Source of the DNA: a virus
Virus record (IMG/VR): IMGVR_UViG_3300031758_000036
Coordinates: 1-64,000 of that record
Strand: one strand, 5' to 3'
Length of the DNA stretch: 64,000 nucleotides
The number at the start of each line of letters is the position of its first letter. The first letter of the stretch is position 1. A model generated the notes under the pieces. It was not told the origin of the DNA, ran no database searches, and was given only the letters and a program-made list of their open reading frames with translations. The position numbers were made by a program, and so were the translations under genes. Of the stretch, positions 1-64,000 are shown piece by piece.

Positions 1-123
1 CCTACTGTTATTACTGCTCTTCGTGAAGTCATCAACCAACTCCAACAATGTTCTGCTACTCATCCTGCCTTTATTTCTTGTCCTGATTTATTAGAATTAT
101 GTGAGGAGATTGAAAAGTTGTGA
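1..123 (+). CDS. Partial small phage protein (3' end only)
   Basis: The frame is open from the first base and ends in TGA at 121-123; the start lies outside the window. The visible part includes ALREVINQLQQ and ends LLELCEEIEKL. It matches the C-terminal half of the protein at 872-1045 (ALRELVNQLQQ ... ILEIAKELENV), so the two are paralogues. The function is unknown. I recall similar short proteins with an MTNLSP start from cyanophage genomes, but this was not checked. Confidence 0.75.
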   Translation, partial: PTVITALREVINQLQQCSATHPAFISCPDLLELCEEIEKL

Positions 124-187
124 ATAACAATTGGAAAACCAACGGAACATCTGACCAGCATTGTGACATCCAGAGGTTTGTAAGAGT

Positions 188-406
188 ATGAAATACAACA
201 GACCCATGAATGTCTTTGAGAAACTCCAAGCAGGTTGGTGGTGGACAGGACAAATCTTTTCAGAATGGTGTTATACTATGACAAATGATGAATGCTGGGA
301 GTTCTTCAGCTATCTTCAAACTGATTATGTGAAATATGAAGAGGATATGTATTATGAGAATGGTGCCCGACGAACTGGCACAGGGGTACTCCAAAGTCCC
401 CGGTAA
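188..406 (+). CDS. Hypothetical small protein
   Basis: This 72-residue ORF is rich in Trp and Tyr (GWWWTGQIF, DMYYENGARR). The start follows a purine-rich TAAGAG. No family is recognised. It belongs to a rightward run of short, AT-rich genes with small gaps or overlaps, which suggests cotranscription. The C-terminal part is basic and may be disordered. Confidence 0.6.
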   Translation: MKYNRPMNVFEKLQAGWWWTGQIFSEWCYTMTNDECWEFFSYLQTDYVKYEEDMYYENGARRTGTGVLQSPR

Positions 407-439
407 TGCCTTATTATACTCTCGTAGATAAAGAAACCG

Positions 440-637
440 ATGCCTACTCCTAAAGAAACATACGAATATGTTGAACAACTGATTGATAAAGAACTCACTA
501 AAACACTCAAAGAACTTAGCAAATGGGGTGAAGAAACTGACCCATTTGTAGATAAAAAGAAACAAGAACTCAAAGAACTTTACAAACACTTGGAGAATAT
601 CCAACAAATGAAATCTTCTTATCTTTGGGGACGATGA
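440..637 (+). CDS. Hypothetical small charged helical protein
   Basis: This 65-residue protein is highly charged, with Lys/Glu/Leu spacing that predicts one or two long helices (EQLIDKELTKTLKELSKW, KKQELKELYKHLENIQQ). That could mean a coiled coil or a small protein-binding factor. No catalytic motif or membrane segment is seen. Codon use matches the neighbouring early genes. No family is recognised. Confidence 0.65.
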   Translation: MPTPKETYEYVEQLIDKELTKTLKELSKWGEETDPFVDKKKQELKELYKHLENIQQMKSSYLWGR

Positions 638-678
638 CCCTTACAATCCTTATAATACACGCATAAGCAACCAAACCG

Positions 679-870
679 ATGACTGAATTCTCTCAAAAAC
701 GATTTGTTGATTTGGGACAAGCTCTTTATACTGAATGGTTGAAGTCCGCAACTGGTCTTCAAAATATCACAGAGCAAGAACGACGGAAATTATTCAAATT
801 CGCAGCACAGACTGCCTTTGAGGCAGTAGAAGAGTTTGCTGATGTGTTTCGTAATCAGGAGGATAACTGA
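679..870 (+). CDS. Hypothetical small protein
   Basis: This 63-residue protein starts MTEFSQKRFVD and ends VFRNQEDN, and is predicted to be mostly helical. An AGGAGG-like sequence near its 3' end (857-863) is well placed to serve as the ribosome binding site of the next gene at 872. The two are therefore probably translated from one message. Function unknown. Confidence 0.65.
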   Translation: MTEFSQKRFVDLGQALYTEWLKSATGLQNITEQERRKLFKFAAQTAFEAVEEFADVFRNQEDN

Positions 871-871
871 A

Positions 872-1045
872 ATGACTAACCTTTCTCCCAAAGCAAAGGC
901 AATTATAGAGGCATATGAAACTACTTATACTGAAAGCGGTTTAGTTGCTGCTCTCCGTGAGTTAGTCAATCAACTTCAACAATCTCCTGGTGTTTTGATG
1001 TGCTATGATATTCTTGAGATTGCTAAAGAATTGGAGAATGTATGA
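872..1045 (+). CDS. Small phage protein, paralogue of the gene at 1-123
   Basis: This 57-residue protein begins MTNLSPKAKAIIEAYET. The ATG at 872 was chosen over an upstream in-frame ATG at 836 because the AGGAGG of 857-863 sits at the right distance. The second half matches the truncated gene at the left edge, so this locus holds at least two copies of the family. I recall the MTNLSP start from small proteins of cyanophages. Function unknown. Confidence 0.7.
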   Translation: MTNLSPKAKAIIEAYETTYTESGLVAALRELVNQLQQSPGVLMCYDILEIAKELENV

Positions 1046-1620
1046 TGACTGAAATTCAAAAAGTAAAAGCAGAAATTAAAATGCTTGAAAAGAAGCTCTC
1101 ATTCTTGGAAGAACTGGAAAAAACAAAATCACCAGTAGAAGAAGCATTCAAAGACTGGTGGGGACAGTATCCTGAGACTGGAAATTGGGACAGCACCGAT
1201 GACGCAAGGTGGCTAGGCTTTCGTGCAGGTTATCATCTTGCCTACCAGGAAAAGATCGCAGAGTGGGAGCCAACTCCACAAACCCCAAGCGAAATAGAAC
1301 AAGGATTGAAAAATGCTTTTAAAACAGCAAAAGAAAACGGAGTATTTGACGACTCGATATCCGACACAAAGCAACGTATTTTACACCAAAGCAAGCAAGT
1401 AGCAGCCTACATGGAGAAACAGAGCCAACCGTTTTGGAGTCGTATTGGCGGCAATACTGGACCTTACGATCTGGGACCAGCAGAAATTGCAAACATCTTG
1501 AATTTAATCGCAGATGAAGTTGAACATCGTGGTGAAATTGATTATGACCGCGACCCAGGTGAAACCGCTGAATGGCTGAGACATGAAGCGGAAAAGGCTG
1601 TGTTGAGCATTGAGTCATGA
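1045..1620 (+). CDS. Conserved phage protein with N-terminal coiled coil
   Basis: This 191-residue protein starts with a strong coiled coil (IQKVKAEIKMLEKKLSFLEE), followed by a Trp-rich segment (DWWGQYPETGNWDS) and a helical C-terminal domain containing AEIANILNLIADEVEHRG. The start overlaps the upstream stop (ATGATGA); the ATG at 1042 is equally possible. The stop overlaps the next start at 1617. The leading coiled coil plus KSPVEEAFKDWW segment resembles uncharacterised cyanophage proteins as I remember them. Function unknown. Confidence 0.7.
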   Translation: MTEIQKVKAEIKMLEKKLSFLEELEKTKSPVEEAFKDWWGQYPETGNWDSTDDARWLGFRAGYHLAYQEKIAEWEPTPQTPSEIEQGLKNAFKTAKENGVFDDSISDTKQRILHQSKQVAAYMEKQSQPFWSRIGGNTGPYDLGPAEIANILNLIADEVEHRGEIDYDRDPGETAEWLRHEAEKAVLSIES

Positions 1621-2282
1621 AGTTTTTAATCGAACCACTGCTTACACCAGAGCAGTGTATTGACGCGCTGCGTGCTTTGAATGATGTAAATGCTGATTGG
1701 CGGCCCGGTACTGATACCGCCGGTTGGTACGCCAAAACCGTTAAGCGAAATCGGCAACTACATCCAGATAGTCACATAAGAAAACGTCTAGCATTAAACA
1801 TTGAAAAGTGCTTGTTGGCGGATCCATTGCTGCAGGCTGCTGCATTTCCACGTTCTGTTCACAATATCCTGTTCAATCGTTACGGCATTGACGAGGGCTA
1901 CGGCAGTCACGTAGACAATCCATGGATGGCTGGTAATCGCTCTGACCTGTCGTTTACGTTAGCACTAAGTAATCCTGATGATTATGAAGGCGGTGCTCTG
2001 GTTCTGGAATCACCAACCGGTGAAGAATCTTTCCGCCCGAAACAAGGCCATGCCTTGATATACCCCAGTACGATGTTACATCGAGTGGAACCAGTCACAG
2101 CCGGTGAACGATTCGCAGCGGTTGGTTGGATTGAAAGTCATATTCGCCACGCAGATCAACGTGAACTGCTGTTCGAATTAGATACAGCTCGACGGGTATC
2201 ATTTGAACGCAATGGCAAGGATCGGGTATTTGATCTAATTACTCGCAGCTACAGTAACCTGCTGCGCCGTTGGGATAGCTGA
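1617..2282 (+). CDS. 2-oxoglutarate/Fe(II) oxygenase, PKHD-type hydroxylase-like
   Basis: The 221-residue length is normal for PKHD-type (PiuC/YbiX-like) hydroxylases. The iron triad is visible as H98 and D100 in YGSHVDNPW and H155 in STMLHRVEPV. R165 in AGERFAAVGW is the expected 2-oxoglutarate-binding Arg. Such enzymes couple decarboxylation of 2-oxoglutarate to substrate hydroxylation; the phage substrate is unknown. The gene overlaps the upstream gene by 4 bases, so it is probably translated as part of that operon. These hydroxylases are common in cyanophage genomes. Confidence 0.9.
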   Translation: MKFLIEPLLTPEQCIDALRALNDVNADWRPGTDTAGWYAKTVKRNRQLHPDSHIRKRLALNIEKCLLADPLLQAAAFPRSVHNILFNRYGIDEGYGSHVDNPWMAGNRSDLSFTLALSNPDDYEGGALVLESPTGEESFRPKQGHALIYPSTMLHRVEPVTAGERFAAVGWIESHIRHADQRELLFELDTARRVSFERNGKDRVFDLITRSYSNLLRRWDS

Positions 2283-2287
2283 TCGGT

Positions 2288-2485
2288 ATGTCAAAAAAGA
2301 AAAGATGGCTTTATTATCTTTATTGCGCACTTGGACAGAAATCACATCCAAGTTGCAATAAAACTGCCGATCGCGTTGCTTTTATTCGTCTGGTAATAAC
2401 CACGCAAATCATGGTCACCAATATCTTCATAATGACTGGCGTTGTTGTCAACATCCTGTCAATCATTCACCATTGGTCTAATTAG
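2288..2485 (+). CDS. Small membrane protein of a cyanophage-type family
   Basis: This 65-residue protein has a basic aromatic N-terminus (MSKKKRWLYYLYC), a CNKTADRVAFIRLV segment and one predicted membrane helix near residues 35-58 (ITTQIMVTNIFIMTGVVVNI). The YYLYC and KTADRVAFIRL signatures are familiar to me from small cyanophage membrane proteins of unknown function. It starts 5 bases after the hydroxylase stop, so the two are probably cotranscribed. Confidence 0.75.
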   Translation: MSKKKRWLYYLYCALGQKSHPSCNKTADRVAFIRLVITTQIMVTNIFIMTGVVVNILSIIHHWSN

Positions 2486-2499
2486 ATACTGGTGAGACG

Positions 2500-2916
2500 T
2501 TGGCCTTGACAGGTCTGCTAAGATATGTCGGGCACAACAAATTTCCAGTGCCTTCATCGATTACATCAGTGGACCACAATCTGCACACCATTAAAATCAC
2601 TGGTCATTTGACCTTTGACTCCAAACACAAAAGTTTTCGTGCTGCCTTTCGGGATTTTACAGAAAATCCAAACAATGAAGGTATCCAACTGCAGATCACA
2701 GATATGTTGAACACTGATCTGCCTTCCTTGGAAATTGGGGCCAAAATATCCATCTCCAGGATCATCGAAAGTGTAACTGATACACGTTTTGCACAAGTTG
2801 ATAAGTCAAAACCACAAGTGGTCAGAAACACTGTGGAAAACGTTATTCCGATCCGTAAAGAGCTTAAAACACGGCAAACTGCCGACGAAAACAGTAGTGA
2901 TCTTTGCTTTTACTGA
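2500..2916 (+). CDS. Hypothetical protein, TTG start
   Basis: This 138-residue protein has alternating polar and hydrophobic stretches suggesting a beta-rich N-terminal domain (HNLHTIKITGHLTFDS). The middle, LEIGAKISISRIIESV, could be an OB-like strand pattern. The start was set at TTG 2500, six bases after GGTGAG; no in-frame ATG is nearby. It ends 2 bases before the next ATG. The domain idea is weak. Confidence 0.6.
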   Translation: MALTGLLRYVGHNKFPVPSSITSVDHNLHTIKITGHLTFDSKHKSFRAAFRDFTENPNNEGIQLQITDMLNTDLPSLEIGAKISISRIIESVTDTRFAQVDKSKPQVVRNTVENVIPIRKELKTRQTADENSSDLCFY

Positions 2917-2918
2917 TC

Positions 2919-3275
2919 ATGAGTTACGACATTTACCTGTGTGACCCCGTAACTGGTGAAACCATTGTTTTGGATGAGCCCCACTTCCTCAGGGGTGGCA
3001 CCTACGCAACTGATGGCTCCCTTGAGATGCACCTGAATGTGACGTATAACTACCGCAAAGCATTCACCAAGACATTGGGTGAAAAAGGCATTCGTACTAT
3101 TTACGGCATCTCAGCCGCTGATACCATCCCACTGTTCGATAAAGCTATCGATAAATTGGCCGATGATAAAACTGATTACTACTGGGATCCAACCGAAGGA
3201 AATGCTAAAGCGGCCTTGATCCAACTAAGGGCTCTTGCTAAGATGCGTCCTGATGGCATTTGGAAAGGTGACTAA
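2919..3275 (+). CDS. Conserved phage protein (MSYDIYLCDPVTGE type)
   Basis: This 118-residue protein starts MSYDIYLCDPVTGE, followed by an HFLRGGTY segment and NVTYNYRKAF. This arrangement is familiar from small proteins of phage and bacterial accessory regions, with no known function. The C-terminus includes DDKTDYYWDPTEGNAKAALIQLRALAKMRPDGIWKGD. ATG 2919 is preferred over 2904 because it begins the conserved MSYD. The stop overlaps the next start by one base (TAATG). Confidence 0.75.
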   Translation: MSYDIYLCDPVTGETIVLDEPHFLRGGTYATDGSLEMHLNVTYNYRKAFTKTLGEKGIRTIYGISAADTIPLFDKAIDKLADDKTDYYWDPTEGNAKAALIQLRALAKMRPDGIWKGD

Positions 3276-3553
3276 TGGACAGTATCCGCTCCCTGTATGT
3301 CGAGATGCTGGAGGAACTGGAGGTCTTCAGCTCTGACGATCAATACAGCCTGGACCTGCAAAGGCGTGCTGCAGCGGCCCTAGAGCATGCTGACAGCACC
3401 AAGCAGCCATGGCCAATCCAACTGCCCGCTCAACCGCCCCTAGAGGCCTGGATGGAAGTTGCTAAAAACCGCGAAGCCTCATTGACCTATTTGAAGGATG
3501 CTGGCATTCTGGGTGCTGATGGGGAGCTTGTTCCTCATCTGCGACCTGACTAA
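3275..3553 (+). CDS. Hypothetical small protein
   Basis: This 92-residue helical protein has conserved-looking aromatic and proline residues (QPPLEAWMEVAKNREASLTY). Both junctions use one-base overlaps (TAATG), so translational coupling is likely across the run 2919-4250. No domain is recognised. Confidence 0.65.
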   Translation: MDSIRSLYVEMLEELEVFSSDDQYSLDLQRRAAAALEHADSTKQPWPIQLPAQPPLEAWMEVAKNREASLTYLKDAGILGADGELVPHLRPD

Positions 3554-3747
3554 TGACTCAGCCCGATCCACTGCCCCAAAACCTGACGGCAGATCAATGG
3601 CAGCGCCTTCTGGTGTCTGCCATTTATTTGTTGCAAAATTCCTCTGATCCTGCAACCGATCTAAAATACAGCCGCTGGTTAGTTGACCAATGGCAACTTG
3701 ATCAGCAACGCATTATCCATCAACAAAATGAACAAATCAACAACTGA
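3553..3747 (+). CDS. Hypothetical small protein
   Basis: This 64-residue protein contains LTADQWQRLLVSAIYLLQNSSDPATDLKYSRWLVDQW and is predicted to be all-helical. Its 3' end overlaps the next gene by about 20 bases in another frame. It is part of a translationally coupled run of small genes. Function unknown. Confidence 0.6.
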   Translation: MTQPDPLPQNLTADQWQRLLVSAIYLLQNSSDPATDLKYSRWLVDQWQLDQQRIIHQQNEQINN

Positions 3748-3907
3748 ACCGTGTCGTTTTAATCCAATGGCACAGCAATATATTGGCGCTCCAATCGGAA
3801 TGTTTCACTGCCCATTATGTGGCGAAATGGTACTGGCTGGCATGCCACACCCAGATTACAGCGCATGGGATTTGATTGATGCCGATAAACAGGGGGTAAA
3901 TTCATGA
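3728..3907 (+). CDS. Small zinc-ribbon-like protein
   Basis: This 59-residue protein contains FHCPLCGEMVLAGMPHPDY. A CxxC pair followed by a His is similar to single zinc knuckles seen in many small phage proteins. A second metal pair could come from the N-terminal Cys (EPCRFNP). ATG 3728 was chosen because it gives the compact form MNKSTTEPC. It overlaps both neighbours (ATGA at 3904). Function unknown. Confidence 0.65.
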   Translation: MNKSTTEPCRFNPMAQQYIGAPIGMFHCPLCGEMVLAGMPHPDYSAWDLIDADKQGVNS

Positions 3908-4083
3908 AACCCAAACTCCGAGTAATTTTGGAAAATGCTATCGAAGAAGGTGTTCGATATGGTTACCGTCGTGCTCATAAGCATGTGGCTGAACCAACTG
4001 AAGAATCAATCATCGAAGCAATTGAAGATGCTGTAATGTCCAGTATTACTGAATACTTTTCATTTGAGGATACGGACTTCTGA
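3904..4083 (+). CDS. Small conserved phage protein, 59 residues
   Basis: The translation reads MKPKLRVILENAIEEGVRYG, then YRRAHKHVAE and a helical acidic C-terminus. The EEGVRYGYRRAHKH segment is familiar from small phage proteins of unknown role. The start overlaps the previous stop (ATGA) and its own stop overlaps the next start (TGATG), consistent with coupled translation. Confidence 0.7.
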   Translation: MKPKLRVILENAIEEGVRYGYRRAHKHVAEPTEESIIEAIEDAVMSSITEYFSFEDTDF

Positions 4084-4250
4084 TGACCGAAGCAGAACAC
4101 GCCCATTGCTTAGCATATGCACTCAGAAATGTACTGAGCTACCCAGACAGCCAAAATGCCCTGGAATTGGCTCAAAAGACTTTAATCGCTTATTTCAGTA
4201 CACCACACCCTGAACTGAACAATGTTAATCATTCCAACTTCCCAGGTTGA
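4083..4250 (+). CDS. Small helical protein, 55 residues
   Basis: The frame starts at ATG 4083, overlapping the previous TGA, and translates as MTEAEHAHCLAYALRNVLSY followed by a helical remainder. Composition and coupling to neighbours support it as a gene. No family or motif is recognised. Confidence 0.55.
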   Translation: MTEAEHAHCLAYALRNVLSYPDSQNALELAQKTLIAYFSTPHPELNNVNHSNFPG

Positions 4251-4398
4251 AGAGTGGGAAGCAGAGTACAATCGCTTACAACTGAATAAGCAAATCTCAT
4301 TAGTCTCATTTTTGACTCATTGTGCAGCTACCTGGGGTTACGGCCAAGGCCTGACGGCAATGAACAATTTATTTAACATTGACCCCGAATGGCAATAA
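4222..4398 (+). CDS. Small hypothetical protein, 58 residues
   Basis: It begins inside the 3' end of the preceding gene and reads MLIIPTSQVEEWEAEYNRLQ, then a THCAATWGYGQG segment. It ends FNIDPEWQ. The Trp/Tyr/Gly segment looks protein-like and the gene continues the overlapping series. Function unknown. Confidence 0.55.
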   Translation: MLIIPTSQVEEWEAEYNRLQLNKQISLVSFLTHCAATWGYGQGLTAMNNLFNIDPEWQ

Positions 4399-4502
4399 AA
4401 CTTCATTACACCTTAGTAACTTAGACAATACCGAAAACACTATTCAGATCACTTGACCCCTTTTCATTTGGCTGTAGCATATGTACGACAACAGCTCCAC
4501 CA

Positions 4503-4766
4503 ATGGAAATCAGTCTTAATCCCGATCATCATCCCATCATGCAATTGAAGGATGATTTGGAAAATTTCCTAGAAGCAATAGACCCACATCCGGGTAGCGA
4601 GTTATTCGTTACTGGTCACAGATTTATCCATCAGCTATCAGAGTTACATGATTTGTATGTGATGGAATATCACATCGAATACATCGAATCATGTTGGCAA
4701 ATACCCGAATTCATCAATCCAAACCCCAATCAATCAAAGAAAGAAAGTGGACAAAGAAAGAAATAG
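4503..4766 (+). CDS. Hypothetical protein, last gene before the AT-rich gap
   Basis: This 87-residue acidic helical protein has a short basic tail (QSKKESGQRKK). A gap of about 100 bases (4399-4502), in which I see nothing definite, separates it from the run upstream. No family is recognised. Confidence 0.6.
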   Translation: MEISLNPDHHPIMQLKDDLENFLEAIDPHPGSELFVTGHRFIHQLSELHDLYVMEYHIEYIESCWQIPEFINPNPNQSKKESGQRKK

Positions 4767-4796
4767 ATAAATATTATCTATAGAGTATATATTATA

Positions 4797-4810
4797 TTAT
4801 CTATAGATAA
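4797..4810. repeat. Palindrome TTATCTATAGATAA, copy 1
   Basis: This is a perfect 14-bp palindrome in AT-rich DNA, repeated exactly at 5019-5032. It could be an operator for a dimeric repressor or one of paired sites flanking a structured element. A near copy (ATTATCTATAGAG) lies just upstream at about 4773-4785. Confidence 0.8.
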
Positions 4811-5018
4811 AAGTTATAGAAGTAACTATTGGTTTAACCCCTCTTAATTCTTTTACTACTACTACACCGACATGACGAGGAGTGAATTACATAGAATCAT
4901 TTACGTCAGTAAATGGTTTTATGTAATTCAGCTCCGAAGGAATGTCACTTGAGTACGTAGACCGCAAGGGATCGGCTTTATTATTGCAAGTCTCAAGCGT
5001 AAGTACCTTAATGTTATT

Positions 5019-5032
5019 TTATCTATAGATAA
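5019..5032. repeat. Palindrome TTATCTATAGATAA, copy 2
   Basis: This exact second copy of the 14-bp palindrome sits about 60 bases before the start of the gene at 5092. With copy 1 it brackets the predicted hairpins. Confidence 0.8.
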
Positions 5033-5091
5033 TATATAATCTATATAGTGTTATATTATTTATGCTATGGGGGAAGCTACCTCTGATCGCC

Positions 5092-5295
5092 ATGTCCACT
5101 GAACAATCAATGCCTACGGTTGCTGATGCCACCACAGCGCTGAAACAACTGCAATCAGACCTGTTGGAACTGATTGCTAACTATGAAAACCATTATGGCG
5201 TTTGCATCAACACCATCGATGTGAATCACCTGATAGCTATCGGCTACCCACGACGTACTGCCAGGGTATTGCTGACTGCTGAATTGATGGTTTGA
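5092..5295 (+). CDS. Hypothetical small protein
   Basis: This 67-residue helical protein starts MSTEQSMPTVADA and ends TARVLLTAELMV. ATG 5092 is preferred to 5062 because the latter would add an unrelated stretch overlapping the AT-rich region. No family is recognised. It follows the structured intergenic region and could be controlled by the palindromes there. Confidence 0.55.
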   Translation: MSTEQSMPTVADATTALKQLQSDLLELIANYENHYGVCINTIDVNHLIAIGYPRRTARVLLTAELMV

Positions 5296-5581
5296 TCCTG
5301 GGGCTCGTCAGCGCTATCTAGGGGGCCCTGGAAGGTGCTTGTGGGGGCATTCAGGTGTACTGACACCGGAGGGGTTGTTTCAGGCCCCTTGCGGGCGATT
5401 TAAACGCCATGTTTCACTTCGTTGGCTGGTATCGCAATTTTCACGTTTTTTGATATTTCCTGAAAATTGAAAATTGTTACAAATTATACAGTCTCACCTG
5501 TCTCAAATCAGTCTCAAATCAGACTGGGCCTGGTTTTGACCTATTTATAGGTACCGTATTTTTGAGAAAATTTTTGCTGTT
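5296..5581. other. Noncoding gap with tandem GTCTCAAATCA repeats
   Basis: No gene is seen in about 286 bases. GTCTCAAATCA occurs twice in exact tandem at 5500-5510 and 5511-5521, preceded by a partial copy GTCTCACCT at 5491-5499 and followed by GACTGG. Together they form CAGTCT...AGACTG arms. The leftward gene at 5582-5974 ends beside it. The tandem 11-mers could be operator or iteron half-sites. Confidence 0.6.
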
Positions 5582-5974
5582 TTATGATCTTATTAATTGA
5601 CCGTCACTATAACCATTCTGGTACAATGGACACATTGACATGTATTGCCATATCAGTGTTCTGATACGTTGTACCTCCATTTGTGGTGTGTAATTATTAT
5701 TTCCTTTTGCCTGTTCCCACTCTAAAACATCCGCTTTGGTAAGTACTCTACCACTAGACTCATTGTTCAGATCACTCAGTTTAGTTTGAGCAGTCTCAAA
5801 TTGATCAATTAAGTCTAGGACACTAAAGACAGCATCACTAGAGATAGCACCGAGATCATTCATAGATACGGTGATTTGGTCAATTTGATAACTACCTATT
5901 GTCAGACCGCTAGCAATAAGTAGCCGAACTTGATCACCTTGTGACCAGCCATAGGTAGTATTTAAAGTCGCCAT
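5582..5974 (-). CDS. Hypothetical protein, 130 residues
   Basis: The protein has a mixed N-terminal half (DQVRLLIASGLTIGSYQIDQITVSM) and a helical region with a probable coiled coil (LIDQFETAQTKLSDLNNES), then WEQAKGNNNYTPQMEVQRIRTLIWQYM. It could be a small structural or neck-type protein but no family is recognised. It is the first leftward gene of the accessory zone and stands alone. Confidence 0.6.
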   Translation of the reverse strand: MATLNTTYGWSQGDQVRLLIASGLTIGSYQIDQITVSMNDLGAISSDAVFSVLDLIDQFETAQTKLSDLNNESSGRVLTKADVLEWEQAKGNNNYTPQMEVQRIRTLIWQYMSMCPLYQNGYSDGQLIRS

Positions 5975-6046
5975 TTCCAGTGAAGTGTTGATACTTTATG
6001 GTTCCATTGGTGTTAGACTGGGTGAATAATATACCTTATAATATAT

Positions 6047-6268
6047 ATGGTAACAGCAAAGAAGTTTATCGAGTGCAATGTTGAGCTGGCACTGAGGGAT
6101 GCGATGGCGTTATGGTTGGCTATTGATTCTCAAGATGAGATTGCAGTGAGACAGTTATTACGGGAATTTGAGGCGTCTTATCCTGTTGGATATGGTAAGC
6201 AAGTAACTGTAAAAACACTGGCATTATTGTCGCCGGCCGACAAGGAATGGCTGCGTGAATTGTATTAG
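6047..6268 (+). CDS. Hypothetical small helical protein
   Basis: This 73-residue protein is predicted to be all-helical (ECNVELALRDAMALWLAIDS, ending SPADKEWLRELY). It is divergent from the gene at 5582-5974, with the shared upstream region at 5975-6046. Its stop is directly followed by the first of two 41-bp direct repeats. Function unknown. Confidence 0.6.
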   Translation: MVTAKKFIECNVELALRDAMALWLAIDSQDEIAVRQLLREFEASYPVGYGKQVTVKTLALLSPADKEWLRELY

Positions 6269-6376
6269 CGTGAACATAATTCCTTGAGTTTCTTAATGAA
6301 ACCTAGAAAGTGCGTTTTTTTCTGTTTTGTAACAACGTGAACATAAATCGCTGAGTTTCTTAATGAAACCTAGAAA
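6269..6376. repeat. Two 41-bp direct repeats with GTTTC/GAAAC core
   Basis: The copies occupy 6269-6309 and 6336-6376. They share CGTGAACATAA, then five variable bases, then TGAGTTTCTTAATGAAACC and TAGAAA. The core contains the inverted repeat GTTTC-TTAAT-GAAAC. The spacing is 67 bp, with 26 bp between copies. A two-copy CRISPR-like relic or a paired regulatory site are both possible; there are too few copies to call an array. Confidence 0.7.
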
Positions 6377-6451
6377 AACCCTGAAGCGCATGGGAGTGTT
6401 AAGAAATGTTACAGATGGCTGGGATCCGGAGCGGGTGCGCCGGCGTGGCGC

Positions 6452-6488
6452 GATCGTGAACGCCCAACGGGCGGTCGCCCACGATCAC
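6452..6488. repeat. Intergenic palindrome, family P, divergent copy 1
   Basis: Outer arms GATCGTG and CACGATC enclose an inner GCCC-AAC-GGGC stem. It resembles the later copies in having GATCGTGA at the left and CGATCAC at the right, but lacks their conserved centre. It lies downstream of the rightward gene at 6047 and downstream of the leftward gene at 6589, that is, between two convergent genes. Confidence 0.6.
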
Positions 6489-6543
6489 CATCTACGCTGT
6501 GTGGGGATCAAAACGCCATAACACTAGCATTATACTAATGACA

Positions 6544-6572
6544 ATAAAAAACGCCCCAAGATGAGGCGCTTG
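6544..6572 (-). terminator. Rho-independent terminator of the PcfJ-like gene
   Basis: Read leftward, AGCGCCTCATCTTGGGGCGT forms a GC-rich hairpin followed by TTTTTTATTG. It lies 17 bases beyond the stop of the leftward gene at 6589-8313. Confidence 0.8.
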
Positions 6573-6588
6573 AGTGTAGTTAATCGCT

Positions 6589-8313
6589 TCAGGCTGGCGT
6601 TAGCTGTTGCAGGGCCATTCCGAACGCTTCGGTGTACTGACTCTTTTCAGTATCGCTAAGCCGGCGGTTGCATGTGTCGGCAATCTGATCCACATTCAGG
6701 CTGCCATTGCTGAGCTTCAGTTGAATGGTGAAACGCGGGACATTATCAATCATTGCCAGAACGATAAAGTGCGTTTTACTTTTGATTCCCTTCCGGTAGG
6801 TATCTGCATTCCCCACACAATTCCGAACTGCCCGCCCCCACGCGGCAAGTTGATGGACATCTTGTGGCTGAAAAAACGACCACCGTTGCCCAGATAGATC
6901 CACCCGAACCGGCTCTGGAAAGAGATCCTGGTGCAATCTTTCATTAGGCGTAGACAGTTTGAAGCATTCTGCTGAAACGTAATCATGGAACTCCGTAATG
7001 CGCCAGCGGTTCGGTTTAGCAAGTTCGAGCGGTTGGTTTTCATCGTAGTTGCCGGTTTTCTTGGTTTGAGCGTAGTGAAGTTGATCGAGCATGCCAAGAG
7101 TATCTTCCAGTTCTCGCATGCGGCCAGTGGTCAGGCCAGTGGTGGAACTTCTGTCGTAATCAACCTTGCGGGGATTACCTGCCCATTCTTCCGTTAATTT
7201 GGCGACTTCTTTCTCCATGATTTGAATGAAAGAAGCTATTGGCGTGTTGTTGCGGATCCAGTCTTTGGTGGCTTTGCTTGCATCTGGGCCACGTTCGATG
7301 TGAGTTGTAAGGTTGTAAACTTGCTGGCAATGGTCTAGCGTCGCATCAGGATAGAATTGCAGAAAGTCAGTGAGCACATTGAATTTGTGACAGAAAGCCG
7401 CCCAAGGCCGTTTGACTGCTTGACGAGAATCGTTACCTGGATCCAGATAGACTTTCAAGCATTCGTCGAATGCCTTGTTAAGTTCTTTCCTGAAGAAAGG
7501 TGTATCCAGAGCTGACTTAGCCTTTTCACACTTGTGGCGCAGTAGCCAGTTAGTTGCTATTTCATTAAAACTGCGATCGTCGTCATTCTCAAGATCCGGC
7601 CAGAAGCAACGGCGAATGTCATTGTTTTCTTTAATACGCGTAAACATACCACCTTCATCATTCCATTGTCCCAGACTTGTCCTTAGGAGTCGTTTCCAAT
7701 CCTGATAGCGTTGGCGCTTATGGTAGTCAGTCCTGCCCCAACCTTTCAGTAGGTTCTCACCGGGAATTGCGTCAAAGCCTTTCAGAATGAGATCAGTGGT
7801 GACATGCACGGTGTGTTCGATCATCCCAAGGCGACCGTACTTTCTTTCAGCAGTGACACAAACGTCTGCAAGTCTAAGTACTTCAGAGTGTTTTTTCTTC
7901 CACCCAACTGAAGACTGCAGGATGCCACCAGCTCGCTGTACTGTTGCCGGAGTGTTTTTGTAAGCAATAGTGCAGCCAAACAGGTAATCCTTAGGATTCT
8001 GTTTCAGGTAGTTCGGATGCCAAAACCACAGCGCAGTCCAGACCGAAGACTTATGAACCAGAAGCCCAAAGCCCTTTTCATTGTTAATGGTCATTGCCCG
8101 ATCTTTTTCTGTTTCTTCGTTGATGCTGGTGGCGTAAGCCTTCTGTTCTTCTGTTGTAAACAGCTCAACAGGAAACAGGCCCTCGGGAACACCCAGCGAC
8201 ATACGCGGCGAACCGTCAGCCTTCTCTTTCTTGGCGGCCCGGATGATAGGCTTCAGCGCGGGGTCGTATTCTGCGACCTTGGCGGCCAGGGTGTGGGGGA
8301 GCTGGAAGTGCAT
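6589..8313 (-). CDS. PcfJ-like protein
   Basis: This 574-residue protein's C-terminal third carries the recognisable PcfJ-type signature. HQLAAWGRAVRNCVGNADTY and GIKSKTHFIVLAMID are followed by FTIQLKLSNGSLNVDQIADT and a conserved Asn/Arg tail. In other PcfJ-like proteins the pattern is a Cys-Val near a Tyr/Gly, a strand-rich core, then Q-x-x-G. PcfJ occurs on plasmids, mobile elements and phages; its biochemical role is not established. The N-terminal 400 residues are mostly helical and not assigned. It is the largest gene of the accessory zone, with its own promoter and terminator. Confidence 0.7.
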   Translation of the reverse strand: MHFQLPHTLAAKVAEYDPALKPIIRAAKKEKADGSPRMSLGVPEGLFPVELFTTEEQKAYATSINEETEKDRAMTINNEKGFGLLVHKSSVWTALWFWHPNYLKQNPKDYLFGCTIAYKNTPATVQRAGGILQSSVGWKKKHSEVLRLADVCVTAERKYGRLGMIEHTVHVTTDLILKGFDAIPGENLLKGWGRTDYHKRQRYQDWKRLLRTSLGQWNDEGGMFTRIKENNDIRRCFWPDLENDDDRSFNEIATNWLLRHKCEKAKSALDTPFFRKELNKAFDECLKVYLDPGNDSRQAVKRPWAAFCHKFNVLTDFLQFYPDATLDHCQQVYNLTTHIERGPDASKATKDWIRNNTPIASFIQIMEKEVAKLTEEWAGNPRKVDYDRSSTTGLTTGRMRELEDTLGMLDQLHYAQTKKTGNYDENQPLELAKPNRWRITEFHDYVSAECFKLSTPNERLHQDLFPEPVRVDLSGQRWSFFQPQDVHQLAAWGRAVRNCVGNADTYRKGIKSKTHFIVLAMIDNVPRFTIQLKLSNGSLNVDQIADTCNRRLSDTEKSQYTEAFGMALQQLTPA

Positions 8314-8336
8314 GGGTGATTCCCTCTGACTTGTCT

Positions 8337-8365
8337 AATGTAGCACCCTGGCCTGGCCAGCGCAA
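8337..8365 (-). promoter_or_regulatory. Sigma70-like promoter for the PcfJ-like gene
   Basis: Reading leftward, TTGCGC (8365-8360), a 17-base spacer and TACATT (8342-8337) precede the ATG at 8313 by about 24 bases. AGAGGGAA just before the start is the ribosome binding site. Spacer length and boxes fit a host vegetative promoter. Confidence 0.55.
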
Positions 8366-8415
8366 CGCCCTAACCAGAACAGGATGATGGTTGCAATATA
8401 AGTTAATATAAAGTG

Positions 8416-8458
8416 GTGAGCGTGACCAACATCTGCCTTCGGCGTTGGTCACGATCTC
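8416..8458. repeat. Intergenic palindrome, family P, copy 2
   Basis: GTGAGC is followed by nine-base arms GTGACCAAC (8422-8430) and GTTGGTCAC (8444-8452), and then GATCTCGC. Outer bases match other family members (GTGAGCGTGA at left, CACGATC at right) while the centre differs. It sits upstream of the PcfJ-like gene's promoter and downstream of the gene at 8503. Confidence 0.75.
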
Positions 8459-8502
8459 GCGCCACATCTGCACTGTAATAATTTGTTACAATATAATTAT
8501 TA

Positions 8503-8985
8503 TCAGAACATGCTGCCGATTTCCATATATTGTGGAGTCGGATCATAGTCTTGAATATCTACAACACATTTGCCGTAGTTTTCTATCACATAGGCCAGCC
8601 AACTGGCCAAGTCAGATGCGCTTGTTCCAACCTCTTCATCATCTGAATCGTAGTTGCCTATATTATATTTCAGGCCCCAATCAATGCGATAATTGTCGTC
8701 TATCGAGCCCTTGGTATCGTACCATAGCGGAGTTAATTCATAAGGCAAAATAGCCTGAGAAGCGTCTACCGTAATTTCAGCATTATCAATCGACGGTGAA
8801 TTTAGCAGCGTGCCAATATATTTAAAAAACTGCAGAGGCGTGCCTTCATGATATTCCGTCCGTGATTCCCTTTTTTTAATCTCGCGATTCCACACAACGC
8901 GCATAGTTGACCATTCAACCATACCAGAGGGCTGGGGGCGCGTATCTGTTGCCCAATCGGGCTCAAGCGGGCGAGGGTCGTGCAT
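8503..8985 (-). CDS. Hypothetical acidic protein
   Basis: This 160-residue acidic protein contains TPLQFFKYIGTLLNSPSIDNAEITVDASQ, a DSDDEEVGTSASDLASWLAYVIENYG stretch and an acidic Tyr-rich end. No catalytic motif, membrane segment or known family is seen. Leftward, TATGATCTAAGG and AACAGGGATGAACC lie just before the start and could be a -10 element and ribosome binding site. Confidence 0.6.
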   Translation of the reverse strand: MHDPRPLEPDWATDTRPQPSGMVEWSTMRVVWNREIKKRESRTEYHEGTPLQFFKYIGTLLNSPSIDNAEITVDASQAILPYELTPLWYDTKGSIDDNYRIDWGLKYNIGNYDSDDEEVGTSASDLASWLAYVIENYGKCVVDIQDYDPTPQYMEIGSMF

Positions 8986-9022
8986 GGTGGGTTCATCCCT
9001 GTTGCCCTTAGATCATAGCATA

Positions 9023-9044
9023 AAAAAGGGGGCCCGGTGGCCCC
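9023..9044 (-). terminator. Terminator after the gene at 9054
   Basis: Read leftward, GGGGCCACCGGGCCCCC forms a hairpin followed by TTTTTTATG. It lies 10 bases past the stop of the leftward gene at 9054-9374. Confidence 0.75.
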
Positions 9045-9053
9045 GTAATGAAA

Positions 9054-9374
9054 CTAATCATAAGCCCAAATCTCTCCCGATTCGGCCCATGGTGGTCGCG
9101 ATAATTTCTGCCATTCCGCTATTTCTGTGAAGTCCAATTGCTCGCCTGATTGTTTTTTAGTTTTCAGAATCTTGTACCTTTCTTTGTATTGATGATACAA
9201 CTGCCAGTCAAAGTTTGACGGCAAAGGTGAGGGCCCATACTTAGCTTTATTGTAAGCCTTCTCAGCCAATGGCAATAATGCTACCGCGCCAAGTGCAACC
9301 AATAAAAAAGGTGATGCTGGCAGGGCTGAGAATGAGCCAGTATTTTCATCGTAAGCCCATTTAATTTCGCTCAT
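9054..9374 (-). CDS. Small membrane-anchored protein
   Basis: This 106-residue protein has one hydrophobic helix near residues 22-36 (SPFLLVALGAVALLPLAEKA). A basic Tyr-rich segment follows (YNKAKYGPSPLP) and then a charged helical tail. Its start is directly adjacent to the stop of the preceding leftward gene, so the two are a coupled pair. Function unknown. Confidence 0.6.
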   Translation of the reverse strand: MSEIKWAYDENTGSFSALPASPFLLVALGAVALLPLAEKAYNKAKYGPSPLPSNFDWQLYHQYKERYKILKTKKQSGEQLDFTEIAEWQKLSRPPWAESGEIWAYD

Positions 9375-10082
9375 TTAATTAGCCATCGCATAACGGTTCT
9401 TGCTACGCCCGTGAGCATAGATCACTACGTTAGCAGAATTACCATCGCACAATGAACAAACGGAACATTCTGTTTTGTGGCCACGTTCATCGGACGCCGC
9501 ACAATGAACAGTCCCGACAGGATCAACAGAATCTACAGGTGTGACCAGATAGGTCTTCCAACCGTTAGTAGTTGCTTCCAAATAATCACTAAAACCATCG
9601 CAGGAGGCTTGTGCAATGCCTTTCATATATTGCGCCCACGGTTGACGCCATTGATGAGTGTAGGCTGTATGTGTACGGCTTCTCAGTAGCGGCTCAGTCC
9701 ATACATTAGCGGGTACCATTGCGCCATCGCCAGCAGAACCGATCCGCAGGGCGACATTATCAAATAGGTGCCAATCGTTACCGATGTGAGCATAGTTACC
9801 ACGCTTGTAGCAGTTCCATACACTGAGCGGGCCTTGATACCAGATAACGTAGCAAGTTGCTTCGTTATATCCAGCGTGCGTACAGTTGCCACATACTGAT
9901 CGACCGAGGCCATTTTTAAACGCCTCGTTTGGTTTAACATCTTGGCGCATGATCCACGTTTGAATCATCGCACCGGTTTTACTGTTACTACTGGAATCCT
10001 CAAATCCTGTTGCAATTACAACAATCGGAGCGCCGTCTAAGTTAGACGGACCCTCCCAAATAATGCGGCCGTTGTTGTTCAT
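9375..10082 (-). CDS. Conserved phage protein, Cys-rich (possibly DUF7227-like)
   Basis: The 235-residue form starts MNNNGRIIWEGPSNLDGAPI. It continues VVIATGFEDSSSNSKTGAMI, CGNCTHAGYNEATCYV and PLSVWNCYKRGNY. This arrangement (gly-pro-ser start, KTGAMIQTW, paired CxxC clusters, a conserved RGNY/W stretch) is found in an uncharacterised phage family I associate with DUF7227. The Cys pairs suggest metal binding or an Fe-S site. ATG at 10082 was chosen over an upstream start at 10169 because the extra 29 residues fall outside the conserved region. The C-terminus adds CAASDERGHKTECSVCSLCD, another Cys cluster. Confidence 0.65.
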   Translation of the reverse strand: MNNNGRIIWEGPSNLDGAPIVVIATGFEDSSSNSKTGAMIQTWIMRQDVKPNEAFKNGLGRSVCGNCTHAGYNEATCYVIWYQGPLSVWNCYKRGNYAHIGNDWHLFDNVALRIGSAGDGAMVPANVWTEPLLRSRTHTAYTHQWRQPWAQYMKGIAQASCDGFSDYLEATTNGWKTYLVTPVDSVDPVGTVHCAASDERGHKTECSVCSLCDGNSANVVIYAHGRSKNRYAMAN

Positions 10083-10239
10083 TTGGGTTAGCCCAGTTTT
10101 GGACTCTTCAAATTTAGCACACGATCCGGAAATTTGCAACCGGAAAATCCTGCAGGAAATTATTGACAAAAATTAGAGAAAATTAGCATTGAAATAATTG
10201 TTAACAAATAGCCGAATCGGGCTGCCTTGCGCTAGTATG

Positions 10240-10280
10240 GTGAGCGTGAATGAACCTGACTTCGTTCATTCACGATCTCT
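10240..10280. repeat. Intergenic palindrome, family P, copy 3
   Basis: GTGAGC precedes ten-base arms GTGAATGAAC (10246-10255) and GTTCATTCAC (10264-10273), followed by GATCTC. The right arm covers the stop codon of the leftward gene at 10270, so it lies at a gene end, as most copies do. Confidence 0.8.
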
Positions 10281-10419
10281 CGCCTGGATCTACTATATTT
10301 ATCTCACACAGAATGCGGTCCTCAAACATAGAATCGCAGAGGTCCGTAGCCTCATCAGCCGAAGCATACGGACCATATACGTTGCCGTCCTCATCAGTAA
10401 CAACGTAGAACTGCGTCAT
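10270..10419 (-). CDS. Small acidic protein, 49 residues
   Basis: The frame reads MTQFYVVTDEDGNVYGPYAS, then ADEATDLCDSMFEDRIL and a short acidic tail. It begins one base after the TAA of the leftward gene at 10420 (stop and start abut), so it is the third member of a coupled trio with 10765 and 10420. The composition, rich in Asp/Glu, resembles its neighbours. No family is recognised. Confidence 0.6.
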   Translation of the reverse strand: MTQFYVVTDEDGNVYGPYASADEATDLCDSMFEDRILCEINIVDPGERS

Positions 10420-10761
10420 TTATCCATATACAATTTCCTTAAAACAAGCTACTTGGATAATAGCATCAGCAGCATATCCGTCAATATACCCATAATCATT
10501 TTCCTTAATTGCTGCCATTATATCGGCGCGAATATTATCAGAAATTTCAACTCTATTTTCAGTAATAAGTGCAATAGCACGCTCGGCATCTGACTTACAG
10601 ACTGTATGAATTTCAGCCCCCTCTTCACAAGAAAGGGAATAGATCTCGCTGACAGCATCATACTCTGCCTCGTCAACCCAGTAACCGATAGCATAGCCGG
10701 CGGTGTCGAAGATGTCAGCGAAGTCGTCGCTTGTTAGGTTGAAATTAATTGTAATTTGCAT
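10420..10761 (-). CDS. Hypothetical acidic protein
   Basis: This 113-residue protein starts MQITINFNLTSDDFADIFDT. It has a strand-then-helix pattern, YAIGYWVDEAEYD and a helical C-terminal half. The composition is strongly acidic. Small acidic phage proteins of this kind are often host- or DNA-mimic inhibitors, but there is no direct evidence for that here. It lies 3 bases downstream of the gene at 10765. Confidence 0.6.
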   Translation of the reverse strand: MQITINFNLTSDDFADIFDTAGYAIGYWVDEAEYDAVSEIYSLSCEEGAEIHTVCKSDAERAIALITENRVEISDNIRADIMAAIKENDYGYIDGYAADAIIQVACFKEIVYG

Positions 10762-10764
10762 GGC

Positions 10765-10950
10765 TCAAACCTCCATCAGATCGGCGTAACCGGCATCCAG
10801 AGCATCCTCAAGCTCGGTTACTAGGCCATCAAAGTCTTCACTGGCTGGCAGAACTGTAATCAGAACGTCTACCAAACCACCGTATTCCTCGCGCAAACTA
10901 TTCAGGTAGTCTGCGCGATCGATGAAGCCGTTGTCGGTGTAAACAGTCAT
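10765..10950 (-). CDS. Small acidic protein, 61 residues
   Basis: It starts MTVYTDNGFIDRADYLNSLR and ends LEDALDAGYADLMEV. ATG 10950 was chosen over 10992 because a leftward promoter (TTGCCA, 17 bp, TATCAT) and GGGAGTC lie immediately upstream of it. It is acidic and helical. First gene of a leftward trio with 10420 and 10270. Function unknown. Confidence 0.6.
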   Translation of the reverse strand: MTVYTDNGFIDRADYLNSLREEYGGLVDVLITVLPASEDFDGLVTELEDALDAGYADLMEV

Positions 10951-10973
10951 GGGTGAACCCGGTTGACTCCCTA

Positions 10974-11002
10974 ATGATAGCACTGCTGGCAAATGTTGGC
11001 AA
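10974..11002 (-). promoter_or_regulatory. Sigma70-like promoter for the trio 10950-10270
   Basis: Leftward TTGCCA (11002-10997), a 17-base spacer and TATCAT (10979-10974) precede the ATG at 10950 by 23 bases. The gap between palindrome copy 4 and the gene contains little else. Confidence 0.6.
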
Positions 11003-11027
11003 GCCTGGCTCCGGCGCGTTGCGAATT

Positions 11028-11066
11028 GTGACCGTGAGCAGCAACCGTAGGGCCGCTCACGGTCAC
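11028..11066. repeat. Intergenic palindrome, family P, copy 4 (perfect arms)
   Basis: Perfect 12-base arms GTGACCGTGAGC (11028-11039) and GCTCACGGTCAC (11055-11066) flank AGCAACCGTAGGGCC. This is the first copy with the GACCGTAGGGCC-type centre that marks the later ones. The stop codon of the leftward gene at 11063 lies inside the right arm. Confidence 0.9.
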
Positions 11067-11350
11067 GCGTCTTCTGGCTTCAGTTCAGTGATCTGGCCGT
11101 CAACCTTGATGCGGAACACGCGGCGAGCATCGAAACTGCGCCATTGACCCAACTTGATATCCATGATCTTGAAGTTGTTAAGCTTCGTGACAGGATCCTT
11201 AATCGGGTGGCCAGTGCCCAGTACTTGACCCTTGTGCAGCGGATTGAACGTCAGTTGACGCTCGCTGCCATCGGCCTTGATGAAATTGACAGAAACCAAG
11301 TGGGAGCCGGCTTCTGAAATTTTTGCGCGGATAACTTCGTGGTTAGACAT
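11063..11350 (-). CDS. SH3-like beta-barrel protein (WYL_2-type)
   Basis: This 95-residue protein begins MSNHEVIRAKISEAGSHLVS. Its VNFIKADGSERQLTFNP, then LGQWRSFDARRVFRIKVDG pattern matches small phage SH3-like proteins (WYL_2 family), in which a strand with K-x-DG-S-x-R precedes a W-R-S-F motif. The family is common in phages; the role is not known. ATG 11350 follows CAGGGAACCACCC, which supplies the ribosome binding site. It stands alone between palindrome copies 4 and 5. Confidence 0.7.
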   Translation of the reverse strand: MSNHEVIRAKISEAGSHLVSVNFIKADGSERQLTFNPLHKGQVLGTGHPIKDPVTKLNNFKIMDIKLGQWRSFDARRVFRIKVDGQITELKPEDA

Positions 11351-11410
11351 GGGTGGTTCCCTGTTCTGGAAAAATCCTAGCACAGATCGGGCCGGGTGCG
11401 GACGCGAGCT

Positions 11411-11449
11411 GATCGTGAGCAATGACCGTAGGGCCGCTCACGCTCACGG
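11411..11449. repeat. Intergenic palindrome, family P, copy 5
   Basis: Arms CGTGAGC (11414-11420) and GCTCACG (11436-11442) flank AATGACCGTAGGGCC. GATC precedes and CTCACGG follows. It separates the leftward gene at 11063 from the rightward gene at 11481. Confidence 0.85.
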
Positions 11450-11480
11450 TGTGTTATCATTCAATCAGGAGGGAAGACCC

Positions 11481-11639
11481 ATGTCAGTCACTGAATCTTT
11501 CGAACGCTTCCTTGCTCTGGAGGAACAATCCCTGGAGCGCATCGAGACCCTGCTGGCCAGCATCCGTGAGGATATTGCCTGGCTGGAAGCCCTGGATGCC
11601 GATGAACAGGCGCTGGAGGTGACATGTAACGAGGTGTGA
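11481..11639 (+). CDS. Small helical protein, 52 residues
   Basis: It starts MSVTESFERFLALEEQSLER and continues as one long acidic helix (IREDIAWLEALDADEQ). AGGAGGGA seven bases upstream of ATG 11481 is a strong ribosome binding site and fixes the start. It is one of only two rightward genes in the palindrome array. A coiled-coil or dimeric fold is possible. Confidence 0.65.
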   Translation: MSVTESFERFLALEEQSLERIETLLASIREDIAWLEALDADEQALEVTCNEV

Positions 11640-11674
11640 CCGTGATCAATGACCGTAGGGCCGCTCACGCTCAC
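11638..11674. repeat. Intergenic palindrome, family P, copy 6
   Basis: GACCGTGATC, then AATGACCGTAGGGCC, then GCTCACGCTCAC. The left arm overlaps the stop region of the gene at 11481. Two mismatches separate the arms from perfect complementarity. Confidence 0.85.
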
Positions 11675-11698
11675 CATTTCACCTAACGGAAAAATCCA

Positions 11699-11875
11699 AT
11701 GAACGCCACCGAATTGAACGCCAAAGCTCAAGAATTGCTGGACGCGATCTGGGGACCGATCTCGGAATTTCAAGCCATGCGTAACGACTCTGGCCCCGTT
11801 TCCTGGGATGCAGCCAGTGAGGCCCGTAACTGGCTTGATAAGCTTTGTGAAATCGAGTACGTGCTAGAGTCTTGA
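11699..11875 (+). CDS. Small hypothetical protein, 58 residues
   Basis: It starts MNATELNAKAQELLDAIWGP and ends CEIEYVLES. It is predicted helical with WGPISEFQAMRNDSGPVSWD in the middle. It fits exactly between palindrome copies 6 and 7, with its stop abutting copy 7. No strong ribosome binding site is visible (CTAACGGAAAAATCC). Function unknown. Confidence 0.6.
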   Translation: MNATELNAKAQELLDAIWGPISEFQAMRNDSGPVSWDAASEARNWLDKLCEIEYVLES

Positions 11876-11910
11876 TCGTGAACAATGACCGGAGGGCCGC
11901 TCACGCTCAC
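11875..11910. repeat. Intergenic palindrome, family P, copy 7
   Basis: GATCGTGAAC, AATGACCGGAGGGCC, then GCTCACGCTCAC. It lies between convergent stops of the genes at 11699 (rightward) and 11907 (leftward), touching both. Confidence 0.85.
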
Positions 11911-12179
11911 TCGTAATCGCGTCGCCGCGTGCTATCCCATTCAGCCTGCTCGCAACGGGCAGTGTGCCACAGGTCGCGTAAATCGTAGGCGAACAGATTT
12001 AGAATTTCGTAGGTGACGCATTGCAGCCCCTCTTGGATGCATTCGCTGTCAACGTCATCTAGGACACTAAACACCCAGGCTGCATCAATCTCAGTGAGAT
12101 CGCTGGGAATGTCAAAGTCGGACAGGTCGTCTAGATGGGCCCACAGGGGGCTGAGATCGACTGCAGTGGCTGTGGTCAT
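11907..12179 (-). CDS. Hypothetical acidic protein
   Basis: This 90-residue protein starts MTTATAVDLSPLWAHLDDLS and is acidic in its first half, ending with a basic RRRDYE. ATG 12179 was chosen because a promoter (12205-12233) lies directly upstream and the longer frame would run back through palindrome copy 8. Its stop lies in copy 7. No family is recognised. Confidence 0.65.
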   Translation of the reverse strand: MTTATAVDLSPLWAHLDDLSDFDIPSDLTEIDAAWVFSVLDDVDSECIQEGLQCVTYEILNLFAYDLRDLWHTARCEQAEWDSTRRRDYE

Positions 12180-12204
12180 TGGATTGGCTCCATTGGATGT
12201 GACT

Positions 12205-12233
12205 AGCATAGCCTGTTTGGCGGCCAGGCGCAA
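12205..12233 (-). promoter_or_regulatory. Sigma70-like promoter for the gene at 11907
   Basis: Leftward TTGCGC (12233-12228), exactly 17 bases, then TATGCT (12210-12205), 26 bases before ATG 12179. The -35 box matches that of the PcfJ-like gene. Confidence 0.55.
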
Positions 12234-12245
12234 GTGCTGTAACTG

Positions 12246-12281
12246 ATCGTGATCAATGACCGTAGGGCCGTTCACGCTCAT
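12246..12281. repeat. Intergenic palindrome, family P, copy 8
   Basis: GATCGTGATC, AATGACCGTAGGGCC, then GTTCACGCTCA. It lies between the promoter of the gene at 11907 and the stop of the leftward gene at 12278. Confidence 0.85.
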
Positions 12282-12517
12282 GCCTTGGAGCGTAGCACCG
12301 GCTGGCTGTAGGTGTCAACAACCAGCTCCAACCACTGCCGCGCAACGGTTCCGGCTTTGCAGATGTCGCGAGCCAGGAGCACGGTCTCACGTGAGACCGT
12401 ATCGGCAGTGCCGCTGATGAGAGCCCAGGCATCGGCCCAGGTGGTAGGGGTGGCCTGCAGGACCTCATAAGCCTGCAGGATTTCAGCCTTGGTGGAGCGG
12501 GAAGTGATCTGAGCCAT
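12278..12517 (-). CDS. Hypothetical helical protein, 79 residues
   Basis: It starts MAQITSRSTKAEILQAYEVL, with TTWADAWALISGTADTVSRE and a helical end. ATG 12517 follows AACAGGGACTACCC, matching the AGGGA-type ribosome binding sites of its neighbours. No separate promoter is evident between it and copy 9, so it may be read from further upstream. Function unknown. Confidence 0.65.
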   Translation of the reverse strand: MAQITSRSTKAEILQAYEVLQATPTTWADAWALISGTADTVSRETVLLARDICKAGTVARQWLELVVDTYSQPVLRSKA

Positions 12518-12539
12518 GATGGGTAGTCCCTGTTGGATG

Positions 12540-12578
12540 GTGAGCGTGATCAATGACCGTAGGGCCGTTCGCGATCAC
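12540..12578. repeat. Intergenic palindrome, family P, copy 9 (near consensus)
   Basis: GTGAGCGTGATC, AATGACCGTAGGGCC, GTTCGCGATCAC. The 12-base outer arms pair with three mismatches. Copies 9 and 10 differ at one base over 39 (GTA versus GCA in the centre). Confidence 0.9.
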
Positions 12579-12626
12579 AATTCGGAAAATTCCTGGGGAA
12601 AATTCCTGGGGAAATTCCTGGGAATT

Positions 12627-12899
12627 TCAGTAGCGGATTTCTCCGGGCAGAACGGGACGCAAGTTCAGCGGCTCACGGGCGGATTCATAGCAGTCCAACT
12701 CGGTCTTCAATTGCCTGGCTTTCTCCCGCATCAGCGCGACATCGGCAAGCGGTGCGCGGTTCACTAGAACCTCCCCTTCAAACAGGGTATCATTCAGTAA
12801 TCCGACCTTGGCGATAGCATCCTCGATTGCCAGCCAGGCTTCGTCAAAGGCCTGACTGTAGGCGGCGGTGGCGTGAGCGGGGCAGAGTGTGGCTGTCAT
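12627..12899 (-). CDS. Hypothetical helical protein, 90 residues
   Basis: It starts MTATLCPAHATAAYSQAFDE and is predicted helical (DEAWLAIEDAIAKVGLLN, LADVALMREKARQLKTELD). ACCGGGAGAACCCACC precedes the start. A sigma70-like promoter lies 25 bases upstream. A GGAAATTCC-type short repeat (TTCCTGGGGAAA, three times) lies beyond its stop at 12586-12622. Function unknown. Confidence 0.65.
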   Translation of the reverse strand: MTATLCPAHATAAYSQAFDEAWLAIEDAIAKVGLLNDTLFEGEVLVNRAPLADVALMREKARQLKTELDCYESAREPLNLRPVLPGEIRY

Positions 12900-12924
12900 G
12901 GTGGGTTCTCCCGGTAACTTGGTC

Positions 12925-12952
12925 AGTCTACAGGATGGTGGGCAGATGTCAA
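12925..12952 (-). promoter_or_regulatory. Sigma70-like promoter for the gene at 12627
   Basis: Leftward TTGACA (12952-12947), 16 bases, TAGACT (12930-12925). The -35 box is a perfect consensus match. It lies between palindrome copy 10 and the gene. Confidence 0.65.
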
Positions 12953-12955
12953 CGG

Positions 12956-12994
12956 GTGAGCGTGATCAATGACCGCAGGGCCGTTCGCGATCAC
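12956..12994. repeat. Intergenic palindrome, family P, copy 10
   Basis: GTGAGCGTGATC, AATGACCGCAGGGCC, GTTCGCGATCAC. The TGA that ends the read-through extension of the gene at 13096 lies in its right end (12991-12993). Confidence 0.9.
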
Positions 12995-13404
12995 GCTGCG
13001 AGCCGCTCTGCCTGCTGCAGGAACCAGTTATCGGCATCTAAGCGCATCGGCCACTCCTCAGAGCCCTCCCAAGGCGCCGTGGTGGTATGCCACTCCTAAT
13101 CAGTCTGGGAGATGCCCTCACCCGGCACGAAGGCCCGTAGCAGGGCGTTCAGGCGGCTCTTAGTGGTGGATGTGCGGTACCCGCAATCAAACAGGGAGAT
13201 CCTCATGATGCCGGGTTCGACAAGTCCGATCCGATGGCCGTGCAGCAGGATCTCAACGTGCCGATGGTGGCTGAGGGTGCCACCGATGCCGTGGTGTTTA
13301 ACGGTGACTTCGGTGTTGCCGCACTTGAGCAGTCGGCCGGCCTTGTGGGAGTCGCTCAGGGCGGAACGGATGGCTTGGATCATCCGGGCTTCAGTCTTGC
13401 GCAT
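12991..13404 (-). pseudogene. Small conserved phage-type protein interrupted by an in-frame TAG
   Basis: From ATG 13404 the frame gives 102 residues (MRKTEARMIQAIRSALSDSH ... TSTTKSRLNALLRAF ... GEGISQTD) and meets TAG at 13098-13096. The same frame then continues for 34 codons, starting EWHTTTAPWEGSEEWPMRLD, to TGA at 12993-12991 inside palindrome copy 10. That is where other genes of this array end. The STTKSRLNALL and GEGISQ segments are familiar from small phage proteins whose C-terminus continues past this point with a Trp-rich stretch. A nonsense mutation, programmed read-through or amber recoding are all possible. Confidence 0.65.
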
Positions 13405-13431
13405 GGGGGTGTTCCCTCTGGGGTTAACAGG

Positions 13432-13461
13432 AGACTAGCGTGGATTGAATCGAGGTGTCAA
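13432..13461 (-). promoter_or_regulatory. Sigma70-like promoter for the gene at 13404
   Basis: Leftward TTGACA (13461-13456), 18 bases, TAGTCT (13437-13432). CCAGAGGGAACACCCCC before ATG 13404 provides the ribosome binding site. Confidence 0.6.
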
Positions 13462-13470
13462 CAGGATGGC

Positions 13471-13507
13471 GATCGTGAGCATTGACCGTAGGGCCGTTCG
13501 CGATCAC
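13471..13507. repeat. Intergenic palindrome, family P, copy 11
   Basis: GATCGTGAGC, ATTGACCGTAGGGCC, GTTCGCGATCAC. It follows the promoter of the interrupted gene. No gene lies between it and copy 12. Confidence 0.85.
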
Positions 13508-13621
13508 GGTTTGCCCCTGAAGGCGAAAATTTGGACCTCGCTGGTTCGGCGCTCCGGAACGGCATGATCGTGAAGTCCCTGAATTACTAAATCCGGCCAG
13601 ATCGCCGCCCTGAGCTGCAAT

Positions 13622-13663
13622 GTGAGCGTGAAAACAATCGACCGCAGGGCCGTTCGCGATCAC
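13622..13663. repeat. Intergenic palindrome, family P, copy 12
   Basis: GTGAGCGTGAAAAC, AATCGACCGCAGGGCC, GTTCGCGATCAC. There are a few extra bases in the left half compared with copies 9 and 10. Confidence 0.8.
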
Positions 13664-13697
13664 GGTTCCTGATTAGCTGGTGAGCGGTGCTTGCAGG

Positions 13698-13744
13698 ATG
13701 AGCGTGAACAGCCCCTGTCACCCGCCCACCCGCCCCACGATCAC
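13698..13744. repeat. Intergenic palindrome, family P, degenerate copy 13
   Basis: GATGAGCGTGAACA at the left and CCCCACGATCAC at the right keep the family ends, while the centre is replaced by a C-rich CCCGCCCACCCG tract. It appears to be a decayed or recombined copy. Confidence 0.6.
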
Positions 13745-13749
13745 AATTC

Positions 13750-13805
13750 GTAACATAAGGATTACTGATGTTACAATTCCGCAACATAAGAGTTGCTGAT
13801 GTTAC
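13750..13805. repeat. Palindrome family Q, cluster 1 (two copies)
   Basis: Copy 1 (13750-13774) has arms GTAACATAAG and CTGATGTTAC around GATTA. Copy 2 (13781-13805) has arms GCAACATAAG and CTGATGTTAC around AGTTG. The centre-to-centre spacing is 31 bp, about three helical turns. Related copies occur at 14719-14816. They could be operator sites or replication iterons. Confidence 0.8.
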
Positions 13806-13867
13806 AGTGCTGTCGCGGATTGTGACATAACGGTAGCGTTATGGTGCTATGGCGTTTGCATTAAAAA

Positions 13868-13887
13868 GGCCCTGAGATTTCAGGGCC
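13868..13887. terminator. Bidirectional-looking terminator after the gene at 13898
   Basis: GGCCCTGA and TCAGGGCC form an eight-base stem with a four-base loop. Read leftward it is followed by TTTTTAATG, so it ends the leftward gene at 13898-14236. Confidence 0.85.
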
Positions 13888-13897
13888 ATTCTTGTCG

Positions 13898-14236
13898 TTA
13901 ATTCTCGCTGATTAGGTACCGGCAAAAATATAGAGAATCCTCGGGGATCTCGTTATTTTCTGGGACGTTCTCGATTGAACACCACTTGGTGCCGTCTGAT
14001 TCCTCACTCCTCCAGGTGGAAGGGGCGAAGTCAATGCAGGCAAGATCCTCTCGGATCAGTTGCATCAATTCAGTCCGATTGACGCACCAATGAAGCCAGG
14101 CCTCGATATTCCGTCCGCTTGGTGATACCTCGGCACGAATGTACCAGTCGGTATCGATCGAGCAGTAGCTGAGGGCGTTCTCCAACATCTTGCCGTCAAT
14201 CAGTGTCGCCTTGGCGGTGGTCGGTGCTGCGATCAT
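13898..14236 (-). CDS. Hypothetical protein, 112 residues
   Basis: It starts MIAAPTTAKATLIDGKMLEN and contains DTDWYIRAEVSPSGRNIEAW, a strand-rich core, then RTELMQLIREDLACIDF. It looks like a small alpha/beta domain with several Trp and Cys residues. It has its own terminator. No family is recognised. Confidence 0.6.
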   Translation of the reverse strand: MIAAPTTAKATLIDGKMLENALSYCSIDTDWYIRAEVSPSGRNIEAWLHWCVNRTELMQLIREDLACIDFAPSTWRSEESDGTKWCSIENVPENNEIPEDSLYFCRYLISEN

Positions 14237-14264
14237 TTGGATGATTCCAGAAAGTAAGAAAGGG

Positions 14265-14284
14265 GGGGACCCTTAAGGGTCCCC
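14265..14284 (-). terminator. Perfect 20-bp palindrome terminator
   Basis: GGGGACCCTTAAGGGTCCCC is perfectly self-complementary and, read leftward, is followed by CCCTTTCTTACT. It lies just past the stop of the leftward gene at 14291. Confidence 0.75.
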
Positions 14285-14290
14285 TGTTGC

Positions 14291-14581
14291 TCACTGCCAG
14301 TCGCGCCAGGCTTCGTGATTCATTTGCCAGAGCAGGTCGCCGATGGCGCCTGTCTTCAGGAAGTCGAACCACTGGGTTTTGCAGGCGTATTCTGCGCGGC
14401 CCATCAGGCCGGGCAGGTCGCTGAGGTCAGCCAGCAGCAGCGGCGGCAGTCCGGCATCGTAGCCGGCTACAACAGCATCCTGCCGGAGGTCCAGGGCAGC
14501 CCAGAGCAGGGCGACAAGGGCGGAGCGACCGTCATCACGGGCGGCCTTGAAGGCGTACCGGACGGTGTTAGCGATGGTCAT
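14291..14581 (-). CDS. Hypothetical helical protein, 96 residues
   Basis: It starts MTIANTVRYAFKAARDDGRS, followed by ALVALLWAALDLRQDAVVAG and ADLSDLPGLMGRAEYAC. It is GC-rich, leucine- and alanine-rich, and predicted helical without a clear membrane segment. It has its own terminator. Upstream, a CTAGGATA-like box matches the region before the gene at 11350. Function unknown. Confidence 0.65.
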   Translation of the reverse strand: MTIANTVRYAFKAARDDGRSALVALLWAALDLRQDAVVAGYDAGLPPLLLADLSDLPGLMGRAEYACKTQWFDFLKTGAIGDLLWQMNHEAWRDWQ

Positions 14582-14718
14582 GAAGGATGATTCCGTTGTT
14601 AAGGTGCGTGCGATCGGTTTCCCTCTCGCATGCCTGTATCCTAGCGCCCGTGCCCGCCGATCGGGGCCATTGTGAAGGATTGCAACAATGATCTTTCCTT
14701 ATCAGTCGCTGCGCGACA

Positions 14719-14816
14719 GATCAGCAACCCTGATCGATCAGCACCGCTGATGTCACAAGCGTGTAACATCAGCATCGCTTATGTTACAAATCCGACACAT
14801 TAGCATTGCTGATGTG
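14719..14816. repeat. Palindrome family Q, cluster 2 (four copies)
   Basis: 14719-14735: GATCAGCA-ACC-CTGATC. 14736-14753: GATCAGCACC-GCTGATGTC. 14763-14787: arms GTAACATCAG and CTTATGTTAC around CATCG. 14796-14816: arms CACATTAGCA and TGCTGATGTG. All share an AT(C/A)AG...CTGAT core with the two copies near 13.77 kb. Confidence 0.75.
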
Positions 14817-14859
14817 TGATCGTGGGGGTTATGGCGTACGGGTGTGGCGCCACGATCAC
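14816..14859. repeat. Intergenic palindrome, family P, copy 14
   Basis: Perfect ten-base arms GTGATCGTGG (14816-14825) and CCACGATCAC (14850-14859). The outer arms match the family but the centre (TTATGGCGTACGGGTG) differs. It is the right-hand end of the array. Confidence 0.75.
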
Positions 14860-15065
14860 GATGCGGTGCTGCGCTCCTGCCTGAGCCTGTCACTGGGCCT
14901 CCAGCAAGAGCTGGCGGCGACTAAATTCCACCGAGTTGCCGGCGGATTCGCCAGGTACCCCCACCCCGATTTTCGGATTCTCTCCTCTAGGTTATCCCCC
15001 CGCAAAATTTTTCAAAAAATTTGAATTGGGACACTAAGCAATAAACCAGTCTTACAGCGGTACAG

Positions 15066-15248
15066 ATGATTCATCCAGAGTTACCGGAGGGAATCAAGGG
15101 TATTTTAGAGGAGTTACAGCATTCCAGTATCAGTTTAGTATGGTGTAAGGGGTGTGGGTGTAACAGACCAGTGAACAGTAAGTATGTGGAATACCTTGGT
15201 GATGGTATTGAGGGGTGTCGATTTTGCCAATCGGAGTATTATAAATAG
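15066..15248 (+). CDS. Small zinc-finger-like protein
   Basis: This 60-residue protein has VWCKGCGCNRPV and, 25 residues later, CRFCQSEY. Two CxxC-type knuckles suggest a single four-Cys zinc site. It is the first rightward gene before the tail module, AT-rich and unlike the GC-rich array to its left. It may be a late regulator or an accessory protein; there is no proof. Confidence 0.6.
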   Translation: MIHPELPEGIKGILEELQHSSISLVWCKGCGCNRPVNSKYVEYLGDGIEGCRFCQSEYYK

Positions 15249-15295
15249 TGTATCAGTGGATGTGGGAAGTATAATGTATTGCGCACAGGGATGAA

Positions 15296-15805
15296 GTGAG
15301 TAATTCTCCATTATTACCATATTATAATGGATTAATATTAAGTCGTAGTGGGCAGACGGTCAGTGTTGTGGATGGCAGGATAGAAGCGGATACCAGCAGT
15401 GGGAGTAAATATTTAGTAAAGGTATTTGTATCACAAGGTGCTGAGATTGTCAATATACCAAAGGAAGTAGAATTAGGGCAGGAGATACCTGGAGCGAGTG
15501 GATATGCGTACAGTTATAAGGGATATGCGCTGAGTGTTTCAGTTGTAAGCAGTGGATTTGAGTTAGATGCCAGTATTGGATTACAGGGTAATGTAAGTGG
15601 ATTAACGTTTAGCGATATTACGGGTCATCCGGGGTATCTCAAGAATGGGGTCAGGGGAGACATTTTACTGGGTTTAGATAAGGTGAATCATTATCAGATT
15701 ATAAATACTGGTGGAGTATATAATGGTGTTGGAATTGACGAGTTAATATATAATGAAATAAGTGGAGTACCGATCAGGCTGAGTGTTGGCGGGGTGTATA
15801 TATAA
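15296..15805 (+). CDS. Probable neck or head-completion protein
   Basis: This 169-residue protein uses a GTG start at 15296. The sequence is strand-rich (SGQTVSVVDGRIEADTSSGS, YSYKGYALSVSVVSSGFEL). Size, position directly before a gp10-like tail-completion gene, and one-base overlap with it (ATAATG) suggest a head-tail joining role. I do not recognise a family by sequence, so the assignment rests on context. Confidence 0.5.
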   Translation: MSNSPLLPYYNGLILSRSGQTVSVVDGRIEADTSSGSKYLVKVFVSQGAEIVNIPKEVELGQEIPGASGYAYSYKGYALSVSVVSSGFELDASIGLQGNVSGLTFSDITGHPGYLKNGVRGDILLGLDKVNHYQIINTGGVYNGVGIDELIYNEISGVPIRLSVGGVYI

Positions 15806-16299
15806 TGGGTGTTAAAATAAGTGGTGGTGGTTATAAGGCACCAAAATTAAAGTCATATCGTACCAGTGTAGATTTAAGTATTGATTTAGATATTAAGATA
15901 AAGATGCCATCTGATGGTGCATCGATTATAACGGATAAGATTGATGAGGCAACGAATTTAGCGTTAAATATCATATCATCAGAGATTGGTGGATATTTAA
16001 ATGATGCGATATCATCAAGTATATGGGGTGGTAGTGATCCAGATATTGTTGATAGCGGTAAATTACGTAATTCGTTAACGGTTACCAGGAGTGGATCCAG
16101 TATTATTATCAGTTATGACGAACCGTATGCGAAGTTAATACATTATGGTGGATATATTGTACCATATGGTAATGAGAGTGCTGCCAGGAAGTACATTGAA
16201 GGTAAGCCATGGGTGGAATCAATTATATTTGGCAATGGTCCGATTGCTGGATATGATTACCAGGAGGCATACAACAGGGCGATAGCAGCAATTCGATAG
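15805..16299 (+). CDS. HK97 gp10-like tail completion/neck protein
   Basis: This 164-residue protein has the gp10-type pattern: an N-terminal helix with a following DSGKLRNSLTVTRSGSSIII, then SYDEPYAKLIHYGGYIVPYG and a short C-terminal helix. In the family the D-S-G-x-L-R-x-S and Y-A-x-x-x-H-x-G-G motifs are conserved. These proteins sit at the head-tail interface or tail end. It is coupled to the upstream gene and followed by the tail chaperone gene. Confidence 0.75.
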   Translation: MGVKISGGGYKAPKLKSYRTSVDLSIDLDIKIKMPSDGASIITDKIDEATNLALNIISSEIGGYLNDAISSSIWGGSDPDIVDSGKLRNSLTVTRSGSSIIISYDEPYAKLIHYGGYIVPYGNESAARKYIEGKPWVESIIFGNGPIAGYDYQEAYNRAIAAIR

Positions 16300-16355
16300 A
16301 GTGGTTATAAAAATGGTAAACTGACGAGTGATTGTTTTCAGTTTGGATTCAAGAT

Positions 16356-16928
16356 ATGGGTAAGTTACCGTTTGTTGTTGCTCCTCGGTTGCAGCCAATT
16401 ATTGAACGTATTGGTACGCAGGAGTCGGGTATTATTGAAATTGAACGAAGGGGATATTTAACGAGTGGTGAGAAAAATTTTGTGCAACAAATTGTCCAAC
16501 AAGATAGGGGTACATTAAAATTAATTGATTTAGCGCGTAAGGTATCGCGAGATAAGGGTTATGATTTACAGCGAGCATATGAATTAATTGTATCAGCGAT
16601 TACTGGTACTGATAAGACGGAAGAAGCGGAGGTTATTGAAAGCGAATATTCGGAGAACATCCAGGAGGCAATCAAGGAGATCACGATTTCCAAATCGAGG
16701 GAGGACTTAGTAATGGCGGCATGTTTAATTACGAATCGGATTGATTCTGAATTTGACATAAATGACATTATGCAAATCCATCCTGATATTGTTAGCGAAT
16801 TAGCGCAACTATATCGAGATGAGGAGATGAAATCAATTGAACGTTTACAAGAGTCAGGAGATGAGCAAAAGGAGGAGCCAAAGATTGAGCAAATCGAAAA
16901 AAAGCGCAGGGCTCCGAAGGGGATCTAA
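16356..16928 (+). CDS. Tail assembly chaperone, short (unshifted) product
   Basis: This 190-residue protein starts MGKLPFVVAPRLQPIIERIG; a TTG at 16332 could extend it by 8 residues. The role as a gpG-like tail chaperone is inferred from size, location before the tape measure gene and the frameshift signal at its 3' end. A AAA AAG (16898-16904) lies in the zero frame eight codons before its stop, and the -1 frame from there is open for 210 codons. The helical, acidic C-terminus fits a tape-measure-binding chaperone. Confidence 0.7.
   Translation: MGKLPFVVAPRLQPIIERIGTQESGIIEIERRGYLTSGEKNFVQQIVQQDRGTLKLIDLARKVSRDKGYDLQRAYELIVSAITGTDKTEEAEVIESEYSENIQEAIKEITISKSREDLVMAACLITNRIDSEFDINDIMQIHPDIVSELAQLYRDEEMKSIERLQESGDEQKEEPKIEQIEKKRRAPKGI
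16898..16904 (+). promoter_or_regulatory. Slippery heptamer AAAAAAG for -1 frameshifting
   Basis: The zero-frame reading is GAA AAA AAG CGC, that is A AAA AAG, the classic strong -1 slippery heptamer. A purine-rich AGGAGGAG lies about 26 bases upstream (16870-16877) and could act as an internal Shine-Dalgarno stimulator, as in dnaX-type sites. Confidence 0.75.
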
Positions 16929-17536
16929 TACCGTTTGATGATTATTACTGGTTACTGAAGAGAGAATTTCCTGGAGATAGGGAGTTCTCTATTGATAATT
17001 ATTGGTTATTACCGTATGAGTACATTATAGGAGCGGTAATAGCAAGTAGTGAGTTAAGGATGCAAAGATTGCATGAATATGAAAGGCCGATATCGATGTT
17101 AGCGGCGCAACAAGCAGAGATGAATAGGGACAAGAAAAGACGTAGAAAGCCATATGACTTAACTGATTTTTATATTTATATAAACGAAAGTCAAAATGAC
17201 TTACCTGATGGCGTTTATGGAGCATGTGCCGGTCGGTTAATTGCATTAAGCAAATATCCAAGTTGGGCGTTATTCTGTTATAATGATTTAAAGGTAAATG
17301 CGAAGGATTATACGGCACCTGAGGATAAGAATGTTGCGTTACTGTCAAGTGATGCTATTATTTTAGCGCCAAGGATACAGGATGATGTGTGCACTGGGAT
17401 GTTAATTGCATTACGAAGTGCATCGAATCAAATTGTAGAGTTTACTGACCTGCAGGGTGATACCATCAGGTTACTGATGCCTGAATTAAAGGGACAAGCA
17501 GTTGCGGATGAAGATGTGGAGCTCAGAATTGTCTAG
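16904..17536 (+). CDS. Tail assembly chaperone, -1 frameshift extension
   Basis: The -1 frame is open from before the slippery site to TAG at 17534-17536. It begins AQGSEGDLIPFDDYYWLLKR and contains FSIDNYWLLPYEYIIGAVIA. A slip at A AAA AAG (16898-16904) would join it to the preceding product and give about 393 residues, as in phage gpG-gpGT pairs. No good ribosome binding site or start codon precedes the conserved-looking start of this frame. An internal ATG at 17060 would cut off the first 52 codons. The region encodes the T-type domain that is expected to bind the tail tube protein. Confidence 0.7.
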   Translation, partial: AQGSEGDLIPFDDYYWLLKREFPGDREFSIDNYWLLPYEYIIGAVIASSELRMQRLHEYERPISMLAAQQAEMNRDKKRRRKPYDLTDFYIYINESQNDLPDGVYGACAGRLIALSKYPSWALFCYNDLKVNAKDYTAPEDKNVALLSSDAIILAPRIQDDVCTGMLIALRSASNQIVEFTDLQGDTIRLLMPELKGQAVADEDVELRIV

Positions 17537-17542
17537 CAAACA

Positions 17543-17965
17543 TTAAGCAACACTTAAATCTGTATCATTTGATACAGTTTTTGTTTTTATTAATGATTGA
17601 TGATCATTGTTCAGCCATTGTTTGATGCGCCATTCAGCATTTGCATCATAAAAAGACTGTTCTCGATACCATTCAACCCAATCGCGAGATGCTTTTGAGT
17701 GATTGCATGATACACATGCTGGTGTTACGTTATTTGTACGATCTGTTCCGCCTTTTGACTTTGGCCTGATGTGATCAATCGTTAAGCTAAGGTCATCAAT
17801 TGGAGGCTTACCGCAGTAAGCGCAACAATAATTCCATGCTTGTTTAACCGATTCTCGCCATTGCCTACGTGCTTCTTTGCGTGTCAAGGCGGACATATTG
17901 GATAAATAATCAGAAGAATGCTCGTACAAGGGGTAAATATCCCCAGCGGTCCATGGACCTAGCAT
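17543..17965 (-). CDS. HNH endonuclease
   Basis: This 140-residue protein has CAYCGKPPIDD, LTIDHIRPKSKGGTDRTNNV and ACVSCNHSK. That gives a zinc-binding CxxC pair at each end and the DH...N catalytic core (Asp-His in IDHIRP, Asn in TNNV). It is a free-standing homing-type endonuclease inserted leftward between tail genes. Its 3' end overlaps a terminator for the rightward chaperone gene. Confidence 0.9.
   Translation of the reverse strand: MLGPWTAGDIYPLYEHSSDYLSNMSALTRKEARRQWRESVKQAWNYCCAYCGKPPIDDLSLTIDHIRPKSKGGTDRTNNVTPACVSCNHSKASRDWVEWYREQSFYDANAEWRIKQWLNNDHQSLIKTKTVSNDTDLSVA
17560..17582 (+). terminator. Terminator after the tail chaperone genes
   Basis: CTGTATCATTTGATACAG (17560-17577) is a strong hairpin followed by TTTTTGTTTTT. 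It lies 24 bases past the rightward stop, within the last codons of the leftward HNH gene. Confidence 0.75.
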
Positions 17966-18082
17966 GTGATTATTTATTTGTATGGTTTTGGATGTTATAG
18001 CCAGTCAATCGAACCAAGGGGAGCTTAAAGATAGCCATATCTTGGTGTTAGAATGTTGACATATGTTTCCCATTTGGAGCAG

Positions 18083-18337
18083 TTAGTTCAACCAGGGCGC
18101 GTATTCTCCATCGACATATTGGTCTGCTTTTTTCTGCTTGCGAGCTAATCGTTCTTCAAGCTTTTTCTTCCTGGTTCTTGTCAATTCAAGTCGTTCGCGC
18201 CATTCTTCAGTTTTTTCTTTACTTATAGTTTTGATTGAGGCGGTAGCGGGTGGCAAGCCGTGTCCATTATGATGAACAGTGACTTTTTCCCTGTCGAATT
18301 CCATCTTTTTCACGGTGACTACAAGACAGTTTGCCAT
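18083..18337 (-). CDS. Small basic protein, 84 residues
   Basis: It starts MANCLVVTVKKMEFDREKVT. It has a long charged helix (TEEWRERLELTRTRKKKLEERLARKQKK) and ends VDGEYAPWLN. The helix could form a coiled coil or bind nucleic acid. It lies leftward between the HNH gene and the tail terminator gene, so it may have arrived with the HNH gene. Function unknown. Confidence 0.55.
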   Translation of the reverse strand: MANCLVVTVKKMEFDREKVTVHHNGHGLPPATASIKTISKEKTEEWRERLELTRTRKKKLEERLARKQKKADQYVDGEYAPWLN

Positions 18338-18377
18338 TCAGGCAACCTAAGGTCGGATTGTTTCTAATATTTCAACA

Positions 18378-18827
18378 GTGCCGCAACAATTAGTCACATC
18401 ACCTGAGGTCATTTATGACACCTTGACCGGTGATGCGACTTTTATGAATTACGTTGGCAGTTATATATTTGCTGATGGTGCAACCGTTCTCGACAGTATC
18501 AGTGTTCTCAGTCCTGGGCAAGATTTGCCTCAACTGAAGTCAATTACTGGTATGGAGGTAGTAATACATGATATTGGCCAAATTAACAGGATTGATTATA
18601 TCAGTGATGCATCTTCAAGTTTAGTAACATGGCGAATTTATCTAATTGCATGGCCGCCGGCCAATGGCGCCACATTAACTGCAGCAATGCGAAGGATCAT
18701 AGAACGCTTCAGTGGTGCTCGATCAATTGTTATTCCGATTGACCAGATTGATGTTGTTGGGCAGCAACTTGGCGCAGTAACACAAATATTAATAACGATA
18801 CCGGAATCATCTATTGTGATTCCATAA
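18378..18827 (+). CDS. Probable tail terminator protein
   Basis: This 149-residue protein uses GTG 18378. It has an alpha/beta pattern (VIYDTLTGDATFMNYVG, MEVVIHDIGQI, VTWRIYLIAWPPANG, TAAMRRIIERF, QLGAVTQILITIP) typical of tail terminator/completion proteins that cap the tail tube. It lies directly before the major tail protein, the usual place for this gene. The family call is by pattern and context, not a signature motif. Confidence 0.65.
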   Translation: MPQQLVTSPEVIYDTLTGDATFMNYVGSYIFADGATVLDSISVLSPGQDLPQLKSITGMEVVIHDIGQINRIDYISDASSSLVTWRIYLIAWPPANGATLTAAMRRIIERFSGARSIVIPIDQIDVVGQQLGAVTQILITIPESSIVIP

Positions 18828-18971
18828 TTTAAGGCAATTATTAGTGTTCCATTTCCTAGACAAAACCAGTCATATTTCCAGTTAAAGTAAATATTTTTGG
18901 AATTCTAGGGTAACGGGGAAATACTGCCCCGGAATTGTCCCTTCGTCCCGGATGATCTCCGGCAGGACCCA

Positions 18972-19583
18972 TTGGCCAACTATAGCGCGGCTTTTGGCTA
19001 CGATGTCTATATCGTGCCCATCAGCCTGAACTCTGTTGATACTGGATTCACCGGCATTACTACTGGTATTGGTGCCAGTGGTGGTTTCATCAATCTTGGT
19101 ACTTCGAATGCCAATGTGCTGTCGACCAGCAGCACTGTTGCTTACAGCAATGGTATTTTCACGGTTGAAGGTACGGCATTTGCGATGGACGGTACCGATG
19201 ACATCGCTCGTCTGTATGGCCTGACCAATGCGGCCCTGGAGACTGATACGAACTCCGAGGACATTGTTACTTACGACTCGGAGACCAAGGGCTTCAACGT
19301 CAGTATTGCTACTTCCAAGACTTGGAGTGTGTCGCTTTCTGGAGTGGCTGACTTCAAGGATGCTGGTTATCAGATCCTGCGTCTGACTGAGCAGAATACG
19401 GTGGCTGATGGCCTGCGTGTGAAGTTCGTCCGTCGTGGCCCTACAGGCACCGATGAGACGGTGTATGGCTATGGCACCCTGAATGGCTACACGGAGAGCA
19501 TTGAGGCCGGTTCTATCGTGTCCTGGGAGGCTACTGTCCAGGGTTATGGTCCGTATCGTATTGATATTGACGCCAACGCCTGA
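18972..19583 (+). CDS. Major tail tube protein
   Basis: This 203-residue beta-rich protein has a start set at TTG 18972 after CGGCAGGACCCA; no ATG is near. It contains GFNVSIATSKTWSVSLSGVADF and ends SIVSWEATVQGYGPYRIDID. Size, strand content and position before the tape measure gene fit the tail tube subunit. Codon use is clearly GC-richer than its neighbours (CTG, GGC, ACC favoured), as in the capsid gene, which suggests selection for strong expression. It is followed by a strong terminator. Confidence 0.8.
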   Translation: MANYSAAFGYDVYIVPISLNSVDTGFTGITTGIGASGGFINLGTSNANVLSTSSTVAYSNGIFTVEGTAFAMDGTDDIARLYGLTNAALETDTNSEDIVTYDSETKGFNVSIATSKTWSVSLSGVADFKDAGYQILRLTEQNTVADGLRVKFVRRGPTGTDETVYGYGTLNGYTESIEAGSIVSWEATVQGYGPYRIDIDANA

Positions 19584-19604
19584 TTGTTTGCGGCAGTTAA
19601 TAGT

Positions 19605-19627
19605 GCCCCCGAAATGGGGGCTTTTTT
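19605..19627 (+). terminator. Terminator after the tail tube gene
   Basis: GCCCCCGAAATGGGGGC followed by TTTTTTATT. It ends the tail tube transcript 22 bases past the stop. Confidence 0.9.
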
Positions 19628-19696
19628 ATTGGCAATATATCAGATTACAAGTGACAGCATATCGGCACCATAAACATAGGATACGTCTGCTGACGA

Positions 19697-22600
19697 ATGG
19701 CCGGAAAGGAATCGTTAAAGTTTGAAATTGACGTAGCGTTGGCTCCTGGTGCCAAGAGTGCATTCGTCAATCAGTTTAACACCCTGGGAGCGGAAGGTCA
19801 GCAAAATTTAATAAAACAATTCGAGAAATCGCAACTAAAACAAGAGATCATATTTGATCCCGTTTTTGAAGGCACTGACGTTAATAAAGTATTTAAAGGG
19901 TGGAGTGCTACTTTAAAGGAGGCGGGGTCTTTCGTTGATGTACTAAACAACAAGGCCGCTCAACTTGACAAGACGCAGGGAGGTAGTCTTACCAATTTAC
20001 GCCAACTTGTCAACTACTACAAGCAGCAAAGAGATTATCTAAACCCCATCCAGGTTGGCATAGACGGAATCGCCAGTAAGTCAAGGAAAATCAACCCGGA
20101 GTGGGCGGCTGCAAACGAAAAAGTACAGCAATTTAGTCGTCAATTAGCAATTGCTGGGGCATCTAATTTCTGGGAAAAGATCAAGGCTGAGTTAAACCTG
20201 GGGCCGTTATTGGCAGCAGGTAAAGCAGTCAACGAACTTGTTAATACATTTCAAAGTTTATCAATTATTGCTGGCCAAGTATTGGCCCCGATCAATACTT
20301 TAATCGATACACTGGGTCGCGTCCAACAGGTTGGTTTGCTTTTTGAAAGTATCGGACAGGGCCCTGCTGATGTTGCAAAAGTATTTGCAGATTCAAGCAA
20401 AATAGCATTAACCTATGGTACCAGTCTGAATGCAGTCAGGGATGGTTTCTCTCAATTAACGCCAACAGTCTTAGCGGCCGGCGGTACTCTCGATGATGTT
20501 TCAAATATTCTAGATGCATTGTCTAGTCGTTTTGCTGTTTTCGGTCTCAGTGCCGAAAAATCAAAACGTGTAATGAATGGTATCATCCAAGCCTTTGGTA
20601 AGGGTAAGTTGATGGCTGAGGAATTAACTCAGCAAATCAGTGAGGCAGATCCTGCGTTCAGGACCGACTTGGCTGGTGCTTTAAATATAACCGTAGCCGA
20701 GTTGGGAGAGGTTGTCAAGGCTGGTCAAATCACCAGCGATGTATTGATCGAAATATTGCCAAAAATAAAGAAGACATCTTCTACATTTGGTGAGCTTGGT
20801 GACAGCGCATTACAGGCATCTATTGCGCTGCTGCAAGGCAAAGTTACAGTTGAACAGCTCAAAAATCAAATTGACACGTTAAATCAATTAAATCTTGAGA
20901 ATCTGGCTGGCTTGTTTAAGCCATTACTGGCTTCATTCTTGGGTATACAAGCAGCACTGACTGATTTTACTACGGATTTACTAAAATTAGAGGCCACCAG
21001 ATTTATAATTGACATATTTAATTCACTTGCTATTATTATTACCGCTACGATTGCAGTAATCACTAAGTTAATTACAGCAATTGGGCAGTTGTTGAATCCA
21101 ATCTTTGGAATAGTGAATGCCATCGATTCGTTCGCACAAAGCTTAATTGGCATTAAGCCAATCGTTACAATAATAGCCGCTTTGCTTATTTCTGGTTTAG
21201 TGCAGTCGCTAGTGGCCACGGTTGGAAGTTTTAGCAAGGTAACAGCAGCCATTAACCTGTTTGGCGGCGTTTTAAGTGGCACCTTTAGTGGCGCTGCTGG
21301 CACGTTCAAGGCTGGAGCTGGAGCCATTAGGGCTGGCCTGGACGGGATCCGCACTGCTGCATCGAACGTTGGTCCTGCTATTTTGGGATTCGCCAACAAT
21401 TTAGCTGGGATAAACACAAAACAATTGCAAGCAGATGCCGCTGCCAGGGCTTATCGTCAATCATTAAGTTATCTGCCGGGATCATTAGTGAATGCAGCAG
21501 TCGCTGGCCAGCAACTGGGGCAAGCTAGTGCTGGTCTGGCGGCTGGAACTACAGGGGCAGCAGCAGGCGCTCAAAAACTCGCAAATGGCTCTAATACAAT
21601 GGCCAATGCTGCCAACGCAGCGGCAGCAGGTACCAACGCTTTTGCTAACGCCAGCGGCAGGCTGTATACTTCTACTGTAGTGCTGGCAGTGGCCGCCGTC
21701 GCGGCCGCTGCAGCATGGGTCGTTTATAATCGAAGAACGAAAGATGCCAAAGCAGAAAGCGAAACATTAGATGCTGCGCTTAAAAATATCAAGACTTCGC
21801 TGCTCGGTACTGAGACTGCTTATAGTAAATCGGCAGTTGCAGTTGACAACTACGCTGAAAAACTAAGTGCAGCTAAAGTAGTCGCAGATGATTTTTTTGC
21901 CAGCATTATCGCCGGATCAAAAACTGGACAAATTTTAGACGAAAGTAACGAAGATACAATTGTAGCCATATCTGAAGCTCTGCGAGTGGTAAATAAAGCA
22001 TTAGCGGACACTGAACCTGTGGCAAAAAAAGCAGAGCAAGCTATAAAGGCATACAATTCTGAAACCGCGAGTTCAGAGCAAACTGCGCTTGTAGTTGCAC
22101 AAGCAAAAGCAACGGTTCAATCATACGATGCGATTATTGCGTCCGCCAAGAAGCTAAGAGATGCTCTGGATAAAAAGGCAAAAACAAGCGGCAACGGTCT
22201 AACAGAGGAGGAGCGAAGAGAGCTTCTTCTTTTTAACGCTGTCATAGATAACACAATTAGGAAGCGCAAAGAACTCATAGAGTTAGCGAAATCAAAAAAT
22301 ATTCCCCTTGGTATTGACATAACTGGCGTAGATCTTGCCATTAATTCAACAGAAGAATTAAAAGCACAACTGAAATCTTTTAAGGAGATTGAAGCTAACG
22401 CCAAAATAGGTACTAAAGGCTATGAACAAGTACAGCAGGACATAAAAGGTATCGAGGGTATACTTAAAGCCCTTGAAACCAACTTTACTGAACTAAAAAT
22501 CAAGGTTCGCTTCGAAGAAGACAAAGCCAGTCTTGAGGGTGCAATTAATTATGCTAGTGCATTATTAGACAACTATAAGGCACAACAAGGCTACAAGCAG

Positions 22601-24415
22601 GCTGGTTTTGACTTATCAAGGAGCGAAGCAGAGTATAGGGTAAAAACAGCAGAAACGGAACTGGCTGCGCTAAAAGACAGAAAGGCCAGCACCGGTGCAA
22701 TCAAAGCAAAAGAAGATGAAATTGCACTTTTAAAGCAGGGCGTTATCGGGATAGAGAAGACAGCAATACAGGCTAGGATTACAGGCCTTGCGAGTGCACA
22801 AGCCCAAGAAAGGCAAATATTACTAGTCAAGCAACAGCAACAACAATTGGAAGCACAGGCTGCCGTAGCGCAAGCGCAGCGTATAGCAGCAGAATCTAGA
22901 TTAGCTGTATTAAAGGCAGAACAAAATCTGCTTAGCGCAGCATCAAAGGGAGCAACGCTACAAGAATTAACAAGTCTTTATGAGATTGTTGAAAAAACGA
23001 AAGAACAGGTTGCTATTAGCGATAGACTAGTCGCAGTTGAAAAGAATCGCCAAGCCAACCTTAGCGCAGTCCAGGCACTTGAACAATCAACATTAGACTA
23101 TAAACAAAAGACAGAAAAATCCACATTAGATGCGCAAGCCGCTCAATTGGGACTGAATACAGCAGTCAAAGATGGCGTAGCACCCGCGCAAAATATAGCA
23201 AATAGCTTCGACCAAATGGGAGCCAATGCAACCCAGTCCTCTGCTGAGATCAGAGGCAGCACTGCCGGAATTTCAGAATCGTATTCATCAGTAATAGGTG
23301 CAGTTGATATCTTGAATTCGAGTATAGATGATACTGGTGTTTCCGCCGCAGGAGCCGCCAGCCAAGTGAGTACTGCAACTAGTGCAATAACGGGAGCCCT
23401 AAATGGAGCAGGATCCTCTGCTACTGGGCTAGAAGGTAAGATTGATGATGTCGGTAATTCCATCCAAGCAACAGGGAGCAAGACAAGAGATTTAAATGCT
23501 AATTTATCCGCTGCACCAAAAGATGCTTATAATGAAATTACAAATCAGCTAGAGGCTGCTAACACAGCAGTTGGAGGCATTAGCGCCGATTTAGGCGCGG
23601 CAGGATCAGCGGCTGGTGGATTTAGCAGTAAAGTCAGTCCAATTGCGAGTAATCTATCTGATGCTTCGCAAGCTTCGGCTGGATTAAGTGGAAATATTTC
23701 AAAAATTCCAACCAGTACATTGAATAATATCGAGACTTCGTTCGCTGGTGCGGCAAAATCCGCAAGTTTGATCGCTAGCGCTGACGTTGCTGGCTCCGTA
23801 TCTGGTGCTCAAGCTCCTGCTAATAGCTTTGCCAATAGCATGGATGAGGCTAACAATGCTGTTCAGGGTGTTTCGGATAAACTGAAATCGCTTAATGGTA
23901 CTACGATTACAGTTAATGTTGATGTGCGCGGAGGATTGCCTGGCTACTGGACTGGTGGTCCAATTTCTGGCAATACTTTGGCCAGGGTTAACGAACTTGG
24001 CAAGGAGGCATTCCTGTCGGCCAGCGGTCGACTTTCGATGATTAATCGACCGGCTAACAGTACCTGGAGAGCCCCTAGTTCCGGTACGATTATACCTGCA
24101 CATCTTACTTCACTGCTAAACATCCCCAGGGGCGGCGTCAGCCTGCCTTCAGGTGCCTCTTCCAGGTTCCACAAGGCCACCCGAGGTAGCAATGGCGGTC
24201 GTAGCCTGGAAAGGGCAATTACCAGCGCTCTGAGGGGCTCCAGCGGAGCTGCTAGCAACGGCTACGAGGCTCGTTCTCAGGCAGCTCAAGCCGCGCAACT
24301 TGGTCGATTAACGTCAGCTATAAACGAACTGACACGCAAAAACTGGAATGTGGATGTGAAAGTCAGGAATACTGGAAATGCAGCCTATCTGGATGCGCTT
24401 AACCAGAGATTGTAA
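19697..24415 (+). CDS. Tail tape measure protein
   Basis: This 1572-residue protein is the longest gene in the window. It has alanine-rich helical repeats, long coiled coils, hydrophobic segments near residues 440-510 (ITATIAVITKLITAIGQLLN, IVTIIAALLISGLVQSLVAT) and another at about 655-675 (VVLAVAAVAAAAAWVVY). A Gly-rich C-terminus (GGLPGYWTGGPISG) is followed by a basic tail. Tape measure proteins set tail length; by the usual rule of about 1.5 Angstrom per residue this predicts a tail of roughly 230 nm. The start overlaps no neighbour; the stop overlaps the next start (ATGAGTG). Confidence 0.9.
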   Translation: MAGKESLKFEIDVALAPGAKSAFVNQFNTLGAEGQQNLIKQFEKSQLKQEIIFDPVFEGTDVNKVFKGWSATLKEAGSFVDVLNNKAAQLDKTQGGSLTNLRQLVNYYKQQRDYLNPIQVGIDGIASKSRKINPEWAAANEKVQQFSRQLAIAGASNFWEKIKAELNLGPLLAAGKAVNELVNTFQSLSIIAGQVLAPINTLIDTLGRVQQVGLLFESIGQGPADVAKVFADSSKIALTYGTSLNAVRDGFSQLTPTVLAAGGTLDDVSNILDALSSRFAVFGLSAEKSKRVMNGIIQAFGKGKLMAEELTQQISEADPAFRTDLAGALNITVAELGEVVKAGQITSDVLIEILPKIKKTSSTFGELGDSALQASIALLQGKVTVEQLKNQIDTLNQLNLENLAGLFKPLLASFLGIQAALTDFTTDLLKLEATRFIIDIFNSLAIIITATIAVITKLITAIGQLLNPIFGIVNAIDSFAQSLIGIKPIVTIIAALLISGLVQSLVATVGSFSKVTAAINLFGGVLSGTFSGAAGTFKAGAGAIRAGLDGIRTAASNVGPAILGFANNLAGINTKQLQADAAARAYRQSLSYLPGSLVNAAVAGQQLGQASAGLAAGTTGAAAGAQKLANGSNTMANAANAAAAGTNAFANASGRLYTSTVVLAVAAVAAAAAWVVYNRRTKDAKAESETLDAALKNIKTSLLGTETAYSKSAVAVDNYAEKLSAAKVVADDFFASIIAGSKTGQILDESNEDTIVAISEALRVVNKALADTEPVAKKAEQAIKAYNSETASSEQTALVVAQAKATVQSYDAIIASAKKLRDALDKKAKTSGNGLTEEERRELLLFNAVIDNTIRKRKELIELAKSKNIPLGIDITGVDLAINSTEELKAQLKSFKEIEANAKIGTKGYEQVQQDIKGIEGILKALETNFTELKIKVRFEEDKASLEGAINYASALLDNYKAQQGYKQAGFDLSRSEAEYRVKTAETELAALKDRKASTGAIKAKEDEIALLKQGVIGIEKTAIQARITGLASAQAQERQILLVKQQQQQLEAQAAVAQAQRIAAESRLAVLKAEQNLLSAASKGATLQELTSLYEIVEKTKEQVAISDRLVAVEKNRQANLSAVQALEQSTLDYKQKTEKSTLDAQAAQLGLNTAVKDGVAPAQNIANSFDQMGANATQSSAEIRGSTAGISESYSSVIGAVDILNSSIDDTGVSAAGAASQVSTATSAITGALNGAGSSATGLEGKIDDVGNSIQATGSKTRDLNANLSAAPKDAYNEITNQLEAANTAVGGISADLGAAGSAAGGFSSKVSPIASNLSDASQASAGLSGNISKIPTSTLNNIETSFAGAAKSASLIASADVAGSVSGAQAPANSFANSMDEANNAVQGVSDKLKSLNGTTITVNVDVRGGLPGYWTGGPISGNTLARVNELGKEAFLSASGRLSMINRPANSTWRAPSSGTIIPAHLTSLLNIPRGGVSLPSGASSRFHKATRGSNGGRSLERAITSALRGSSGAASNGYEARSQAAQAAQLGRLTSAINELTRKNWNVDVKVRNTGNAAYLDALNQRL

Positions 24416-25176
24416 TGAGTGTAACAATTGGAAGTGTAACACTGAATACATTAACGGCGCAACCATTTGGTTACGACGAATCAGATACCAGTCGCGGTCA
24501 AACTGCTCGCAGGTTTGCAATTAGTGGTCTGGTCTCCCCTTCCGAATGGCTTGATTTATTAGACGAATACGATAATTGGCGTAATTCACGAATTGACGAT
24601 GAAGATCCTGCAATTTCTGCCGTCATTGGCACAACTGTAAATTTTAGCGGAACAGGCCCTGGGTCTCAGTCTTGGTCATCTGTGCAGTGTTGGTTTACTG
24701 CAGCGCCAAGCGCTGAACAACGTGGAGCCTGGTTGGCTGTTAACGTAGAGTTAGTTTCTGCAGTCGAAGCTTTACAGGTTTTACTTAAGCAACAAGAGGC
24801 AGAGACAGGCGGTGGAGGAGGTGGATCCACCTTAACGCCAGATTTTGGTACATTTGTGATCGGAGGCACGACATTAACATTAACAAAACCCCCAGATTCA
24901 TATGGGGCTGGTCCAGCCTTGGACTTGACAATAGGTGGAACTCATTACGTTTCAGGTACATTGACTGTTGTCATAAATAAAGATATAGAAGGTACCACAA
25001 ATCTTACTGGGTGGAATAACATAAAATCATGGTACGAAGCCACGATAACTACGACTCCATCCAGTGGTAGTTACTTTCCGGTCAGCGTTCCCAGTGCAAC
25101 TGCTGAACGTGTATTGATTGACGGAACACCAACTGATATATATACCGTTTCGGTTGTACTGGTGCAGGTAATTTAA
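24415..25176 (+). CDS. Distal tail protein-like
   Basis: This 253-residue protein has two related halves. Residues 1-115 contain a WSSVQCWFTAAPSAEQRGAW pattern. Residues 145-253 repeat the layout (WNNIKSWYEATITTTPSSGS). They are joined by a Gly-rich linker (TGGGGGGSTL). The position, right after the tape measure and before the tail hub, is that of a distal tail (Dit-like) protein, but no signature of that family is seen. The duplication suggests two stacked beta domains. Confidence 0.55.
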   Translation: MSVTIGSVTLNTLTAQPFGYDESDTSRGQTARRFAISGLVSPSEWLDLLDEYDNWRNSRIDDEDPAISAVIGTTVNFSGTGPGSQSWSSVQCWFTAAPSAEQRGAWLAVNVELVSAVEALQVLLKQQEAETGGGGGGSTLTPDFGTFVIGGTTLTLTKPPDSYGAGPALDLTIGGTHYVSGTLTVVINKDIEGTTNLTGWNNIKSWYEATITTTPSSGSYFPVSVPSATAERVLIDGTPTDIYTVSVVLVQVI

Positions 25177-25177
25177 G

Positions 25178-27487
25178 ATGGTACTTGATATTCGCGCACA
25201 AATCAATTGCAGCCTTGGTGATTTAATTGATGCCAGCATAAGCGATGACTATATTCAACAGAATGGATTGATAACAACTCAAGGGAGTTGCACGATAGAA
25301 GGCACGATTACACCGTCAATTGGAGAAATTGTAACATTTAGTTATACAAAAAACGGTCAGACTTATGATATTCCGCGTACATTACGCGTACTCAGCAGTT
25401 TCACCGATCCGTATCGCAATACTAGTAAAATTCAACTAGGCTGTAAATTTACATACCTTAATGACCTAAAAGAACCAGTTCGATGGGATGCCTTTTCCGA
25501 CCCGCAAAATAGCAATTACACTAGTTCTGATACGGAGATTGTAGTTATACCTATTTGGGCAAAATCAATAGCTCAGAGGTGCCTAGATGGGCTTGGTATA
25601 ACCCTGGCAGCAGGAAGCAATCTTAGTGTTTTGACAAATAGTTTTAGTATTAAGACATTTGACTACAGTTCTGGTTATGTGAATATATTAAACAATCTAC
25701 TGGTATCCGAGTCATATTGCGGATATTTAAACACTGACGAAAACTTAGTATTGTTTCCGATTCAGGTAGGTGGCGGAAGCGGTCCTTACATTGACGAAGA
25801 TAAGATGGTCGATGCTAGACCTGTAAATGTTGGAGATATACCGGCTGACGCTGTTTTCGTTTCCTATAGTACATTGGTATTAAAAAATGCAGGAGAAGAG
25901 CCAGATCCGCCGGATCCAGATGATCCCCCGCCGGACCCAGATGATCCACCGGCTCCAAACCAAATAACACCACCGCCACCAAATCCTGATATTGACCCGG
26001 ATACCGGCTTGCCTATTGATCCGCCAGTTCCAGGTGATCCGGATTATCCGGATTATGCGGCTGCAAAAGACGAATATCAGAAATGGTTGGAGTATTTTTT
26101 ACGTTTCAGGGAGGAAGAAGGCGGCCCTTCTTTCGCTGTACTTACTTACAAGGAGGATACAGTGAGTCCGACTGGTGAAACTACAACAGCAAAACTTACT
26201 GCGACCGTAGTCCATAATCCTGTAACAATTACGCGCTCTACTTACGAAGCAGTTGCAGTTCTGAATACTGAAGACGAATCGATTTCCCTTGAGGAAGAGA
26301 GGCTTGTGGCCGAAAGCACTGTGTCATCAAATATTTGTGGTATTATCGGTGCGGGTTATTACCAAGGTGTACTTGATGCTGCGTATGAGGCTAACCCCGA
26401 ATTCACCTCTCTGTACATCAGAGACTTCAATCTACTTGGCCAGTCTAATGTTTACATATTTAAGGAAATATTTTACTATGGCTGGGGTACCAGGACTATA
26501 GAATCTAAATACATAAGTGCGCTGCAAGTTGCCGCTGAAATGAACATGAAATGGGCATTCGTATTTGCGGGACCTGATGGCGAACTATACCTTTCATATG
26601 TGGGATTTTCCGGGTATTTGTTGTCAGAGCAGACAATAACTGATGAACAGAAAATTGAGGATTTCGCGTCAAATGTTACTTATTACTACAGATTATGGCA
26701 TCAAACTCTAGCCGGCCAGATAGCGACCGCCACCGCATCAGATGATGACAAAATAGAGAATACCCAGGCTGCTCGCAGTTATTTTGATGCTATCGCCAGA
26801 CAAGGGCTAGTCTTTGATTATTCGACAAGTAGCCTTTCGTTTAGCAAAGGCAATCCCACCAGGCCTGCTAAAGAAAAACTAGTTCTAGAGCAATATGTAG
26901 ATAAATCAGCAAATAAGATAATTACAAAGTCTGTCACGGATACTTCCAGTATTTTTCCTGAAGGCATTATTCCAGGGACGACACCTACGCCTACACCTAC
27001 GCCTACACCTACGCCTACGCCTACGCCTACGCCTACGCCTACTGGTGGTGATCAGCAAAGTGGCTCCGCAGATATAAAGAAAAACGACCAGAGAACTGAA
27101 AGCCAATCTAGGCTGGAATTTGTTGATGGCAACATTCAGGCAACCAGAAGGATAGAGTATCGGTTGCCTTATGCTCCAGACGATAGGTTTTTAAAGACTA
27201 CCGACGACAAATACTTTGCCATCCGGTCTGACGCGCCTCAAAAAGCGAATAAATACGGCAAAATTCAAAATGCATTGGTTTTCGGTAACAGAGCTGGGAT
27301 GAATGTAACAACAGTGCCGGAACTTTTGCCAAATCAGCCGTTTGCACCTATCGTGATTGAAGCAGGCGGCTTTGCTGCTATGTTCAGGACAAATGGTACT
27401 AGTTGGGCTCTCGATTCAACTGGCATCTTAGTAAGCACTGATGGATTGTTTTGTGGGGGAGTTGGGACTGTTTACCCAACTCCTTAA
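25178..27487 (+). CDS. Tail tip/hub protein (tail-associated, Tal-like)
   Basis: This 769-residue protein has an N-terminal domain with QINCSLGDLIDASISDDYIQ, then a strand-rich core. A proline/aspartate linker lies near residues 245-285 (PDPPDPDDPPPDPDDP). A long beta region with NICGIIGAGYYQGVLDAAYE follows, then a Thr-Pro repeat near 600-622, and a C-terminal tail-tip domain (NALVFGNRAGMNVTTVPELL). Order and size match phage tail hub proteins that follow Dit. The Thr-Pro tract is coded by a hexamer repeat (26981-27040). Confidence 0.65.
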   Translation: MVLDIRAQINCSLGDLIDASISDDYIQQNGLITTQGSCTIEGTITPSIGEIVTFSYTKNGQTYDIPRTLRVLSSFTDPYRNTSKIQLGCKFTYLNDLKEPVRWDAFSDPQNSNYTSSDTEIVVIPIWAKSIAQRCLDGLGITLAAGSNLSVLTNSFSIKTFDYSSGYVNILNNLLVSESYCGYLNTDENLVLFPIQVGGGSGPYIDEDKMVDARPVNVGDIPADAVFVSYSTLVLKNAGEEPDPPDPDDPPPDPDDPPAPNQITPPPPNPDIDPDTGLPIDPPVPGDPDYPDYAAAKDEYQKWLEYFLRFREEEGGPSFAVLTYKEDTVSPTGETTTAKLTATVVHNPVTITRSTYEAVAVLNTEDESISLEEERLVAESTVSSNICGIIGAGYYQGVLDAAYEANPEFTSLYIRDFNLLGQSNVYIFKEIFYYGWGTRTIESKYISALQVAAEMNMKWAFVFAGPDGELYLSYVGFSGYLLSEQTITDEQKIEDFASNVTYYYRLWHQTLAGQIATATASDDDKIENTQAARSYFDAIARQGLVFDYSTSSLSFSKGNPTRPAKEKLVLEQYVDKSANKIITKSVTDTSSIFPEGIIPGTTPTPTPTPTPTPTPTPTPTPTGGDQQSGSADIKKNDQRTESQSRLEFVDGNIQATRRIEYRLPYAPDDRFLKTTDDKYFAIRSDAPQKANKYGKIQNALVFGNRAGMNVTTVPELLPNQPFAPIVIEAGGFAAMFRTNGTSWALDSTGILVSTDGLFCGGVGTVYPTP
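26981..27040 (+). repeat. Ten-unit hexanucleotide repeat (ACGCCT/ACACCT)
   Basis: Ten in-frame units coding for a Thr-Pro tract: three ACACCT units alternate with ACGCCT in the left half and the right half is pure ACGCCT. Because the unit is six bases, slippage changes the linker length by Thr-Pro pairs without breaking the frame. Confidence 0.9.
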
Positions 27488-27524
27488 TCCAGCACCTTTA
27501 TTCTAGTTCTTAAGGGCTCAAGGC

Positions 27525-28688
27525 ATGGCACCACCTAGCGAAACTCCTGTACCCTGGTTCCCTGTAGTTCAAGGTATAGTGTCACTCGGTGAAATTCCCG
27601 AGGTTGTCGACGGGCAAATTACGGTCGAGCATCTTGTCCCAGTTTGGAATCAAGTAACAACGACTTCATCTAAAACTAGGACAATAATTGAGGTAAAGGT
27701 TTATCGTTATTCGCTTAACCTGTTAACAGAAATAGCCCCCATACCATCTCACACTGAACTGGTTGTCCAAAGTATTAATACAATTAATCCGGACATTGTT
27801 TTAGTGCAGGTCGCTATTGCTGATCCGACGATAGAATCTGGGTCGCTTGCTATAGATGTTCCCGTTACAGAGGTAACCATTAATACTTCGACAGTTATTC
27901 ATGCCGGCGATGTGAGCGTCGTTTATGTAGATTCAATAATGAATATTGATATTCAAATACCAACCATAAGCGTAACCGCAAACTTAGCACCTGTTGTCTG
28001 GCATCTTGACGGAGTAAATAATTCAACCTCTACTTCTTCTAGCGGCGCCTACGCCGTCTCCGCTACATTTTACGGAACGGCTGCTTTGTCTACAACAAGA
28101 TCGAAGTATGGCGCATCTTCTGTGTATTTTTCACAGGAACAAATTGCTTTTTTTGAAGTTCCGGATCCCAGTATTTCTCGCTTAGTATTTGTTCCTGATA
28201 TTCAATTAGGCAGTGAGGATTGGTGTATTGAATTCTGGTGGTTTGCAGCAAGCCCCGACTCTACGGCTTACACCACTATCTATACTATAAAGAATGATGC
28301 AATTTATGGAGAACTTGCTAGCTTAGATGTCGATTTTACTGACAACAGAATATCACAATGGTGGACCGGAGGTATTGGATTTAATCTTGATGAGTCACTA
28401 AATCCATTAATATTCACAAGAAATCAATGGAATCACGTAGCATGGTACAGAATCGGCAACTCCTACTACCTGGCATTGAATGGTGTAGTTGAAAGTGACA
28501 ATGTTCGCGGCCCAGTGAATCCATCTGATCCGATACTTAATATTGAAGATATTTTACATACAGTTGGTGAATTTGATGGTCTTGGTTATTATACTATGCC
28601 TGATGATTATGTTGATGAAATAAGGATTTCCTATGGAACGTCTCCATACACTGCGTCCAACTTCATCCCACCTTCCTCTCAATTCTAG
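27525..28688 (+). CDS. Tail appendage with LamG/concanavalin-like domain
   Basis: This 387-residue protein starts with a Pro-rich segment and a beta region. From about residue 165 it has a LamG-like fold: WHLDGVNNSTSTSSSGAYAV, KYGASSVYFSQEQIAFF, LGSEDWCIEFWWFAASP, TRNQWNHVAWYRIGNSYYLA, then YVDEIRISYGTSPYTASNFI. That order (segment with DG, hydrophobic strand, DWCIEFW, WNHVA, VDEIRIS) is characteristic. Such domains bind carbohydrate on host surfaces. Confidence 0.8.
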   Translation: MAPPSETPVPWFPVVQGIVSLGEIPEVVDGQITVEHLVPVWNQVTTTSSKTRTIIEVKVYRYSLNLLTEIAPIPSHTELVVQSINTINPDIVLVQVAIADPTIESGSLAIDVPVTEVTINTSTVIHAGDVSVVYVDSIMNIDIQIPTISVTANLAPVVWHLDGVNNSTSTSSSGAYAVSATFYGTAALSTTRSKYGASSVYFSQEQIAFFEVPDPSISRLVFVPDIQLGSEDWCIEFWWFAASPDSTAYTTIYTIKNDAIYGELASLDVDFTDNRISQWWTGGIGFNLDESLNPLIFTRNQWNHVAWYRIGNSYYLALNGVVESDNVRGPVNPSDPILNIEDILHTVGEFDGLGYYTMPDDYVDEIRISYGTSPYTASNFIPPSSQF

Positions 28689-28724
28689 TTAAACTTGGAA
28701 TTATAGATAAGTCTCCTTTTAACA

Positions 28725-29153
28725 ATGGCTGTTGTTTCTGTTTATAACCATACGGCCCTTCGCTTTATCAATGGGTCGAATAGCCCCACTGATACTTATA
28801 AATTAATGCTGTGCACTAGCAGTACCTTTGATGCTACGAATACGACACTTGCTGGTATAACAAAAACCGAAGTGGCAACGGGGAACGGCTATGTCGCGAC
28901 CGGCAAAGCTTTGACAAATACTGCAGTCGCTACTGTTACTACAAATGATGCAAAATTTAGTGCAGATAATGTAGAGTGGCTTGTTAATACGGCATCAATA
29001 TCAGCCAACAGCGCGATTCTGTACAATGATACGGATGCTGATGATCCCCCTGTTTTTCATATTGACTTTGGTGGGACCAGAACCGTATTACCGGGAAATA
29101 CGTTTGGTATTATCTGGAGTGCTGATGGCGTTTATAAGTTTAATATTACCTAA
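28725..29153 (+). CDS. Conserved virion protein, small beta-rich
   Basis: This 142-residue protein includes YKLMLCTSSTFDATNTTLAG, ITKTEVATGNGYVATGKALT and GNTFGIIWSADGVYKFNIT. This sequence style is found in many phage tail appendage or head-decoration proteins that I recall, with no assigned function. It is beta-rich and starts after CTCCTTTTAACA. The TTATAGATAAG box upstream at about 28703 could be a promoter element. Confidence 0.65.
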   Translation: MAVVSVYNHTALRFINGSNSPTDTYKLMLCTSSTFDATNTTLAGITKTEVATGNGYVATGKALTNTAVATVTTNDAKFSADNVEWLVNTASISANSAILYNDTDADDPPVFHIDFGGTRTVLPGNTFGIIWSADGVYKFNIT

Positions 29154-29206
29154 TTATTGGAACCATATCAGGGAGCGAATAGCCTTACCTCAATCACCTT
29201 TGTGTC

Positions 29207-29611
29207 ATGGCGCAATCGACTATCATTAGCACAAAGGAACTTCAGCGGCAGGCCGAGTTATGCTTTGAGGGCGAGACATTAAAGGTAATGCTGGCGAGTG
29301 TGGGTGCTACTGGTTACACAGAAGAAAGTACAGTAGCTAACTGGCAGTCTGTTGAAGTGACTGGGCTGGGATACACTCGCTTTAGTACTGTTATTGGAAC
29401 TGGTTCGTATAGCAATTCTCTTGCTGCATATACCTTACCTTCTATTGACGCAGTATTTACTGCCGGTGGTACAGGGTGGGGATACGATCGGATCATTATT
29501 TATATCGATGGTGCGACTTATCCTCATAGTATAATTGCAGAAAATCCTACAGTTTTCCTGCAGTCTGGTCAAACGCAGACTTATCGGTTGGCCCTTCGCC
29601 AGGATGACTGA
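29207..29611 (+). CDS. Beta-rich virion protein, 134 residues
   Basis: It starts MAQSTIISTKELQRQAELCF and continues with FEGETLKVMLASVGATGYTE and TGWGYDRIIIYIDGATYPHS. It resembles the preceding gene in layout (start, EGETLKVMLA, then a VEVTGLGYTRF segment), so the two may be distant paralogues. Its stop overlaps the next start by one base. Probably a virion appendage subunit. Confidence 0.55.
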   Translation: MAQSTIISTKELQRQAELCFEGETLKVMLASVGATGYTEESTVANWQSVEVTGLGYTRFSTVIGTGSYSNSLAAYTLPSIDAVFTAGGTGWGYDRIIIYIDGATYPHSIIAENPTVFLQSGQTQTYRLALRQDD

Positions 29612-31443
29612 TGGGCTTAAAATTAAACCTAATTATAGATTACGGAAATCTTGTTCAAACCATAAGAAACATTGTTGAAGCAAACCGCAAGAAATTACTT
29701 GAGCAGGATAGGAAACGACAGATCAAAGAGGATATAAAGAGCAAAGAGCAGGAGCAGGCAAACTTTGGTGGCCCGCAGCCGCGAAATTCAGCATCTCCCG
29801 GTTTTCCGGAGAGCGAGAAAACTCCAAGAACAACATATGAGCCTTGGGATACAACATCTGAAACTAAGAATTACCGCGAAACTTTAGCAGAAGCGAAAGA
29901 AAATGAACGCCGCAAATCAAAAGAAAAGGACGAAAAGTACAGAGCAAATAAACCTGGAAGCTTTCCTGATAAAAGTAAGCCAAAATTAGGACACTTTTGG
30001 GCTTTCAAAGATTATAAATTCCAAGAATCTGGTCCCAAAGTTCTGGGTGAAAGTAGTGGTGGCCTTGGGGAGAGTGGCTACGCAATACTTCTGCCAGAGA
30101 TTAGCGGTGGAAATACAACAATACAAAAGACTAATCTTGTCACAGGAACTGGTGGCAAATGGGATGAATTTGGAGGCGATTCTTTTAGCGCTGAATTCGT
30201 AACTACTACCGACTTTGAGTCAGTATTCGACGAAATCACTCTATACATAACTGATTTTGATACATGCGAAATAGTGTGTCCGAAGGAACGTTGGCAGACC
30301 GGCTATGTAACGACATCCTCTCTGTTAAATGTTCAGGAGGCTGTAGAGCATTTAGCCATTCCCGTTGGAGATGGCAAGTTTATACTAATTACAGCCGAAA
30401 AATATGTATATTGGCAATTTAATACTATCTGGACAGGTGGGAAGAAGATGTATGCTGGAGACGGCAGTTGCGAAAGTTTTGGACAGGGTAGTTGTCCTGG
30501 AGGCTGGAACCCAATCTCCTTTCCGGGCAACCCGAACTTATGTCCATCAGAAATCTTACATATTGTAACGTTCGTTGGCGGCTGGGCTGATACGAACTGC
30601 GAGACGATATACAGGTATTGGGGACCGTATGAAGCAACATATGGCTTCGTCTCTAGAAGTTATGTAACTGACACTCGTAGAATATTCTCCGCTTATATTT
30701 GCAGCGATAGTAACAGAAGGGAGATCGATATACCTGAAAAATTGCAAGATTTCCTTGATATTCAATTTGATGAAGCCGTTGCCGATTATCCGCCTCCTTA
30801 TGAAATTGGCTTCAACTATACTTACGAGCACAGTGAAAAAATTTACAGGGACATTGGCAGCCACGACCTAAATAGCGGTTATGTCCCACCTGCAAACGGC
30901 AACCCCGGATACCAAATTGACATCTCAAAAGGCTTGTGGACTGATAATTTTCTTGAAGGGTACACACCAGAGGTATTTAAGTGGATAAACAATAAAATTA
31001 ACTTTGTAGATGGAGGTAAAATCAAAGAATTTACAAATAAAAAGCAGATCATACTGGATGCTTCGAGGCCAGATACTGCTTATGGACACATTTTAAAATA
31101 TATCGATGATGAAACCGGCGATGTTGATTACCCATATGCCAGTTACCTATATAATAATTTTACAAATTTTCTGTATGCCACAATTCCTGCAGATAAAACG
31201 CCTTCCTGGGACATGTGGAGAGAAGGCTATGCAGGTGAGAAACCCAAAAGCGAACTCACTGCGACCCTCAGATTGAGGGCCAATCGTGACAAGGCTGAAG
31301 GTGATTACAATGACTACGATTCAGAATTAAAATATTACGGCAAAGAAGATATACTTGGAGTGGTTTGGGACTGGGATGACCCAAAATACTGTAAAGAAAT
31401 GTGCATTGCGCTAGGCTTTAGTGGTGGCGATTTGACTATATAA
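29611..31443 (+). CDS. Large virion protein, unknown fold
   Basis: This 610-residue protein has an N-terminal charged helical arm (residues 20-55, RKKLLEQDRKRQIKEDIKSK), a low-complexity Ser/Pro/Lys linker to about residue 130, and a long beta-rich C-terminal region containing cysteines (FDTCEIVCPKERW, NLCPSEILHIVTFVGG). The arrangement (helical anchor, linker, beta domain) is what appendage or fibre proteins show. No known domain is recognised. Confidence 0.55.
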   Translation: MGLKLNLIIDYGNLVQTIRNIVEANRKKLLEQDRKRQIKEDIKSKEQEQANFGGPQPRNSASPGFPESEKTPRTTYEPWDTTSETKNYRETLAEAKENERRKSKEKDEKYRANKPGSFPDKSKPKLGHFWAFKDYKFQESGPKVLGESSGGLGESGYAILLPEISGGNTTIQKTNLVTGTGGKWDEFGGDSFSAEFVTTTDFESVFDEITLYITDFDTCEIVCPKERWQTGYVTTSSLLNVQEAVEHLAIPVGDGKFILITAEKYVYWQFNTIWTGGKKMYAGDGSCESFGQGSCPGGWNPISFPGNPNLCPSEILHIVTFVGGWADTNCETIYRYWGPYEATYGFVSRSYVTDTRRIFSAYICSDSNRREIDIPEKLQDFLDIQFDEAVADYPPPYEIGFNYTYEHSEKIYRDIGSHDLNSGYVPPANGNPGYQIDISKGLWTDNFLEGYTPEVFKWINNKINFVDGGKIKEFTNKKQIILDASRPDTAYGHILKYIDDETGDVDYPYASYLYNNFTNFLYATIPADKTPSWDMWREGYAGEKPKSELTATLRLRANRDKAEGDYNDYDSELKYYGKEDILGVVWDWDDPKYCKEMCIALGFSGGDLTI

Positions 31444-31487
31444 ATATATGCTTCGGCACCATAGTATCAGAGCTTTAGAATACAAAA

Positions 31488-31613
31488 GTGCAAGACGAAG
31501 AGAAGCCTGATCTATTAACAAAAATGCAGATGGCAGTTAGTGTGAATCGCCATTCAATGTTACGTAAAAGCGCTGACAAAAAGCTAGTTAACGATGCGAT
31601 ATACGGCAAGTGA
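31488..31613 (+). CDS. Possible small protein, 41 residues
   Basis: From GTG 31488 the frame gives VQDEEKPDLLTKMQMAVSVN, then RHSMLRKSADKKLVNDAIYG and K. Composition is protein-like, with acidic start and basic helix. No clear ribosome binding site is visible and an internal ATG at 31524 is an alternative start. It lies between a virion gene and the scaffold gene. Moderately supported. Confidence 0.4.
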   Translation: MQDEEKPDLLTKMQMAVSVNRHSMLRKSADKKLVNDAIYGK

Positions 31614-31643
31614 ATTTGGCATACTAACGCGCCCTTAGGCGTG

Positions 31644-32393
31644 ATGCCTGCAGACATGTCCGACGAAAATCAATCCGCACTTGAGATGGGTGCGACCAGC
31701 TCTGGAGAACGCAATATTCCAGATCCAGGTGATAACCGCAGTTATTCTGAAGAAGAAGTCCAAAACTTGCTGAAAGCTCTGAAATCGGAGCGCGAAGCTC
31801 GTAAAGTATACGAGAAAGAGGTAAAAGAAAAAGCAGCAATGCTTGAAAAATTTGCCGATATTCAGCCTGAAGAATATCGTAAATTACAAGAAGAAGTTGC
31901 CACTTCCGCAAGGGAGAAGGCCGCAGTAGAGGAACGGACTGCATTGCTGGAGGAGAAGTATGGCTCCCAGGCTGCAGAAGCAGCTAAGGCGCGAGATTCT
32001 GCTAATCGCGAACTGCAAGAATTCCGCAAGCGTTATGCGCTTGAAAAGGTATTCTTTGCTGCAGGCGGTCGGACTGATTCCGCTGATGGCGTATCTTTCT
32101 TTGATATGCTAGCAAATCAAATTGGTGCTCAATTCCGACTTGAAGTTGATGGCAGTATTACTGTAGTCGACAATGCTGGTGATCCTGTGTTGGATAAAGA
32201 ATCTGGCCGCCGATTGAACCCTGAAGATTACTTAGGTCAGTTCAAGACGCACCCGATTTATGGTACCTTCTTCAAAGGTAACAAAGGTTCTGGTGCTGGT
32301 ATTGGCTATGGCGGCACCGATACTGTTGGCATGACTGGTGAAGATTTGCACGCTCTCAGTCGTGATGAATTGTTCCAGCGTGCATTTGGCTGA
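31644..32393 (+). CDS. Capsid scaffold protein
   Basis: This 249-residue protein has an N-terminal acidic low-complexity part, then a long coiled coil (EEVQNLLKALKSEREARKVY ... ELQEFRKRYALEKVF), then a short folded C-terminus (FFDMLANQIGAQFRLEVDGS). Scaffold proteins are helical, acidic and encoded just before the capsid protein, as here. A GTG (31641) and ATGs at 31644 and 31656 are possible starts. It ends in a terminator before the capsid gene. Confidence 0.75.
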   Translation: MPADMSDENQSALEMGATSSGERNIPDPGDNRSYSEEEVQNLLKALKSEREARKVYEKEVKEKAAMLEKFADIQPEEYRKLQEEVATSAREKAAVEERTALLEEKYGSQAAEAAKARDSANRELQEFRKRYALEKVFFAAGGRTDSADGVSFFDMLANQIGAQFRLEVDGSITVVDNAGDPVLDKESGRRLNPEDYLGQFKTHPIYGTFFKGNKGSGAGIGYGGTDTVGMTGEDLHALSRDELFQRAFG

Positions 32394-32420
32394 CAATAAT
32401 TAAGCCATTATATACGAAAG

Positions 32421-32442
32421 CCGGCCCATTGGGTCGGTTTTT
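32421..32442 (+). terminator. Terminator after the scaffold gene
   Basis: CCGGCCCATTGGGTCGG followed by TTTTTATT, 28 bases past the stop. It makes the capsid gene transcriptionally separate. Confidence 0.8.
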
Positions 32443-32589
32443 ATTGCATTTTTGGAATCATAAGTTTGAGTACCCAGCCCTGAATTGGTTGAGATGACCG
32501 ATCGGGGAGGGTCTAGCGCCAATGGATGAGACATCCAATCAGGCGATTTACCTTTCCTGTTCATTGTTCATCTATCCCTTTTAGGAATC

Positions 32590-33489
32590 ATGGCCTTAAC
32601 TCTTGCTGAAGCTAAGAAGCATTCTAGCAACCCCCAGGAGCTTGCAATCGTTACCGAGCTTGCTGCTGGTCCCCTGCTGCAAAACCTGCCGTTCCGTGAA
32701 GTCCAAGGCAACGGTCTGTTCTGGAAGCGTGAGGAGTCCCTTGGTGATGTGGGCTTCCGTACGTTCAACGCTGGCTACACCGAAAGCTATGCCACCGTCA
32801 AGCAGCACAGCGAAGCGCTGAAACTGTTCGGTGGTGACATCAAGGTTGACCGCGCTATCGTCGACCTGGAGGGCCCCGAGGCCCGCGCTTACCAGATCCA
32901 GTCCAAGACCCGCGCAATGCGCCTGGCTTTTGAAGGCCTGTTCATCAACGGTGACTCCAATACCACCGGCGCTGAATTCGATGGTCTGGCTGTGCGCCTG
33001 CCTGATGGTTCCAGCCAGTATATCGCGAACGCTGGTGCTCCTGCTGCCCTGGATACCGGCGCCCTGGACGAAGCTATTGATGCTGTGGACGCCCAAGGCG
33101 GCCAGAAGTATCTGGTTATGTCCAAGTCGGCCCGTCGTCATCTGAGCAAGGTGGCTCGCGCCAATGGTCAAATCGACATCGAGCGCAACGATTTCGGTTA
33201 CCAGCAACTGTTCTACGGTGGCATTCCGGTGCTTGAGCTGGACCGCGACCATCAGAACGTGGCCATCCTGGATAGCGATCCTACTGATCAATCGATCTAT
33301 GTGGTTGCTTTCGGCAATGACCTGCTGACCGGTCTGCAGAACGGTGGCCCTCAGGTGCGTGACCTGGGTGAAGCAACCGATTCGCCGGTCCTGGTGACCC
33401 GCGTTGAATGGTACTGCGGGGTGGCTTTGATAAATGGCCGAGCTGCTGCACGTCTCGCCAACGTCAACGCAACTGCTGCTATCGCCTGA
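32590..33489 (+). CDS. Major capsid protein (HK97-fold type)
   Basis: This 299-residue protein has the sequence style of HK97-fold capsid proteins. There is an N-arm, a SYATVKQHSEALKLFGGDIK loop, a spine helix (ARAYQIQSKTRAMRLAFEGL), FINGDSNTTGAEFDGL with the A-domain near KYLVMSKSARRHL, and a C-terminal strand end (DSPVLVTRVEWYCGVAL). Length is normal for the family. Codons are biased to GC-rich high-expression types. It is bounded by terminators on both sides and has a long leader (32443-32589), as expected for the most abundant virion protein. Confidence 0.9.
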   Translation: MALTLAEAKKHSSNPQELAIVTELAAGPLLQNLPFREVQGNGLFWKREESLGDVGFRTFNAGYTESYATVKQHSEALKLFGGDIKVDRAIVDLEGPEARAYQIQSKTRAMRLAFEGLFINGDSNTTGAEFDGLAVRLPDGSSQYIANAGAPAALDTGALDEAIDAVDAQGGQKYLVMSKSARRHLSKVARANGQIDIERNDFGYQQLFYGGIPVLELDRDHQNVAILDSDPTDQSIYVVAFGNDLLTGLQNGGPQVRDLGEATDSPVLVTRVEWYCGVALINGRAAARLANVNATAAIA

Positions 33490-33517
33490 TAAACCCAGTC
33501 TGGGACAGCGATCTAAC

Positions 33518-33541
33518 GAGCCCTTCGGGGCTCTTTTTTTT
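33518..33541 (+). terminator. Terminator after the capsid gene
   Basis: GAGCCCTTCGGGGCTC followed by a run of eight T. It lies 28 bases past the capsid stop. Confidence 0.9.
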
Positions 33542-33602
33542 GACTAGTGGCAATGATGAATAAATATTGGTATCATGTGGATGCGTCACTGCCATCAGCC
33601 AG

Positions 33603-34151
33603 ATGAGACCCCTTCCCGCATTGCCTCACATTAGTGTATTAAATGAATATCTTGAGATTGATCCAGCCATACCCGCTGGATTAAGGTGGAAGACGAGGGC
33701 TTCAAAAAATACACGCATCGGATCACCAGCGGGCAGAAAGCATTCCAATGGCTACTGGGAAGTTAGGCTCCAGGGTGTGCTGTACAAAAGCTCAAGGATA
33801 ATATATAAAATTTATAACAATGGAGAAGATCCTGGCCTGTTCGAGATAGATCACATTGACAGGAACAAGGACAATAATGCTGGATGGAATCTTGTGCTTG
33901 CAACAAGAGCAGAACAGGCTCGAAATAAGACGGTTACGTCCAAGGCTGGTTTCAGGCATGTGGCTTTTGATGCTCGCACTCGCAGGTCTTCTGCTCCATG
34001 GATGAGTACAGTCTCATTTAGGGTTGATGGCGTCAGGAAAGCCAAATTCCTAGGCTATTTCTTAAATCCATACGAAGCGGCAATTGCAGCTATCGTTTAT
34101 AAACGTGAAAATGGTATCAGGTATGAATATGCTCCTGGAGGAGCGGTCTAG
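33603..34151 (+). CDS. HNH endonuclease with AP2-like domain
   Basis: This 182-residue protein has a homing-type HNH core (IYKIYNNGEDPGLFEIDHID, RNKDNNAGWNLVLATRAEQA with the expected DH...N...N spacing). It is followed by an AP2-like DNA-binding part (KAGFRHVAFDARTRRSSAPW, AKFLGYFLNPYEAAIAAI). This HNH_3 plus AP2 pairing is typical of mobile endonucleases. It sits directly after the capsid gene. ATG 33603 was taken; a TTG at 33567 is an alternative. Confidence 0.9.
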   Translation: MRPLPALPHISVLNEYLEIDPAIPAGLRWKTRASKNTRIGSPAGRKHSNGYWEVRLQGVLYKSSRIIYKIYNNGEDPGLFEIDHIDRNKDNNAGWNLVLATRAEQARNKTVTSKAGFRHVAFDARTRRSSAPWMSTVSFRVDGVRKAKFLGYFLNPYEAAIAAIVYKRENGIRYEYAPGGAV

Positions 34152-34154
34152 AAC

Positions 34155-34166
34155 TTGGCAAACTAG
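34155..34166 (+). promoter_or_regulatory. Possible late promoter element TTGGCAAACTAG
   Basis: The 12-mer TTGGCAAACTAG occurs here, at 40835-40846 and at 41254-41265, always in a short gap between virion genes. A related GGAAAACTA (34191-34199) lies 28 bases before the GTG at 34219. Confidence 0.45.
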
Positions 34167-34218
34167 GAATCATCACGTATTTCCGTCTACGGAAAACTAA
34201 TGGGATTGAAGTGCCTCA

Positions 34219-35058
34219 GTGATTTTATCGTCTTCTGATATCTTCAGGATTTTATCCAGCGATCCGGTAATACGGGTATCTGCGCGTGTAAAGATTGTAG
34301 ATACCAGGCCACCGATTGAGACTGCCGATAGCACTGTAATCTATATTGCAAAATATCCGATCGTTTCTGATTTCCAGGCAGTATGGACTGTTTGGATTGC
34401 TGATAATTCTAACGAACCGCTTGATTTAATACTAGCACAACTCAAGCGTTTACTGCCTGGTTTTCAAATAACAGATAACGGTATTATTGTAAAAGCAACT
34501 GTTACAGAATTAAAATCAGCAAATACCGAGACAGCTCCTGTTATACCGGCTAAACAAGACCAGGGCCTGCTCAGCTCTTTACAAGCAAAATTTGATGAGC
34601 TAAAGCAGTCAATAGAAGACCGAATGCTGCTGGTTGGCCCCGGCAGGGCTGGCAAAGAAGGTATTCCTGGTCGCGATGGTGCAAATGGCAGCGATGGCAA
34701 AGACGGGAGAGACGGGAAGGATCTAATAGCCACTGACGCTGAGCTAGATGACCTGAAAGATGTATTCACGACTGATGCGCAACGCGGTCAATTTTTAATG
34801 TTTGATGGCGCCTCATGGGTTGCCAGGTTTGTACCGCAAATCATCAGAGCTAGTGGTGGCGGTGGTGGCGGTGGAACAGGTGGCGGTATCGAAGAAGCGC
34901 CACTTGATGGTAACTATTATGTCAGACAAAATGGTCAATGGGTCAACCTAGTTGATGCATTGGCTGATCTTGGCAATATCGATGCTGGCGACTTCACGAC
35001 TGGTGTTGCTGATACAAATAATTCCAGTCAATTTGATGGTGGGGACTTCAGTCCATAA
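34219..35058 (+). CDS. Tail fibre base protein with collagen-like insert
   Basis: This 279-residue protein uses GTG 34219. The N-terminus (MILSSSDIFRILSSDPVIRV) matches a domain I recall at the start of cyanophage fibre-associated proteins. Residues 145-175 form a short Gly-x-Y run (GIPGRDGANGSDGKDGRDGKD), and a Gly-rich linker lies near 215-225. The C-terminus (APLDGNYYVRQNGQWVNLVD) is a typical fibre attachment or trimerisation end. It probably joins the fibres encoded downstream to the tail. Confidence 0.65.
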   Translation: MILSSSDIFRILSSDPVIRVSARVKIVDTRPPIETADSTVIYIAKYPIVSDFQAVWTVWIADNSNEPLDLILAQLKRLLPGFQITDNGIIVKATVTELKSANTETAPVIPAKQDQGLLSSLQAKFDELKQSIEDRMLLVGPGRAGKEGIPGRDGANGSDGKDGRDGKDLIATDAELDDLKDVFTTDAQRGQFLMFDGASWVARFVPQIIRASGGGGGGGTGGGIEEAPLDGNYYVRQNGQWVNLVDALADLGNIDAGDFTTGVADTNNSSQFDGGDFSP

Positions 35059-35087
35059 CAGGAAAACTAATCTGATTCACAAAAAAT

Positions 35088-37751
35088 ATGACCACACCTT
35101 CGCCCAGGAATCCAATCAGAATTGCCCGTGGTCTGTATGCAGATCTACTGGCTTCTGTAGCTGATCTGGGTGAAGGCGAGATTTGTTTTGCACAAGATCA
35201 GGATACGTTATATGTAAAAGAGAATGGTGTACTGACGCTGGTTTCTGGTGGCGTCAGCTCTACGCTGGTCAGGGAGATTGCTGGCATTGATCAAACTGGC
35301 GAACCGATGGGTCACGCCAATCGTTCGGACAGTGGTATTTCTTTTGATAGCGGTTCACGTATATTTACGATTGAACCTGTTACTGCATCGTTTGATGTAT
35401 GGTGCCGTGGGATCAAGTATACATACGTCAGTGCGCAATCGATAACGATTCCCGATACGACCGGCCTGTATTATGTATATTTTGACGAAGACGGTGATCT
35501 GCAGTACCAGACATCGTTCTTTGATCTGGAATATCAGGCACCCACTGCTTATATTTACTGGAATGCGGATACAAATCAAGCAGTGTATTTTGGCGATGAG
35601 CGTCATGGCATTGTGCTTGATTGGCAGACGCATGAATACCTGCACAGGACACGTGGTGCTGCGTTTGCAAGAGGTCTGGAGCTAGTCGCCTATACAGTAC
35701 TTGGCGGCGGTGCCGTAAATACAGATGCGCAAGTCAGCCTAGAAAACGGTGTATTCTTTGACGAAGATATCCAAGTAGATATTATTCACTCTGCCGACCC
35801 CGTCGCCAATACGTGGCAGCAGGACTTGCAGGGACCTGGACTGATTCCTGTTTTATGGAGAAATGCTACTTCGTGGACACTTGATGCCGCTTCAGAATAT
35901 CCCCTGAAAGCCGGCACTCTCAGGCCGCAATATAACCTAGAAGGAATTGGCGGATCATGGAGCACGGTCGATGCCGATAGTGGTAAGTATATTTGCGTAT
36001 TTCTTATTGCAACAAACAATTTAAATCATCCAGTTGTCTCTATTCTTGGCCAGACGCAACATAATAATATAGCCAGTGCGCAAACCGAGACTTGGTCTAC
36101 GCTTGATTTAACTGGATTCCCTTCGCTTGAATTCAGACCGCTGTACCAACTGATTTATCAGTGTGGTGCATATGGTAACGCAATATCTGCACGGCTCAGG
36201 GGTGTATCTGATCTCAGGTATACGCAAGCAGGCATCTCGATTACCGGCCAGGTGGGCGCCACTGGCCCCGTGGGGGCCACTGGTGCTATTGGCGCTACTG
36301 GTGCCACTGGTATTGGCGAAACGGGCCCTACGGGCGTCGAGGGCCCCACTGGCGTTACTGGGCCGGTTGGTCCGACTGGCCCTATTGGCATTACGGGTCC
36401 AACGGGCGTTGAGGGGCCTACGGGTGCCAGCGGTCCGACTGGTCCGACTGGACCGATTGGCATTACGGGCGCGACGGGCGTGGTTGGTCCTAGCGGACCT
36501 ACGGGACCTACGGGACCAATTGGCATTACAGGTGCCACAGGTGTAGTTGGCCCAAGTGGACCCACTGGCCCGACCGGCCCAACTGGTCCGATTGGTATAA
36601 CTGGGGCTACTGGCGTTGTTGGTGTTAGTGGCGCTACTGGTATCGAAGGACCGTCTGGACCGACTGGTCCGACTGGACCCATTGGGCCTACTGGTCCGAT
36701 TGGTATAACTGGGGCCACCGGCGTTGACGGTCCAACTGGCCCAAGTGGACCGACTGGCCCGATTGGTTCAACCGGACCCACTGGTGTTGCTGGTATCAGT
36801 GCAAGCGGCCGTATTTGGTACTTTGCGCAGACTGCTTCTGATATTAGTGGCTACGAAACATTGCAACCCGATTCTCCTGATTCGGCTCCTCAGGATGACA
36901 TGACAGCAGTCACCACCAGTTCCAGCGGCGAGGTTCTGATAAATGAATTCGTCACCGCTGTCGGCGACCCTGATCTCGAAGAACTGCCAACTGGTGAATA
37001 TGAAATTCGTTTCTGGAGTTATGTGTCCAGTAATGATGGCGACACGCGGCTAGTGTTCCGTGTTTATAAGCGTGCAACGAGCGGTACTGAAACGCAACTA
37101 TTCTATTTGGATTCGCCGGAAATTAACGCAACTGCAGCAAGTTATTACAATCAACTCCTGGTTAATACTCAACCAAATGTAATTGATCCGACTGATCGTA
37201 TTGTAACAAAAGTATACGCAAAGACCACCAGTAGTAACAATATTACCGCGCACTTTGTGCATTCTGGTACGACGCCCAGCTCCTGGAGAACTGCTATTAC
37301 GTTGGGCTATGTTGGCCCCCAGGGTGCCACCGGTCCAACTGGTGTTCAGGGTCCAACTGGTCCGATTGGTATTACTGGAGCTACCGGCCCGGATGGTTCA
37401 ACTGGTCCCACCGGTGCAGATGGTCCCACTGGCCCCAGCGGGGTCATTGGGGTTTCTGGCGCCACTGGCGTTGTCGGAGTAACCGGCGCTACTGGCGTCG
37501 TAGGTGTTACTGGTGCGACTGGCGTTGTCGGTGAAACCGGTGCAACTGGCGTCGTTGGTATTACTGGCGCCACGGGCGTTGGTGGCGTTACAGGTGCAAC
37601 TGGTCCGATTGGCATTACAGGCCCCAGCGGTGTCATAGCAGATGGCGACAAAGGAGATATAACTATTTCTGGTAATGGTACACTGTTAAAAGTTAACCCG
37701 GTCGTCTACGGCCGAGTCCTCGCTGCCCAGTACGGCGCAGCAATGCCCTGA
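35088..37751 (+). CDS. Collagen-like tail fibre
   Basis: This 887-residue protein's N-terminus ([20 protein letters not shown] then [15 protein letters not shown]) matches phage fibre/hyaluronidase-type N-domains. Then comes a beta-rich part. Residues about 385-570 are a Gly-x-Y collagen-like run rich in [14 protein letters not shown] globular beta domain (about 572-740) follows, then a second Gly-x-Y run (about 743-850) and a short end ([20 protein letters not shown]). The Gly-x-Y runs should form trimeric collagen helices, with the globular domains serving as receptor binders. Confidence 0.8.
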
Positions 37752-37769
37752 CGTTCGCTTTTACCTCTC

Positions 37770-38222
37770 ATGGCCGCCAACACTTCCCCCATCTGGACGC
37801 TGACCCCCAACGTCTCGGGCGTTGACATTGCAACAACAGCCGCAAACGTCAATACCACTGCTCCTGGCACCATCGGAACCAACTGCTTCCTAGCGTTCAC
37901 CTCCGGCGCCGACGGCTCCTACCTACAAAAGGTTCGCTTCTCCTTTGTCTCAACCACCAGTGTAATCTCCAGCGTTGCCACAACGCTTCAGGTTTACGTA
38001 TCTACCATCAACACTGGCGCAACATCTGCGGCCAACACCGATCTAATCGTGAACGTACAGGCCGCATCGCAAGCAATTCCAAACACATCAACAGCACCTT
38101 ATGTAATCGAGATTCCCCTTAACTACGCAATCCCAGCCGCCAGGTATATTCTAGTCACACAATCTGTTGCTCAAACCACCAATTCTAACTGGCAAGCAAT
38201 GGTGATCGGAGGTAACTACTAA
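37770..38222 (+). CDS. Small beta-rich fibre-associated protein
   Basis: This 150-residue protein is Thr/Ser/Ala-rich with alternating hydrophobics (ADGSYLQKVRFSFVSTTSVI, PYVIEIPLNYAIPAARYILV). It looks like a single beta-sandwich, perhaps a fibre tip. Its stop overlaps the next start by one base, which ties it to the polyglycine adhesin. No family is recognised. Confidence 0.55.
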   Translation: MAANTSPIWTLTPNVSGVDIATTAANVNTTAPGTIGTNCFLAFTSGADGSYLQKVRFSFVSTTSVISSVATTLQVYVSTINTGATSAANTDLIVNVQAASQAIPNTSTAPYVIEIPLNYAIPAARYILVTQSVAQTTNSNWQAMVIGGNY

Positions 38223-39139
38223 TGCTTAATCTATTCAACATCCCAAAACCGCAAAACGGTTTTGTTAGCGTATTTCCTGGTTTTGCAAACCCCAACCTTC
38301 AGTTTATTGCCTGGGAAAAGCCCGCTGGCATAGGCACGATCCGCATCATTTGTATTGGTGGAGGTGGAGGTGGCGGTGGCGGTTTTCCAGCGGCTACAGG
38401 AAACCGTGGCGGCGGTGGCGGTGGCGGTTGTGGTGGATTTACAACAGTAGAAATCCCTGCGGCTTTTTTGCCTGATGTCCTGTACGTTATGGCGGGTATT
38501 GGTGGCAACGGCGGCGCTTCTTCTACTACGGTTGGGACAGTAGGAACCAATGGCGTTGTGTCTACGGTTGCAACCTCACCAATGAATGGGGCAATTGTCT
38601 GCAGTGCTAATCCAGGGACTGGTGCTACACCAGCGGCCACAGCAACAACTGTTGGAGGTGCAGGAAGTTCCGCCTCTGTGACCAGTCTCTTTACCTGTAG
38701 GCTTGCTGGATTGGGAACTATCTTTACTTACGGTGGGCAAAATGGCGGCGCAGGCGGCGCAGTTGCTGGTGGAGCTGGTGGCACAATCGCTTACCCCACA
38801 ACTGGATTGTGGTTGTCCGCTGGCGCAGGCGGCGGCGGCGGCGCAGGCGGCGCAGGTGGTAATATCACAAACCCCGGTTTTAACCTTTTTACAACTTTGT
38901 CAGGAGGAGCCGGCGGCGCAACTCCGGGCAACGGCTCTCCAGGAGTTGAATTGCAAACTCCGCTGATCGCCAGCGGCGGATCAGGCGGCGGTGCCAACAG
39001 CGGCAACGGTCGCGGCGGCGATGGTGGCAACGGCGGCTTCGGCTCTGGTGGCGGAGGTGGCGGTGCAGGTGGCACCACAGGCGGTGGTGGTGCCGGCGGT
39101 AACGGCGGCCCCGGCCTGGTGCTGATCTACTCCTGGTAG
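38222..39139 (+). CDS. Polyglycine (glycine-rich) receptor adhesin
   Basis: This 305-residue protein begins MLNLFNIPKPQNGFVSVF, then carries long Gly runs (IGGGGGGGGGFPAATGN, WLSAGAGGGGGAGGAGGN, SGGGGGGAGGTTGGGG) and ends GPGLVLIYSW. The short N-domain, glycine-rich sheets and hydrophobic-Trp terminus resemble polyglycine-II adhesins such as phage S16 gp38 and many uncharacterised glycine-rich tail proteins. It is the likely tip that determines host range. Confidence 0.75.
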   Translation: MLNLFNIPKPQNGFVSVFPGFANPNLQFIAWEKPAGIGTIRIICIGGGGGGGGGFPAATGNRGGGGGGGCGGFTTVEIPAAFLPDVLYVMAGIGGNGGASSTTVGTVGTNGVVSTVATSPMNGAIVCSANPGTGATPAATATTVGGAGSSASVTSLFTCRLAGLGTIFTYGGQNGGAGGAVAGGAGGTIAYPTTGLWLSAGAGGGGGAGGAGGNITNPGFNLFTTLSGGAGGATPGNGSPGVELQTPLIASGGSGGGANSGNGRGGDGGNGGFGSGGGGGGAGGTTGGGGAGGNGGPGLVLIYSW

Positions 39140-39192
39140 CACAGATCTAATGTACTCATGATCATATTCATGCCCATCAACAGGCATGTCTG

Positions 39193-40830
39193 ATGACCGC
39201 TATACTGCAAATAGACTCAAGCCCATACATGCGCCTGCATCTGGTCGGCATATTCCATACGCAGCACAAGGCGTCGTTTAGCCACTGCGCATTCACCGGG
39301 AAGGCATTACGCTTTCCAAAGATGATGCAGAAGTATGGATATCATATTATTGAATACAGCAACGAAGGATCCGAAAGCACGGCAGATGAGAAGGTCGTAA
39401 TTCTGGATAATGCCCAATTCGAGAATCTGTATGGATCTCGCAAGAAGTCCGATTTCTTTGGTGATAATGCAACAATCGGCAGCGATGGTCACAGGCTGTT
39501 TGAAGAGAAGCTAGTGGTTGAGATGCAGAAACGCATCCAGCCCGGTGACATCGTGTGCCATCCTTTTGGTCACGCTCACCAAATCCTGATGTCCGTATTC
39601 AGTAATAATCGCCATGTCGAGACGGGCATTGGTTATCCGACATTGATGCCTGACAGTTTCAGGATATTTGAAAGCTATGCCTGGATGCACTACCACCAGG
39701 GTAAAGAAGGCCGGAATGGACGTAACTATGAATGGGTAGTACCAAATTATTATGACCTGGATGATTGGAAGCCGAAATACAAGCATGGCGAGTATCTGGC
39801 GTTCCTGGGACGGATTACTTCACTGAAGGGTATTGACACCATCAGGGCAATTGCCGACTACAGTGAATACCCAATCGTCCTGCACGGCCAAGGTGATCCA
39901 TCGCAATGGCAGCATCCGATGATCGAGTATCGGGGGCCAATCAGCGGACGCAAGCGAAGCGAGTTCCTGGGTGGTGCCAGGGCGCTACTTGCTCCTACGG
40001 TGTTCACTGAACCGTTCTGTGGAATGGCAGTGGAGGCAATGCTGTGTGGTACGCCGGTGATTTCTGTCAACTACGGGGCCATGACCGAAACCGTGCAACC
40101 TGGCATGGGCTTCCGTTGTCATACACTACAGGATTGGCTTGATGCTATTGATGATGTTGGAACGCTTAATCGAACATTTATTGCAAAAACAGCCCGCGCT
40201 AAGTATAGCCTAGAGGCTTGCGGTGCTAAATATGACAAGATATTCAAACAACTGAGTGACCTGGATAAGCGGGGCTGGTACGAAGTTGATCGAATTAACT
40301 TCTATCAGATCGAGGCTGAAGAAGGTCCATTTGCTAAGCGATTGGCGGAATGGATCGATTCGATGTACGAACCAATGGAAGTCCTGGATGTTGGCTGCGG
40401 TCCTGGTATCTATGTTGACGCATTGGTGGAACAAGGTATTGCCGCTGTTGGTATTGACATTGATCCCAGGATTAAAAACAAAGATTATATCGTTCAAGAG
40501 TCATTATTTGATACCAAACGCAGTTCCGAGCTGGTGCTTTGTCTGGAGGTGGCGGAACACATTGATCCGAAGTTATCTGATGATATCGTATCCAGTATTG
40601 TCGGTACCATTAGACCTGGTGGAACTTTGATCTGGTCAGCGGCACATCCAGGACAAGGTGGCATTGGTCATATCAATTGTCAGCCAAAAGAATACTGGGA
40701 AGACCTGTTCTTGTCCAGTGGGCTTGTTCGAAATCTGACGGAAGAAGAAGTAATGGTCAATCACATTAAATCCGGTTACCACATGGGATGGTTTATTCAA
40801 AATGGTATGATCTTCACAAAGCCAAAGTAG
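39193..40830 (+). CDS. Fused GT4-type glycosyltransferase and SAM methyltransferase
   Basis: This 545-residue protein has an N-terminal region (to about 200), then a GT4/GT-B core: YLAFLGRITSLKGIDTIRAI (201-220) and APTVFTEPFCGMAVEAMLCG, the E-x(7)-E nucleotide-sugar site. The C-terminal part is a class I methyltransferase with VLDVGCGPG (397-405), GIDIDPRIKN and LVLCLEVAEHI. It stands between fibre genes, so it may add and methylate a sugar on fibre proteins or modify a host glycan; the target is unknown. Confidence 0.85.
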   Translation: MTAILQIDSSPYMRLHLVGIFHTQHKASFSHCAFTGKALRFPKMMQKYGYHIIEYSNEGSESTADEKVVILDNAQFENLYGSRKKSDFFGDNATIGSDGHRLFEEKLVVEMQKRIQPGDIVCHPFGHAHQILMSVFSNNRHVETGIGYPTLMPDSFRIFESYAWMHYHQGKEGRNGRNYEWVVPNYYDLDDWKPKYKHGEYLAFLGRITSLKGIDTIRAIADYSEYPIVLHGQGDPSQWQHPMIEYRGPISGRKRSEFLGGARALLAPTVFTEPFCGMAVEAMLCGTPVISVNYGAMTETVQPGMGFRCHTLQDWLDAIDDVGTLNRTFIAKTARAKYSLEACGAKYDKIFKQLSDLDKRGWYEVDRINFYQIEAEEGPFAKRLAEWIDSMYEPMEVLDVGCGPGIYVDALVEQGIAAVGIDIDPRIKNKDYIVQESLFDTKRSSELVLCLEVAEHIDPKLSDDIVSSIVGTIRPGGTLIWSAAHPGQGGIGHINCQPKEYWEDLFLSSGLVRNLTEEEVMVNHIKSGYHMGWFIQNGMIFTKPK

Positions 40831-40831
40831 C

Positions 40832-40846
40832 CAATTGGCAAACTAG
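40832..40846 (+). promoter_or_regulatory. Repeat of CAATTGGCAAACTAG, copy a
   Basis: CAATTGGCAAACTAG is identical at 40832-40846 and 41251-41265. It starts a gap that at the second site leads to a fibre gene 29 bases after the inner GG. It may be a late promoter or part of a duplicated cassette. Confidence 0.55.
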
Positions 40847-40926
40847 GTCTAACTGATGGCGCCTTTTGGGTAACGCGCTACCTTGGACTTTGGTATAAGC
40901 GATCCAGATGCCCGATCCAGCTCCGA
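40834..40926 (+). pseudogene. Relic of the gene at 41285 (ends only)
   Basis: The region carries the start-side CAATTGGCAAACTAG of the gene at 41285 and then, after a large deletion, its end. TTGGACTTTGGTATAAGCGA reads [10 protein letters not shown] in the same frame as the end [11 protein letters not shown] of the intact copy. The ATG of the next gene (40908, MPDPAP) overlaps this remnant exactly as ATG 41601 (MPNPVI) overlaps the intact one. So the two loci are duplicates, and this one lost most of the first gene. Confidence 0.7.
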
Positions 40927-41180
40927 TTGTTAACAGCACAGTGCTAGAAGTAGTACTGAATGTTACATCGGCAGGAAATGTTAATGTAAGTACTGTCGTA
41001 CAACAGGCGGCATCAAGTGTCGTAACCGCTGGCGATATAGATATCATTGAATTACAACCCGAATCAGTAACAGAAACTTTGGCAGTTGATGGGGCTAATC
41101 CACAGGGTAGTCCTGCGACATTGGTAACAATGTCTGTACAATCCAATGTACTGACGCTGGTGCCTACACAGTTGGTGTAA
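40908..41180 (+). CDS. Short paralogue of the collagen-like fibre N-terminus
   Basis: This 90-residue protein starts MPDPAPIVNSTVLEVVLNVT, and its DIDIIELQPESVTETLAVDG matches [20 protein letters not shown] of the collagen-like fibre at 41601. It holds the attachment domain but stops before any Gly-x-Y region. It may be a truncated duplicate or a stand-alone adaptor. Confidence 0.65.
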   Translation: MPDPAPIVNSTVLEVVLNVTSAGNVNVSTVVQQAASSVVTAGDIDIIELQPESVTETLAVDGANPQGSPATLVTMSVQSNVLTLVPTQLV

Positions 41181-41250
41181 GACTTTTGACAGCACTGTGA
41201 TAACTGCAGTCATCAGCAATCACGTTCATTTGAGCATATACGATAATAGT

Positions 41251-41265
41251 CAATTGGCAAACTAG
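41251..41265 (+). promoter_or_regulatory. Repeat of CAATTGGCAAACTAG, copy b
   Basis: An exact copy of 40832-40846. GGCAAACTA (41256-41264) lies 29 bases before the TTG start at 41285, the same distance as GGAAAACTA before three other fibre genes. Confidence 0.55.
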
Positions 41266-41284
41266 ATCTAGCTGATTACATCCG

Positions 41285-41608
41285 TTGGATCCAGCACAAT
41301 TATCTATTACAATCCACCAACGTGCAACGTTCCGCCAGCAATTTACGCTGCCGTTTGATTGTACTGGACATACTGTAATTGCTCAAGTCTGGAAAGAAAA
41401 GCGTCGCAGTTTGCTTTTTCAATTTACCGTTGAATGGGTAGATCAATCTGAAGGTAGCTTTTATTTAGTTGCTGACTACGAAGACACCACAAAGATGACG
41501 AAAGATGGTGTGTGGGACCTGATGGTTGTGTATCCAAATACTGAAAGATTTTATTGGGTAGAAGGCGCTGCTGTTATTGATTTTGGCATAAGCGATCCAG
41601 ATGCCTAA
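41285..41608 (+). CDS. Fibre adaptor/attachment protein
   Basis: This 107-residue protein uses TTG 41285. The [40 protein letters not shown] and [20 protein letters not shown] pattern matches a small beta domain that I recall next to fibre genes in cyanophages. It probably anchors the collagen fibre to the tail. It overlaps the next gene by 8 bases. It is the intact version of the relic at 40834. Confidence 0.65.
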
Positions 41609-43949
41609 TCCTGTTATTAATACAGTAATACAGCAGGTATCTTTCACCGCTACGCCGATCGGCGATGCGCAGATTATTGAATTACAGGCTTCTCCTGATA
41701 CGGAAGTTGTAACAGTTGGCGTAGTTGGACCCCAGGGACCTCCGGGAGTCACTGGACCGGCTGGTGTGACGGGAGCATCGGGCCCAGTCGGGGCAACAGG
41801 CGCTGCGGGCCCTCAAGGGGATCCGGGTGGGGCTACTGGCGCTACTGGAATTACTGGAGCTACTGGAGCTACTGGGGCCGCTGGGCCTGGTGGAGAACAG
41901 GGAGCGACTGGTTCCTCCGGTCAGATGGGGGCCACGGGGCTGACTGGAGCAACTGGTGCAATTGGCATTACTGGAGCGACTGGAATAATTGGTCAAACCG
42001 GTGTCACTGGTGCTACAGGCGCCGGCGGGGCAACTGGCCCAATCGGGGCAACGGGGGCGGGAACTCCCGGAGCAGATGGGGCAACGGGAGCTATCGGCGT
42101 GACTGGCCCTACTGGACCGACTGGTTTAGCGGGTTCTCAGGGTGCAACTGGTTCTTCTGGTGTTAACGGCGCCACTGGCGCTACTGGCATTGGTACTACT
42201 GGCGCAACAGGGGCCAGTGGGATCGCCGGGGGTACCGGTTCGACTGGTGCAACTGGGATCATTGGCACAACGGGCGCAACAGGCGCAACTGGTGTTGGTG
42301 TTACTGGTGCAACCGGTGCCACAGGCGCGGCGGGTACGGCTGGAGCAGCCGGGGAGACTGGTGCGACTGGGGTCGGAACAACTGGTGCCACTGGTGCAAC
42401 AGGGGCGGCCGGTACCGCAGGAGAGACGGGGGCGACGGGTGTCGGAGTAACTGGTGCTACCGGTGCTACTGGGGGAACTGGTGCCACTGGTACCACAGGG
42501 GTCACAGGGGCAACTGGTGCCGATGGTGCTACGGGCGCTGGCTCCACAGGCGCGACAGGCGCAATTGGAGCAACTGGCCCTGTTGGGGCAACTGGTGCTG
42601 GTGTTACTGGTGCTACTGGTGTACAGGGCTCAACGGGAGATATTGGCGCTACAGGACTAACCGGAGCAACGGGTACTGCTGGGGTAACTGGTGCTACTGG
42701 TGTTGCAGGGATTGACGGTGCTACTGGTGCGATCGGAGCAACTGGTGTTACTGGCTCTGTTGGCGTCACAGGGGCGACTGGTGTTGGCGCGGCTGGACCC
42801 ACCGGTGCTACTGGCGCGGTGGGCGAAGTGGGAGCCACCGGGGCCGGCGTAAGCGGAGCTACGGGTGCGACAGGTCCCGCTGGTCTGCCTGGTCCCAATG
42901 TTGCTGCTTATAAAAATGCAACTCAAGCCATTGGCACCACTGCTTCGCTGGTTGAATTTCAAGCAGAAAGATACGATACCGATAGTGTTTTCCTGAATAG
43001 CAGATTTACGCCGAACACTTCGGGCTATTATTTGATAACGACAACGCTGCGATATAGCGCAACAACAGGACACGCGCTGCGTTTAATGTTGTACAAGAAT
43101 GATGCTTTTCTGTACTACATTGGCGGGAGCGCTTACAGCTCTAGTAGTGCTAACTTAATTGCAATCGGCTCTGCCAGTATCTATTTAAACGGCGCGGGTG
43201 ACTATATTGAGATATGGGCTGAAACATCTACGGGCACTGTTACGTTGTTGCATGCAACGGCGGACCTTAGCAATCTTCAGATAACAGCAAACGCTGGCCC
43301 AGTTGGTTCCACTGGCGCCAGTGGTGCAAACGGATCACTGGGTGCAACTGGAGCAACAGGCGCGGGAGTCACCGGTGCTACTGGTGCAAGTGGTGGGCCT
43401 GGAGCGACGGGAGTTGATGGTGCAACAGGTGCAACAGGTGCTGGAGTAACTGGAGCAACGGGTGTCGCTGGACCCACTGGAGTACAGGGCTCAACTGGCG
43501 CCACCGGTGCTGGTGCGACTGGTGCAACCGGTCCAATAGGCGCTACTGGCCCTGCTGGCGGTGGGGGATCTGCTGTTGCTCGCCTGCAAGAAACACAAAC
43601 AGCGTCTTCACTTGCCAGTGGATCATCTGCTGATTTGTTATTTATTGCTTTAAATAAAATTGGCACGTTTGTTTCAGTAACAGTGTCAAACCCCGCATGG
43701 GTACGATTCTACTGCACTTCTTCCAGCAGGACAAGTGATGCTTCTAGATTAGTTGGAGTAGATCCCACTCCAGGATCTGGTGTATTACTGGAAGTGCTGA
43801 CGACCAGTGTCGATCAGGTCGTCAATATTACCCCAGCAACTGAGTATTATAATGGTGACTCTCCACTTGATAGCAAAGTATATGTTGCAGTGAAAAACCT
43901 AGGGGGCGCTACTGCTAGTATTTCTGTTACAGTAACGGCTATCGCTTGA
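41601..43949 (+). CDS. Collagen-like fibre with C1q-like domain
   Basis: This 782-residue protein has an N-terminal attachment domain (to residue 36). A long Gly-x-Y run of GATGATG units (about 38-430) follows, then a C1q/TNF-like jelly-roll ([40 protein letters not shown], about 435-555). Then come a second Gly-x-Y run (about 556-650) and a terminal beta domain ending [18 protein letters not shown]. In animal and bacterial collagen-like proteins C1q domains trimerise and bind ligands. It most likely forms a trimeric receptor-binding fibre. Confidence 0.85.
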
Positions 43950-43965
43950 TGGCTTTTCGTTTCCA

Positions 43966-43974
43966 GGAAAACTA
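43966..43974 (+). promoter_or_regulatory. Possible late promoter element GGAAAACTA
   Basis: GGAAAACTA starts 29 bases before ATG 43995. The same 9-mer lies 28 bases before the GTG at 34219 and 27 bases before the ATG at 35088, and GGCAAACTA lies 29 bases before 41285. The fixed distance suggests a promoter box used by a phage sigma factor. Confidence 0.45.
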
Positions 43975-43994
43975 TTAACGACTTAGTCGACAAG

Positions 43995-44828
43995 ATGGCA
44001 TACACTTTATATTATTCATACGGACCAGCCGTTGCCAGTATCAATAATCTTTGGGCTGTACAGGATTATCATTTTGGCACGTTTCTGCCTACGCGTGGCT
44101 GGGATGTGTATACGCAAACCGGGGTTCTGTACGGTCAAGTTGACGCAAATTATTACTGGTATCACAAAGATTTTGCGACCCTTACGGGTGATACAATATC
44201 TGAACATACATTGTGGCAGTTCTCAAAAGGTTCTAACAATGATGGGCTTATGTTTGACACTTCAAACAGCATACCCAATTATACCACTGGGCCTGTTCAA
44301 GCTAATTGGGATGGCAGGAAACAATTTTATGCTGATACCAACTGGACTGGAGCCACCACCAGTGCTCAATGGTGGGTCAATACCGATGGTTCCTGGTTTG
44401 TTATAAGCAATGGAAAACTCTGGGCCTTCGAAATGCCACCGGGTGGTTATGTCAACAGAGCAACCATGACGTTGGCCTCTACCTTGAGTGGTCCAACTAG
44501 GATGGTTTGGTTCCCAGATGGCGGTTATGCATATCTGACAACAACTACCGGTCAGCAATCTAGTATTGTGAGCGGTCTAGTCAAAACGGGTACGATTCTC
44601 ACCAGGGCTAGTGATCTTGTCGCACTTGCCGATGCAACCGGTGGTCTTCTTTACTGGATTGGAAGTCCTGCTGATATATTACAAAAATGGCACAGCGGCA
44701 CTAATCTTTTAATGAGTACCGCAGTTACTGTAACACAAATTGGCAGTAATTTTTATTTTGATACTGGTGGATCAAGCGAATATGGCCTTCTGTTTAATGT
44801 AGGAACAACGGAACCTAGCATTCCTTGA
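43995..44828 (+). CDS. Tail or fibre protein, unknown, beta-rich
   Basis: This 277-residue protein starts MAYTLYYSYGPAVASINNLW and has many aromatic residues (YWYHKDF, WNTDGSWFVISNGKLWAFEM). A beta-propeller or lectin-like fold is possible, since several W/D/G-containing strands repeat (GPTRMVWFPDGGYAYLTTTT). It follows the collagen-like fibre and ends one base before the next gene. No family is recognised. Confidence 0.55.
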   Translation: MAYTLYYSYGPAVASINNLWAVQDYHFGTFLPTRGWDVYTQTGVLYGQVDANYYWYHKDFATLTGDTISEHTLWQFSKGSNNDGLMFDTSNSIPNYTTGPVQANWDGRKQFYADTNWTGATTSAQWWVNTDGSWFVISNGKLWAFEMPPGGYVNRATMTLASTLSGPTRMVWFPDGGYAYLTTTTGQQSSIVSGLVKTGTILTRASDLVALADATGGLLYWIGSPADILQKWHSGTNLLMSTAVTVTQIGSNFYFDTGGSSEYGLLFNVGTTEPSIP

Positions 44829-44829
44829 C

Positions 44830-45021
44830 ATGCCTAGTTTGACTATTCCCACCGGCAGCGTAGACACCAACCTCGGTGGCGATTTTGATCTCAGTATTAA
44901 CTATAGACTTGAAATTACATACGCCTATCTTCCTATAATAGATGATATTGTTGGCGTATCCGGGAAGAAATTATCAACAAGGCCAGCTAGCGGTATGCTA
45001 TATCCACGAAAAGTGGCTTAA
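44830..45021 (+). CDS. Small hypothetical protein, 63 residues
   Basis: It starts MPSLTIPTGSVDTNLGGDFD and ends SGMLYPRKVA, predicted beta-rich. It starts just after the preceding stop (TGACATG), so it is likely coupled to it. Function unknown; possibly a fibre or head accessory subunit. Confidence 0.5.
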   Translation: MPSLTIPTGSVDTNLGGDFDLSINYRLEITYAYLPIIDDIVGVSGKKLSTRPASGMLYPRKVA

Positions 45022-45042
45022 GTTATAGGAAGCATAGTTACA

Positions 45043-45073
45043 GAATCGCGCCACTACTCTACGGGGCGGATTC
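45043..45073 (+). promoter_or_regulatory. 31-base leader element, copy 1
   Basis: A 31-base sequence starting GAATCGCGCC and ending GGGGCGGATTC is identical here and at 45471-45501. It lies 19 bases before ATG 45093. The ends form an imperfect hairpin (GAATC...GATTC). The exact conservation, while the flanking DNA differs, suggests a selected translation or stability element. Confidence 0.8.
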
Positions 45074-45092
45074 GTTCACCAGGAGAATTCTA

Positions 45093-45452
45093 ATGGCTCA
45101 ACGTTCTGAAGGCGTATTCCCTAGGGAAAAGTTTGACCTTGATGATGCAATGGAAGTGCAGTGGGATAATACGACCACTTCGCCTGTTCCCCTTAATAGC
45201 GTGAACACCTGGAGGATCATTGTTCTGGGTGCTACGGGCCTCGGTACGGGTGGTGAGGGCGGCTACGTCCGCGTCAGCACTGGCGGCGAACTGACTGATT
45301 TCTACGCCGAGGATATTGATCCCAATGGTGTTGGCATTGCCCATTTCCGTGGTTCCAGCATCCAGGAAGGCCAAAACGGCACCTGGTTTGATTACTACAA
45401 CGGTGCAAGTGCTGATGCTGTTTACCTGGATGCCGTCGACAACGTCGGCTAA
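45093..45452 (+). CDS. Abundant virion protein A (decoration-type)
   Basis: This 119-residue beta-rich protein begins MAQRSEGVFPREKFDLDDAM. Its paralogue at 45532 shares VFPREKFDLDDAMEV, IAHxRGxxxxxxxN, and the end xxCYxDAVDNVG or xAVYLDAVDNVG. Codons are GC-rich and optimal, as in the capsid gene, so the product is probably plentiful. A decoration, cement or fibre-trunk role is inferred from the strong expression signals and paired genes; no family is recognised. Confidence 0.7.
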   Translation: MAQRSEGVFPREKFDLDDAMEVQWDNTTTSPVPLNSVNTWRIIVLGATGLGTGGEGGYVRVSTGGELTDFYAEDIDPNGVGIAHFRGSSIQEGQNGTWFDYYNGASADAVYLDAVDNVG

Positions 45453-45470
45453 ATAGGTAATCTATTTCAG

Positions 45471-45501
45471 GAATCGCGCCACTACTCTACGGGGCGGATT
45501 C
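45471..45501 (+). promoter_or_regulatory. 31-base leader element, copy 2
   Basis: Identical to 45043-45073; here it lies 30 bases before ATG 45532. The two copies precede two paralogous genes with optimised codons. Confidence 0.8.
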
Positions 45502-45531
45502 TGTTAACCCTAGCCAATTTGGAGAATTACA

Positions 45532-45882
45532 ATGGCTGCTCGTTCTACTGGTGTATTTCCTCGCGAGAAGTTTGACCTTGATGATGCAATGGAGGTCACC
45601 GCTACTGCCTCTGCTGCACCCATTAGCCTGAAGACCATCGGCACTATTCGCGTGGTTGTGCTTGGCGCTGGTGGTATTGACAACGCTGGCACCAACAAGA
45701 TCACCGTCAATGTTGGCGGCAAATCTGTGGTGTTCAATGCAAACGATCTGGATGTCAATGGCGTGGGCATTGCCCACCTCCGTGGCACCCTTTGTGACGC
45801 CAACAACAACGTTGATTACGACCTGGGCGGCACTGCTACCCTGGACGCTTGCTACATCGACGCGGTTGACAACGTCGGCTGA
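45532..45882 (+). CDS. Abundant virion protein B, paralogue of A
   Basis: This 116-residue protein starts MAARSTGVFPREKFDLDDAM and shares about half its residues with protein A, including LDxNGVGIAHxRG and the VDNVG end. It carries the same leader element and GC-rich codons. It is followed by a terminator. Probably a second copy of the same virion protein, free to diverge. Role inferred as for A. Confidence 0.7.
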   Translation: MAARSTGVFPREKFDLDDAMEVTATASAAPISLKTIGTIRVVVLGAGGIDNAGTNKITVNVGGKSVVFNANDLDVNGVGIAHLRGTLCDANNNVDYDLGGTATLDACYIDAVDNVG

Positions 45883-45902
45883 GTTAATCGCTTGGAATAA
45901 TA

Positions 45903-45928
45903 AGGGGTGACTTCAGTCGCCCTTTTTT
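45903..45928 (+). terminator. Terminator after the paralogous virion genes
   Basis: AGGGGTGACTTCAGTCGCCC hairpin followed by TTTTTTAT, 21 bases past the stop of protein B. Confidence 0.85.
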
Positions 45929-45931
45929 ATT

Positions 45932-46285
45932 ATGTATATTCAGGACGCCCCGGTTTATTTCACGAAAGGTGATAAGCGTAAACCCGTATACCATAGTGTC
46001 CTAGCACGTGAGCTGCTGGCTGCTGGTTGGCAGCAGGAGGGTGTAACTCCCGCACCGGAGCCCGTGGCTGTCGAACCTGTGGAGGCCGCCCCAGAAGCAG
46101 AACAGCCCTCGCAGTCAGAAGAGGAGACTGATCCCGAACCGGAACCCGAGGTGGCTGTTGTCGATTTGGACAGCATGACGAAGAATCAACTGGTTGCTTT
46201 TGCAGAAGCAAGCAACATTGAATTCAAGTCAACTGTGACAAAGTCTGAACTGCTTCAACTCTGCAAGGACTCTGTAAATGATTGA
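45932..46285 (+). CDS. Acidic linker protein with HeH/SAP-like C-terminus
   Basis: This 117-residue protein has an N-domain (MYIQDAPVYFTKGDKRKPVY ... LLAAGWQQEG), a long Glu/Pro/Ala linker (about 40-75) and a C-terminal helix-extended-helix motif (LDSMTKNQLVAFAEASNIEF then KSELLQLCKDS). HeH and related Rho-N/SAP motifs bind nucleic acid, and they occur in phage head accessory proteins. It overlaps the next gene by 8 bases. Confidence 0.65.
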   Translation: MYIQDAPVYFTKGDKRKPVYHSVLARELLAAGWQQEGVTPAPEPVAVEPVEAAPEAEQPSQSEEETDPEPEPEVAVVDLDSMTKNQLVAFAEASNIEFKSTVTKSELLQLCKDSVND

Positions 46286-46463
46286 ATTCACTTACAGTGA
46301 AGGCCCACGAATCCTGGAAGACGGCACAAATCTGGACAAAGATATTATTGCTGCTCATCCGCGAATCCAACGTCGCAGCATTACTGATCCTGTCAGTGAC
46401 GGCAGCCTGGGCCCTCCTGGGTACCAACCAGGACAGAAAAACCTTGATGGAACTGACCTCTAG
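46278..46463 (+). CDS. Small hypothetical protein, 61 residues
   Basis: It starts MIEFTYSEGPRILEDGTNLD and ends PGQKNLDGTDL. It is rich in turn-forming residues and possibly disordered. It is coupled to the preceding gene by overlap. Function unknown. Confidence 0.5.
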   Translation: MIEFTYSEGPRILEDGTNLDKDIIAAHPRIQRRSITDPVSDGSLGPPGYQPGQKNLDGTDL

Positions 46464-46505
46464 GTTAAGCAAAGTTCAGGAATCCTAGATAAACGAATTA
46501 TCATC

Positions 46506-46601
46506 ATGGCGCTGCCGCTTATTATTGCGAAGCAAATGGGTGGCAAGAAACCCGCCAAGAAGGGTGGTAAGTCGAAACCAAAAGGATCCGGTAAACGCTG
46601 A
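46506..46601 (+). CDS. Very small basic protein, 31 residues
   Basis: The frame reads MALPLIIAKQMGGKKPAKKG, then GKSKPKGSGKR. It has a hydrophobic start and a lysine-rich tail, and overlaps the next gene in TGATG. A nucleic-acid-binding or virion-packaged peptide is possible. The upstream CCTAGATAAAC resembles the box before 28725. Confidence 0.5.
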   Translation: MALPLIIAKQMGGKKPAKKGGKSKPKGSGKR

Positions 46602-46897
46602 TGGCAGCCAAGAAGCGCAGTACTGCTGAATTCTATGCCAACAATCCAGAGGCATATAAAAAGAAATTAGCTTACGACAAGAAGCGTAATGCAAAGCCTG
46701 ATCGCAAAGATTACCGCGCTGAGTTAGCACGTGAGCGCAGGGCCCGTGGCATCATGGGCAAAGGTGGCCCCGACGTAAGTCACACAGCAGACGGTAAATT
46801 TAAGCTAGAAAATCCTAAAGCTAATCGTGCCAGGAATGGGCATGGCGACAACAAGCGCCTTGCCCCCGGCAAAGGTACTAAAAAGTCAAAACGCTAA
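46601..46897 (+). CDS. Conserved basic phage protein
   Basis: This 98-residue protein starts MAAKKRSTAEFYANNPEAYK. It continues KKLAYDKKRNAKPDRKDYRA, has a DVSHTADGKFKLENPKANRA segment and a Lys/Arg-rich end. The ANNPEAxKKK and DVSHTxxG patterns are familiar from a conserved basic protein of unknown function in marine and cyanobacterial phages. Charge and size suggest binding to DNA or packaging in the virion. Confidence 0.7.
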   Translation: MAAKKRSTAEFYANNPEAYKKKLAYDKKRNAKPDRKDYRAELARERRARGIMGKGGPDVSHTADGKFKLENPKANRARNGHGDNKRLAPGKGTKKSKR

Positions 46898-46904
46898 AAT
46901 CATC

Positions 46905-47069
46905 ATGGCAAAACGTCCAGGATTGTACGAAAACATTCGTCGCAAACGTGAGCGAATCGAAGATGGTAGCGAGGAGCGCATGCGTAAGCCTGGCGCCAAA
47001 GGTGCCCCAAGTGCTGCTGATTTCCGCAATGCCGCAAAGACAGCAAAAAAGAAGAAAAAAATAAACTGA
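46905..47069 (+). CDS. Conserved small basic phage protein (MAKRPGLYENI type)
   Basis: This 54-residue protein starts MAKRPGLYENIRRKRERIED, followed by GSEERMRKPGAKGAPSAADF and a Lys-rich tail. The RPGLYxNI ... EKMRKPGxKGAP pattern is widespread in phage genomes near the end of virion genes, with no known role. ATG 46905 is the conserved start. Probably DNA-binding or a virion component. Confidence 0.8.
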   Translation: MAKRPGLYENIRRKRERIEDGSEERMRKPGAKGAPSAADFRNAAKTAKKKKKIN

Positions 47070-47130
47070 CATATTTGCTATTTGGAAACAGCAAATAACA
47101 GGCACACTATACCAGAGTTGTGCATGACAG

Positions 47131-47319
47131 ATGACTGCTATTGTCGCATACATTATTGCAAATGGTCCCGAAATTCTCGGTGTGTTATTTGCCATTCACG
47201 CAGCAGCACTTGCTTTCGTCAACCTGACGCCTACGCCGAAAGATAACGAAGTTGTCGCAAAGTATTACCGGGTGCTTGAAATCCTGGCTGGTATCGTAAC
47301 TAAATTCTCAAAGGACTGA
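47131..47319 (+). CDS. Small membrane protein, probable holin (class with one TM)
   Basis: This 62-residue protein has one membrane helix (residues 3-32, AIVAYIIANGPEILGVLFAIHA) and a conserved VNLTPTPKDNEVVAKYYRVL end. I recall the same arrangement from proteins next to lysin genes in cyanophages. Its place four genes before the lysin supports a holin role. A hairpin ATTTGCT...AGCAAAT lies upstream (about 47073-47094). Confidence 0.65.
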   Translation: MTAIVAYIIANGPEILGVLFAIHAAALAFVNLTPTPKDNEVVAKYYRVLEILAGIVTKFSKD

Positions 47320-47342
47320 ATACATCGGATACACGTTTACTA

Positions 47343-47612
47343 TTGCGTTTTTCTACGCGTAGCGAACGGGAAGAAGTTGAGCGTTTAATCGCAAGGGCTA
47401 AGTTTTATAGAACCCTGAGCCAACGGATGGCCTTGGAGATCGCCAGGGTTAAGGCTGAAATGGAGAAGGCTGATCCGCCAGCACAGCCAACGATAATTGA
47501 TCATCCAATAGATGACACCTTACAGACGGGTGACTCCAGGCTTCTTGGTGGAGGCATGAGTATACATGCTCCATATAGGAAAACTGAAAACATGGCTGAT
47601 CCATGGAAATGA
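47343..47612 (+). CDS. Small helical protein of the lysis region
   Basis: This 89-residue protein uses TTG 47343. Residues 5-50 form a helix or coiled coil (SEREEVERLIARAKFYRTLS). The rest is a Pro/Asp-rich, probably disordered part (DPPAQPTIIDHPIDDTLQTG). No signal peptide or lipobox is visible. It overlaps the next gene by 10 bases. Role unknown; membership in the lysis cluster is by position. Confidence 0.5.
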   Translation: MRFSTRSEREEVERLIARAKFYRTLSQRMALEIARVKAEMEKADPPAQPTIIDHPIDDTLQTGDSRLLGGGMSIHAPYRKTENMADPWK

Positions 47613-47899
47613 GCGTTCCGGACTCTTCTGTATCTCATGTAGAGATATATCACAAGCTTGGAACGCTTGAAGGTAAATTAGATGCGCTAATTACACGCAC
47701 TACTGAATACAGGACTGATCTGCAGACTGCTTTTGACCGTTTAGCAGTAATTGAAAATAGATTAGCGTGGGTAATGGGAGCCGCCGTTGTTATCAGTGCC
47801 CTTGTACCTATCATGATTAATGTTATCAGCAGTAGCTTCCACATGAAGATTGAACCGCATCAACAGGAAAGCAATATTGAATCAACTAGAAACATTTAA
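47603..47899 (+). CDS. Membrane-anchored helical protein (XhlA-like lysis accessory)
   Basis: This 98-residue protein has a coiled-coil start (HKLGTLEGKLDALITRTTEY, LQTAFDRLAVIENRLAWVMG) and one membrane helix (MGAAVVISALVPIMINVISS). The layout of coiled coil then C-terminal membrane segment matches XhlA/hemolysin-type phage lysis accessories. It lies directly before the lysin gene. Confidence 0.6.
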   Translation: MEMSVPDSSVSHVEIYHKLGTLEGKLDALITRTTEYRTDLQTAFDRLAVIENRLAWVMGAAVVISALVPIMINVISSSFHMKIEPHQQESNIESTRNI

Positions 47900-47918
47900 G
47901 GTACACTAACACGCACGA

Positions 47919-49055
47919 ATGTTGCGTATGTCTTATATCACATGGGGAGAAATTGCACGCCTTGCTGGACAGGCTGGCGCGAAGTATCCCGAATTATGCG
48001 CGGCACAATGGGCTCTGGAAAGCGCTTGGGGTACGGCAGTTAGCGGTAAGAATAATTTCTTCGGCATCAAAGGTAAGGGCACGCAAGTAAAAACAACTGA
48101 GTATGTCAACGGTATCGAAATGACCGTTGTTGACGAGTTTATGGATTTCAATAGTCCAGAAGATTGCGTTAAATATTTGATTGACAGATGGTATAAGGAT
48201 TTCAAAGATTACAAAGGTGTGAACCATGCTACCAGCAGGAACGAAGCAGCAAAGATGCTAGTAGCAGAGAACTATGCTACCGATCCAAATTATGCAAAAA
48301 AGTTAATTGACATCATGGATAAAAATAGTGTACTAAAAGATATTAAGGTGCAGCCAGATAAGGTAATCAGCCTCAGGGAGGCAGCGCGATGGTATGCAAA
48401 CCTGGAGCATCAGAATAAAGCTCTAGACAACTTGCAGGCAACACTGACTCCAGAACAGTTGCTTACTTTTGCGCAAGAGTTCAGGGCAGGAACTGTTCAA
48501 GCTAAACCCAAGTTCCCTTTGTCTGTGCCATACTTCTATCAACGTGACAGCAAAACTGGTCACGGTGAAAGATCTTGCCAGTCATCTGCCCTGGCAATGG
48601 CTATCAAATATTTGAATCCAAAATTAATCACAGATGATGATGACTACTTAAACCTTGTGTTCAGGTATGGCGATACCGTTGCTCAGTCAGCTCATCAAAA
48701 AGCCCTTGATAATTTAGGGCTAAAACATAAATTTGCGATGAATGGTTCAGAGAAGGAGCTTATCCGTATTCTTGATTTAGGGTATCCCGTACCGATTGGA
48801 ATTCTGCACAAGGGTTCAATTCAGAATCCTAGTGGTGGAGGTCACTGGATTACTGTAACTGGATATGATTCTGAGTTTTTCTATGTACATGATCCGTTCG
48901 GTGAGTTGGACTTGGTTAATGGTGGTTACCCGCTGGCTGGCCCGACTAATGGCAAACAGCAAAAATACAGCCGTAAAAATTTATTAAAAAGATGGCTTAT
49001 TAGTAACACTTCAGATGGATGGTACTGGGATCTGAGTGCCAATAGTAAGCAATGA
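47919..49055 (+). CDS. Endolysin: glucosaminidase-like plus C39-like peptidase
   Basis: This 378-residue protein has an N-terminal domain (about 10-135) of the FlgJ/glucosaminidase type: AAQWALESAWGTAVSGKNNF with probable catalytic E34. A helical linker (about 150-195) follows. The C-terminal domain (200-335) is papain-like C39-type: SVPYFYQRDSKTGHGERSCQ with C220, GGGHWITVTGYD with H309, and HDPFG with D325. No signal peptide is seen, so it depends on a holin. ATG 47928 is an alternative start. It cuts the host cell wall at the end of infection. Confidence 0.85.
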   Translation: MLRMSYITWGEIARLAGQAGAKYPELCAAQWALESAWGTAVSGKNNFFGIKGKGTQVKTTEYVNGIEMTVVDEFMDFNSPEDCVKYLIDRWYKDFKDYKGVNHATSRNEAAKMLVAENYATDPNYAKKLIDIMDKNSVLKDIKVQPDKVISLREAARWYANLEHQNKALDNLQATLTPEQLLTFAQEFRAGTVQAKPKFPLSVPYFYQRDSKTGHGERSCQSSALAMAIKYLNPKLITDDDDYLNLVFRYGDTVAQSAHQKALDNLGLKHKFAMNGSEKELIRILDLGYPVPIGILHKGSIQNPSGGGHWITVTGYDSEFFYVHDPFGELDLVNGGYPLAGPTNGKQQKYSRKNLLKRWLISNTSDGWYWDLSANSKQ

Positions 49056-49267
49056 AACGTCAATCAATCCTGCCATTTTTACCTGGATACATGTTCGATG
49101 GGGATCGTCTAGTATCCACTGGTACAGCCCTGCCTCCGACACAGCACATTCACCCAGAGACGGGTGAGATACTATATTATGTCCGTCCCATCTTCAGGTA
49201 TGGCGGATCATATGTTGGTATGTATATCAGGCACAAGGGAATCGTAGACTGGCTTAATAATAATTAG
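49052..49267 (+). CDS. Small hypothetical protein after the lysin
   Basis: This 71-residue protein starts MKRQSILPFLPGYMFDGDRL and ends MYIRHKGIVDWLNNN, strand-rich with aromatic residues. The start overlaps the lysin stop (ATGA) and the stop overlaps the end of the convergent gene at 49264. Function unknown. Confidence 0.55.
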   Translation: MKRQSILPFLPGYMFDGDRLVSTGTALPPTQHIHPETGEILYYVRPIFRYGGSYVGMYIRHKGIVDWLNNN

Positions 49268-49728
49268 TCGTCGAGATCAATCGGCTCATCATCTTCCATC
49301 TCATCATCTGAATCCGCTGCCATATAGGACAGCCCAGGGATGCTTTCGACGATGGCCCTCATGTAGTCATGAATGCGGTCTTTGTCCCATTCGCATTCGT
49401 GATATAGTTTTGTGCTAAGCTCGTTCAATGCTAGAGAATGATTGGTGGTCCATGATTTATTAAATAATGCATCTTCTTTTACCTTGGTGACACTCATCAG
49501 TATTTCCAATTCGTTATTAAGTGATTTCTGGTCTATTACCATCTCAGCGTGGCCAACCCGGTCTCTATTCACCAGCCATAGCGACAATTTAAAAACGTTA
49601 GCTACAAATGTTACTAACGAATCAGCGATGTTTGTTTGAATGTCGATAAAAAATGTAAAGATTACCTGTAATCCAAATATCAGGTTTTCACCCATGTCAG
49701 CGATCAATTCAAACAGTATATTTTTCAT
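49264..49728 (-). CDS. Hypothetical protein with a hydrophobic N-terminus
   Basis: This 154-residue protein has an N-terminal region (residues 1-55, MKNILFELIADMGENLIFGL) that is amphipathic-hydrophobic and could be membrane-associated. The C-terminus is strongly acidic (DSDDEMEDDEPIDLDD). It overlaps the helicase gene stop by four bases and is the last gene of the leftward replication operon. Function unknown. Confidence 0.55.
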   Translation of the reverse strand: MKNILFELIADMGENLIFGLQVIFTFFIDIQTNIADSLVTFVANVFKLSLWLVNRDRVGHAEMVIDQKSLNNELEILMSVTKVKEDALFNKSWTTNHSLALNELSTKLYHECEWDKDRIHDYMRAIVESIPGLSYMAADSDDEMEDDEPIDLDD

Positions 49729-51506
49729 CGCTTGGTCCGGGAGCTTTTGATCACATCAATATTCTGCATGGTATCGTCGTTCTTCAGGCTTGCCGTCTGG
49801 TAATCCAATTGTATTAGCGACATGTCGACAAACCCTTGAACAGTGGTGATTTGTTCATTCGGTGGCGCACCTTCCCAGAAAGCTTGCCTGCCGCGTACCT
49901 TAGAATGCCAAACCTCTAGTTTTCGGTCAGACGGTTCTCCTTCCTTTTGTTTTTGCTTTCGGACGAGCCAGACAACATGGGACACATGCGATAGAGCATC
50001 GGTACCACGTATCTGGTCAAGTTCTGGTGGCTTTGGTTGGGCTTTGACATCATCTTGCTCGCGCTTAATGCCAACCGTATTCATTTGCGCTAACACGAAC
50101 AGATCGATGTCCAGCTCCTTGGCTGCCGTCATTAACTTGTAAGCCCTCTCCTCAAGCATTGCTGCGCCATCCCTGGCGGCATTCTTGTGCCTGGACAGGA
50201 CATGGAAGTGATCCAATACGACAGCCCTCAGCTCTGGGTTCTTCGCTTTCATTGTACGCATTGAATTAACAACGGTATCAACGCAAGCACCCCACGGCGC
50301 TTCAATGATCAGTTTCCCGCCAGATTCTTGATACTTGAATGCCAATGTTCCAAGTAAGTTTGTAACTTTTTCTTTGTCTTCAATACTGGGCACAAGTAGC
50401 TCGCCAACAGTAACGTAACCTATCCTGTCGGTACTTGAACGCCAGTGATATCCATGCTTTGCCAATACCTTTCTGCTGAGTGAGGCAAGCAAACGTGCTT
50501 CTATTTGAGCGTAATCAAGCTCTGCTGATATGAACCCAACTGATAAACCTTTACTACATAACGCTGTTGCTATTTGGCAGCCCAGAGCAGTTTTCCCAAC
50601 ACTGGTCCTGGCAGCCAGGGTGAACAAGCGGCCGCCACAAGCTTGGTTCATCCTAGGGAAGGAAACGCCGCCCTCAATGTCCAGGTCGATTGCGTCTATG
50701 CCCGTAGATGCAGGCCTGTTCACCTCAGAGTAATTCATTACCCTATCGATCCAGTTCTGGCGTTGCACACCAGGATCACCAATAATGACATCCAGCAGTC
50801 CGATCGACTGGCCCTGGTTGCCGATGGTGCCACGCATCATTCCGACGCCTTCCATGGCACGTTGTTGCAGGTATTCCAATGCCTCTTCAAGCTTTGTATC
50901 TGCCTTGATGTTTTGCTTGGCATTATGCAATGTCTCTAAGTACAATGCACGCACCCTGACCTGTTTCAGTACGTCAAGAGCTGTATCCCATTCGGTTTTC
51001 ACATCGCCGTATGATTCAAGTACGTCTGGTTCCGAAAGTTCCGTAATGGTCTGATTGAAGTCAATTATGGATACACTTCGTGACGCATTGTTTAAATTAG
51101 TGTAACTTGCAATCAAGGATTCTCTCGATATCAATTGGTTGGATCGCTGTCCGATAAAAGTTAGATCAATTTCCTTTGCGATAGCACGAAATCTATCGTC
51201 GGACCACAGGGACAGTGGGACCAGTTGACCATGACCGATTCCAAAACCAGTCCTGAGTTCACCCCATAGCTCTCTGGCCAGCCCAGCAGGGGACGCCAGG
51301 GTGCGACCAAGGACGATAGCTTCTTGGGTCAGGGTATCCTCCCTGTCCTGAACGCTTGTTGGCTGCAACTTGTCAACAATCCGAGCAACATCCATTGCTC
51401 GTTCGATTGCCGGCTGATTGCAGCCAGTAATCTTTTCTCCATCGGTTTCAAGCAGCCCGAGATCAACTGCCTTTTGCAAGTAGAAGGGTAATGTCACGGC
51501 TATCAA
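49725..51506 (-). CDS. Replicative DNA helicase, DnaB type
   Basis: This 593-residue protein has a helical N-terminal domain (to about 250) and a RecA-like C-domain. Walker A is AARTSVGKTALG (298-309), followed by VGFISAELD. Walker B is in RAVVLDHFHVL, the sensor is LAQMN, and the C-terminal part has IRGTDALSHVSHVVWLVRK and WHSKVRGR. It unwinds DNA at the replication fork and should work with the primase at 62692 and SSB at 54946. The start overlaps the stop of the upstream gene (ATGA type), and the gene is longer than typical DnaB (about 450), mostly in the N-terminal part. Confidence 0.9.
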   Translation of the reverse strand: MIAVTLPFYLQKAVDLGLLETDGEKITGCNQPAIERAMDVARIVDKLQPTSVQDREDTLTQEAIVLGRTLASPAGLARELWGELRTGFGIGHGQLVPLSLWSDDRFRAIAKEIDLTFIGQRSNQLISRESLIASYTNLNNASRSVSIIDFNQTITELSEPDVLESYGDVKTEWDTALDVLKQVRVRALYLETLHNAKQNIKADTKLEEALEYLQQRAMEGVGMMRGTIGNQGQSIGLLDVIIGDPGVQRQNWIDRVMNYSEVNRPASTGIDAIDLDIEGGVSFPRMNQACGGRLFTLAARTSVGKTALGCQIATALCSKGLSVGFISAELDYAQIEARLLASLSRKVLAKHGYHWRSSTDRIGYVTVGELLVPSIEDKEKVTNLLGTLAFKYQESGGKLIIEAPWGACVDTVVNSMRTMKAKNPELRAVVLDHFHVLSRHKNAARDGAAMLEERAYKLMTAAKELDIDLFVLAQMNTVGIKREQDDVKAQPKPPELDQIRGTDALSHVSHVVWLVRKQKQKEGEPSDRKLEVWHSKVRGRQAFWEGAPPNEQITTVQGFVDMSLIQLDYQTASLKNDDTMQNIDVIKSSRTKR

Positions 51507-52627
51507 CCAATCTCGTCATCATAAATCCAGAAACGCTGTCTGCTTGTTTCTGGTTCTGGTACATCTGTCGGCCATGAACTTAACTGATACTTCATCCTGA
51601 ATCGTGCCGGGTCAAATCCAGCGTTCCTGATTTCCATTTCTGTTTGAGTAATTCTGTCGGTTAATGTGCTTACACTGTCGGGATCATTGCGTGTCATGTT
51701 ATAATACATGTAATGAAGGTTGTCATATTCATCTATTGATTTCCTGAGAGTTGCCGGTATAACAGTTTCGTCTTGTCGATCTTCTTCTTTTACTGCTCGC
51801 GACTTATCGTAGTTTAGCCCTTCGTTGTACAAGTCGTGAACATTTTGATACTTTTTGGTTTGTGGTTGACCAAGTCCAGTTATACTCTGCAGTGTTTTAC
51901 TGGTGTTCTGTTTTGACCAGAATGGTGAATGATCGACCCCTGCTTTTAATACCGCAAAAAAGTTATCGTAATCATGCGGCGTAACGCCAAGAGCGGATAT
52001 ATGCAAATCAACGGCTTTCAGTAATTGAGCGCTGAGGCGATTGATCTTGGAGTAGTTAGCTGGCCGATACTTATTCCACGCATCTGTCGCATCATCAAAA
52101 TAGTTGATAACTTCCTTGGGCTTGCGCTCCTTCTTGACAGGTTCCTCGTAGGGGCCAAGTAAAGACTCTTCTACTATACGCCTGGATTCATCATCTATCT
52201 TCCTCAGTTTACGAAGTATCGGCACAGGATCGTGCACTATGATATGCTCAGTAGTTCCAGATATCAAGCCAAGTTCTCTAAGTTCAACCATACAACGGAC
52301 TCTAGTGTTTCTGTGTATGCCTATTCTTCTGTCCAGAACTGATTTATCGATTGGGCCAAATTTAGATTGATTAGCTAAAACAATCCACAGCAACTTACTA
52401 TTTGCGGTTAGATCATCGCAAAGCAATAGTTCGTATGGCGCCTTGGCATAGACCTTGGGCTCCCAGTCAGTGTCTTTAGAGACGGCGATCTTCACGGGAC
52501 ATGGGAGGAACGGTCTCACCTTAGCGAGGGCAGCGGTGGTGGCAACCGATACCCGGTTAACTTTTGTTGCAGCAATCTGCTGATTTTTGCAGCGCTCGCA
52601 CTGTTTTGCAGCAAAATCACGCTGCAT
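51503..52627 (-). CDS. Winged-helix protein, possible replication initiator or helicase loader
   Basis: This 374-residue protein has CERCKNQQ near the N-terminus. A winged-helix pattern follows at about 75-130 (LTANSKLLWIVLANQSKFGP, LDRRIGIHRNTRVRCMVELR, ELGLISG), typical of phage initiator/DnaD-like proteins. The remainder is helical with many charged residues. It is transcribed together with the helicase. GCTGC-type inverted repeats lie at its 5' end and upstream (52585-52716), so it may bind there. Function is inferred from fold pattern and operon. Confidence 0.6.
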   Translation of the reverse strand: MQRDFAAKQCERCKNQQIAATKVNRVSVATTAALAKVRPFLPCPVKIAVSKDTDWEPKVYAKAPYELLLCDDLTANSKLLWIVLANQSKFGPIDKSVLDRRIGIHRNTRVRCMVELRELGLISGTTEHIIVHDPVPILRKLRKIDDESRRIVEESLLGPYEEPVKKERKPKEVINYFDDATDAWNKYRPANYSKINRLSAQLLKAVDLHISALGVTPHDYDNFFAVLKAGVDHSPFWSKQNTSKTLQSITGLGQPQTKKYQNVHDLYNEGLNYDKSRAVKEEDRQDETVIPATLRKSIDEYDNLHYMYYNMTRNDPDSVSTLTDRITQTEMEIRNAGFDPARFRMKYQLSSWPTDVPEPETSRQRFWIYDDEIG

Positions 52628-52716
52628 TTTTGTGCAAGGTCACGCTGCGAAATTCAGCACGCACGCTGCAAAATGCACATCGGTCGGTCCAGGTTACGCT
52701 GCAAAACGCAGCACAT
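52585..52716. repeat. GCTGC inverted-repeat cluster upstream of the winged-helix gene
   Basis: Repeats of the type YACGCTGCAAAATGCAGC occur at 52617-52637 (CACGCTGCATTTTTGTGCA), 52641-52660 (CACGCTGCGAAATTCAGCAC), 52662-52680 (CACGCTGCAAAATGCACAT) and 52695-52716 (TACGCTGCAAAACGCAGCAC). Two reverse TTTTGCAGC copies lie in the first codons of the gene (52586-52612). Four of them are spaced about 20-34 bp. They could be binding sites for the neighbouring protein, for autoregulation or as an origin. Confidence 0.7.
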
Positions 52717-52795
52717 AAAAGAGTACTCTTAGCTTTAAGCTAGTTATCTACGGTTTATGGTTTTACTCTCTTAAAAAAAAGAATAATAAAAAACT
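52628..52795. other. Divergent intergenic region (168 bases)
   Basis: It separates the leftward replication operon from the rightward DNA-processing operon. It contains three of the GCTGC repeats and, to the right, an AT-rich stretch (TTTATGGTTTTACTCTCTTAAAAAAAAG) before ATG 52796. Promoters for both operons are expected here; I see no clean sigma70 box. Confidence 0.5.
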
Positions 52796-53197
52796 ATGAA
52801 AAAGAAGGCGCGGTGCGCCAGGAGGTGGTTATGGTGGTTAGGGATGGACCAACCCATCGGAATGAGACGGAAGAAACCCCTGACACCGACAGAGCAGATC
52901 CGGCTCGACGAGGGCTGGGAAGAGATGGGCGAGTCCATTGCCGCGACGATCCTGGTCGGCGGCCGCACCGCCCAATGGGCCTGGGACTTGCTTGGTCCGC
53001 TAGGCTTGTACAAGCGTTGGATGATCGACCTGTGGCTGGAACGGTATCGCCAGGAACACCCAGAGGTCGACCGCCCTGTCGGCGAGAGGGCTGATCAGCT
53101 CAACCTCAAGCGAAAAGCTTCCAAGAGATCTGTTTTCACCAAGAAAGAGCAGATCCAGGAAGCTTTAAAAATGCTTAACGAACGAACTAATCACTAA
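52796..53197 (+). CDS. Hypothetical basic Trp-rich protein
   Basis: This 133-residue protein starts MKKKARCARRWLWWLGMDQP. It has an AAATILVGGRTAQWAWDLLG segment, KRWMIDLWLERYRQEH and a basic helical end. It is the first gene rightward of the divergent region and is separated from the annealing protein by a short gap. It could be a DNA-binding early protein; no family is recognised. Confidence 0.55.
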   Translation: MKKKARCARRWLWWLGMDQPIGMRRKKPLTPTEQIRLDEGWEEMGESIAATILVGGRTAQWAWDLLGPLGLYKRWMIDLWLERYRQEHPEVDRPVGERADQLNLKRKASKRSVFTKKEQIQEALKMLNERTNH

Positions 53198-53221
53198 ACT
53201 GCGTTATCAAGTAATCCGACC

Positions 53222-53947
53222 ATGCCCGATTCAATCCCTAATCTCGCCGGCATTGCAACCAAAGATCTGGTTGAAACTATTGGCGGCGGTAGTTTTAAGG
53301 CTAGTTACATCAACTGGGCTCGGACCTTTAACCTGCTGCATGAGCATGCACCCGGTTGGTGCCTTGAGATCATGACTGCGCCCGATGGAGGCCAGGTCTT
53401 TCGTGCTCCTGGTAACGGCGGTTACCTGATGCTGCGCTTCGTTCATTTGGACGGGACTGTGCTACCAGAAGTCCCCCAAGCAATCATGGACACCCGTAAC
53501 CAGCCGATTGCTTTCGATAAGATCAGCGCCCGTGATGTGACAGACACTCATCGTCGCGGTGGCTGCATGGCGGCTGCTATGACATTTGGCTTGGCACATG
53601 AGCTGTGGGCCAAGATGCCACTGGAGAGCGGCTACGCGGGCCAGGAGGCTGCTGGGGTAGCAGTGGCGCCACCGGCCTCCACAGGCGCCTCCAAGGCCCC
53701 TCTGCAGGTTGATCCGCAGCCAACCATGGAAGACTTCCTGGAGGCCTGTCTGGGGAAAGGATTGACCACTCTGGCTGCTGACAAATTGATTAATGTGATC
53801 GGTGACAATTATGCAGGCGCGTTGAAGACACTTGCCAGCAAAACGCCTGAATGGATTGCTGAGCAAAACGCTCAAGCCGAACCCGCCCCAAAGCCCGCGA
53901 AGACCACAGCGAAGAAGTCGACGAAACCGGACCCGAGCGACTATTAA
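53222..53947 (+). CDS. Probable single-strand annealing protein (DUF1071/Sak-like)
   Basis: This 241-residue protein has residues 25-150 that follow the DUF1071 pattern: SFKASYINWARTFNLLHEHA, CLEIMTAPDGGQVFRAPGNG, GYLMLRFVHLDGTVLPEVPQ, and DVTDTHRRGGCMAAAMTFGL with its conserved R-x-x-x-x-A-x-x-x-x-L. The C-terminus is an Ala/Pro/Lys linker. Such proteins anneal single strands in phage recombination. Neighbours (SSB, RecE-like nuclease, RusA-like resolvase) support it. The 3' end also carries a possible -1 frameshift site (see 53893). Confidence 0.6.
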   Translation: MPDSIPNLAGIATKDLVETIGGGSFKASYINWARTFNLLHEHAPGWCLEIMTAPDGGQVFRAPGNGGYLMLRFVHLDGTVLPEVPQAIMDTRNQPIAFDKISARDVTDTHRRGGCMAAAMTFGLAHELWAKMPLESGYAGQEAAGVAVAPPASTGASKAPLQVDPQPTMEDFLEACLGKGLTTLAADKLINVIGDNYAGALKTLASKTPEWIAEQNAQAEPAPKPAKTTAKKSTKPDPSDY

Positions 53948-54078
53948 ACAAAAATGAATTTCCCAGGCTCCTTGATCCGCAAGATCAACCTGCTGTCCCA
54001 TTTATCGATTGGGCTACGTCCAGGTTTGCTGAGGCTTTCAGCGGAGCTATCATAAGAAACTATGAAGGGCCTGTCTAA
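53893..54078 (+). CDS. Possible -1 frameshift extension of the annealing protein
   Basis: The -1 frame relative to the gene at 53222 is open from 53863 to TAA at 54076-54078 and has no usable start codon. It reads AREDHSEEVDETGPERLLNK, then NEFPRLLDPQDQPAVPFIDW and ATSRFAEAFSGAIIRNYEGP. C CCA AAG (53887-53893) in the zero frame fits the X XXY YYZ rule and would shift into this frame, giving about 285 residues. The text looks protein-like but there is no homology or expression evidence. Confidence 0.35.
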   Translation, partial: AREDHSEEVDETGPERLLNKNEFPRLLDPQDQPAVPFIDWATSRFAEAFSGAIIRNYEGPV

Positions 54079-54086
54079 GGCCCTTT
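54066..54086 (+). terminator. Terminator before the sigma factor gene
   Basis: AGGGCCTGTCTAAGGCCC followed by TTTTATC. It overlaps the stop of the frameshift extension and separates the sigma gene from the annealing protein gene. Confidence 0.75.
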
Positions 54087-54119
54087 TATCGTCTAACCTG
54101 AATTGACTTTCAGCAGGCC

Positions 54120-54920
54120 ATGGCTCCCATTATCACAACGGACGAAATCACGTTTTGGATGAATGCAGCGGGAAGCAAGCCAATTCTGTCCAAGGATGAA
54201 GTCTGCTTAATTGCACGTAAGATTCGCTCCTCCGAGCCTGGCAGTTTAGCCTATAAGCGTTGTGTGAATAAATTGGTTGCACACAACCTGAGATTGGTTA
54301 TTCGATCTGTTCATTTGCATATGGGCAGTAAAACACGCAAGAATTGGGGCGGCGTCGAAACACTTGACTTTCTCCAGGCCGGTGCGCTAGGGCTAATCAG
54401 AGCGGCAGAAAAATATGATCCTGAGATGGGATATACGTTTGCTACATACGCAACGTTCTGGATTCGTTCCGCCATTGGTCGATATGGGATTAAGGCATCC
54501 AGCATCTTTCACATACCAGAGAACGCGTGCAGAGATGCTTATGCTTTTGAGAAGCATGGATTTATCAGGAAGAAGTCAAAAGAAGAAAGTATGCATCTGA
54601 CGCAAATGGTGCGTTCGGCACAGTCCGCTATTTCGATTGATGCTCCAATAAGAGAAAACGCCGACATATCCATTGTCGACGCAATTGAAAGCACTTATGC
54701 CCCGCCCCATTCAGGCCAGGGCCGCTTCTCCCCAGAAATGGAGGAAGCTATGAAGATCGCTAATCTGACAGCAGATCAAGTCCTGATTTTGGAATGGACT
54801 TTTATTGATGAAATGAAAGTCAAAGACATTATTAAAATGACGGACATGACCAAGAATCAGGTCTGCCACCTCCGCAAAACCGCTCTGCATAAGCTCAAGT
54901 TAGCAATGGTTGCGGTATAA
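54120..54920 (+). CDS. RNA polymerase sigma factor, sigma70-like
   Basis: This 266-residue protein has region 2 visible as NKLVAHNLRLVIRSVHLHMG, ETLDFLQAGALGLIRAAEKY and DPEMGYTFATYATFWIRSAI. The acidic-aromatic DPEMGYTFATYATFWIR is the classic -10 recognition and core-binding helix. Region 4 is LTADQVLILEWTFIDEMKVK to NQVCHLRKTALHKLK, a helix-turn-helix for the -35 box. Region 3 is short. Such a factor would redirect host RNA polymerase to phage genes. A second sigma-like gene lies at 62007. Confidence 0.85.
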   Translation: MAPIITTDEITFWMNAAGSKPILSKDEVCLIARKIRSSEPGSLAYKRCVNKLVAHNLRLVIRSVHLHMGSKTRKNWGGVETLDFLQAGALGLIRAAEKYDPEMGYTFATYATFWIRSAIGRYGIKASSIFHIPENACRDAYAFEKHGFIRKKSKEESMHLTQMVRSAQSAISIDAPIRENADISIVDAIESTYAPPHSGQGRFSPEMEEAMKIANLTADQVLILEWTFIDEMKVKDIIKMTDMTKNQVCHLRKTALHKLKLAMVAV

Positions 54921-54945
54921 TGTATTGTAAACCCTAACGGGAACA

Positions 54946-55299
54946 ATGGCTACTATTAGTATTGCAGGTACTGTGACCGGTCGACCCGGAGAGTCTCCTG
55001 TCACCGTAAAAACTTTTGAAAACGGCGATAGCGTTGCTAGCTTCTCTGTGGCAGATCGGGCATATGTCTATTCTAAGCCCGGTTCGGAACGCCAGGGACA
55101 ATTCTATCGTTGTGAAGTGCGTGGTAAGGCCGCTGAAATCGTAATCGAACGCATCAAACGCGGCGACAAGGTCGGCGTGTCTGGGCAGCTCATTCAGCGA
55201 ATGTCTAACGAGAAACTGTTTCTTGATGTAAAAAATGCATCGGTTACGTTCCTTGAAGATAACCCGAATCGACCCCAAGGGGGCGAAGTGCCTTTCTAA
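54946..55299 (+). CDS. Single-stranded DNA-binding protein
   Basis: This 117-residue OB-fold protein starts MATISIAGTVTGRPGESPVT. It contains FENGDSVASFSVADRAYVYS, RCEVRGKAAEIVIERIKRGD, KVGVSGQL and the tip GGEVPF, which resembles the usual acidic C-terminal tip. It should coat single strands at replication forks and recombination intermediates and bind partner proteins through its tip. It is encoded 26 bases after the sigma factor. Confidence 0.85.
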   Translation: MATISIAGTVTGRPGESPVTVKTFENGDSVASFSVADRAYVYSKPGSERQGQFYRCEVRGKAAEIVIERIKRGDKVGVSGQLIQRMSNEKLFLDVKNASVTFLEDNPNRPQGGEVPF

Positions 55300-55321
55300 G
55301 GCACCCTAGACTTAAACAAGG

Positions 55322-55347
55322 ACGGCCAGGCGCATGCTTGGCCGTTT
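55322..55347 (+). terminator. Hairpin after the SSB gene
   Basis: ACGGCCAGGCGCATGCTTGG CCGT, with seven-base arms ACGGCCA and TGGCCGT, followed by TTCTATTC. The T-run is short, so termination may be partial and allow read-through to the downstream genes. Confidence 0.6.
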
Positions 55348-55367
55348 CTATTCTTGGGTCACGGGCA

Positions 55368-55829
55368 ATGGTGAATTGTTTAAGAATTGACGAGATTGCT
55401 CCAGGTGCGTGCGGTCTTCTGATTGACGAGATGCCGCTCCTAACCGTGTCGCATGTCAAGCCGTACATTGTTGCGGTATTACTGCATAGGGGCGCTGTGC
55501 GGGTTACAGAGGTCACTCCTGGCCTTGTGCCGCACTGCAGCCCGTCAGACCTAAAGGTAGGCGGCTGGGATCCTTTTGAAGAGGATTACTGCGAAGAAAT
55601 TACCAGGATGGAAAAAGTCGTAGAAGACGCTCTTGGTGAGTTCGTTTCAGATGGATTGCTTCGCTATAATGAAGAGCAAGATCTGTGGGTGCTGACTGCT
55701 GATCGTTTGCCGACGATAGTTTCTTGGGTTACCTCCCTTGGCGCAAAGTTGCCCCAGCATCTTTCGCTTGAACTTAGTCGGCAGCAATCAAATCGGATAC
55801 CCGACTATATTGAGTATCATTCGGCTTAA
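55368..55829 (+). CDS. Hypothetical protein of the recombination operon
   Basis: This 153-residue protein starts MVNCLRIDEIAPGACGLLID. It continues PLLTVSHVKPYIVAVLLHRG with an acidic helical C-half. ATG 55368 was preferred over a TTG at 55338, which lies inside the hairpin. No family is recognised. Confidence 0.55.
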   Translation: MVNCLRIDEIAPGACGLLIDEMPLLTVSHVKPYIVAVLLHRGAVRVTEVTPGLVPHCSPSDLKVGGWDPFEEDYCEEITRMEKVVEDALGEFVSDGLLRYNEEQDLWVLTADRLPTIVSWVTSLGAKLPQHLSLELSRQQSNRIPDYIEYHSA

Positions 55830-55837
55830 TTGCGCAA

Positions 55838-56071
55838 ATGACTAAAAGCAGTAAAGGTCAGCTAACGGAAGGTCAAAGATTAGCGCGGCCGCCTTTCCCT
55901 CTTCCTTTGTTTGTAAGAGGAGCAAAAGTACAGGTATACCTGGGTGCTGGCTGGAGCACTGGCAGTGTTGTCAGCAGTCATCAAGACCGGTGTCAAGTAA
56001 CACTGATAACTGGCAATAGGACTATTACCGTTACTGACGCAAGGTCTATTCGTTCTCACCATAATGAGTGA
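55838..56071 (+). CDS. Small SH3-like hypothetical protein
   Basis: This 77-residue protein has VRGAKVQVYLGAGWSTGSVV, SSHQDRCQVTLITGNRTITV and TDARSIRSH. The run of short strands with a GWSTG turn suggests an SH3-like barrel. It overlaps the next gene by eight bases. Function unknown. Confidence 0.6.
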   Translation: MTKSSKGQLTEGQRLARPPFPLPLFVRGAKVQVYLGAGWSTGSVVSSHQDRCQVTLITGNRTITVTDARSIRSHHNE

Positions 56072-56504
56072 TACTCAACTCAGGATCGCGCATACATGCG
56101 ACTCGATCAAAGACTTACTGTTAGACAAAAATGCTAAATATGGCGATTCGGCACTGAATCCAACAAGGGTGTTCAGCAAGTTAGGGCCAGTCGAACAATT
56201 GTATGTTCGCATTGATGACAAGTTATCGCGAATTTCAAAGGGAGCTGGACTGCTAGCGACTGATGAAGATGTCATTAATGACCTCATTGGTTACTTAGTG
56301 CTGCTAAAAATTGCACTACAGGATGATGCGTTTGCCCGCGTCAAGGGTGAACCATGGGATATTGAAGATGAACAATGGGATGGAACCGATGTTGAGCCAA
56401 TCTCATTTGGGAAGACTCCAATTGCAAGTCATGTCAATGACAGCCCAAGGTTAAATGACACCGATTGGTTTGACATGTATGCAGCAGGAGACAAGTTCGC
56501 CTGA
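56064..56504 (+). CDS. Nucleotide-modification-associated domain 1 protein (Nmad1/DUF1599)
   Basis: This 146-residue protein has the Nmad1 pattern: SIKDLLLDKNAKYGDSALNP, GPVEQLYVRIDDKLSRISKG and DVINDLIGYLVLLKIAL. The family is named from its genomic link to phage DNA-modification genes; its own activity is unknown. The C-terminus is an acidic linker. It overlaps the resolvase gene. Confidence 0.8.
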   Translation: MSDTQLRIAHTCDSIKDLLLDKNAKYGDSALNPTRVFSKLGPVEQLYVRIDDKLSRISKGAGLLATDEDVINDLIGYLVLLKIALQDDAFARVKGEPWDIEDEQWDGTDVEPISFGKTPIASHVNDSPRLNDTDWFDMYAAGDKFA

Positions 56505-56859
56505 TTACATACTGGTAATCAAAAGGCCTTTGTTTTCAAAAGCAAGGCCACGGCTTACTAGGACTGGGCACGCATTTATGCCACCGGCATACAAGTTAGC
56601 TCAGGCTGAAATGCGAAAGCAAATTAAAGAGCAATGGACCAAGGGGCCGCTAGAGGGCCCCATTTCATTGTCGATAATGATAAAAGGAGAAGGTCGAGGA
56701 GATACAGACAACATAGCAGGAGCCTTCATGGATACGGCACAAGGGGTTCTATGGTTGGACGACAGGGTAACGGTCATCCCTCAGCTATCTATCTCCTGGC
56801 AGAAGGCCCCCAAGGCGGAATCTGAGTGGATCATCCACATTAGGCACTTGCACGTATAA
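56479..56859 (+). CDS. RusA-type Holliday junction resolvase-like
   Basis: This 126-residue protein contains FSKARPRLTRTGHAFMPPAY and GRGDTDNIAGAFMDTAQGVL, then WLDDRV. The paired Asp residues in GDTDN and DD(R)V are the RusA metal-binding set. RusA cuts four-way junctions and processes recombination or packaging intermediates. The start is uncertain: ATG 56479 overlaps the upstream gene by 26 bases; ATG 56455 is also in frame. Confidence 0.8.
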   Translation: MQQETSSPDYILVIKRPLFSKARPRLTRTGHAFMPPAYKLAQAEMRKQIKEQWTKGPLEGPISLSIMIKGEGRGDTDNIAGAFMDTAQGVLWLDDRVTVIPQLSISWQKAPKAESEWIIHIRHLHV

Positions 56860-56880
56860 TGTGGATCATGCGTTACACTG

Positions 56881-57732
56881 ATGGCTGCAGTAGCCTACAA
56901 TCAGCCTGATTATCAGTACAGAAGGGAATCGGGAGAAAACCAGAGTTATTTAAAGAATATCCTGGTAAGCCCTGCTCATTACAAAGCTTCAAAGAAAAGG
57001 CGCTTTTTCCCTACCATTAACATGGAAATAGGGTCTGCTTTGCATTGCCTTGTACTGGAGGGTGAGGAAGAATTCAGTAAAAGATATGTAATGAAACCCG
57101 AAGATATTGCCTTAAACACAAAAGAAGGAAAAGAATGGAAAGCAGCGCAAACACATAAAACAATATTGACTAATACTGAAAAAGAACGAGCATGGGATAG
57201 CGTGCATGGAATGGCAAATTCTTTGTCTAAACTTGATTGGTTTAATCAAGATTTGCCAGATTATCGTAAGTACAACGAGTTATCTATTTACTGGGAAGCG
57301 GATGGCATAGAATGCAAAGGCAGGCTTGATCGACTCGTTGATATGGGCGATCATTTACTGGTACTCGATCTGAAGACAACTGATTCTGTCGAATATAATA
57401 CGTTTGTGAAGAAGTTAGTAGGAGGCATGAATTACTTATTCCAATCAGCATGGTATTCAGAGGCGGCGAGCCTGGCGTATGATAAGCCCTGCAAATTTGT
57501 ATTTGCTGCTATCGAAAGAACGGAACCTTGGACGTTGGCTCTGTTTGAGATATCCGACGAGATGATGGAGGAGGGGAACCGGCAGATCAAGCGTGCGCGG
57601 CAACTATTAAAGAAATCCTTAGACACTAAGGAGTGGCCTAGCCCAGATGTGCGTTATAATGTATTGAGCCTGCCAAAGTGGTACCAGTCACCAGTGGCGG
57701 ATTATCATCCAGAATTTGAGGACTTGTTCTGA
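56881..57732 (+). CDS. RecE-like PD-(D/E)XK exonuclease
   Basis: This 283-residue protein matches the phage RecE/DUF3799 group. MEIGSALHCLVLEGEEEF has the conserved G-S-x-x-H (H55), CKGRLDRLVD (D150) follows, then VLDLKTT with D163 and K165 of the PD-(D/E)XK core, and FQSAWYSEAA, the conserved Q-x-x-x-Y helix. It should resect double-stranded ends for the annealing protein at 53222. It overlaps the next gene by one base. Confidence 0.85.
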   Translation: MAAVAYNQPDYQYRRESGENQSYLKNILVSPAHYKASKKRRFFPTINMEIGSALHCLVLEGEEEFSKRYVMKPEDIALNTKEGKEWKAAQTHKTILTNTEKERAWDSVHGMANSLSKLDWFNQDLPDYRKYNELSIYWEADGIECKGRLDRLVDMGDHLLVLDLKTTDSVEYNTFVKKLVGGMNYLFQSAWYSEAASLAYDKPCKFVFAAIERTEPWTLALFEISDEMMEEGNRQIKRARQLLKKSLDTKEWPSPDVRYNVLSLPKWYQSPVADYHPEFEDLF

Positions 57733-57935
57733 TGTCACGAAACGATACCAGTACTGGATCTGGTGGAATCGGATTTTGTGGGCTACTAACAGTTTTATTT
57801 GTTGGCCTGAAACTGACCGGATACATTGGCTGGCCTTGGGTTTGGGTCATTTCTCCTTTATGGATCCCGCTAGCCCTTGTTTTGGCACTGGCAGCGATTG
57901 CTGGCATCGTTTATCTGTTTGTTTCTGGTAAATAA
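57732..57935 (+). CDS. Small two-helix membrane protein
   Basis: This 67-residue protein has two hydrophobic segments (GIGFCGLLTVLFVGLKLTGY; VISPLWIPLALVLALAAIAG). The KLTGYIGWPWVWVISPLWIP signature is that of small phage proteins often labelled transmembrane Fragile-X-F-like. Function unknown. It overlaps the nuclease stop and precedes ThyX by two bases. Confidence 0.75.
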   Translation: MSRNDTSTGSGGIGFCGLLTVLFVGLKLTGYIGWPWVWVISPLWIPLALVLALAAIAGIVYLFVSGK

Positions 57936-57937
57936 TC

Positions 57938-58615
57938 ATGCACGATGCAAAATTAGTTGCTCTTACTCAAGGAGCGGAAGAGCACGCCTTGAAACATGCT
58001 CAAGAAATCATTATGTACGTTGCCCGTGTTAGCAATCCTTCTAATCAGGATAGCAGTAATACTGGGCTGCTGAAATATTGTATCAGGGAAAAGCATTGGT
58101 CAATTTTTGAAATGGCTAATATGGTCCTGGAAATCAACACAACCAGGGCGATTAGTCCACAAATTTTGCGTCATCGTTCTTTTTCGTTTCAGGAATTTTC
58201 GCAACGCTATGCCACTATTGACAGTTTAAGCGCCTCAATTCCATTACCAGATTTGCGGCGACAGGATACCAAAAATCGCCAAGCAAGTCATGATGACCTT
58301 GACGAGGATCTGAAGCGTGATCTTCAAGCTAATATTGATAACCTTTACGAGCACGCAAATGATGTATATCAACTACTGCTTCAGAAGGATGTAGCAAAAG
58401 AGTGCGCGAGGGAAGTCCTGCCGATTGGTTCGCCAACAAGGCTATATATGAATGGCACCCTCAGGAGCTGGATTACATATATTGCGCTCCGAGAAAAAAA
58501 TGGAACACAACTTGAGCATCAAATGATTGCAAAGTCTTGCAAACAAATATTTTGCAAGCATCATCCGATTATTGGCAATGCCCTCGGTGGTGTCGATACG
58601 CCGTGGGAAATCTAA
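57938..58615 (+). CDS. thyX: Flavin-dependent thymidylate synthase
   Basis: This 225-residue protein has the ThyX signature RHRSFSFQEFS at residues 78-88 (RHRx7S), followed by QRY. The remainder fits the family: LKYCIREKHWSIFEMANMVL, ARE near 140, and the TLRSWITYIALR helix. It makes dTMP from dUMP using FAD and NADPH, supplying thymidylate for phage DNA. It is common in cyanophages. Confidence 0.95.
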   Translation: MHDAKLVALTQGAEEHALKHAQEIIMYVARVSNPSNQDSSNTGLLKYCIREKHWSIFEMANMVLEINTTRAISPQILRHRSFSFQEFSQRYATIDSLSASIPLPDLRRQDTKNRQASHDDLDEDLKRDLQANIDNLYEHANDVYQLLLQKDVAKECAREVLPIGSPTRLYMNGTLRSWITYIALREKNGTQLEHQMIAKSCKQIFCKHHPIIGNALGGVDTPWEI

Positions 58616-58631
58616 GTATCAGGGATTGATC

Positions 58632-59270
58632 ATGTCAGAATCTTTGGATCAATCAGGCTGGCCTGAGTCTAAACCAATAAAAGGAGAGGCTGGTCCAATT
58701 TATGGTTTTAGGCGCGGTTATCGTGTCAGCCAGTCCGGTCGACACGAAAACGCCGATCAATACGGTTGCTTCCAGAAGTTCTTATTGCTACAGGGAGGCA
58801 GGACTTTTAAGGCTCTTGAATCGATAACGGGACATGCTGTACCTACCCTATCTAGCTGGTCTGATATATTCAACTGGCAGCGCCGTGCAGCCGCCTATGA
58901 TAAAGATCAATTGGCGATCGTCTGGAAGGAAGCAGAGAAATTCCAAAAAAACTCCCATCGAGACGCAATTGTAGAATTTAGGGAGTCATCTGAGCGTCAA
59001 GCCAGGATGATGGCCAGAGTTTCGGAAGACTTGCTGCGTGTTCTGGGTAAGCGCATAGCAAAGGCCGAGGACGAGGGAGAAGAGGTGCCAATGGCCCTAG
59101 TCTCTGGCCTGCTTAAGGCCGCCGCTAGTATTAGCGAGCAGTCTCGTCAATCCTGGGCCAACTCGCTGGGCATTAATGAAATGCTAGAAATGGTTGATGA
59201 AGAGATGAACAAAGTAAACATTGAAGATGTCACTGATGTCGACGCCTACGAAATTCCAATCGATGAATAA
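58632..59270 (+). CDS. Small terminase-like protein
   Basis: This 212-residue protein has ATG 58632 following ATCAGGGATTGATC, favoured over the longer frame from 58527. The N-part has an HTH-like core (TFKALESITGHAVPTLSSWS), followed by DIFNWQRRAAAYDKDQLAIV, familiar from phage small terminases of the phBC6A51-type. A long helical region then precedes an acidic tail. Position right before TerL supports the role in recognising packaging DNA. Confidence 0.7.
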   Translation: MSESLDQSGWPESKPIKGEAGPIYGFRRGYRVSQSGRHENADQYGCFQKFLLLQGGRTFKALESITGHAVPTLSSWSDIFNWQRRAAAYDKDQLAIVWKEAEKFQKNSHRDAIVEFRESSERQARMMARVSEDLLRVLGKRIAKAEDEGEEVPMALVSGLLKAAASISEQSRQSWANSLGINEMLEMVDEEMNKVNIEDVTDVDAYEIPIDE

Positions 59271-59472
59271 ATTTCCTGATCCAAATTTCCCTCTAATCGT
59301 AACAGAAGAGGAGGATGGCTCGTTTACACTGGAGTGGGATGACCTTCATCCTATTACATCTGTTTTCAATAACTATACGGAGCAAGACTTTATCGACATG
59401 CTGACCGCTGGAGCAATCGATACCCTACAGGACAATGAAGAATTAGATGCATCAAAACAGGTTGAAGACTGA
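59263..59472 (+). CDS. Small acidic protein between terminase genes
   Basis: This 69-residue protein starts MNKFPDPNFPLIVTEEEDGS. It contains LEWDDLHPITSVFNNYTEQD and ends KQVED. The short, acidic LTVT-EEEDGSFTLEWDD pattern is common in small phage proteins. It overlaps both terminase genes by a few bases. Role unknown. Confidence 0.65.
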   Translation: MNKFPDPNFPLIVTEEEDGSFTLEWDDLHPITSVFNNYTEQDFIDMLTAGAIDTLQDNEELDASKQVED

Positions 59473-62006
59473 TGGCTACTAGAGCTGGTAAAATCTTTCT
59501 TGAAAAAGCAGGATCAGACCGCGAAATGGTTCGCGAGCTGCGAAAAGCTAAGACGCAAAGGAAAGAAGGTGGCCAGCAAATAGTACTGCATCAGTTTATC
59601 AAATCGGTATCTCCTAACTATAAATTTTACAAGGTCCACGCAGAATTAACGAAACAACTGCAGCGAATCATTGACGGAAAATGCAAGCGGTTAATTATTC
59701 AAATTCCACCAAGGACTGGTAAAAGTTTTCTGTCCTCTAAGTTATTTCCAGCAGCATATTTACTGGCCCATCCAGATCGATATGCTGGCATCGTCTCCTA
59801 TAGCGCAGAGCTGGCTGAAGGCTTCTCGCGGTCTGCCAGAGATTACTACAGGCAGGCTGGAGGGACATTTGACCCATACAAGCAAGCCGTAAACGATTGG
59901 GGTACCCAAGGCGGTGGCGGGTTATGGGCGTCGGGTGTTGGAGGCGCTATCACCGGCCGCTCAGGCCATTTGCTGATCATTGACGACCCTGTCAAGAACA
60001 GGGAAGACGCTGACAGCCCAAGGGTGATGGAAAAACTATGGGACTGGTACACATCGACTCTTTACACTCGCCTTGAACCAGAAGTCGGATCAATTGTTGT
60101 GATTCAATGCATGACCGGTGATACAAATGTAACCATGAGCGATGGTTCTTGCCGCAGGCTGGATACAATTAGGCCAGGCGATGAAGTCTTGTCATGGAAG
60201 AATGGATCTGCTGTTACTAGAACTGTACTGAATCATAAATGTCAGGGAGAGGACGATGTATTTGAGATAAGAACCGCGAGTAGTAGGGTGAAGGCGAATG
60301 CGAGGCATCCGTTTTTAGTGCAACGCGAAGATGGGGCCCATGAATGGGTCAGGGTTGAGGATTTACGGATTGGCGATTCCCTGGTGGCGTCATCCCGCCT
60401 TGAATTTGACAATCCCGCGCAAGTAACCGAGCAACAGGCTTGGCTTCTTGGTTATATGTTTGGAGATGGCTGGATAACCAGTCGAACCGGTACGCGGCTA
60501 GATGCCAATGGTAAAAGGTATCCAAGATCAGGATTCGTAACATGTGTTGCATGTCCCAAACCAGACGAGGAAAGGGAAAAGATTATGACAGCGTTTCAAT
60601 CGATATGGGGTTTTAGGCCGAAACTGACTCGTTATGGCTACTACAGGACCGAGAGGCAGGAGCCAGGGAAATGGTTCACTGCTTTTGGGCTTACTGGAAC
60701 AGCCAAGACCAAGAGGGTGCCATTGTGGATGTACTCTCAGCCTGCTGAGATTCGCCAAGCCTTTTTATCTGGATATCACGAAGCGGATGGCGCTACATTT
60801 AGTACGGGCAAGGCCGCAGGTAGGTATACGTTTGGCTCATGTAACCCAGATCTGATCAACGATATTAGACAAATAGCAAGGGGATTGGGATATTCAGTCA
60901 CGAATATTAGCGTATATGAAAGCATGATACAAGCTCCCAACAGTCCTGCGCCAGTATTATCTAAAAATTGCAATTTACAATTCAACCCATGGTCAAAAAA
61001 CGAATCAGAATTTCGTACTCATAAAATCAGATCAATTAAAAATATTGGGAGGGAATTAGTATATGACATTCAAGTCGAGGACACCGAATGTTTCATAGCA
61101 GATGGACTAGTGTCTCACAATACTCGCTGGAGCGAAAATGACCTGATTGGCAGGCTGATTGAGTCTGAAATGAACGTATCCGAAAAAGGCAGAGAAAATT
61201 GGACAATACTTGACCTGCCTGCTATATCCGAGGATGCTGGTTCGCGACCGCCACTGCCAGAGCATTGCGATGTTGTACCTGATTGGCGAGAAGAGTCTGG
61301 GCTAGCACTGTGCCCACAGCGATATGGTATAGAAGAATACGAACGCATACGTGAAGCGATAGGCACCAGGGATTTTGCTGCTTTGTATCAGCAGCGACCA
61401 GCACCTGAGGGCGGCAATATGTTTGACCCTAGTTGGTGGCAATACTATGATCACGGCACTGAGCTGCCGGAGTTCCAAAGGTTAATGCTTAGCGTTGACT
61501 GTACTTTTACTAACTCTAGTTCTAGTGACTATGTTGTTGGTAGCGTAGTAGCCCAAGCCGGCAATCGATTTTATGTAATCGATATGGTCAGGGAGAAAAT
61601 GGATATCATTGCAACGATATCAATGATATCAAGAATGTATAACAAACATGCACTTAGCGGCACGATTATTGAACTTGCAGCGTCTGGTTATGCTGCTTAT
61701 CAAATGCTAAGCAAAAAAGTGCCAGGTTTAATTGGTTTCAAGCCAGAGAAATCAAAAACAGCTCGCGCTGCTGGTATCGTCCCAATAATCGAAGCAGGTA
61801 ATGTGTATTTACCAACAAGCGCACCTTGGCTAGATGCCTTTGTGAATGAATTCAGCCTATTCCCAGCAGCAAAGAACGATGACATCGTCGACTCTGTTGG
61901 CATGGCTATTAATTACATGTCTCAAAGATCGGCTCCCGTGATGACAGAAGTTAGCTGGGGCCGTGGAACAACTTTACCCTATAATTATAATAACAGTGTA
62001 ATCTAA
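59472..62006 (+). CDS. terL: Terminase large subunit containing an intein
   Basis: This 844-residue precursor is made of N-extein 1-212, intein 213-550 and C-extein 551-844. The N-extein has Walker A QIPPRTGKSFL (77-87) and Walker B HLLIIDDPVK. The C-extein begins TRWSENDLIGRL. The host motif VIQ-TRWSENDL is thus split between Q212 and T551. The nuclease part has MLSVDCTF (Asp), and IVDSVGMAINY near the end. Spliced, it gives 506 residues, normal for TerL. It packages DNA with the small terminase at 58632; the portal was not seen in the window. Confidence 0.95.
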   Translation: MATRAGKIFLEKAGSDREMVRELRKAKTQRKEGGQQIVLHQFIKSVSPNYKFYKVHAELTKQLQRIIDGKCKRLIIQIPPRTGKSFLSSKLFPAAYLLAHPDRYAGIVSYSAELAEGFSRSARDYYRQAGGTFDPYKQAVNDWGTQGGGGLWASGVGGAITGRSGHLLIIDDPVKNREDADSPRVMEKLWDWYTSTLYTRLEPEVGSIVVIQCMTGDTNVTMSDGSCRRLDTIRPGDEVLSWKNGSAVTRTVLNHKCQGEDDVFEIRTASSRVKANARHPFLVQREDGAHEWVRVEDLRIGDSLVASSRLEFDNPAQVTEQQAWLLGYMFGDGWITSRTGTRLDANGKRYPRSGFVTCVACPKPDEEREKIMTAFQSIWGFRPKLTRYGYYRTERQEPGKWFTAFGLTGTAKTKRVPLWMYSQPAEIRQAFLSGYHEADGATFSTGKAAGRYTFGSCNPDLINDIRQIARGLGYSVTNISVYESMIQAPNSPAPVLSKNCNLQFNPWSKNESEFRTHKIRSIKNIGRELVYDIQVEDTECFIADGLVSHNTRWSENDLIGRLIESEMNVSEKGRENWTILDLPAISEDAGSRPPLPEHCDVVPDWREESGLALCPQRYGIEEYERIREAIGTRDFAALYQQRPAPEGGNMFDPSWWQYYDHGTELPEFQRLMLSVDCTFTNSSSSDYVVGSVVAQAGNRFYVIDMVREKMDIIATISMISRMYNKHALSGTIIELAASGYAAYQMLSKKVPGLIGFKPEKSKTARAAGIVPIIEAGNVYLPTSAPWLDAFVNEFSLFPAAKNDDIVDSVGMAINYMSQRSAPVMTEVSWGRGTTLPYNYNNSVI
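60108..61121 (+). other. Intein with LAGLIDADG endonuclease in TerL
   Basis: The intein is 338 residues long. It starts Cys (CMTGDTNVTMSDGS), with block B near ASSRVKANARHPF. LAGLIDADG-type motifs are LLGYMFGDGW and FLSGYHEADG, and it ends VEDTECFIADGLVSHN with the terminal Asn followed by Thr. The splice residues (Cys1, His-Asn end, +1 Thr) look intact, so protein splicing is likely. The site lies inside the conserved ATPase region of the terminase, as usual for inteins. Confidence 0.9.
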
Positions 62007-62636
62007 ATGTCAAGAAAATCGCTAGATTTCAAGCTAACGCCACAACAGCAGAAAATGGCGATAGACAATATCAATTTAGCTCGCCGGGAGGCTTGGCGGG
62101 TGCAAAGAACCACTGGAATTGAATATTCTGTTCTAGAAGGAGCCGCTTTTCTGGGGCTATGTAAGGCGTGCCATCGATTCGACCCCGAATCGGGATATAA
62201 ATTTTCCAGTCTTGCAACTCCAACAATCAGAGGCGAGATATTGCATTGGGTGCGTGATAAAACCTATGCTATGCGTTTATCGCATAAAATGAGAGAGAAT
62301 TGGATAAAAGGAAGGAAGATGCTATTCAATGGCTCTAATGATCTGCAAATAGCAAAAGCATTAGAGATGTCGATCGAAGAATGGCAAGAAACCAGGTCGG
62401 CATGTTCAGGCCCTCCCCTTGAACTGAAAGATCAGGCAATGCCTTCCGATCCGTTGGAGCCCGAGGAAGTTGACTTCAAATGTGATTACAGGTCAAAAGC
62501 AGAGGAAGCAATAGGAATGATGAGCGAAAAAGAACACGATATGCTAATAGCATATTATAAAGGTGACACATCGAAACCACCCATAAGGCAGTTCAAGTAT
62601 CTGTGTGCAAATCTTAAGAATTATAACATTACATGA
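62007..62636 (+). CDS. Second sigma-like factor (SigF/SigB type)
   Basis: This 209-residue protein begins directly after the TerL stop. Region 2 pattern: EGAAFLGLCKACHRFDPESG then YKFSSLATPTIRGEILHWVR, which is the typical FDPE-G-x-x-FSSLA-x-x-TIRGE of alternative sigma factors. Next is RLSHKMRENWIKGRKMLF ... DLQIAKALEMSIEEWQETR, like region 3. A region 4 is weak (AIGMMSEKEHDMLIAYY). It probably works as a group 3 sigma or sigma-like regulator of late genes. Confidence 0.7.
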   Translation: MSRKSLDFKLTPQQQKMAIDNINLARREAWRVQRTTGIEYSVLEGAAFLGLCKACHRFDPESGYKFSSLATPTIRGEILHWVRDKTYAMRLSHKMRENWIKGRKMLFNGSNDLQIAKALEMSIEEWQETRSACSGPPLELKDQAMPSDPLEPEEVDFKCDYRSKAEEAIGMMSEKEHDMLIAYYKGDTSKPPIRQFKYLCANLKNYNIT

Positions 62637-62691
62637 AGGCGGTATCCAATCCCTAAGTTGGTGCTAGCCTGAACCAAGAGCCCCGGCACCA

Positions 62692-64000
62692 ATGGGAAAA
62701 GCGACGATAAGTGATTATACCATCAAGACGATCAAAGATATTCCTATTACGTCAATCCTAGAGAAAGAGGGCGTTCTGTGCAAGAAAGTCGGAAGAGAGG
62801 CGGTAACACTATGTCCATGGCATAACGACAAGAATCCATCTTTAACCATAAACGATGAGAAGGGATTTTGTTTTTGCTTTGTTTGTCAAACAGGTAGCGA
62901 TGGTATCGGTTTTATTCAAGAGAAGTTTGGTCTGTCTTTTGCTGATACGATAATCAAGATCGCCAGATCGCACGAAGTAGAAGTAATATATGAGGATCTG
63001 AATCCAGAGCTGGCGGCAGAAGAAGCCAGGCGAAAGGTTGAACTGATAAACCAATTAAATGCCGAGCACGAATCATATAGAAAATTTATCAAAGACCCAA
63101 GAGCACAACGTATCAGGGATTTACTGGATTCCCGTGGTATACAGCCAAGTACCTGTAGGCATTTTGAACTTGGCTATGCCCCGAATGGTTTTTTCGCTGA
63201 TCGCATTACAGTACCTATTCATGACCACAGGGGAACGCTGATCGGCTTCAGTGGCAGAGCGACAAGAGATGAAGTCAAGCCAAAGTATAAAAACTCAGAG
63301 AATGATGATCATTTCGATAAATCAAAAATTGTATTCAATGAGCATCGAGCGTCCCAATATGCAAGAGAAGCAGACAGTCTGATTTTTGTTGAAGGTCATT
63401 TCGATGTAATTGCATTGTGGCAATATGGCATAAAAAACGTGGTAGCCATTCAAGGTACTGCTCCTCCCACGGAATCGACAATCAATAGGCTTGCGCGGCG
63501 TACGAAGCGATTTATTTTATGTTTCGATTCTGATCAAGGTGGATTCAAGGCAACCGAGCAATTCATCAAGGTAGCTGGACCCTTGGCCTGCAGAGGTGAT
63601 CTGACTATTTCTGTAGCAACACTTCCTGATGGAATGGACCCAGATGATTGTATCAATGCGAACATTGATTTGTATTCGGTAATCGAAAATGCAAAGCCAT
63701 GGCTCGACTGGCAACTTGAAACGTGGCTGTCATCAGTAGATAGGACGGACACCGCGCTGTTCACTCAAATAGAATCCAGAACCAGGGCGCTTGTCGAATC
63801 GATACAGTCGCCTGTCTTGAGGCAGTATTATATCGACAAGGCATCACGGATACTTGCTCCTGACGACAAGTCAGCGTTAAAAATTGCTAAGCAATGGGCA
63901 GATAATACTGAAGCGGTCAAATATAAAAAGAAATGGTCAAGACCGACGCCGGTTGAGATTCGTATCTTGGCAGAACGCAGGTTACTTAGACTGTATGTGC
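62692..64000 (+). CDS. DNA primase, DnaG type (partial)
   Basis: It runs off the right edge. It starts MGKATISDYTIKTIKDIPIT. A CHC2 zinc finger is visible (LCPWHNDKNPSLTINDEKGF, then CFCFVCQTGS), followed by the RNA-polymerase-like core (YKNSENDDHFDKSKIVFNEH). TOPRIM follows: LIFVEGHFDVIALW and FILCFDSDQGG with the usual E-G and D-x-D. It should prime lagging-strand synthesis with the helicase at 49725. The gap 62637-62691 has no gene. Confidence 0.9.
   Translation, partial: MGKATISDYTIKTIKDIPITSILEKEGVLCKKVGREAVTLCPWHNDKNPSLTINDEKGFCFCFVCQTGSDGIGFIQEKFGLSFADTIIKIARSHEVEVIYEDLNPELAAEEARRKVELINQLNAEHESYRKFIKDPRAQRIRDLLDSRGIQPSTCRHFELGYAPNGFFADRITVPIHDHRGTLIGFSGRATRDEVKPKYKNSENDDHFDKSKIVFNEHRASQYAREADSLIFVEGHFDVIALWQYGIKNVVAIQGTAPPTESTINRLARRTKRFILCFDSDQGGFKATEQFIKVAGPLACRGDLTISVATLPDGMDPDDCINANIDLYSVIENAKPWLDWQLETWLSSVDRTDTALFTQIESRTRALVESIQSPVLRQYYIDKASRILAPDDKSALKIAKQWADNTEAVKYKKKWSRPTPVEIRILAERRLLRLYV

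Follow-up and report, generated by a model that had tools for sequence, protein, structure and literature searches.

The gene array of these cyanobacterial siphoviruses is a fast-changing region in which palindromes separate mostly single genes. Comparison of the genomes shows that these genes come and go, change order and now and then turn round, in each case as units bordered inside the palindrome. The palindrome is probably a connector at which single genes are exchanged by homologous recombination of relaxed fidelity, for which the phage's own Sak-type annealing protein would be responsible.

The palindrome array

The window analysed here comprises the first 64,000 nucleotides of virus record IMGVR_UViG_3300031758_000036, which has a full length of 85,756 bp and a terminal repeat of 127 bp. 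It is related to the Synechococcus siphophages S-CBS2 and S-CRES; the major capsid protein is closest to those of S-CRES3 and S-CBS2, and the tape measure protein is TMP_3. The arms TGANCGTGA...TCACGNTCA, which hardly vary, define fourteen palindromes spread over positions 6451-14858, all of them near the coordinates given in an earlier note made from the sequence alone. When up to two mismatches are allowed, 14 TGANCGTGA/TCACGNTCA pairs turn up in 6001-15000; 100 dinucleotide shuffles yield 0.1 on average and never more than 1. The entire 85.8-kb record holds a single further arm-pair match, at 48539, and by this search the palindromes are otherwise restricted to one genome region.

Nine core copies (11029-13662) share an asymmetric centre that occurs on the + strand only, which confirms the common centre and constant orientation described earlier for copies 4-12. 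These are copies 4 (11029-11065), 5 (11410-11446, flanked by two divergent genes), 6 (11637-11673), 7 (11873-11909), 8 (12244-12280), 9 (12541-12577), 10 (12957-12993), 11 (13470-13506) and 12 (13623-13662, with a 3-nt insertion and a gene-free interval to copy 11). The remaining five keep the arms around centres that differ from the core type: copy 1 (6451-6487) has a different centre, copies 2 (8417-8457, at the edge of a multi-gene block) and 3 (10241-10278) are of a near-perfect hairpin type, and copies 13 (13699-13743) and 14 (14817-14858) match in the arms only, their centres being divergent.

The genes between the palindromes lie on either strand. Copies 1 and 2 enclose a PcfJ-like gene of family F41 (6589-8313, - strand), whose homologues are also bordered by palindromes in two further records, G021 and G005. 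Three-gene blocks follow on the - strand between copies 2 and 3 (8503-10082; F26, F12 and F16) and between copies 3 and 4 (10270-10950; F33 and F65 among them). Between 11.03 and 13.0 kb there is exactly one gene per interval, on whichever strand, as the earlier note had it. Several of these single-gene cassettes end within an arm: F11 (11063-11350, -) in copy 4, the gene at 11481-11639 (+) with its TGA in the left arm of copy 6, F35 (11699-11875, +) and F42 (11907-12179, -) convergently within copy 7, and F6 (12278-12517, -), the most widely shared cassette, in the right arm of copy 8. F27 (12627-12899, -) is preceded by a promoter-like site, TTGACA-N16-TAGACT. F40 (13096-13404, -) encodes Kyano_Gp96 (PF23790), which T4-like cyanophages have too; the scanned part of MedDCM-OCT-S38-C3, which carries a homologue, has no credible palindrome. 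Two genes (13898-14581, -) lie between copies 13 and 14.

Mobile palindromic repeats of the REP or MITE kind, inserted between genes, would likewise appear as repeated palindromes of ~40 bp in non-coding gaps, with expansions that differ between phages. The confinement to one genome region, the single fixed orientation, the one copy per gene, the stop codon placed exactly within the arm and the absence of both a Y1 transposase and a GTAG foot leave this reading very little credence.

An Rfam scan of the window gave no match, and the consensus palindrome, run by BLAST against phage sequences, had chance-level matches only, though the arm scan does detect it in S-CRES1/2; the direct arm search was preferred over a covariance model (R1) for its greater specificity. 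Among 84,980 genomes of bacteria and archaea, a looser core pattern gave 41 scattered single matches, no record title naming a cyanobacterium; these are read as chance, and thus no host array was found. The exact core motif had three matches in viral contigs, all in GC-rich contigs and judged to be chance.

Stop codons and gene orientation

Every arm contains two in-frame stops in tandem, TGA-NCG-TGA. The first TGA is the stop codon of 34 genes and the second that of three, in which the first reads AGA. The tandem stop is present at both palindrome ends and on both strands, so that a gene can end correctly in either direction: a simple design in which genes could be plugged in either way round. 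The placement of palindromes at gene ends, often over the stop codon, stands as first noticed, the arms overlapping or abutting the stops.

Across sampled arrays, with genes called by a home-made caller trained on array genes, exactly one gene occupies 61 of 76 intervals, and in ~50 of these 61 the palindrome overlaps the stop codon or lies at most 11 nt from it. Exactly one palindrome is found at all seven divergent, all seven convergent and all six ++ gene pairs. The orientation of the centre is constant within each phage and independent of gene direction, and neighbouring centres are most similar to each other in 7/7 arrays tested. A role in supplying stop codons leaves the fixed orientation of the centre unexplained.

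Promoters, terminators and RNA folding

The position at gene 3' ends could mark the palindromes as gene-bound transcription terminators or 3' stem-loops of mRNAs, with the cassette joins falling there as a by-product. The inner stems lend this some support: 24 copies without the core centre retain 4.04 of 6 inner pairs by compensatory change, against 2.33 for re-dealt arms (maximum 3.04). The outer pairs barely vary in core copies, so covariation there is uninformative about RNA, and the asymmetry between G-U and A-C pairs, a guide to which strand folds, is mixed. Palindromes at 7/7 divergent pairs, where no gene ends, together with a T-run in only 8 of 186 palindrome flanks, argue against a gene-linked intrinsic terminator, a point on which the earlier note had been right. 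The independence of the centre from gene direction and the many downstream genes that begin 18-28 nt past a palindrome, too close for a promoter to fit, also tell against this reading, which is unlikely as an account of the array. A folded stem would still probably matter for the transcript in a subsidiary way, for instance by protecting 3' ends or causing partial termination.

Gene starts lie 18-54 nt from the palindrome in about half of the genes in the sampled arrays, and many leave no promoter room. Among the longer spacers, 5/25 reach a promoter score of at least 9/12 (0.67 expected; shuffles reach 6). Individual sigma70-like promoters, proposed for most genes, are present in some cassettes; "most" is unsupported, about half of the genes having short spacers.

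The palindromes might instead be bound by a protein of the phage or the host, such as a regulator that halts or resets transcription from one cassette to the next, as at mycobacteriophage stoperators. Seven arm pairs are almost invariant among the 72 core copies, beyond what pairing alone demands. Arm spacing differs by over 10 bp, a poor fit for a single dimer on duplex DNA, and no candidate regulator was identified, so the binding-site reading has a low probability. Among the many phages, the arms are also better conserved than a purely homology-driven exchange would need, a hint that a protein binds them or that they act in RNA.

Rearranged cassettes among related phages

The same arms occur in ~20 related records, including the isolates S-CRES1/2, with centres that differ between records and are locally homogeneous. 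The usual site of these arrays is upstream of the neck genes. Copy number reaches 15 per record; the arm scan finds two copies in the S-CRES1/2 isolates and none in the whole of S-CBS2 or the scanned part of S-CRES3. Comparison between arrays reveals common gene families in differing order.

One phage pair, G016/G035, served as the close comparison. Three cassettes are 93.4, 89.9 and 91.3% identical and have changed order, with unrelated DNA past the palindromes, and almost every alignment end falls inside a palindrome. The neck region of the pair is 80% and 70% identical, and because the cassettes are ~90-93% identical against these values, the comparison suggests that they moved recently. 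In other phages, alignments of F6 and F58 cassettes run exactly from palindrome to palindrome. Two families are found both ways round, F6 in G011 and F35 in G025 being flipped relative to the centre. The modular cassette array bounded by palindromes that had been proposed from the one genome is borne out by these relatives, which carry the arms and reordered gene families; the single-gene shuffling to be looked for among them appears in G016/G035 as rearranged cassettes joined in palindromes. Cassette exchange itself is inferred from the end states of genomes.

Recombination genes and a possible mechanism

The record encodes a Sak-like single-strand annealing protein (53222-53947, +; weak match to Pfam PF06378), which is the proposed recombination enzyme, a single-strand binding protein (54946-55299, +) and a PD-(D/E)XK nuclease-like protein (DUF3799; 56881-57732, +), a possible partner nuclease. 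Rad52-like phage recombinases generate mosaicism on short, diverged sequences, and Red-beta pairing has a minimum of 23-27 bp (PMC3945230). Homologous recombination of relaxed fidelity would probably take place between palindromes, 37-44 bp long, on genomes that co-infect a cell or are replicating, with the Sak-type protein as the likely catalyst alongside the phage nuclease, single-strand binding protein and a resolvase. Recombination and conversion between copies of one array would account for the phage-specific centre and for the likeness of neighbours. The Sak-like protein occurs in 14/23 records, but relatives that lack an array have it too; its presence therefore does not account for the existence of the array.

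A tyrosine recombinase, a serine recombinase and a Y1 (HUH) transposase are each found in 0/23 records; the tyrosine integrase profile PF00589 has no match in these 23, the control being positive in 14/14 genomes. The absence of three recombinase families weighs against the earlier suggestion that the palindrome is a site-specific recombination site. Such an array, integron-like without an integrase (CALIN) and acting on a folded single strand, would share hairpin-forming sites in one orientation, an asymmetric centre, one gene per site and shuffled cassettes. Besides the missing enzymes, the attC R-box pair (RYYYAAC...GTTRRRY) occurs in 0/101 palindromes, the centre tracks location and not gene, and genes point either way and may be inverted with respect to the site, all of which makes a CALIN-like array improbable. 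A dedicated phage cassette system has a small probability: a putative phage or host enzyme would recognise the folded palindrome, insert, move or invert single genes, and copy the centre so that neighbours converge.

Significance and comparison with known systems

It has long been asked how phages acquire, shed and rearrange their many small genes of unknown function; here the joins are visible. With exchange at a connector palindrome, one short element would allow single genes to be swapped between otherwise quite diverged phages. Metagenomes could be mined through the connector for accessory genes, many of them probably host-acting, and the S-CRES1/2 isolates offer a starting point in culture.

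Several known systems resemble the array in part. Integrons and CALINs also consist of mostly single-gene units, each with a hairpin-forming border of constant orientation, whereas here there is no integrase or R box, the centre belongs to the location and genes run in both directions. Intrinsic terminators likewise place a stem-loop directly past the stop codon, but the T-run is missing here and the palindrome also stands between divergent genes. REP/BIME elements are similar in their many intergenic palindromes close to gene ends; they differ from the present case, with its one confined region and tandem stop in the arm, and neither their tetranucleotide foot (GTAG) nor a RAYT-type transposase was found with the cyanophage palindromes. 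The stoperators of mycobacteriophages are short asymmetric repressor sites present in many copies, in short intergenic gaps and in fixed orientation. The array shares with them the many copies of one site, the short gaps and the orientation, but has palindromes over stop codons in place of short asymmetric repressor sites.

The promoter-early stem-loops (PeSLs) of T4-like myoviruses are composite promoter-terminator motifs (Arbiol 2010; Comeau 2014, in PMC4503421). As far as the account in that source goes, both elements are stem-loops that recur among the small genes of a plastic region in the phage genome, and in both the joins of shuffled genes fall in the element. Set against the same account, the cyanophage palindrome lacks a T-run and, as a rule, an internal promoter, has a tandem stop in each arm and a centre of fixed orientation whatever the gene direction, and belongs to a siphovirus instead of a T4-type myovirus. 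The cyanophage palindrome is PeSL-like in effect, yet not a PeSL.

Palindromes and their genomic setting

The palindrome family described in the earlier note is confirmed, with all 14 copies present. An arm search with TGANCGTGA and TCACGNTCA (≤2 mismatches) returns 14 pairs in the array region versus 0.1 in shuffles, and matches once outside the array in the whole record. Nine core copies (copies 4-12, 11029-13662) have a common asymmetric centre on one strand. Seven outer pairs are nearly invariant across 72 core copies; because they hardly vary, the invariance reads as a constraint on sequence, not on pairing. In 24 copies without the core centre, the inner arms are complementary though their sequences are many (4.04 of 6 pairs versus 2.33 for re-dealt arms, with a maximum of 3.04 in 2000 re-dealings). 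Because this pairing exceeds that of re-dealt arms, the stem is probably under selection in these copies. The unpaired half-site TGATCGTGA (13565-13573), which lies between copies 11 and 12 and has no partner arm, is possibly a decayed copy.

The array occupies 6.4-14.9 kb, immediately 5' of the neck genes, in an 85,756-bp virus record of which the window covers bases 1-64000 and whose terminal 127 bases are identical at both ends. The record encodes a tape-measure protein, and its major capsid protein is nearest to those of the Synechococcus siphophages S-CRES3, S-CBS2, S-CRES2 and S-CRES1 (67-73% identity). The right part of the array (11001-15000) has 55-58% G+C versus ~45% for the genome, and codon scoring based on structural genes breaks down in it, an indication that the cassettes come from a different source.

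Other repeats lie nearby. A 50-nt direct repeat (6260-6309 and 6327-6376; 88% identical), which contains CGTGAACATAA...CTTAATGAAACCTAGAAA, sits just ahead of the array. A second small repeat family, made up of GTAACATNAGNATTGCTGATGTTAC and its variants and itself partly palindromic, is found at 13750-13802 and 14732-14815 and also in the arrays of two related records, G042 and G008. Elsewhere, one protein encoded within 1045-6268, 17543-18827 or 43995-62636 matches intein splicing and LAGLIDADG domains.

Genes, stop codons and termination

After retraining of the gene caller on array genes, exactly one gene was found in 61 of 76 intervals between palindromes in the sampled arrays; most of the other intervals are small operons flanked by near-perfect hairpins. 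Read in frame, the arm is TGA-NCG-TGA. Its first TGA is the stop of 34 genes, and three more stop at the second, the first there being changed to AGA. Because the element is palindromic, this stop is available to genes of both strands, and copy 7 (11873-11909) holds the stop codons of two convergent genes.

About half of the genes begin 18-54 nt from a palindrome. The translation start region AGGGAANCACCCATG recurs ahead of the start codons of many array genes (for example at 8314-8331, 10951-10968 and 11351-11370). The proposal that most genes carry a promoter holds in part: some cassettes have good sites, but spacers are short in about half and enrichment is weak. A promoter-like site, TTGACA-N16-TAGACT, lies 5' of the cassette gene at 12627-12899.

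Exactly one palindrome separates the two genes of every convergent (7/7) and ++ (6/6) pair, while among -- pairs 43 have one, 19 lack one and 2 have more than one. Each divergent pair (7/7) likewise has exactly one, where a gene-linked terminator is unexpected, bearing out the earlier view that this is not an ordinary terminator of that kind. T-runs are essentially absent at the palindromes (8 of 186 flanks). Rho is generally regarded as missing from cyanobacteria, and together these points leave no obvious termination route.

Among orientable core copies, the centre keeps one orientation within every phage regardless of gene direction; the related records G025 and G041 have it in the opposite orientation with respect to the neck. 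Similarity is higher between adjacent copies than between distant ones in 7 of 7 arrays tested (permutation p 0.0005 to 0.04), and in the alignment of core copies identical centre triplets seem frequently to occur in adjacent pairs. Mean edit distance between copies is 5.35 within a phage versus 8.50 between phages.

Arrays and cassette shuffling in related phages

Capsid-gene homologues led to 80 loci; the neck gene was looked for in 33 of the records that hold them, and the upstream regions were fetched. The arm search found arrays in G021, G008, G035, G025, G011, G034, G016, G002, G030, G036, G037, G038 and other related records, and a further array contig, L265, was reached through a cassette gene. 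The isolates S-CRES1 and S-CRES2 carry two copies, which in S-CRES2 flank annotated gp66-67; no palindrome was found in S-CBS2 or the scanned part of S-CRES3. One of the two annotated genes between the S-CRES2 palindromes (L255, 17336-17847) is labelled S-adenosyl-L-methionine hydrolase, for which an anti-restriction function is possible.

The earlier note correctly recognized the array and the palindrome's boundary role, and relatives carry shared gene families in a changed order. Cassette family order varies, from F42-F6-F27 in the window to F6-F42 in G008 and F27-F6 in G034 and G030. Between the closely related G016 and G035, cassette DNA is 93.4% (F60), 89.9% (F28) and 91.3% (F6) identical, yet the order is F60-x-F28-F6 in one and F28-...-F60-F6 in the other. 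These alignments end in palindromes, past which the DNA is unrelated, except that one F6 end continues ~40 nt through similar spacer. Since the neck region is less identical (80%, then 70%), the cassettes have probably passed from one lineage to another in recent times. At the joins the arm travels with the gene and the centre is a different one, which probably puts the crossover within the palindrome. Relative to the centre, F6 is inverted in G011 and F35 in G025.

Candidate recombination machinery

No tyrosine recombinase, serine recombinase or Y1 transposase was found in any of 23 records in searches run with positive controls, and Pfam scans of the 94 proteins of the record also found no recombinase. 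The scans did return a weakly matching Sak-type annealing protein, together with a PD-(D/E)XK nuclease-like protein, SSB, RusA and DNA ligase. Sak-like proteins occur in 14 of the 23 records, above the cut-off in 9. Phage-encoded recombinases of the Rad52-like type promote recombination between short, diverged sequences (PMC3945230). Red-beta requires 23-27 bp for pairing, Sak not being among the recombinases tested (PMC3945230), and the palindrome length of 37-44 bp is compatible with such a requirement. We infer that a Sak-type annealing protein may shuffle the array.

Comparison with known systems

The array departs from the integron definition in both site and enzyme. Its behaviour resembles that of the promoter-early stem-loops (PeSL) of T4-type phages, although it differs from their definition in promoter, terminator and phage type. 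Its unusual features are the tandem stop codon in both arms, the orientation-locked centre and the likeness between neighbours.
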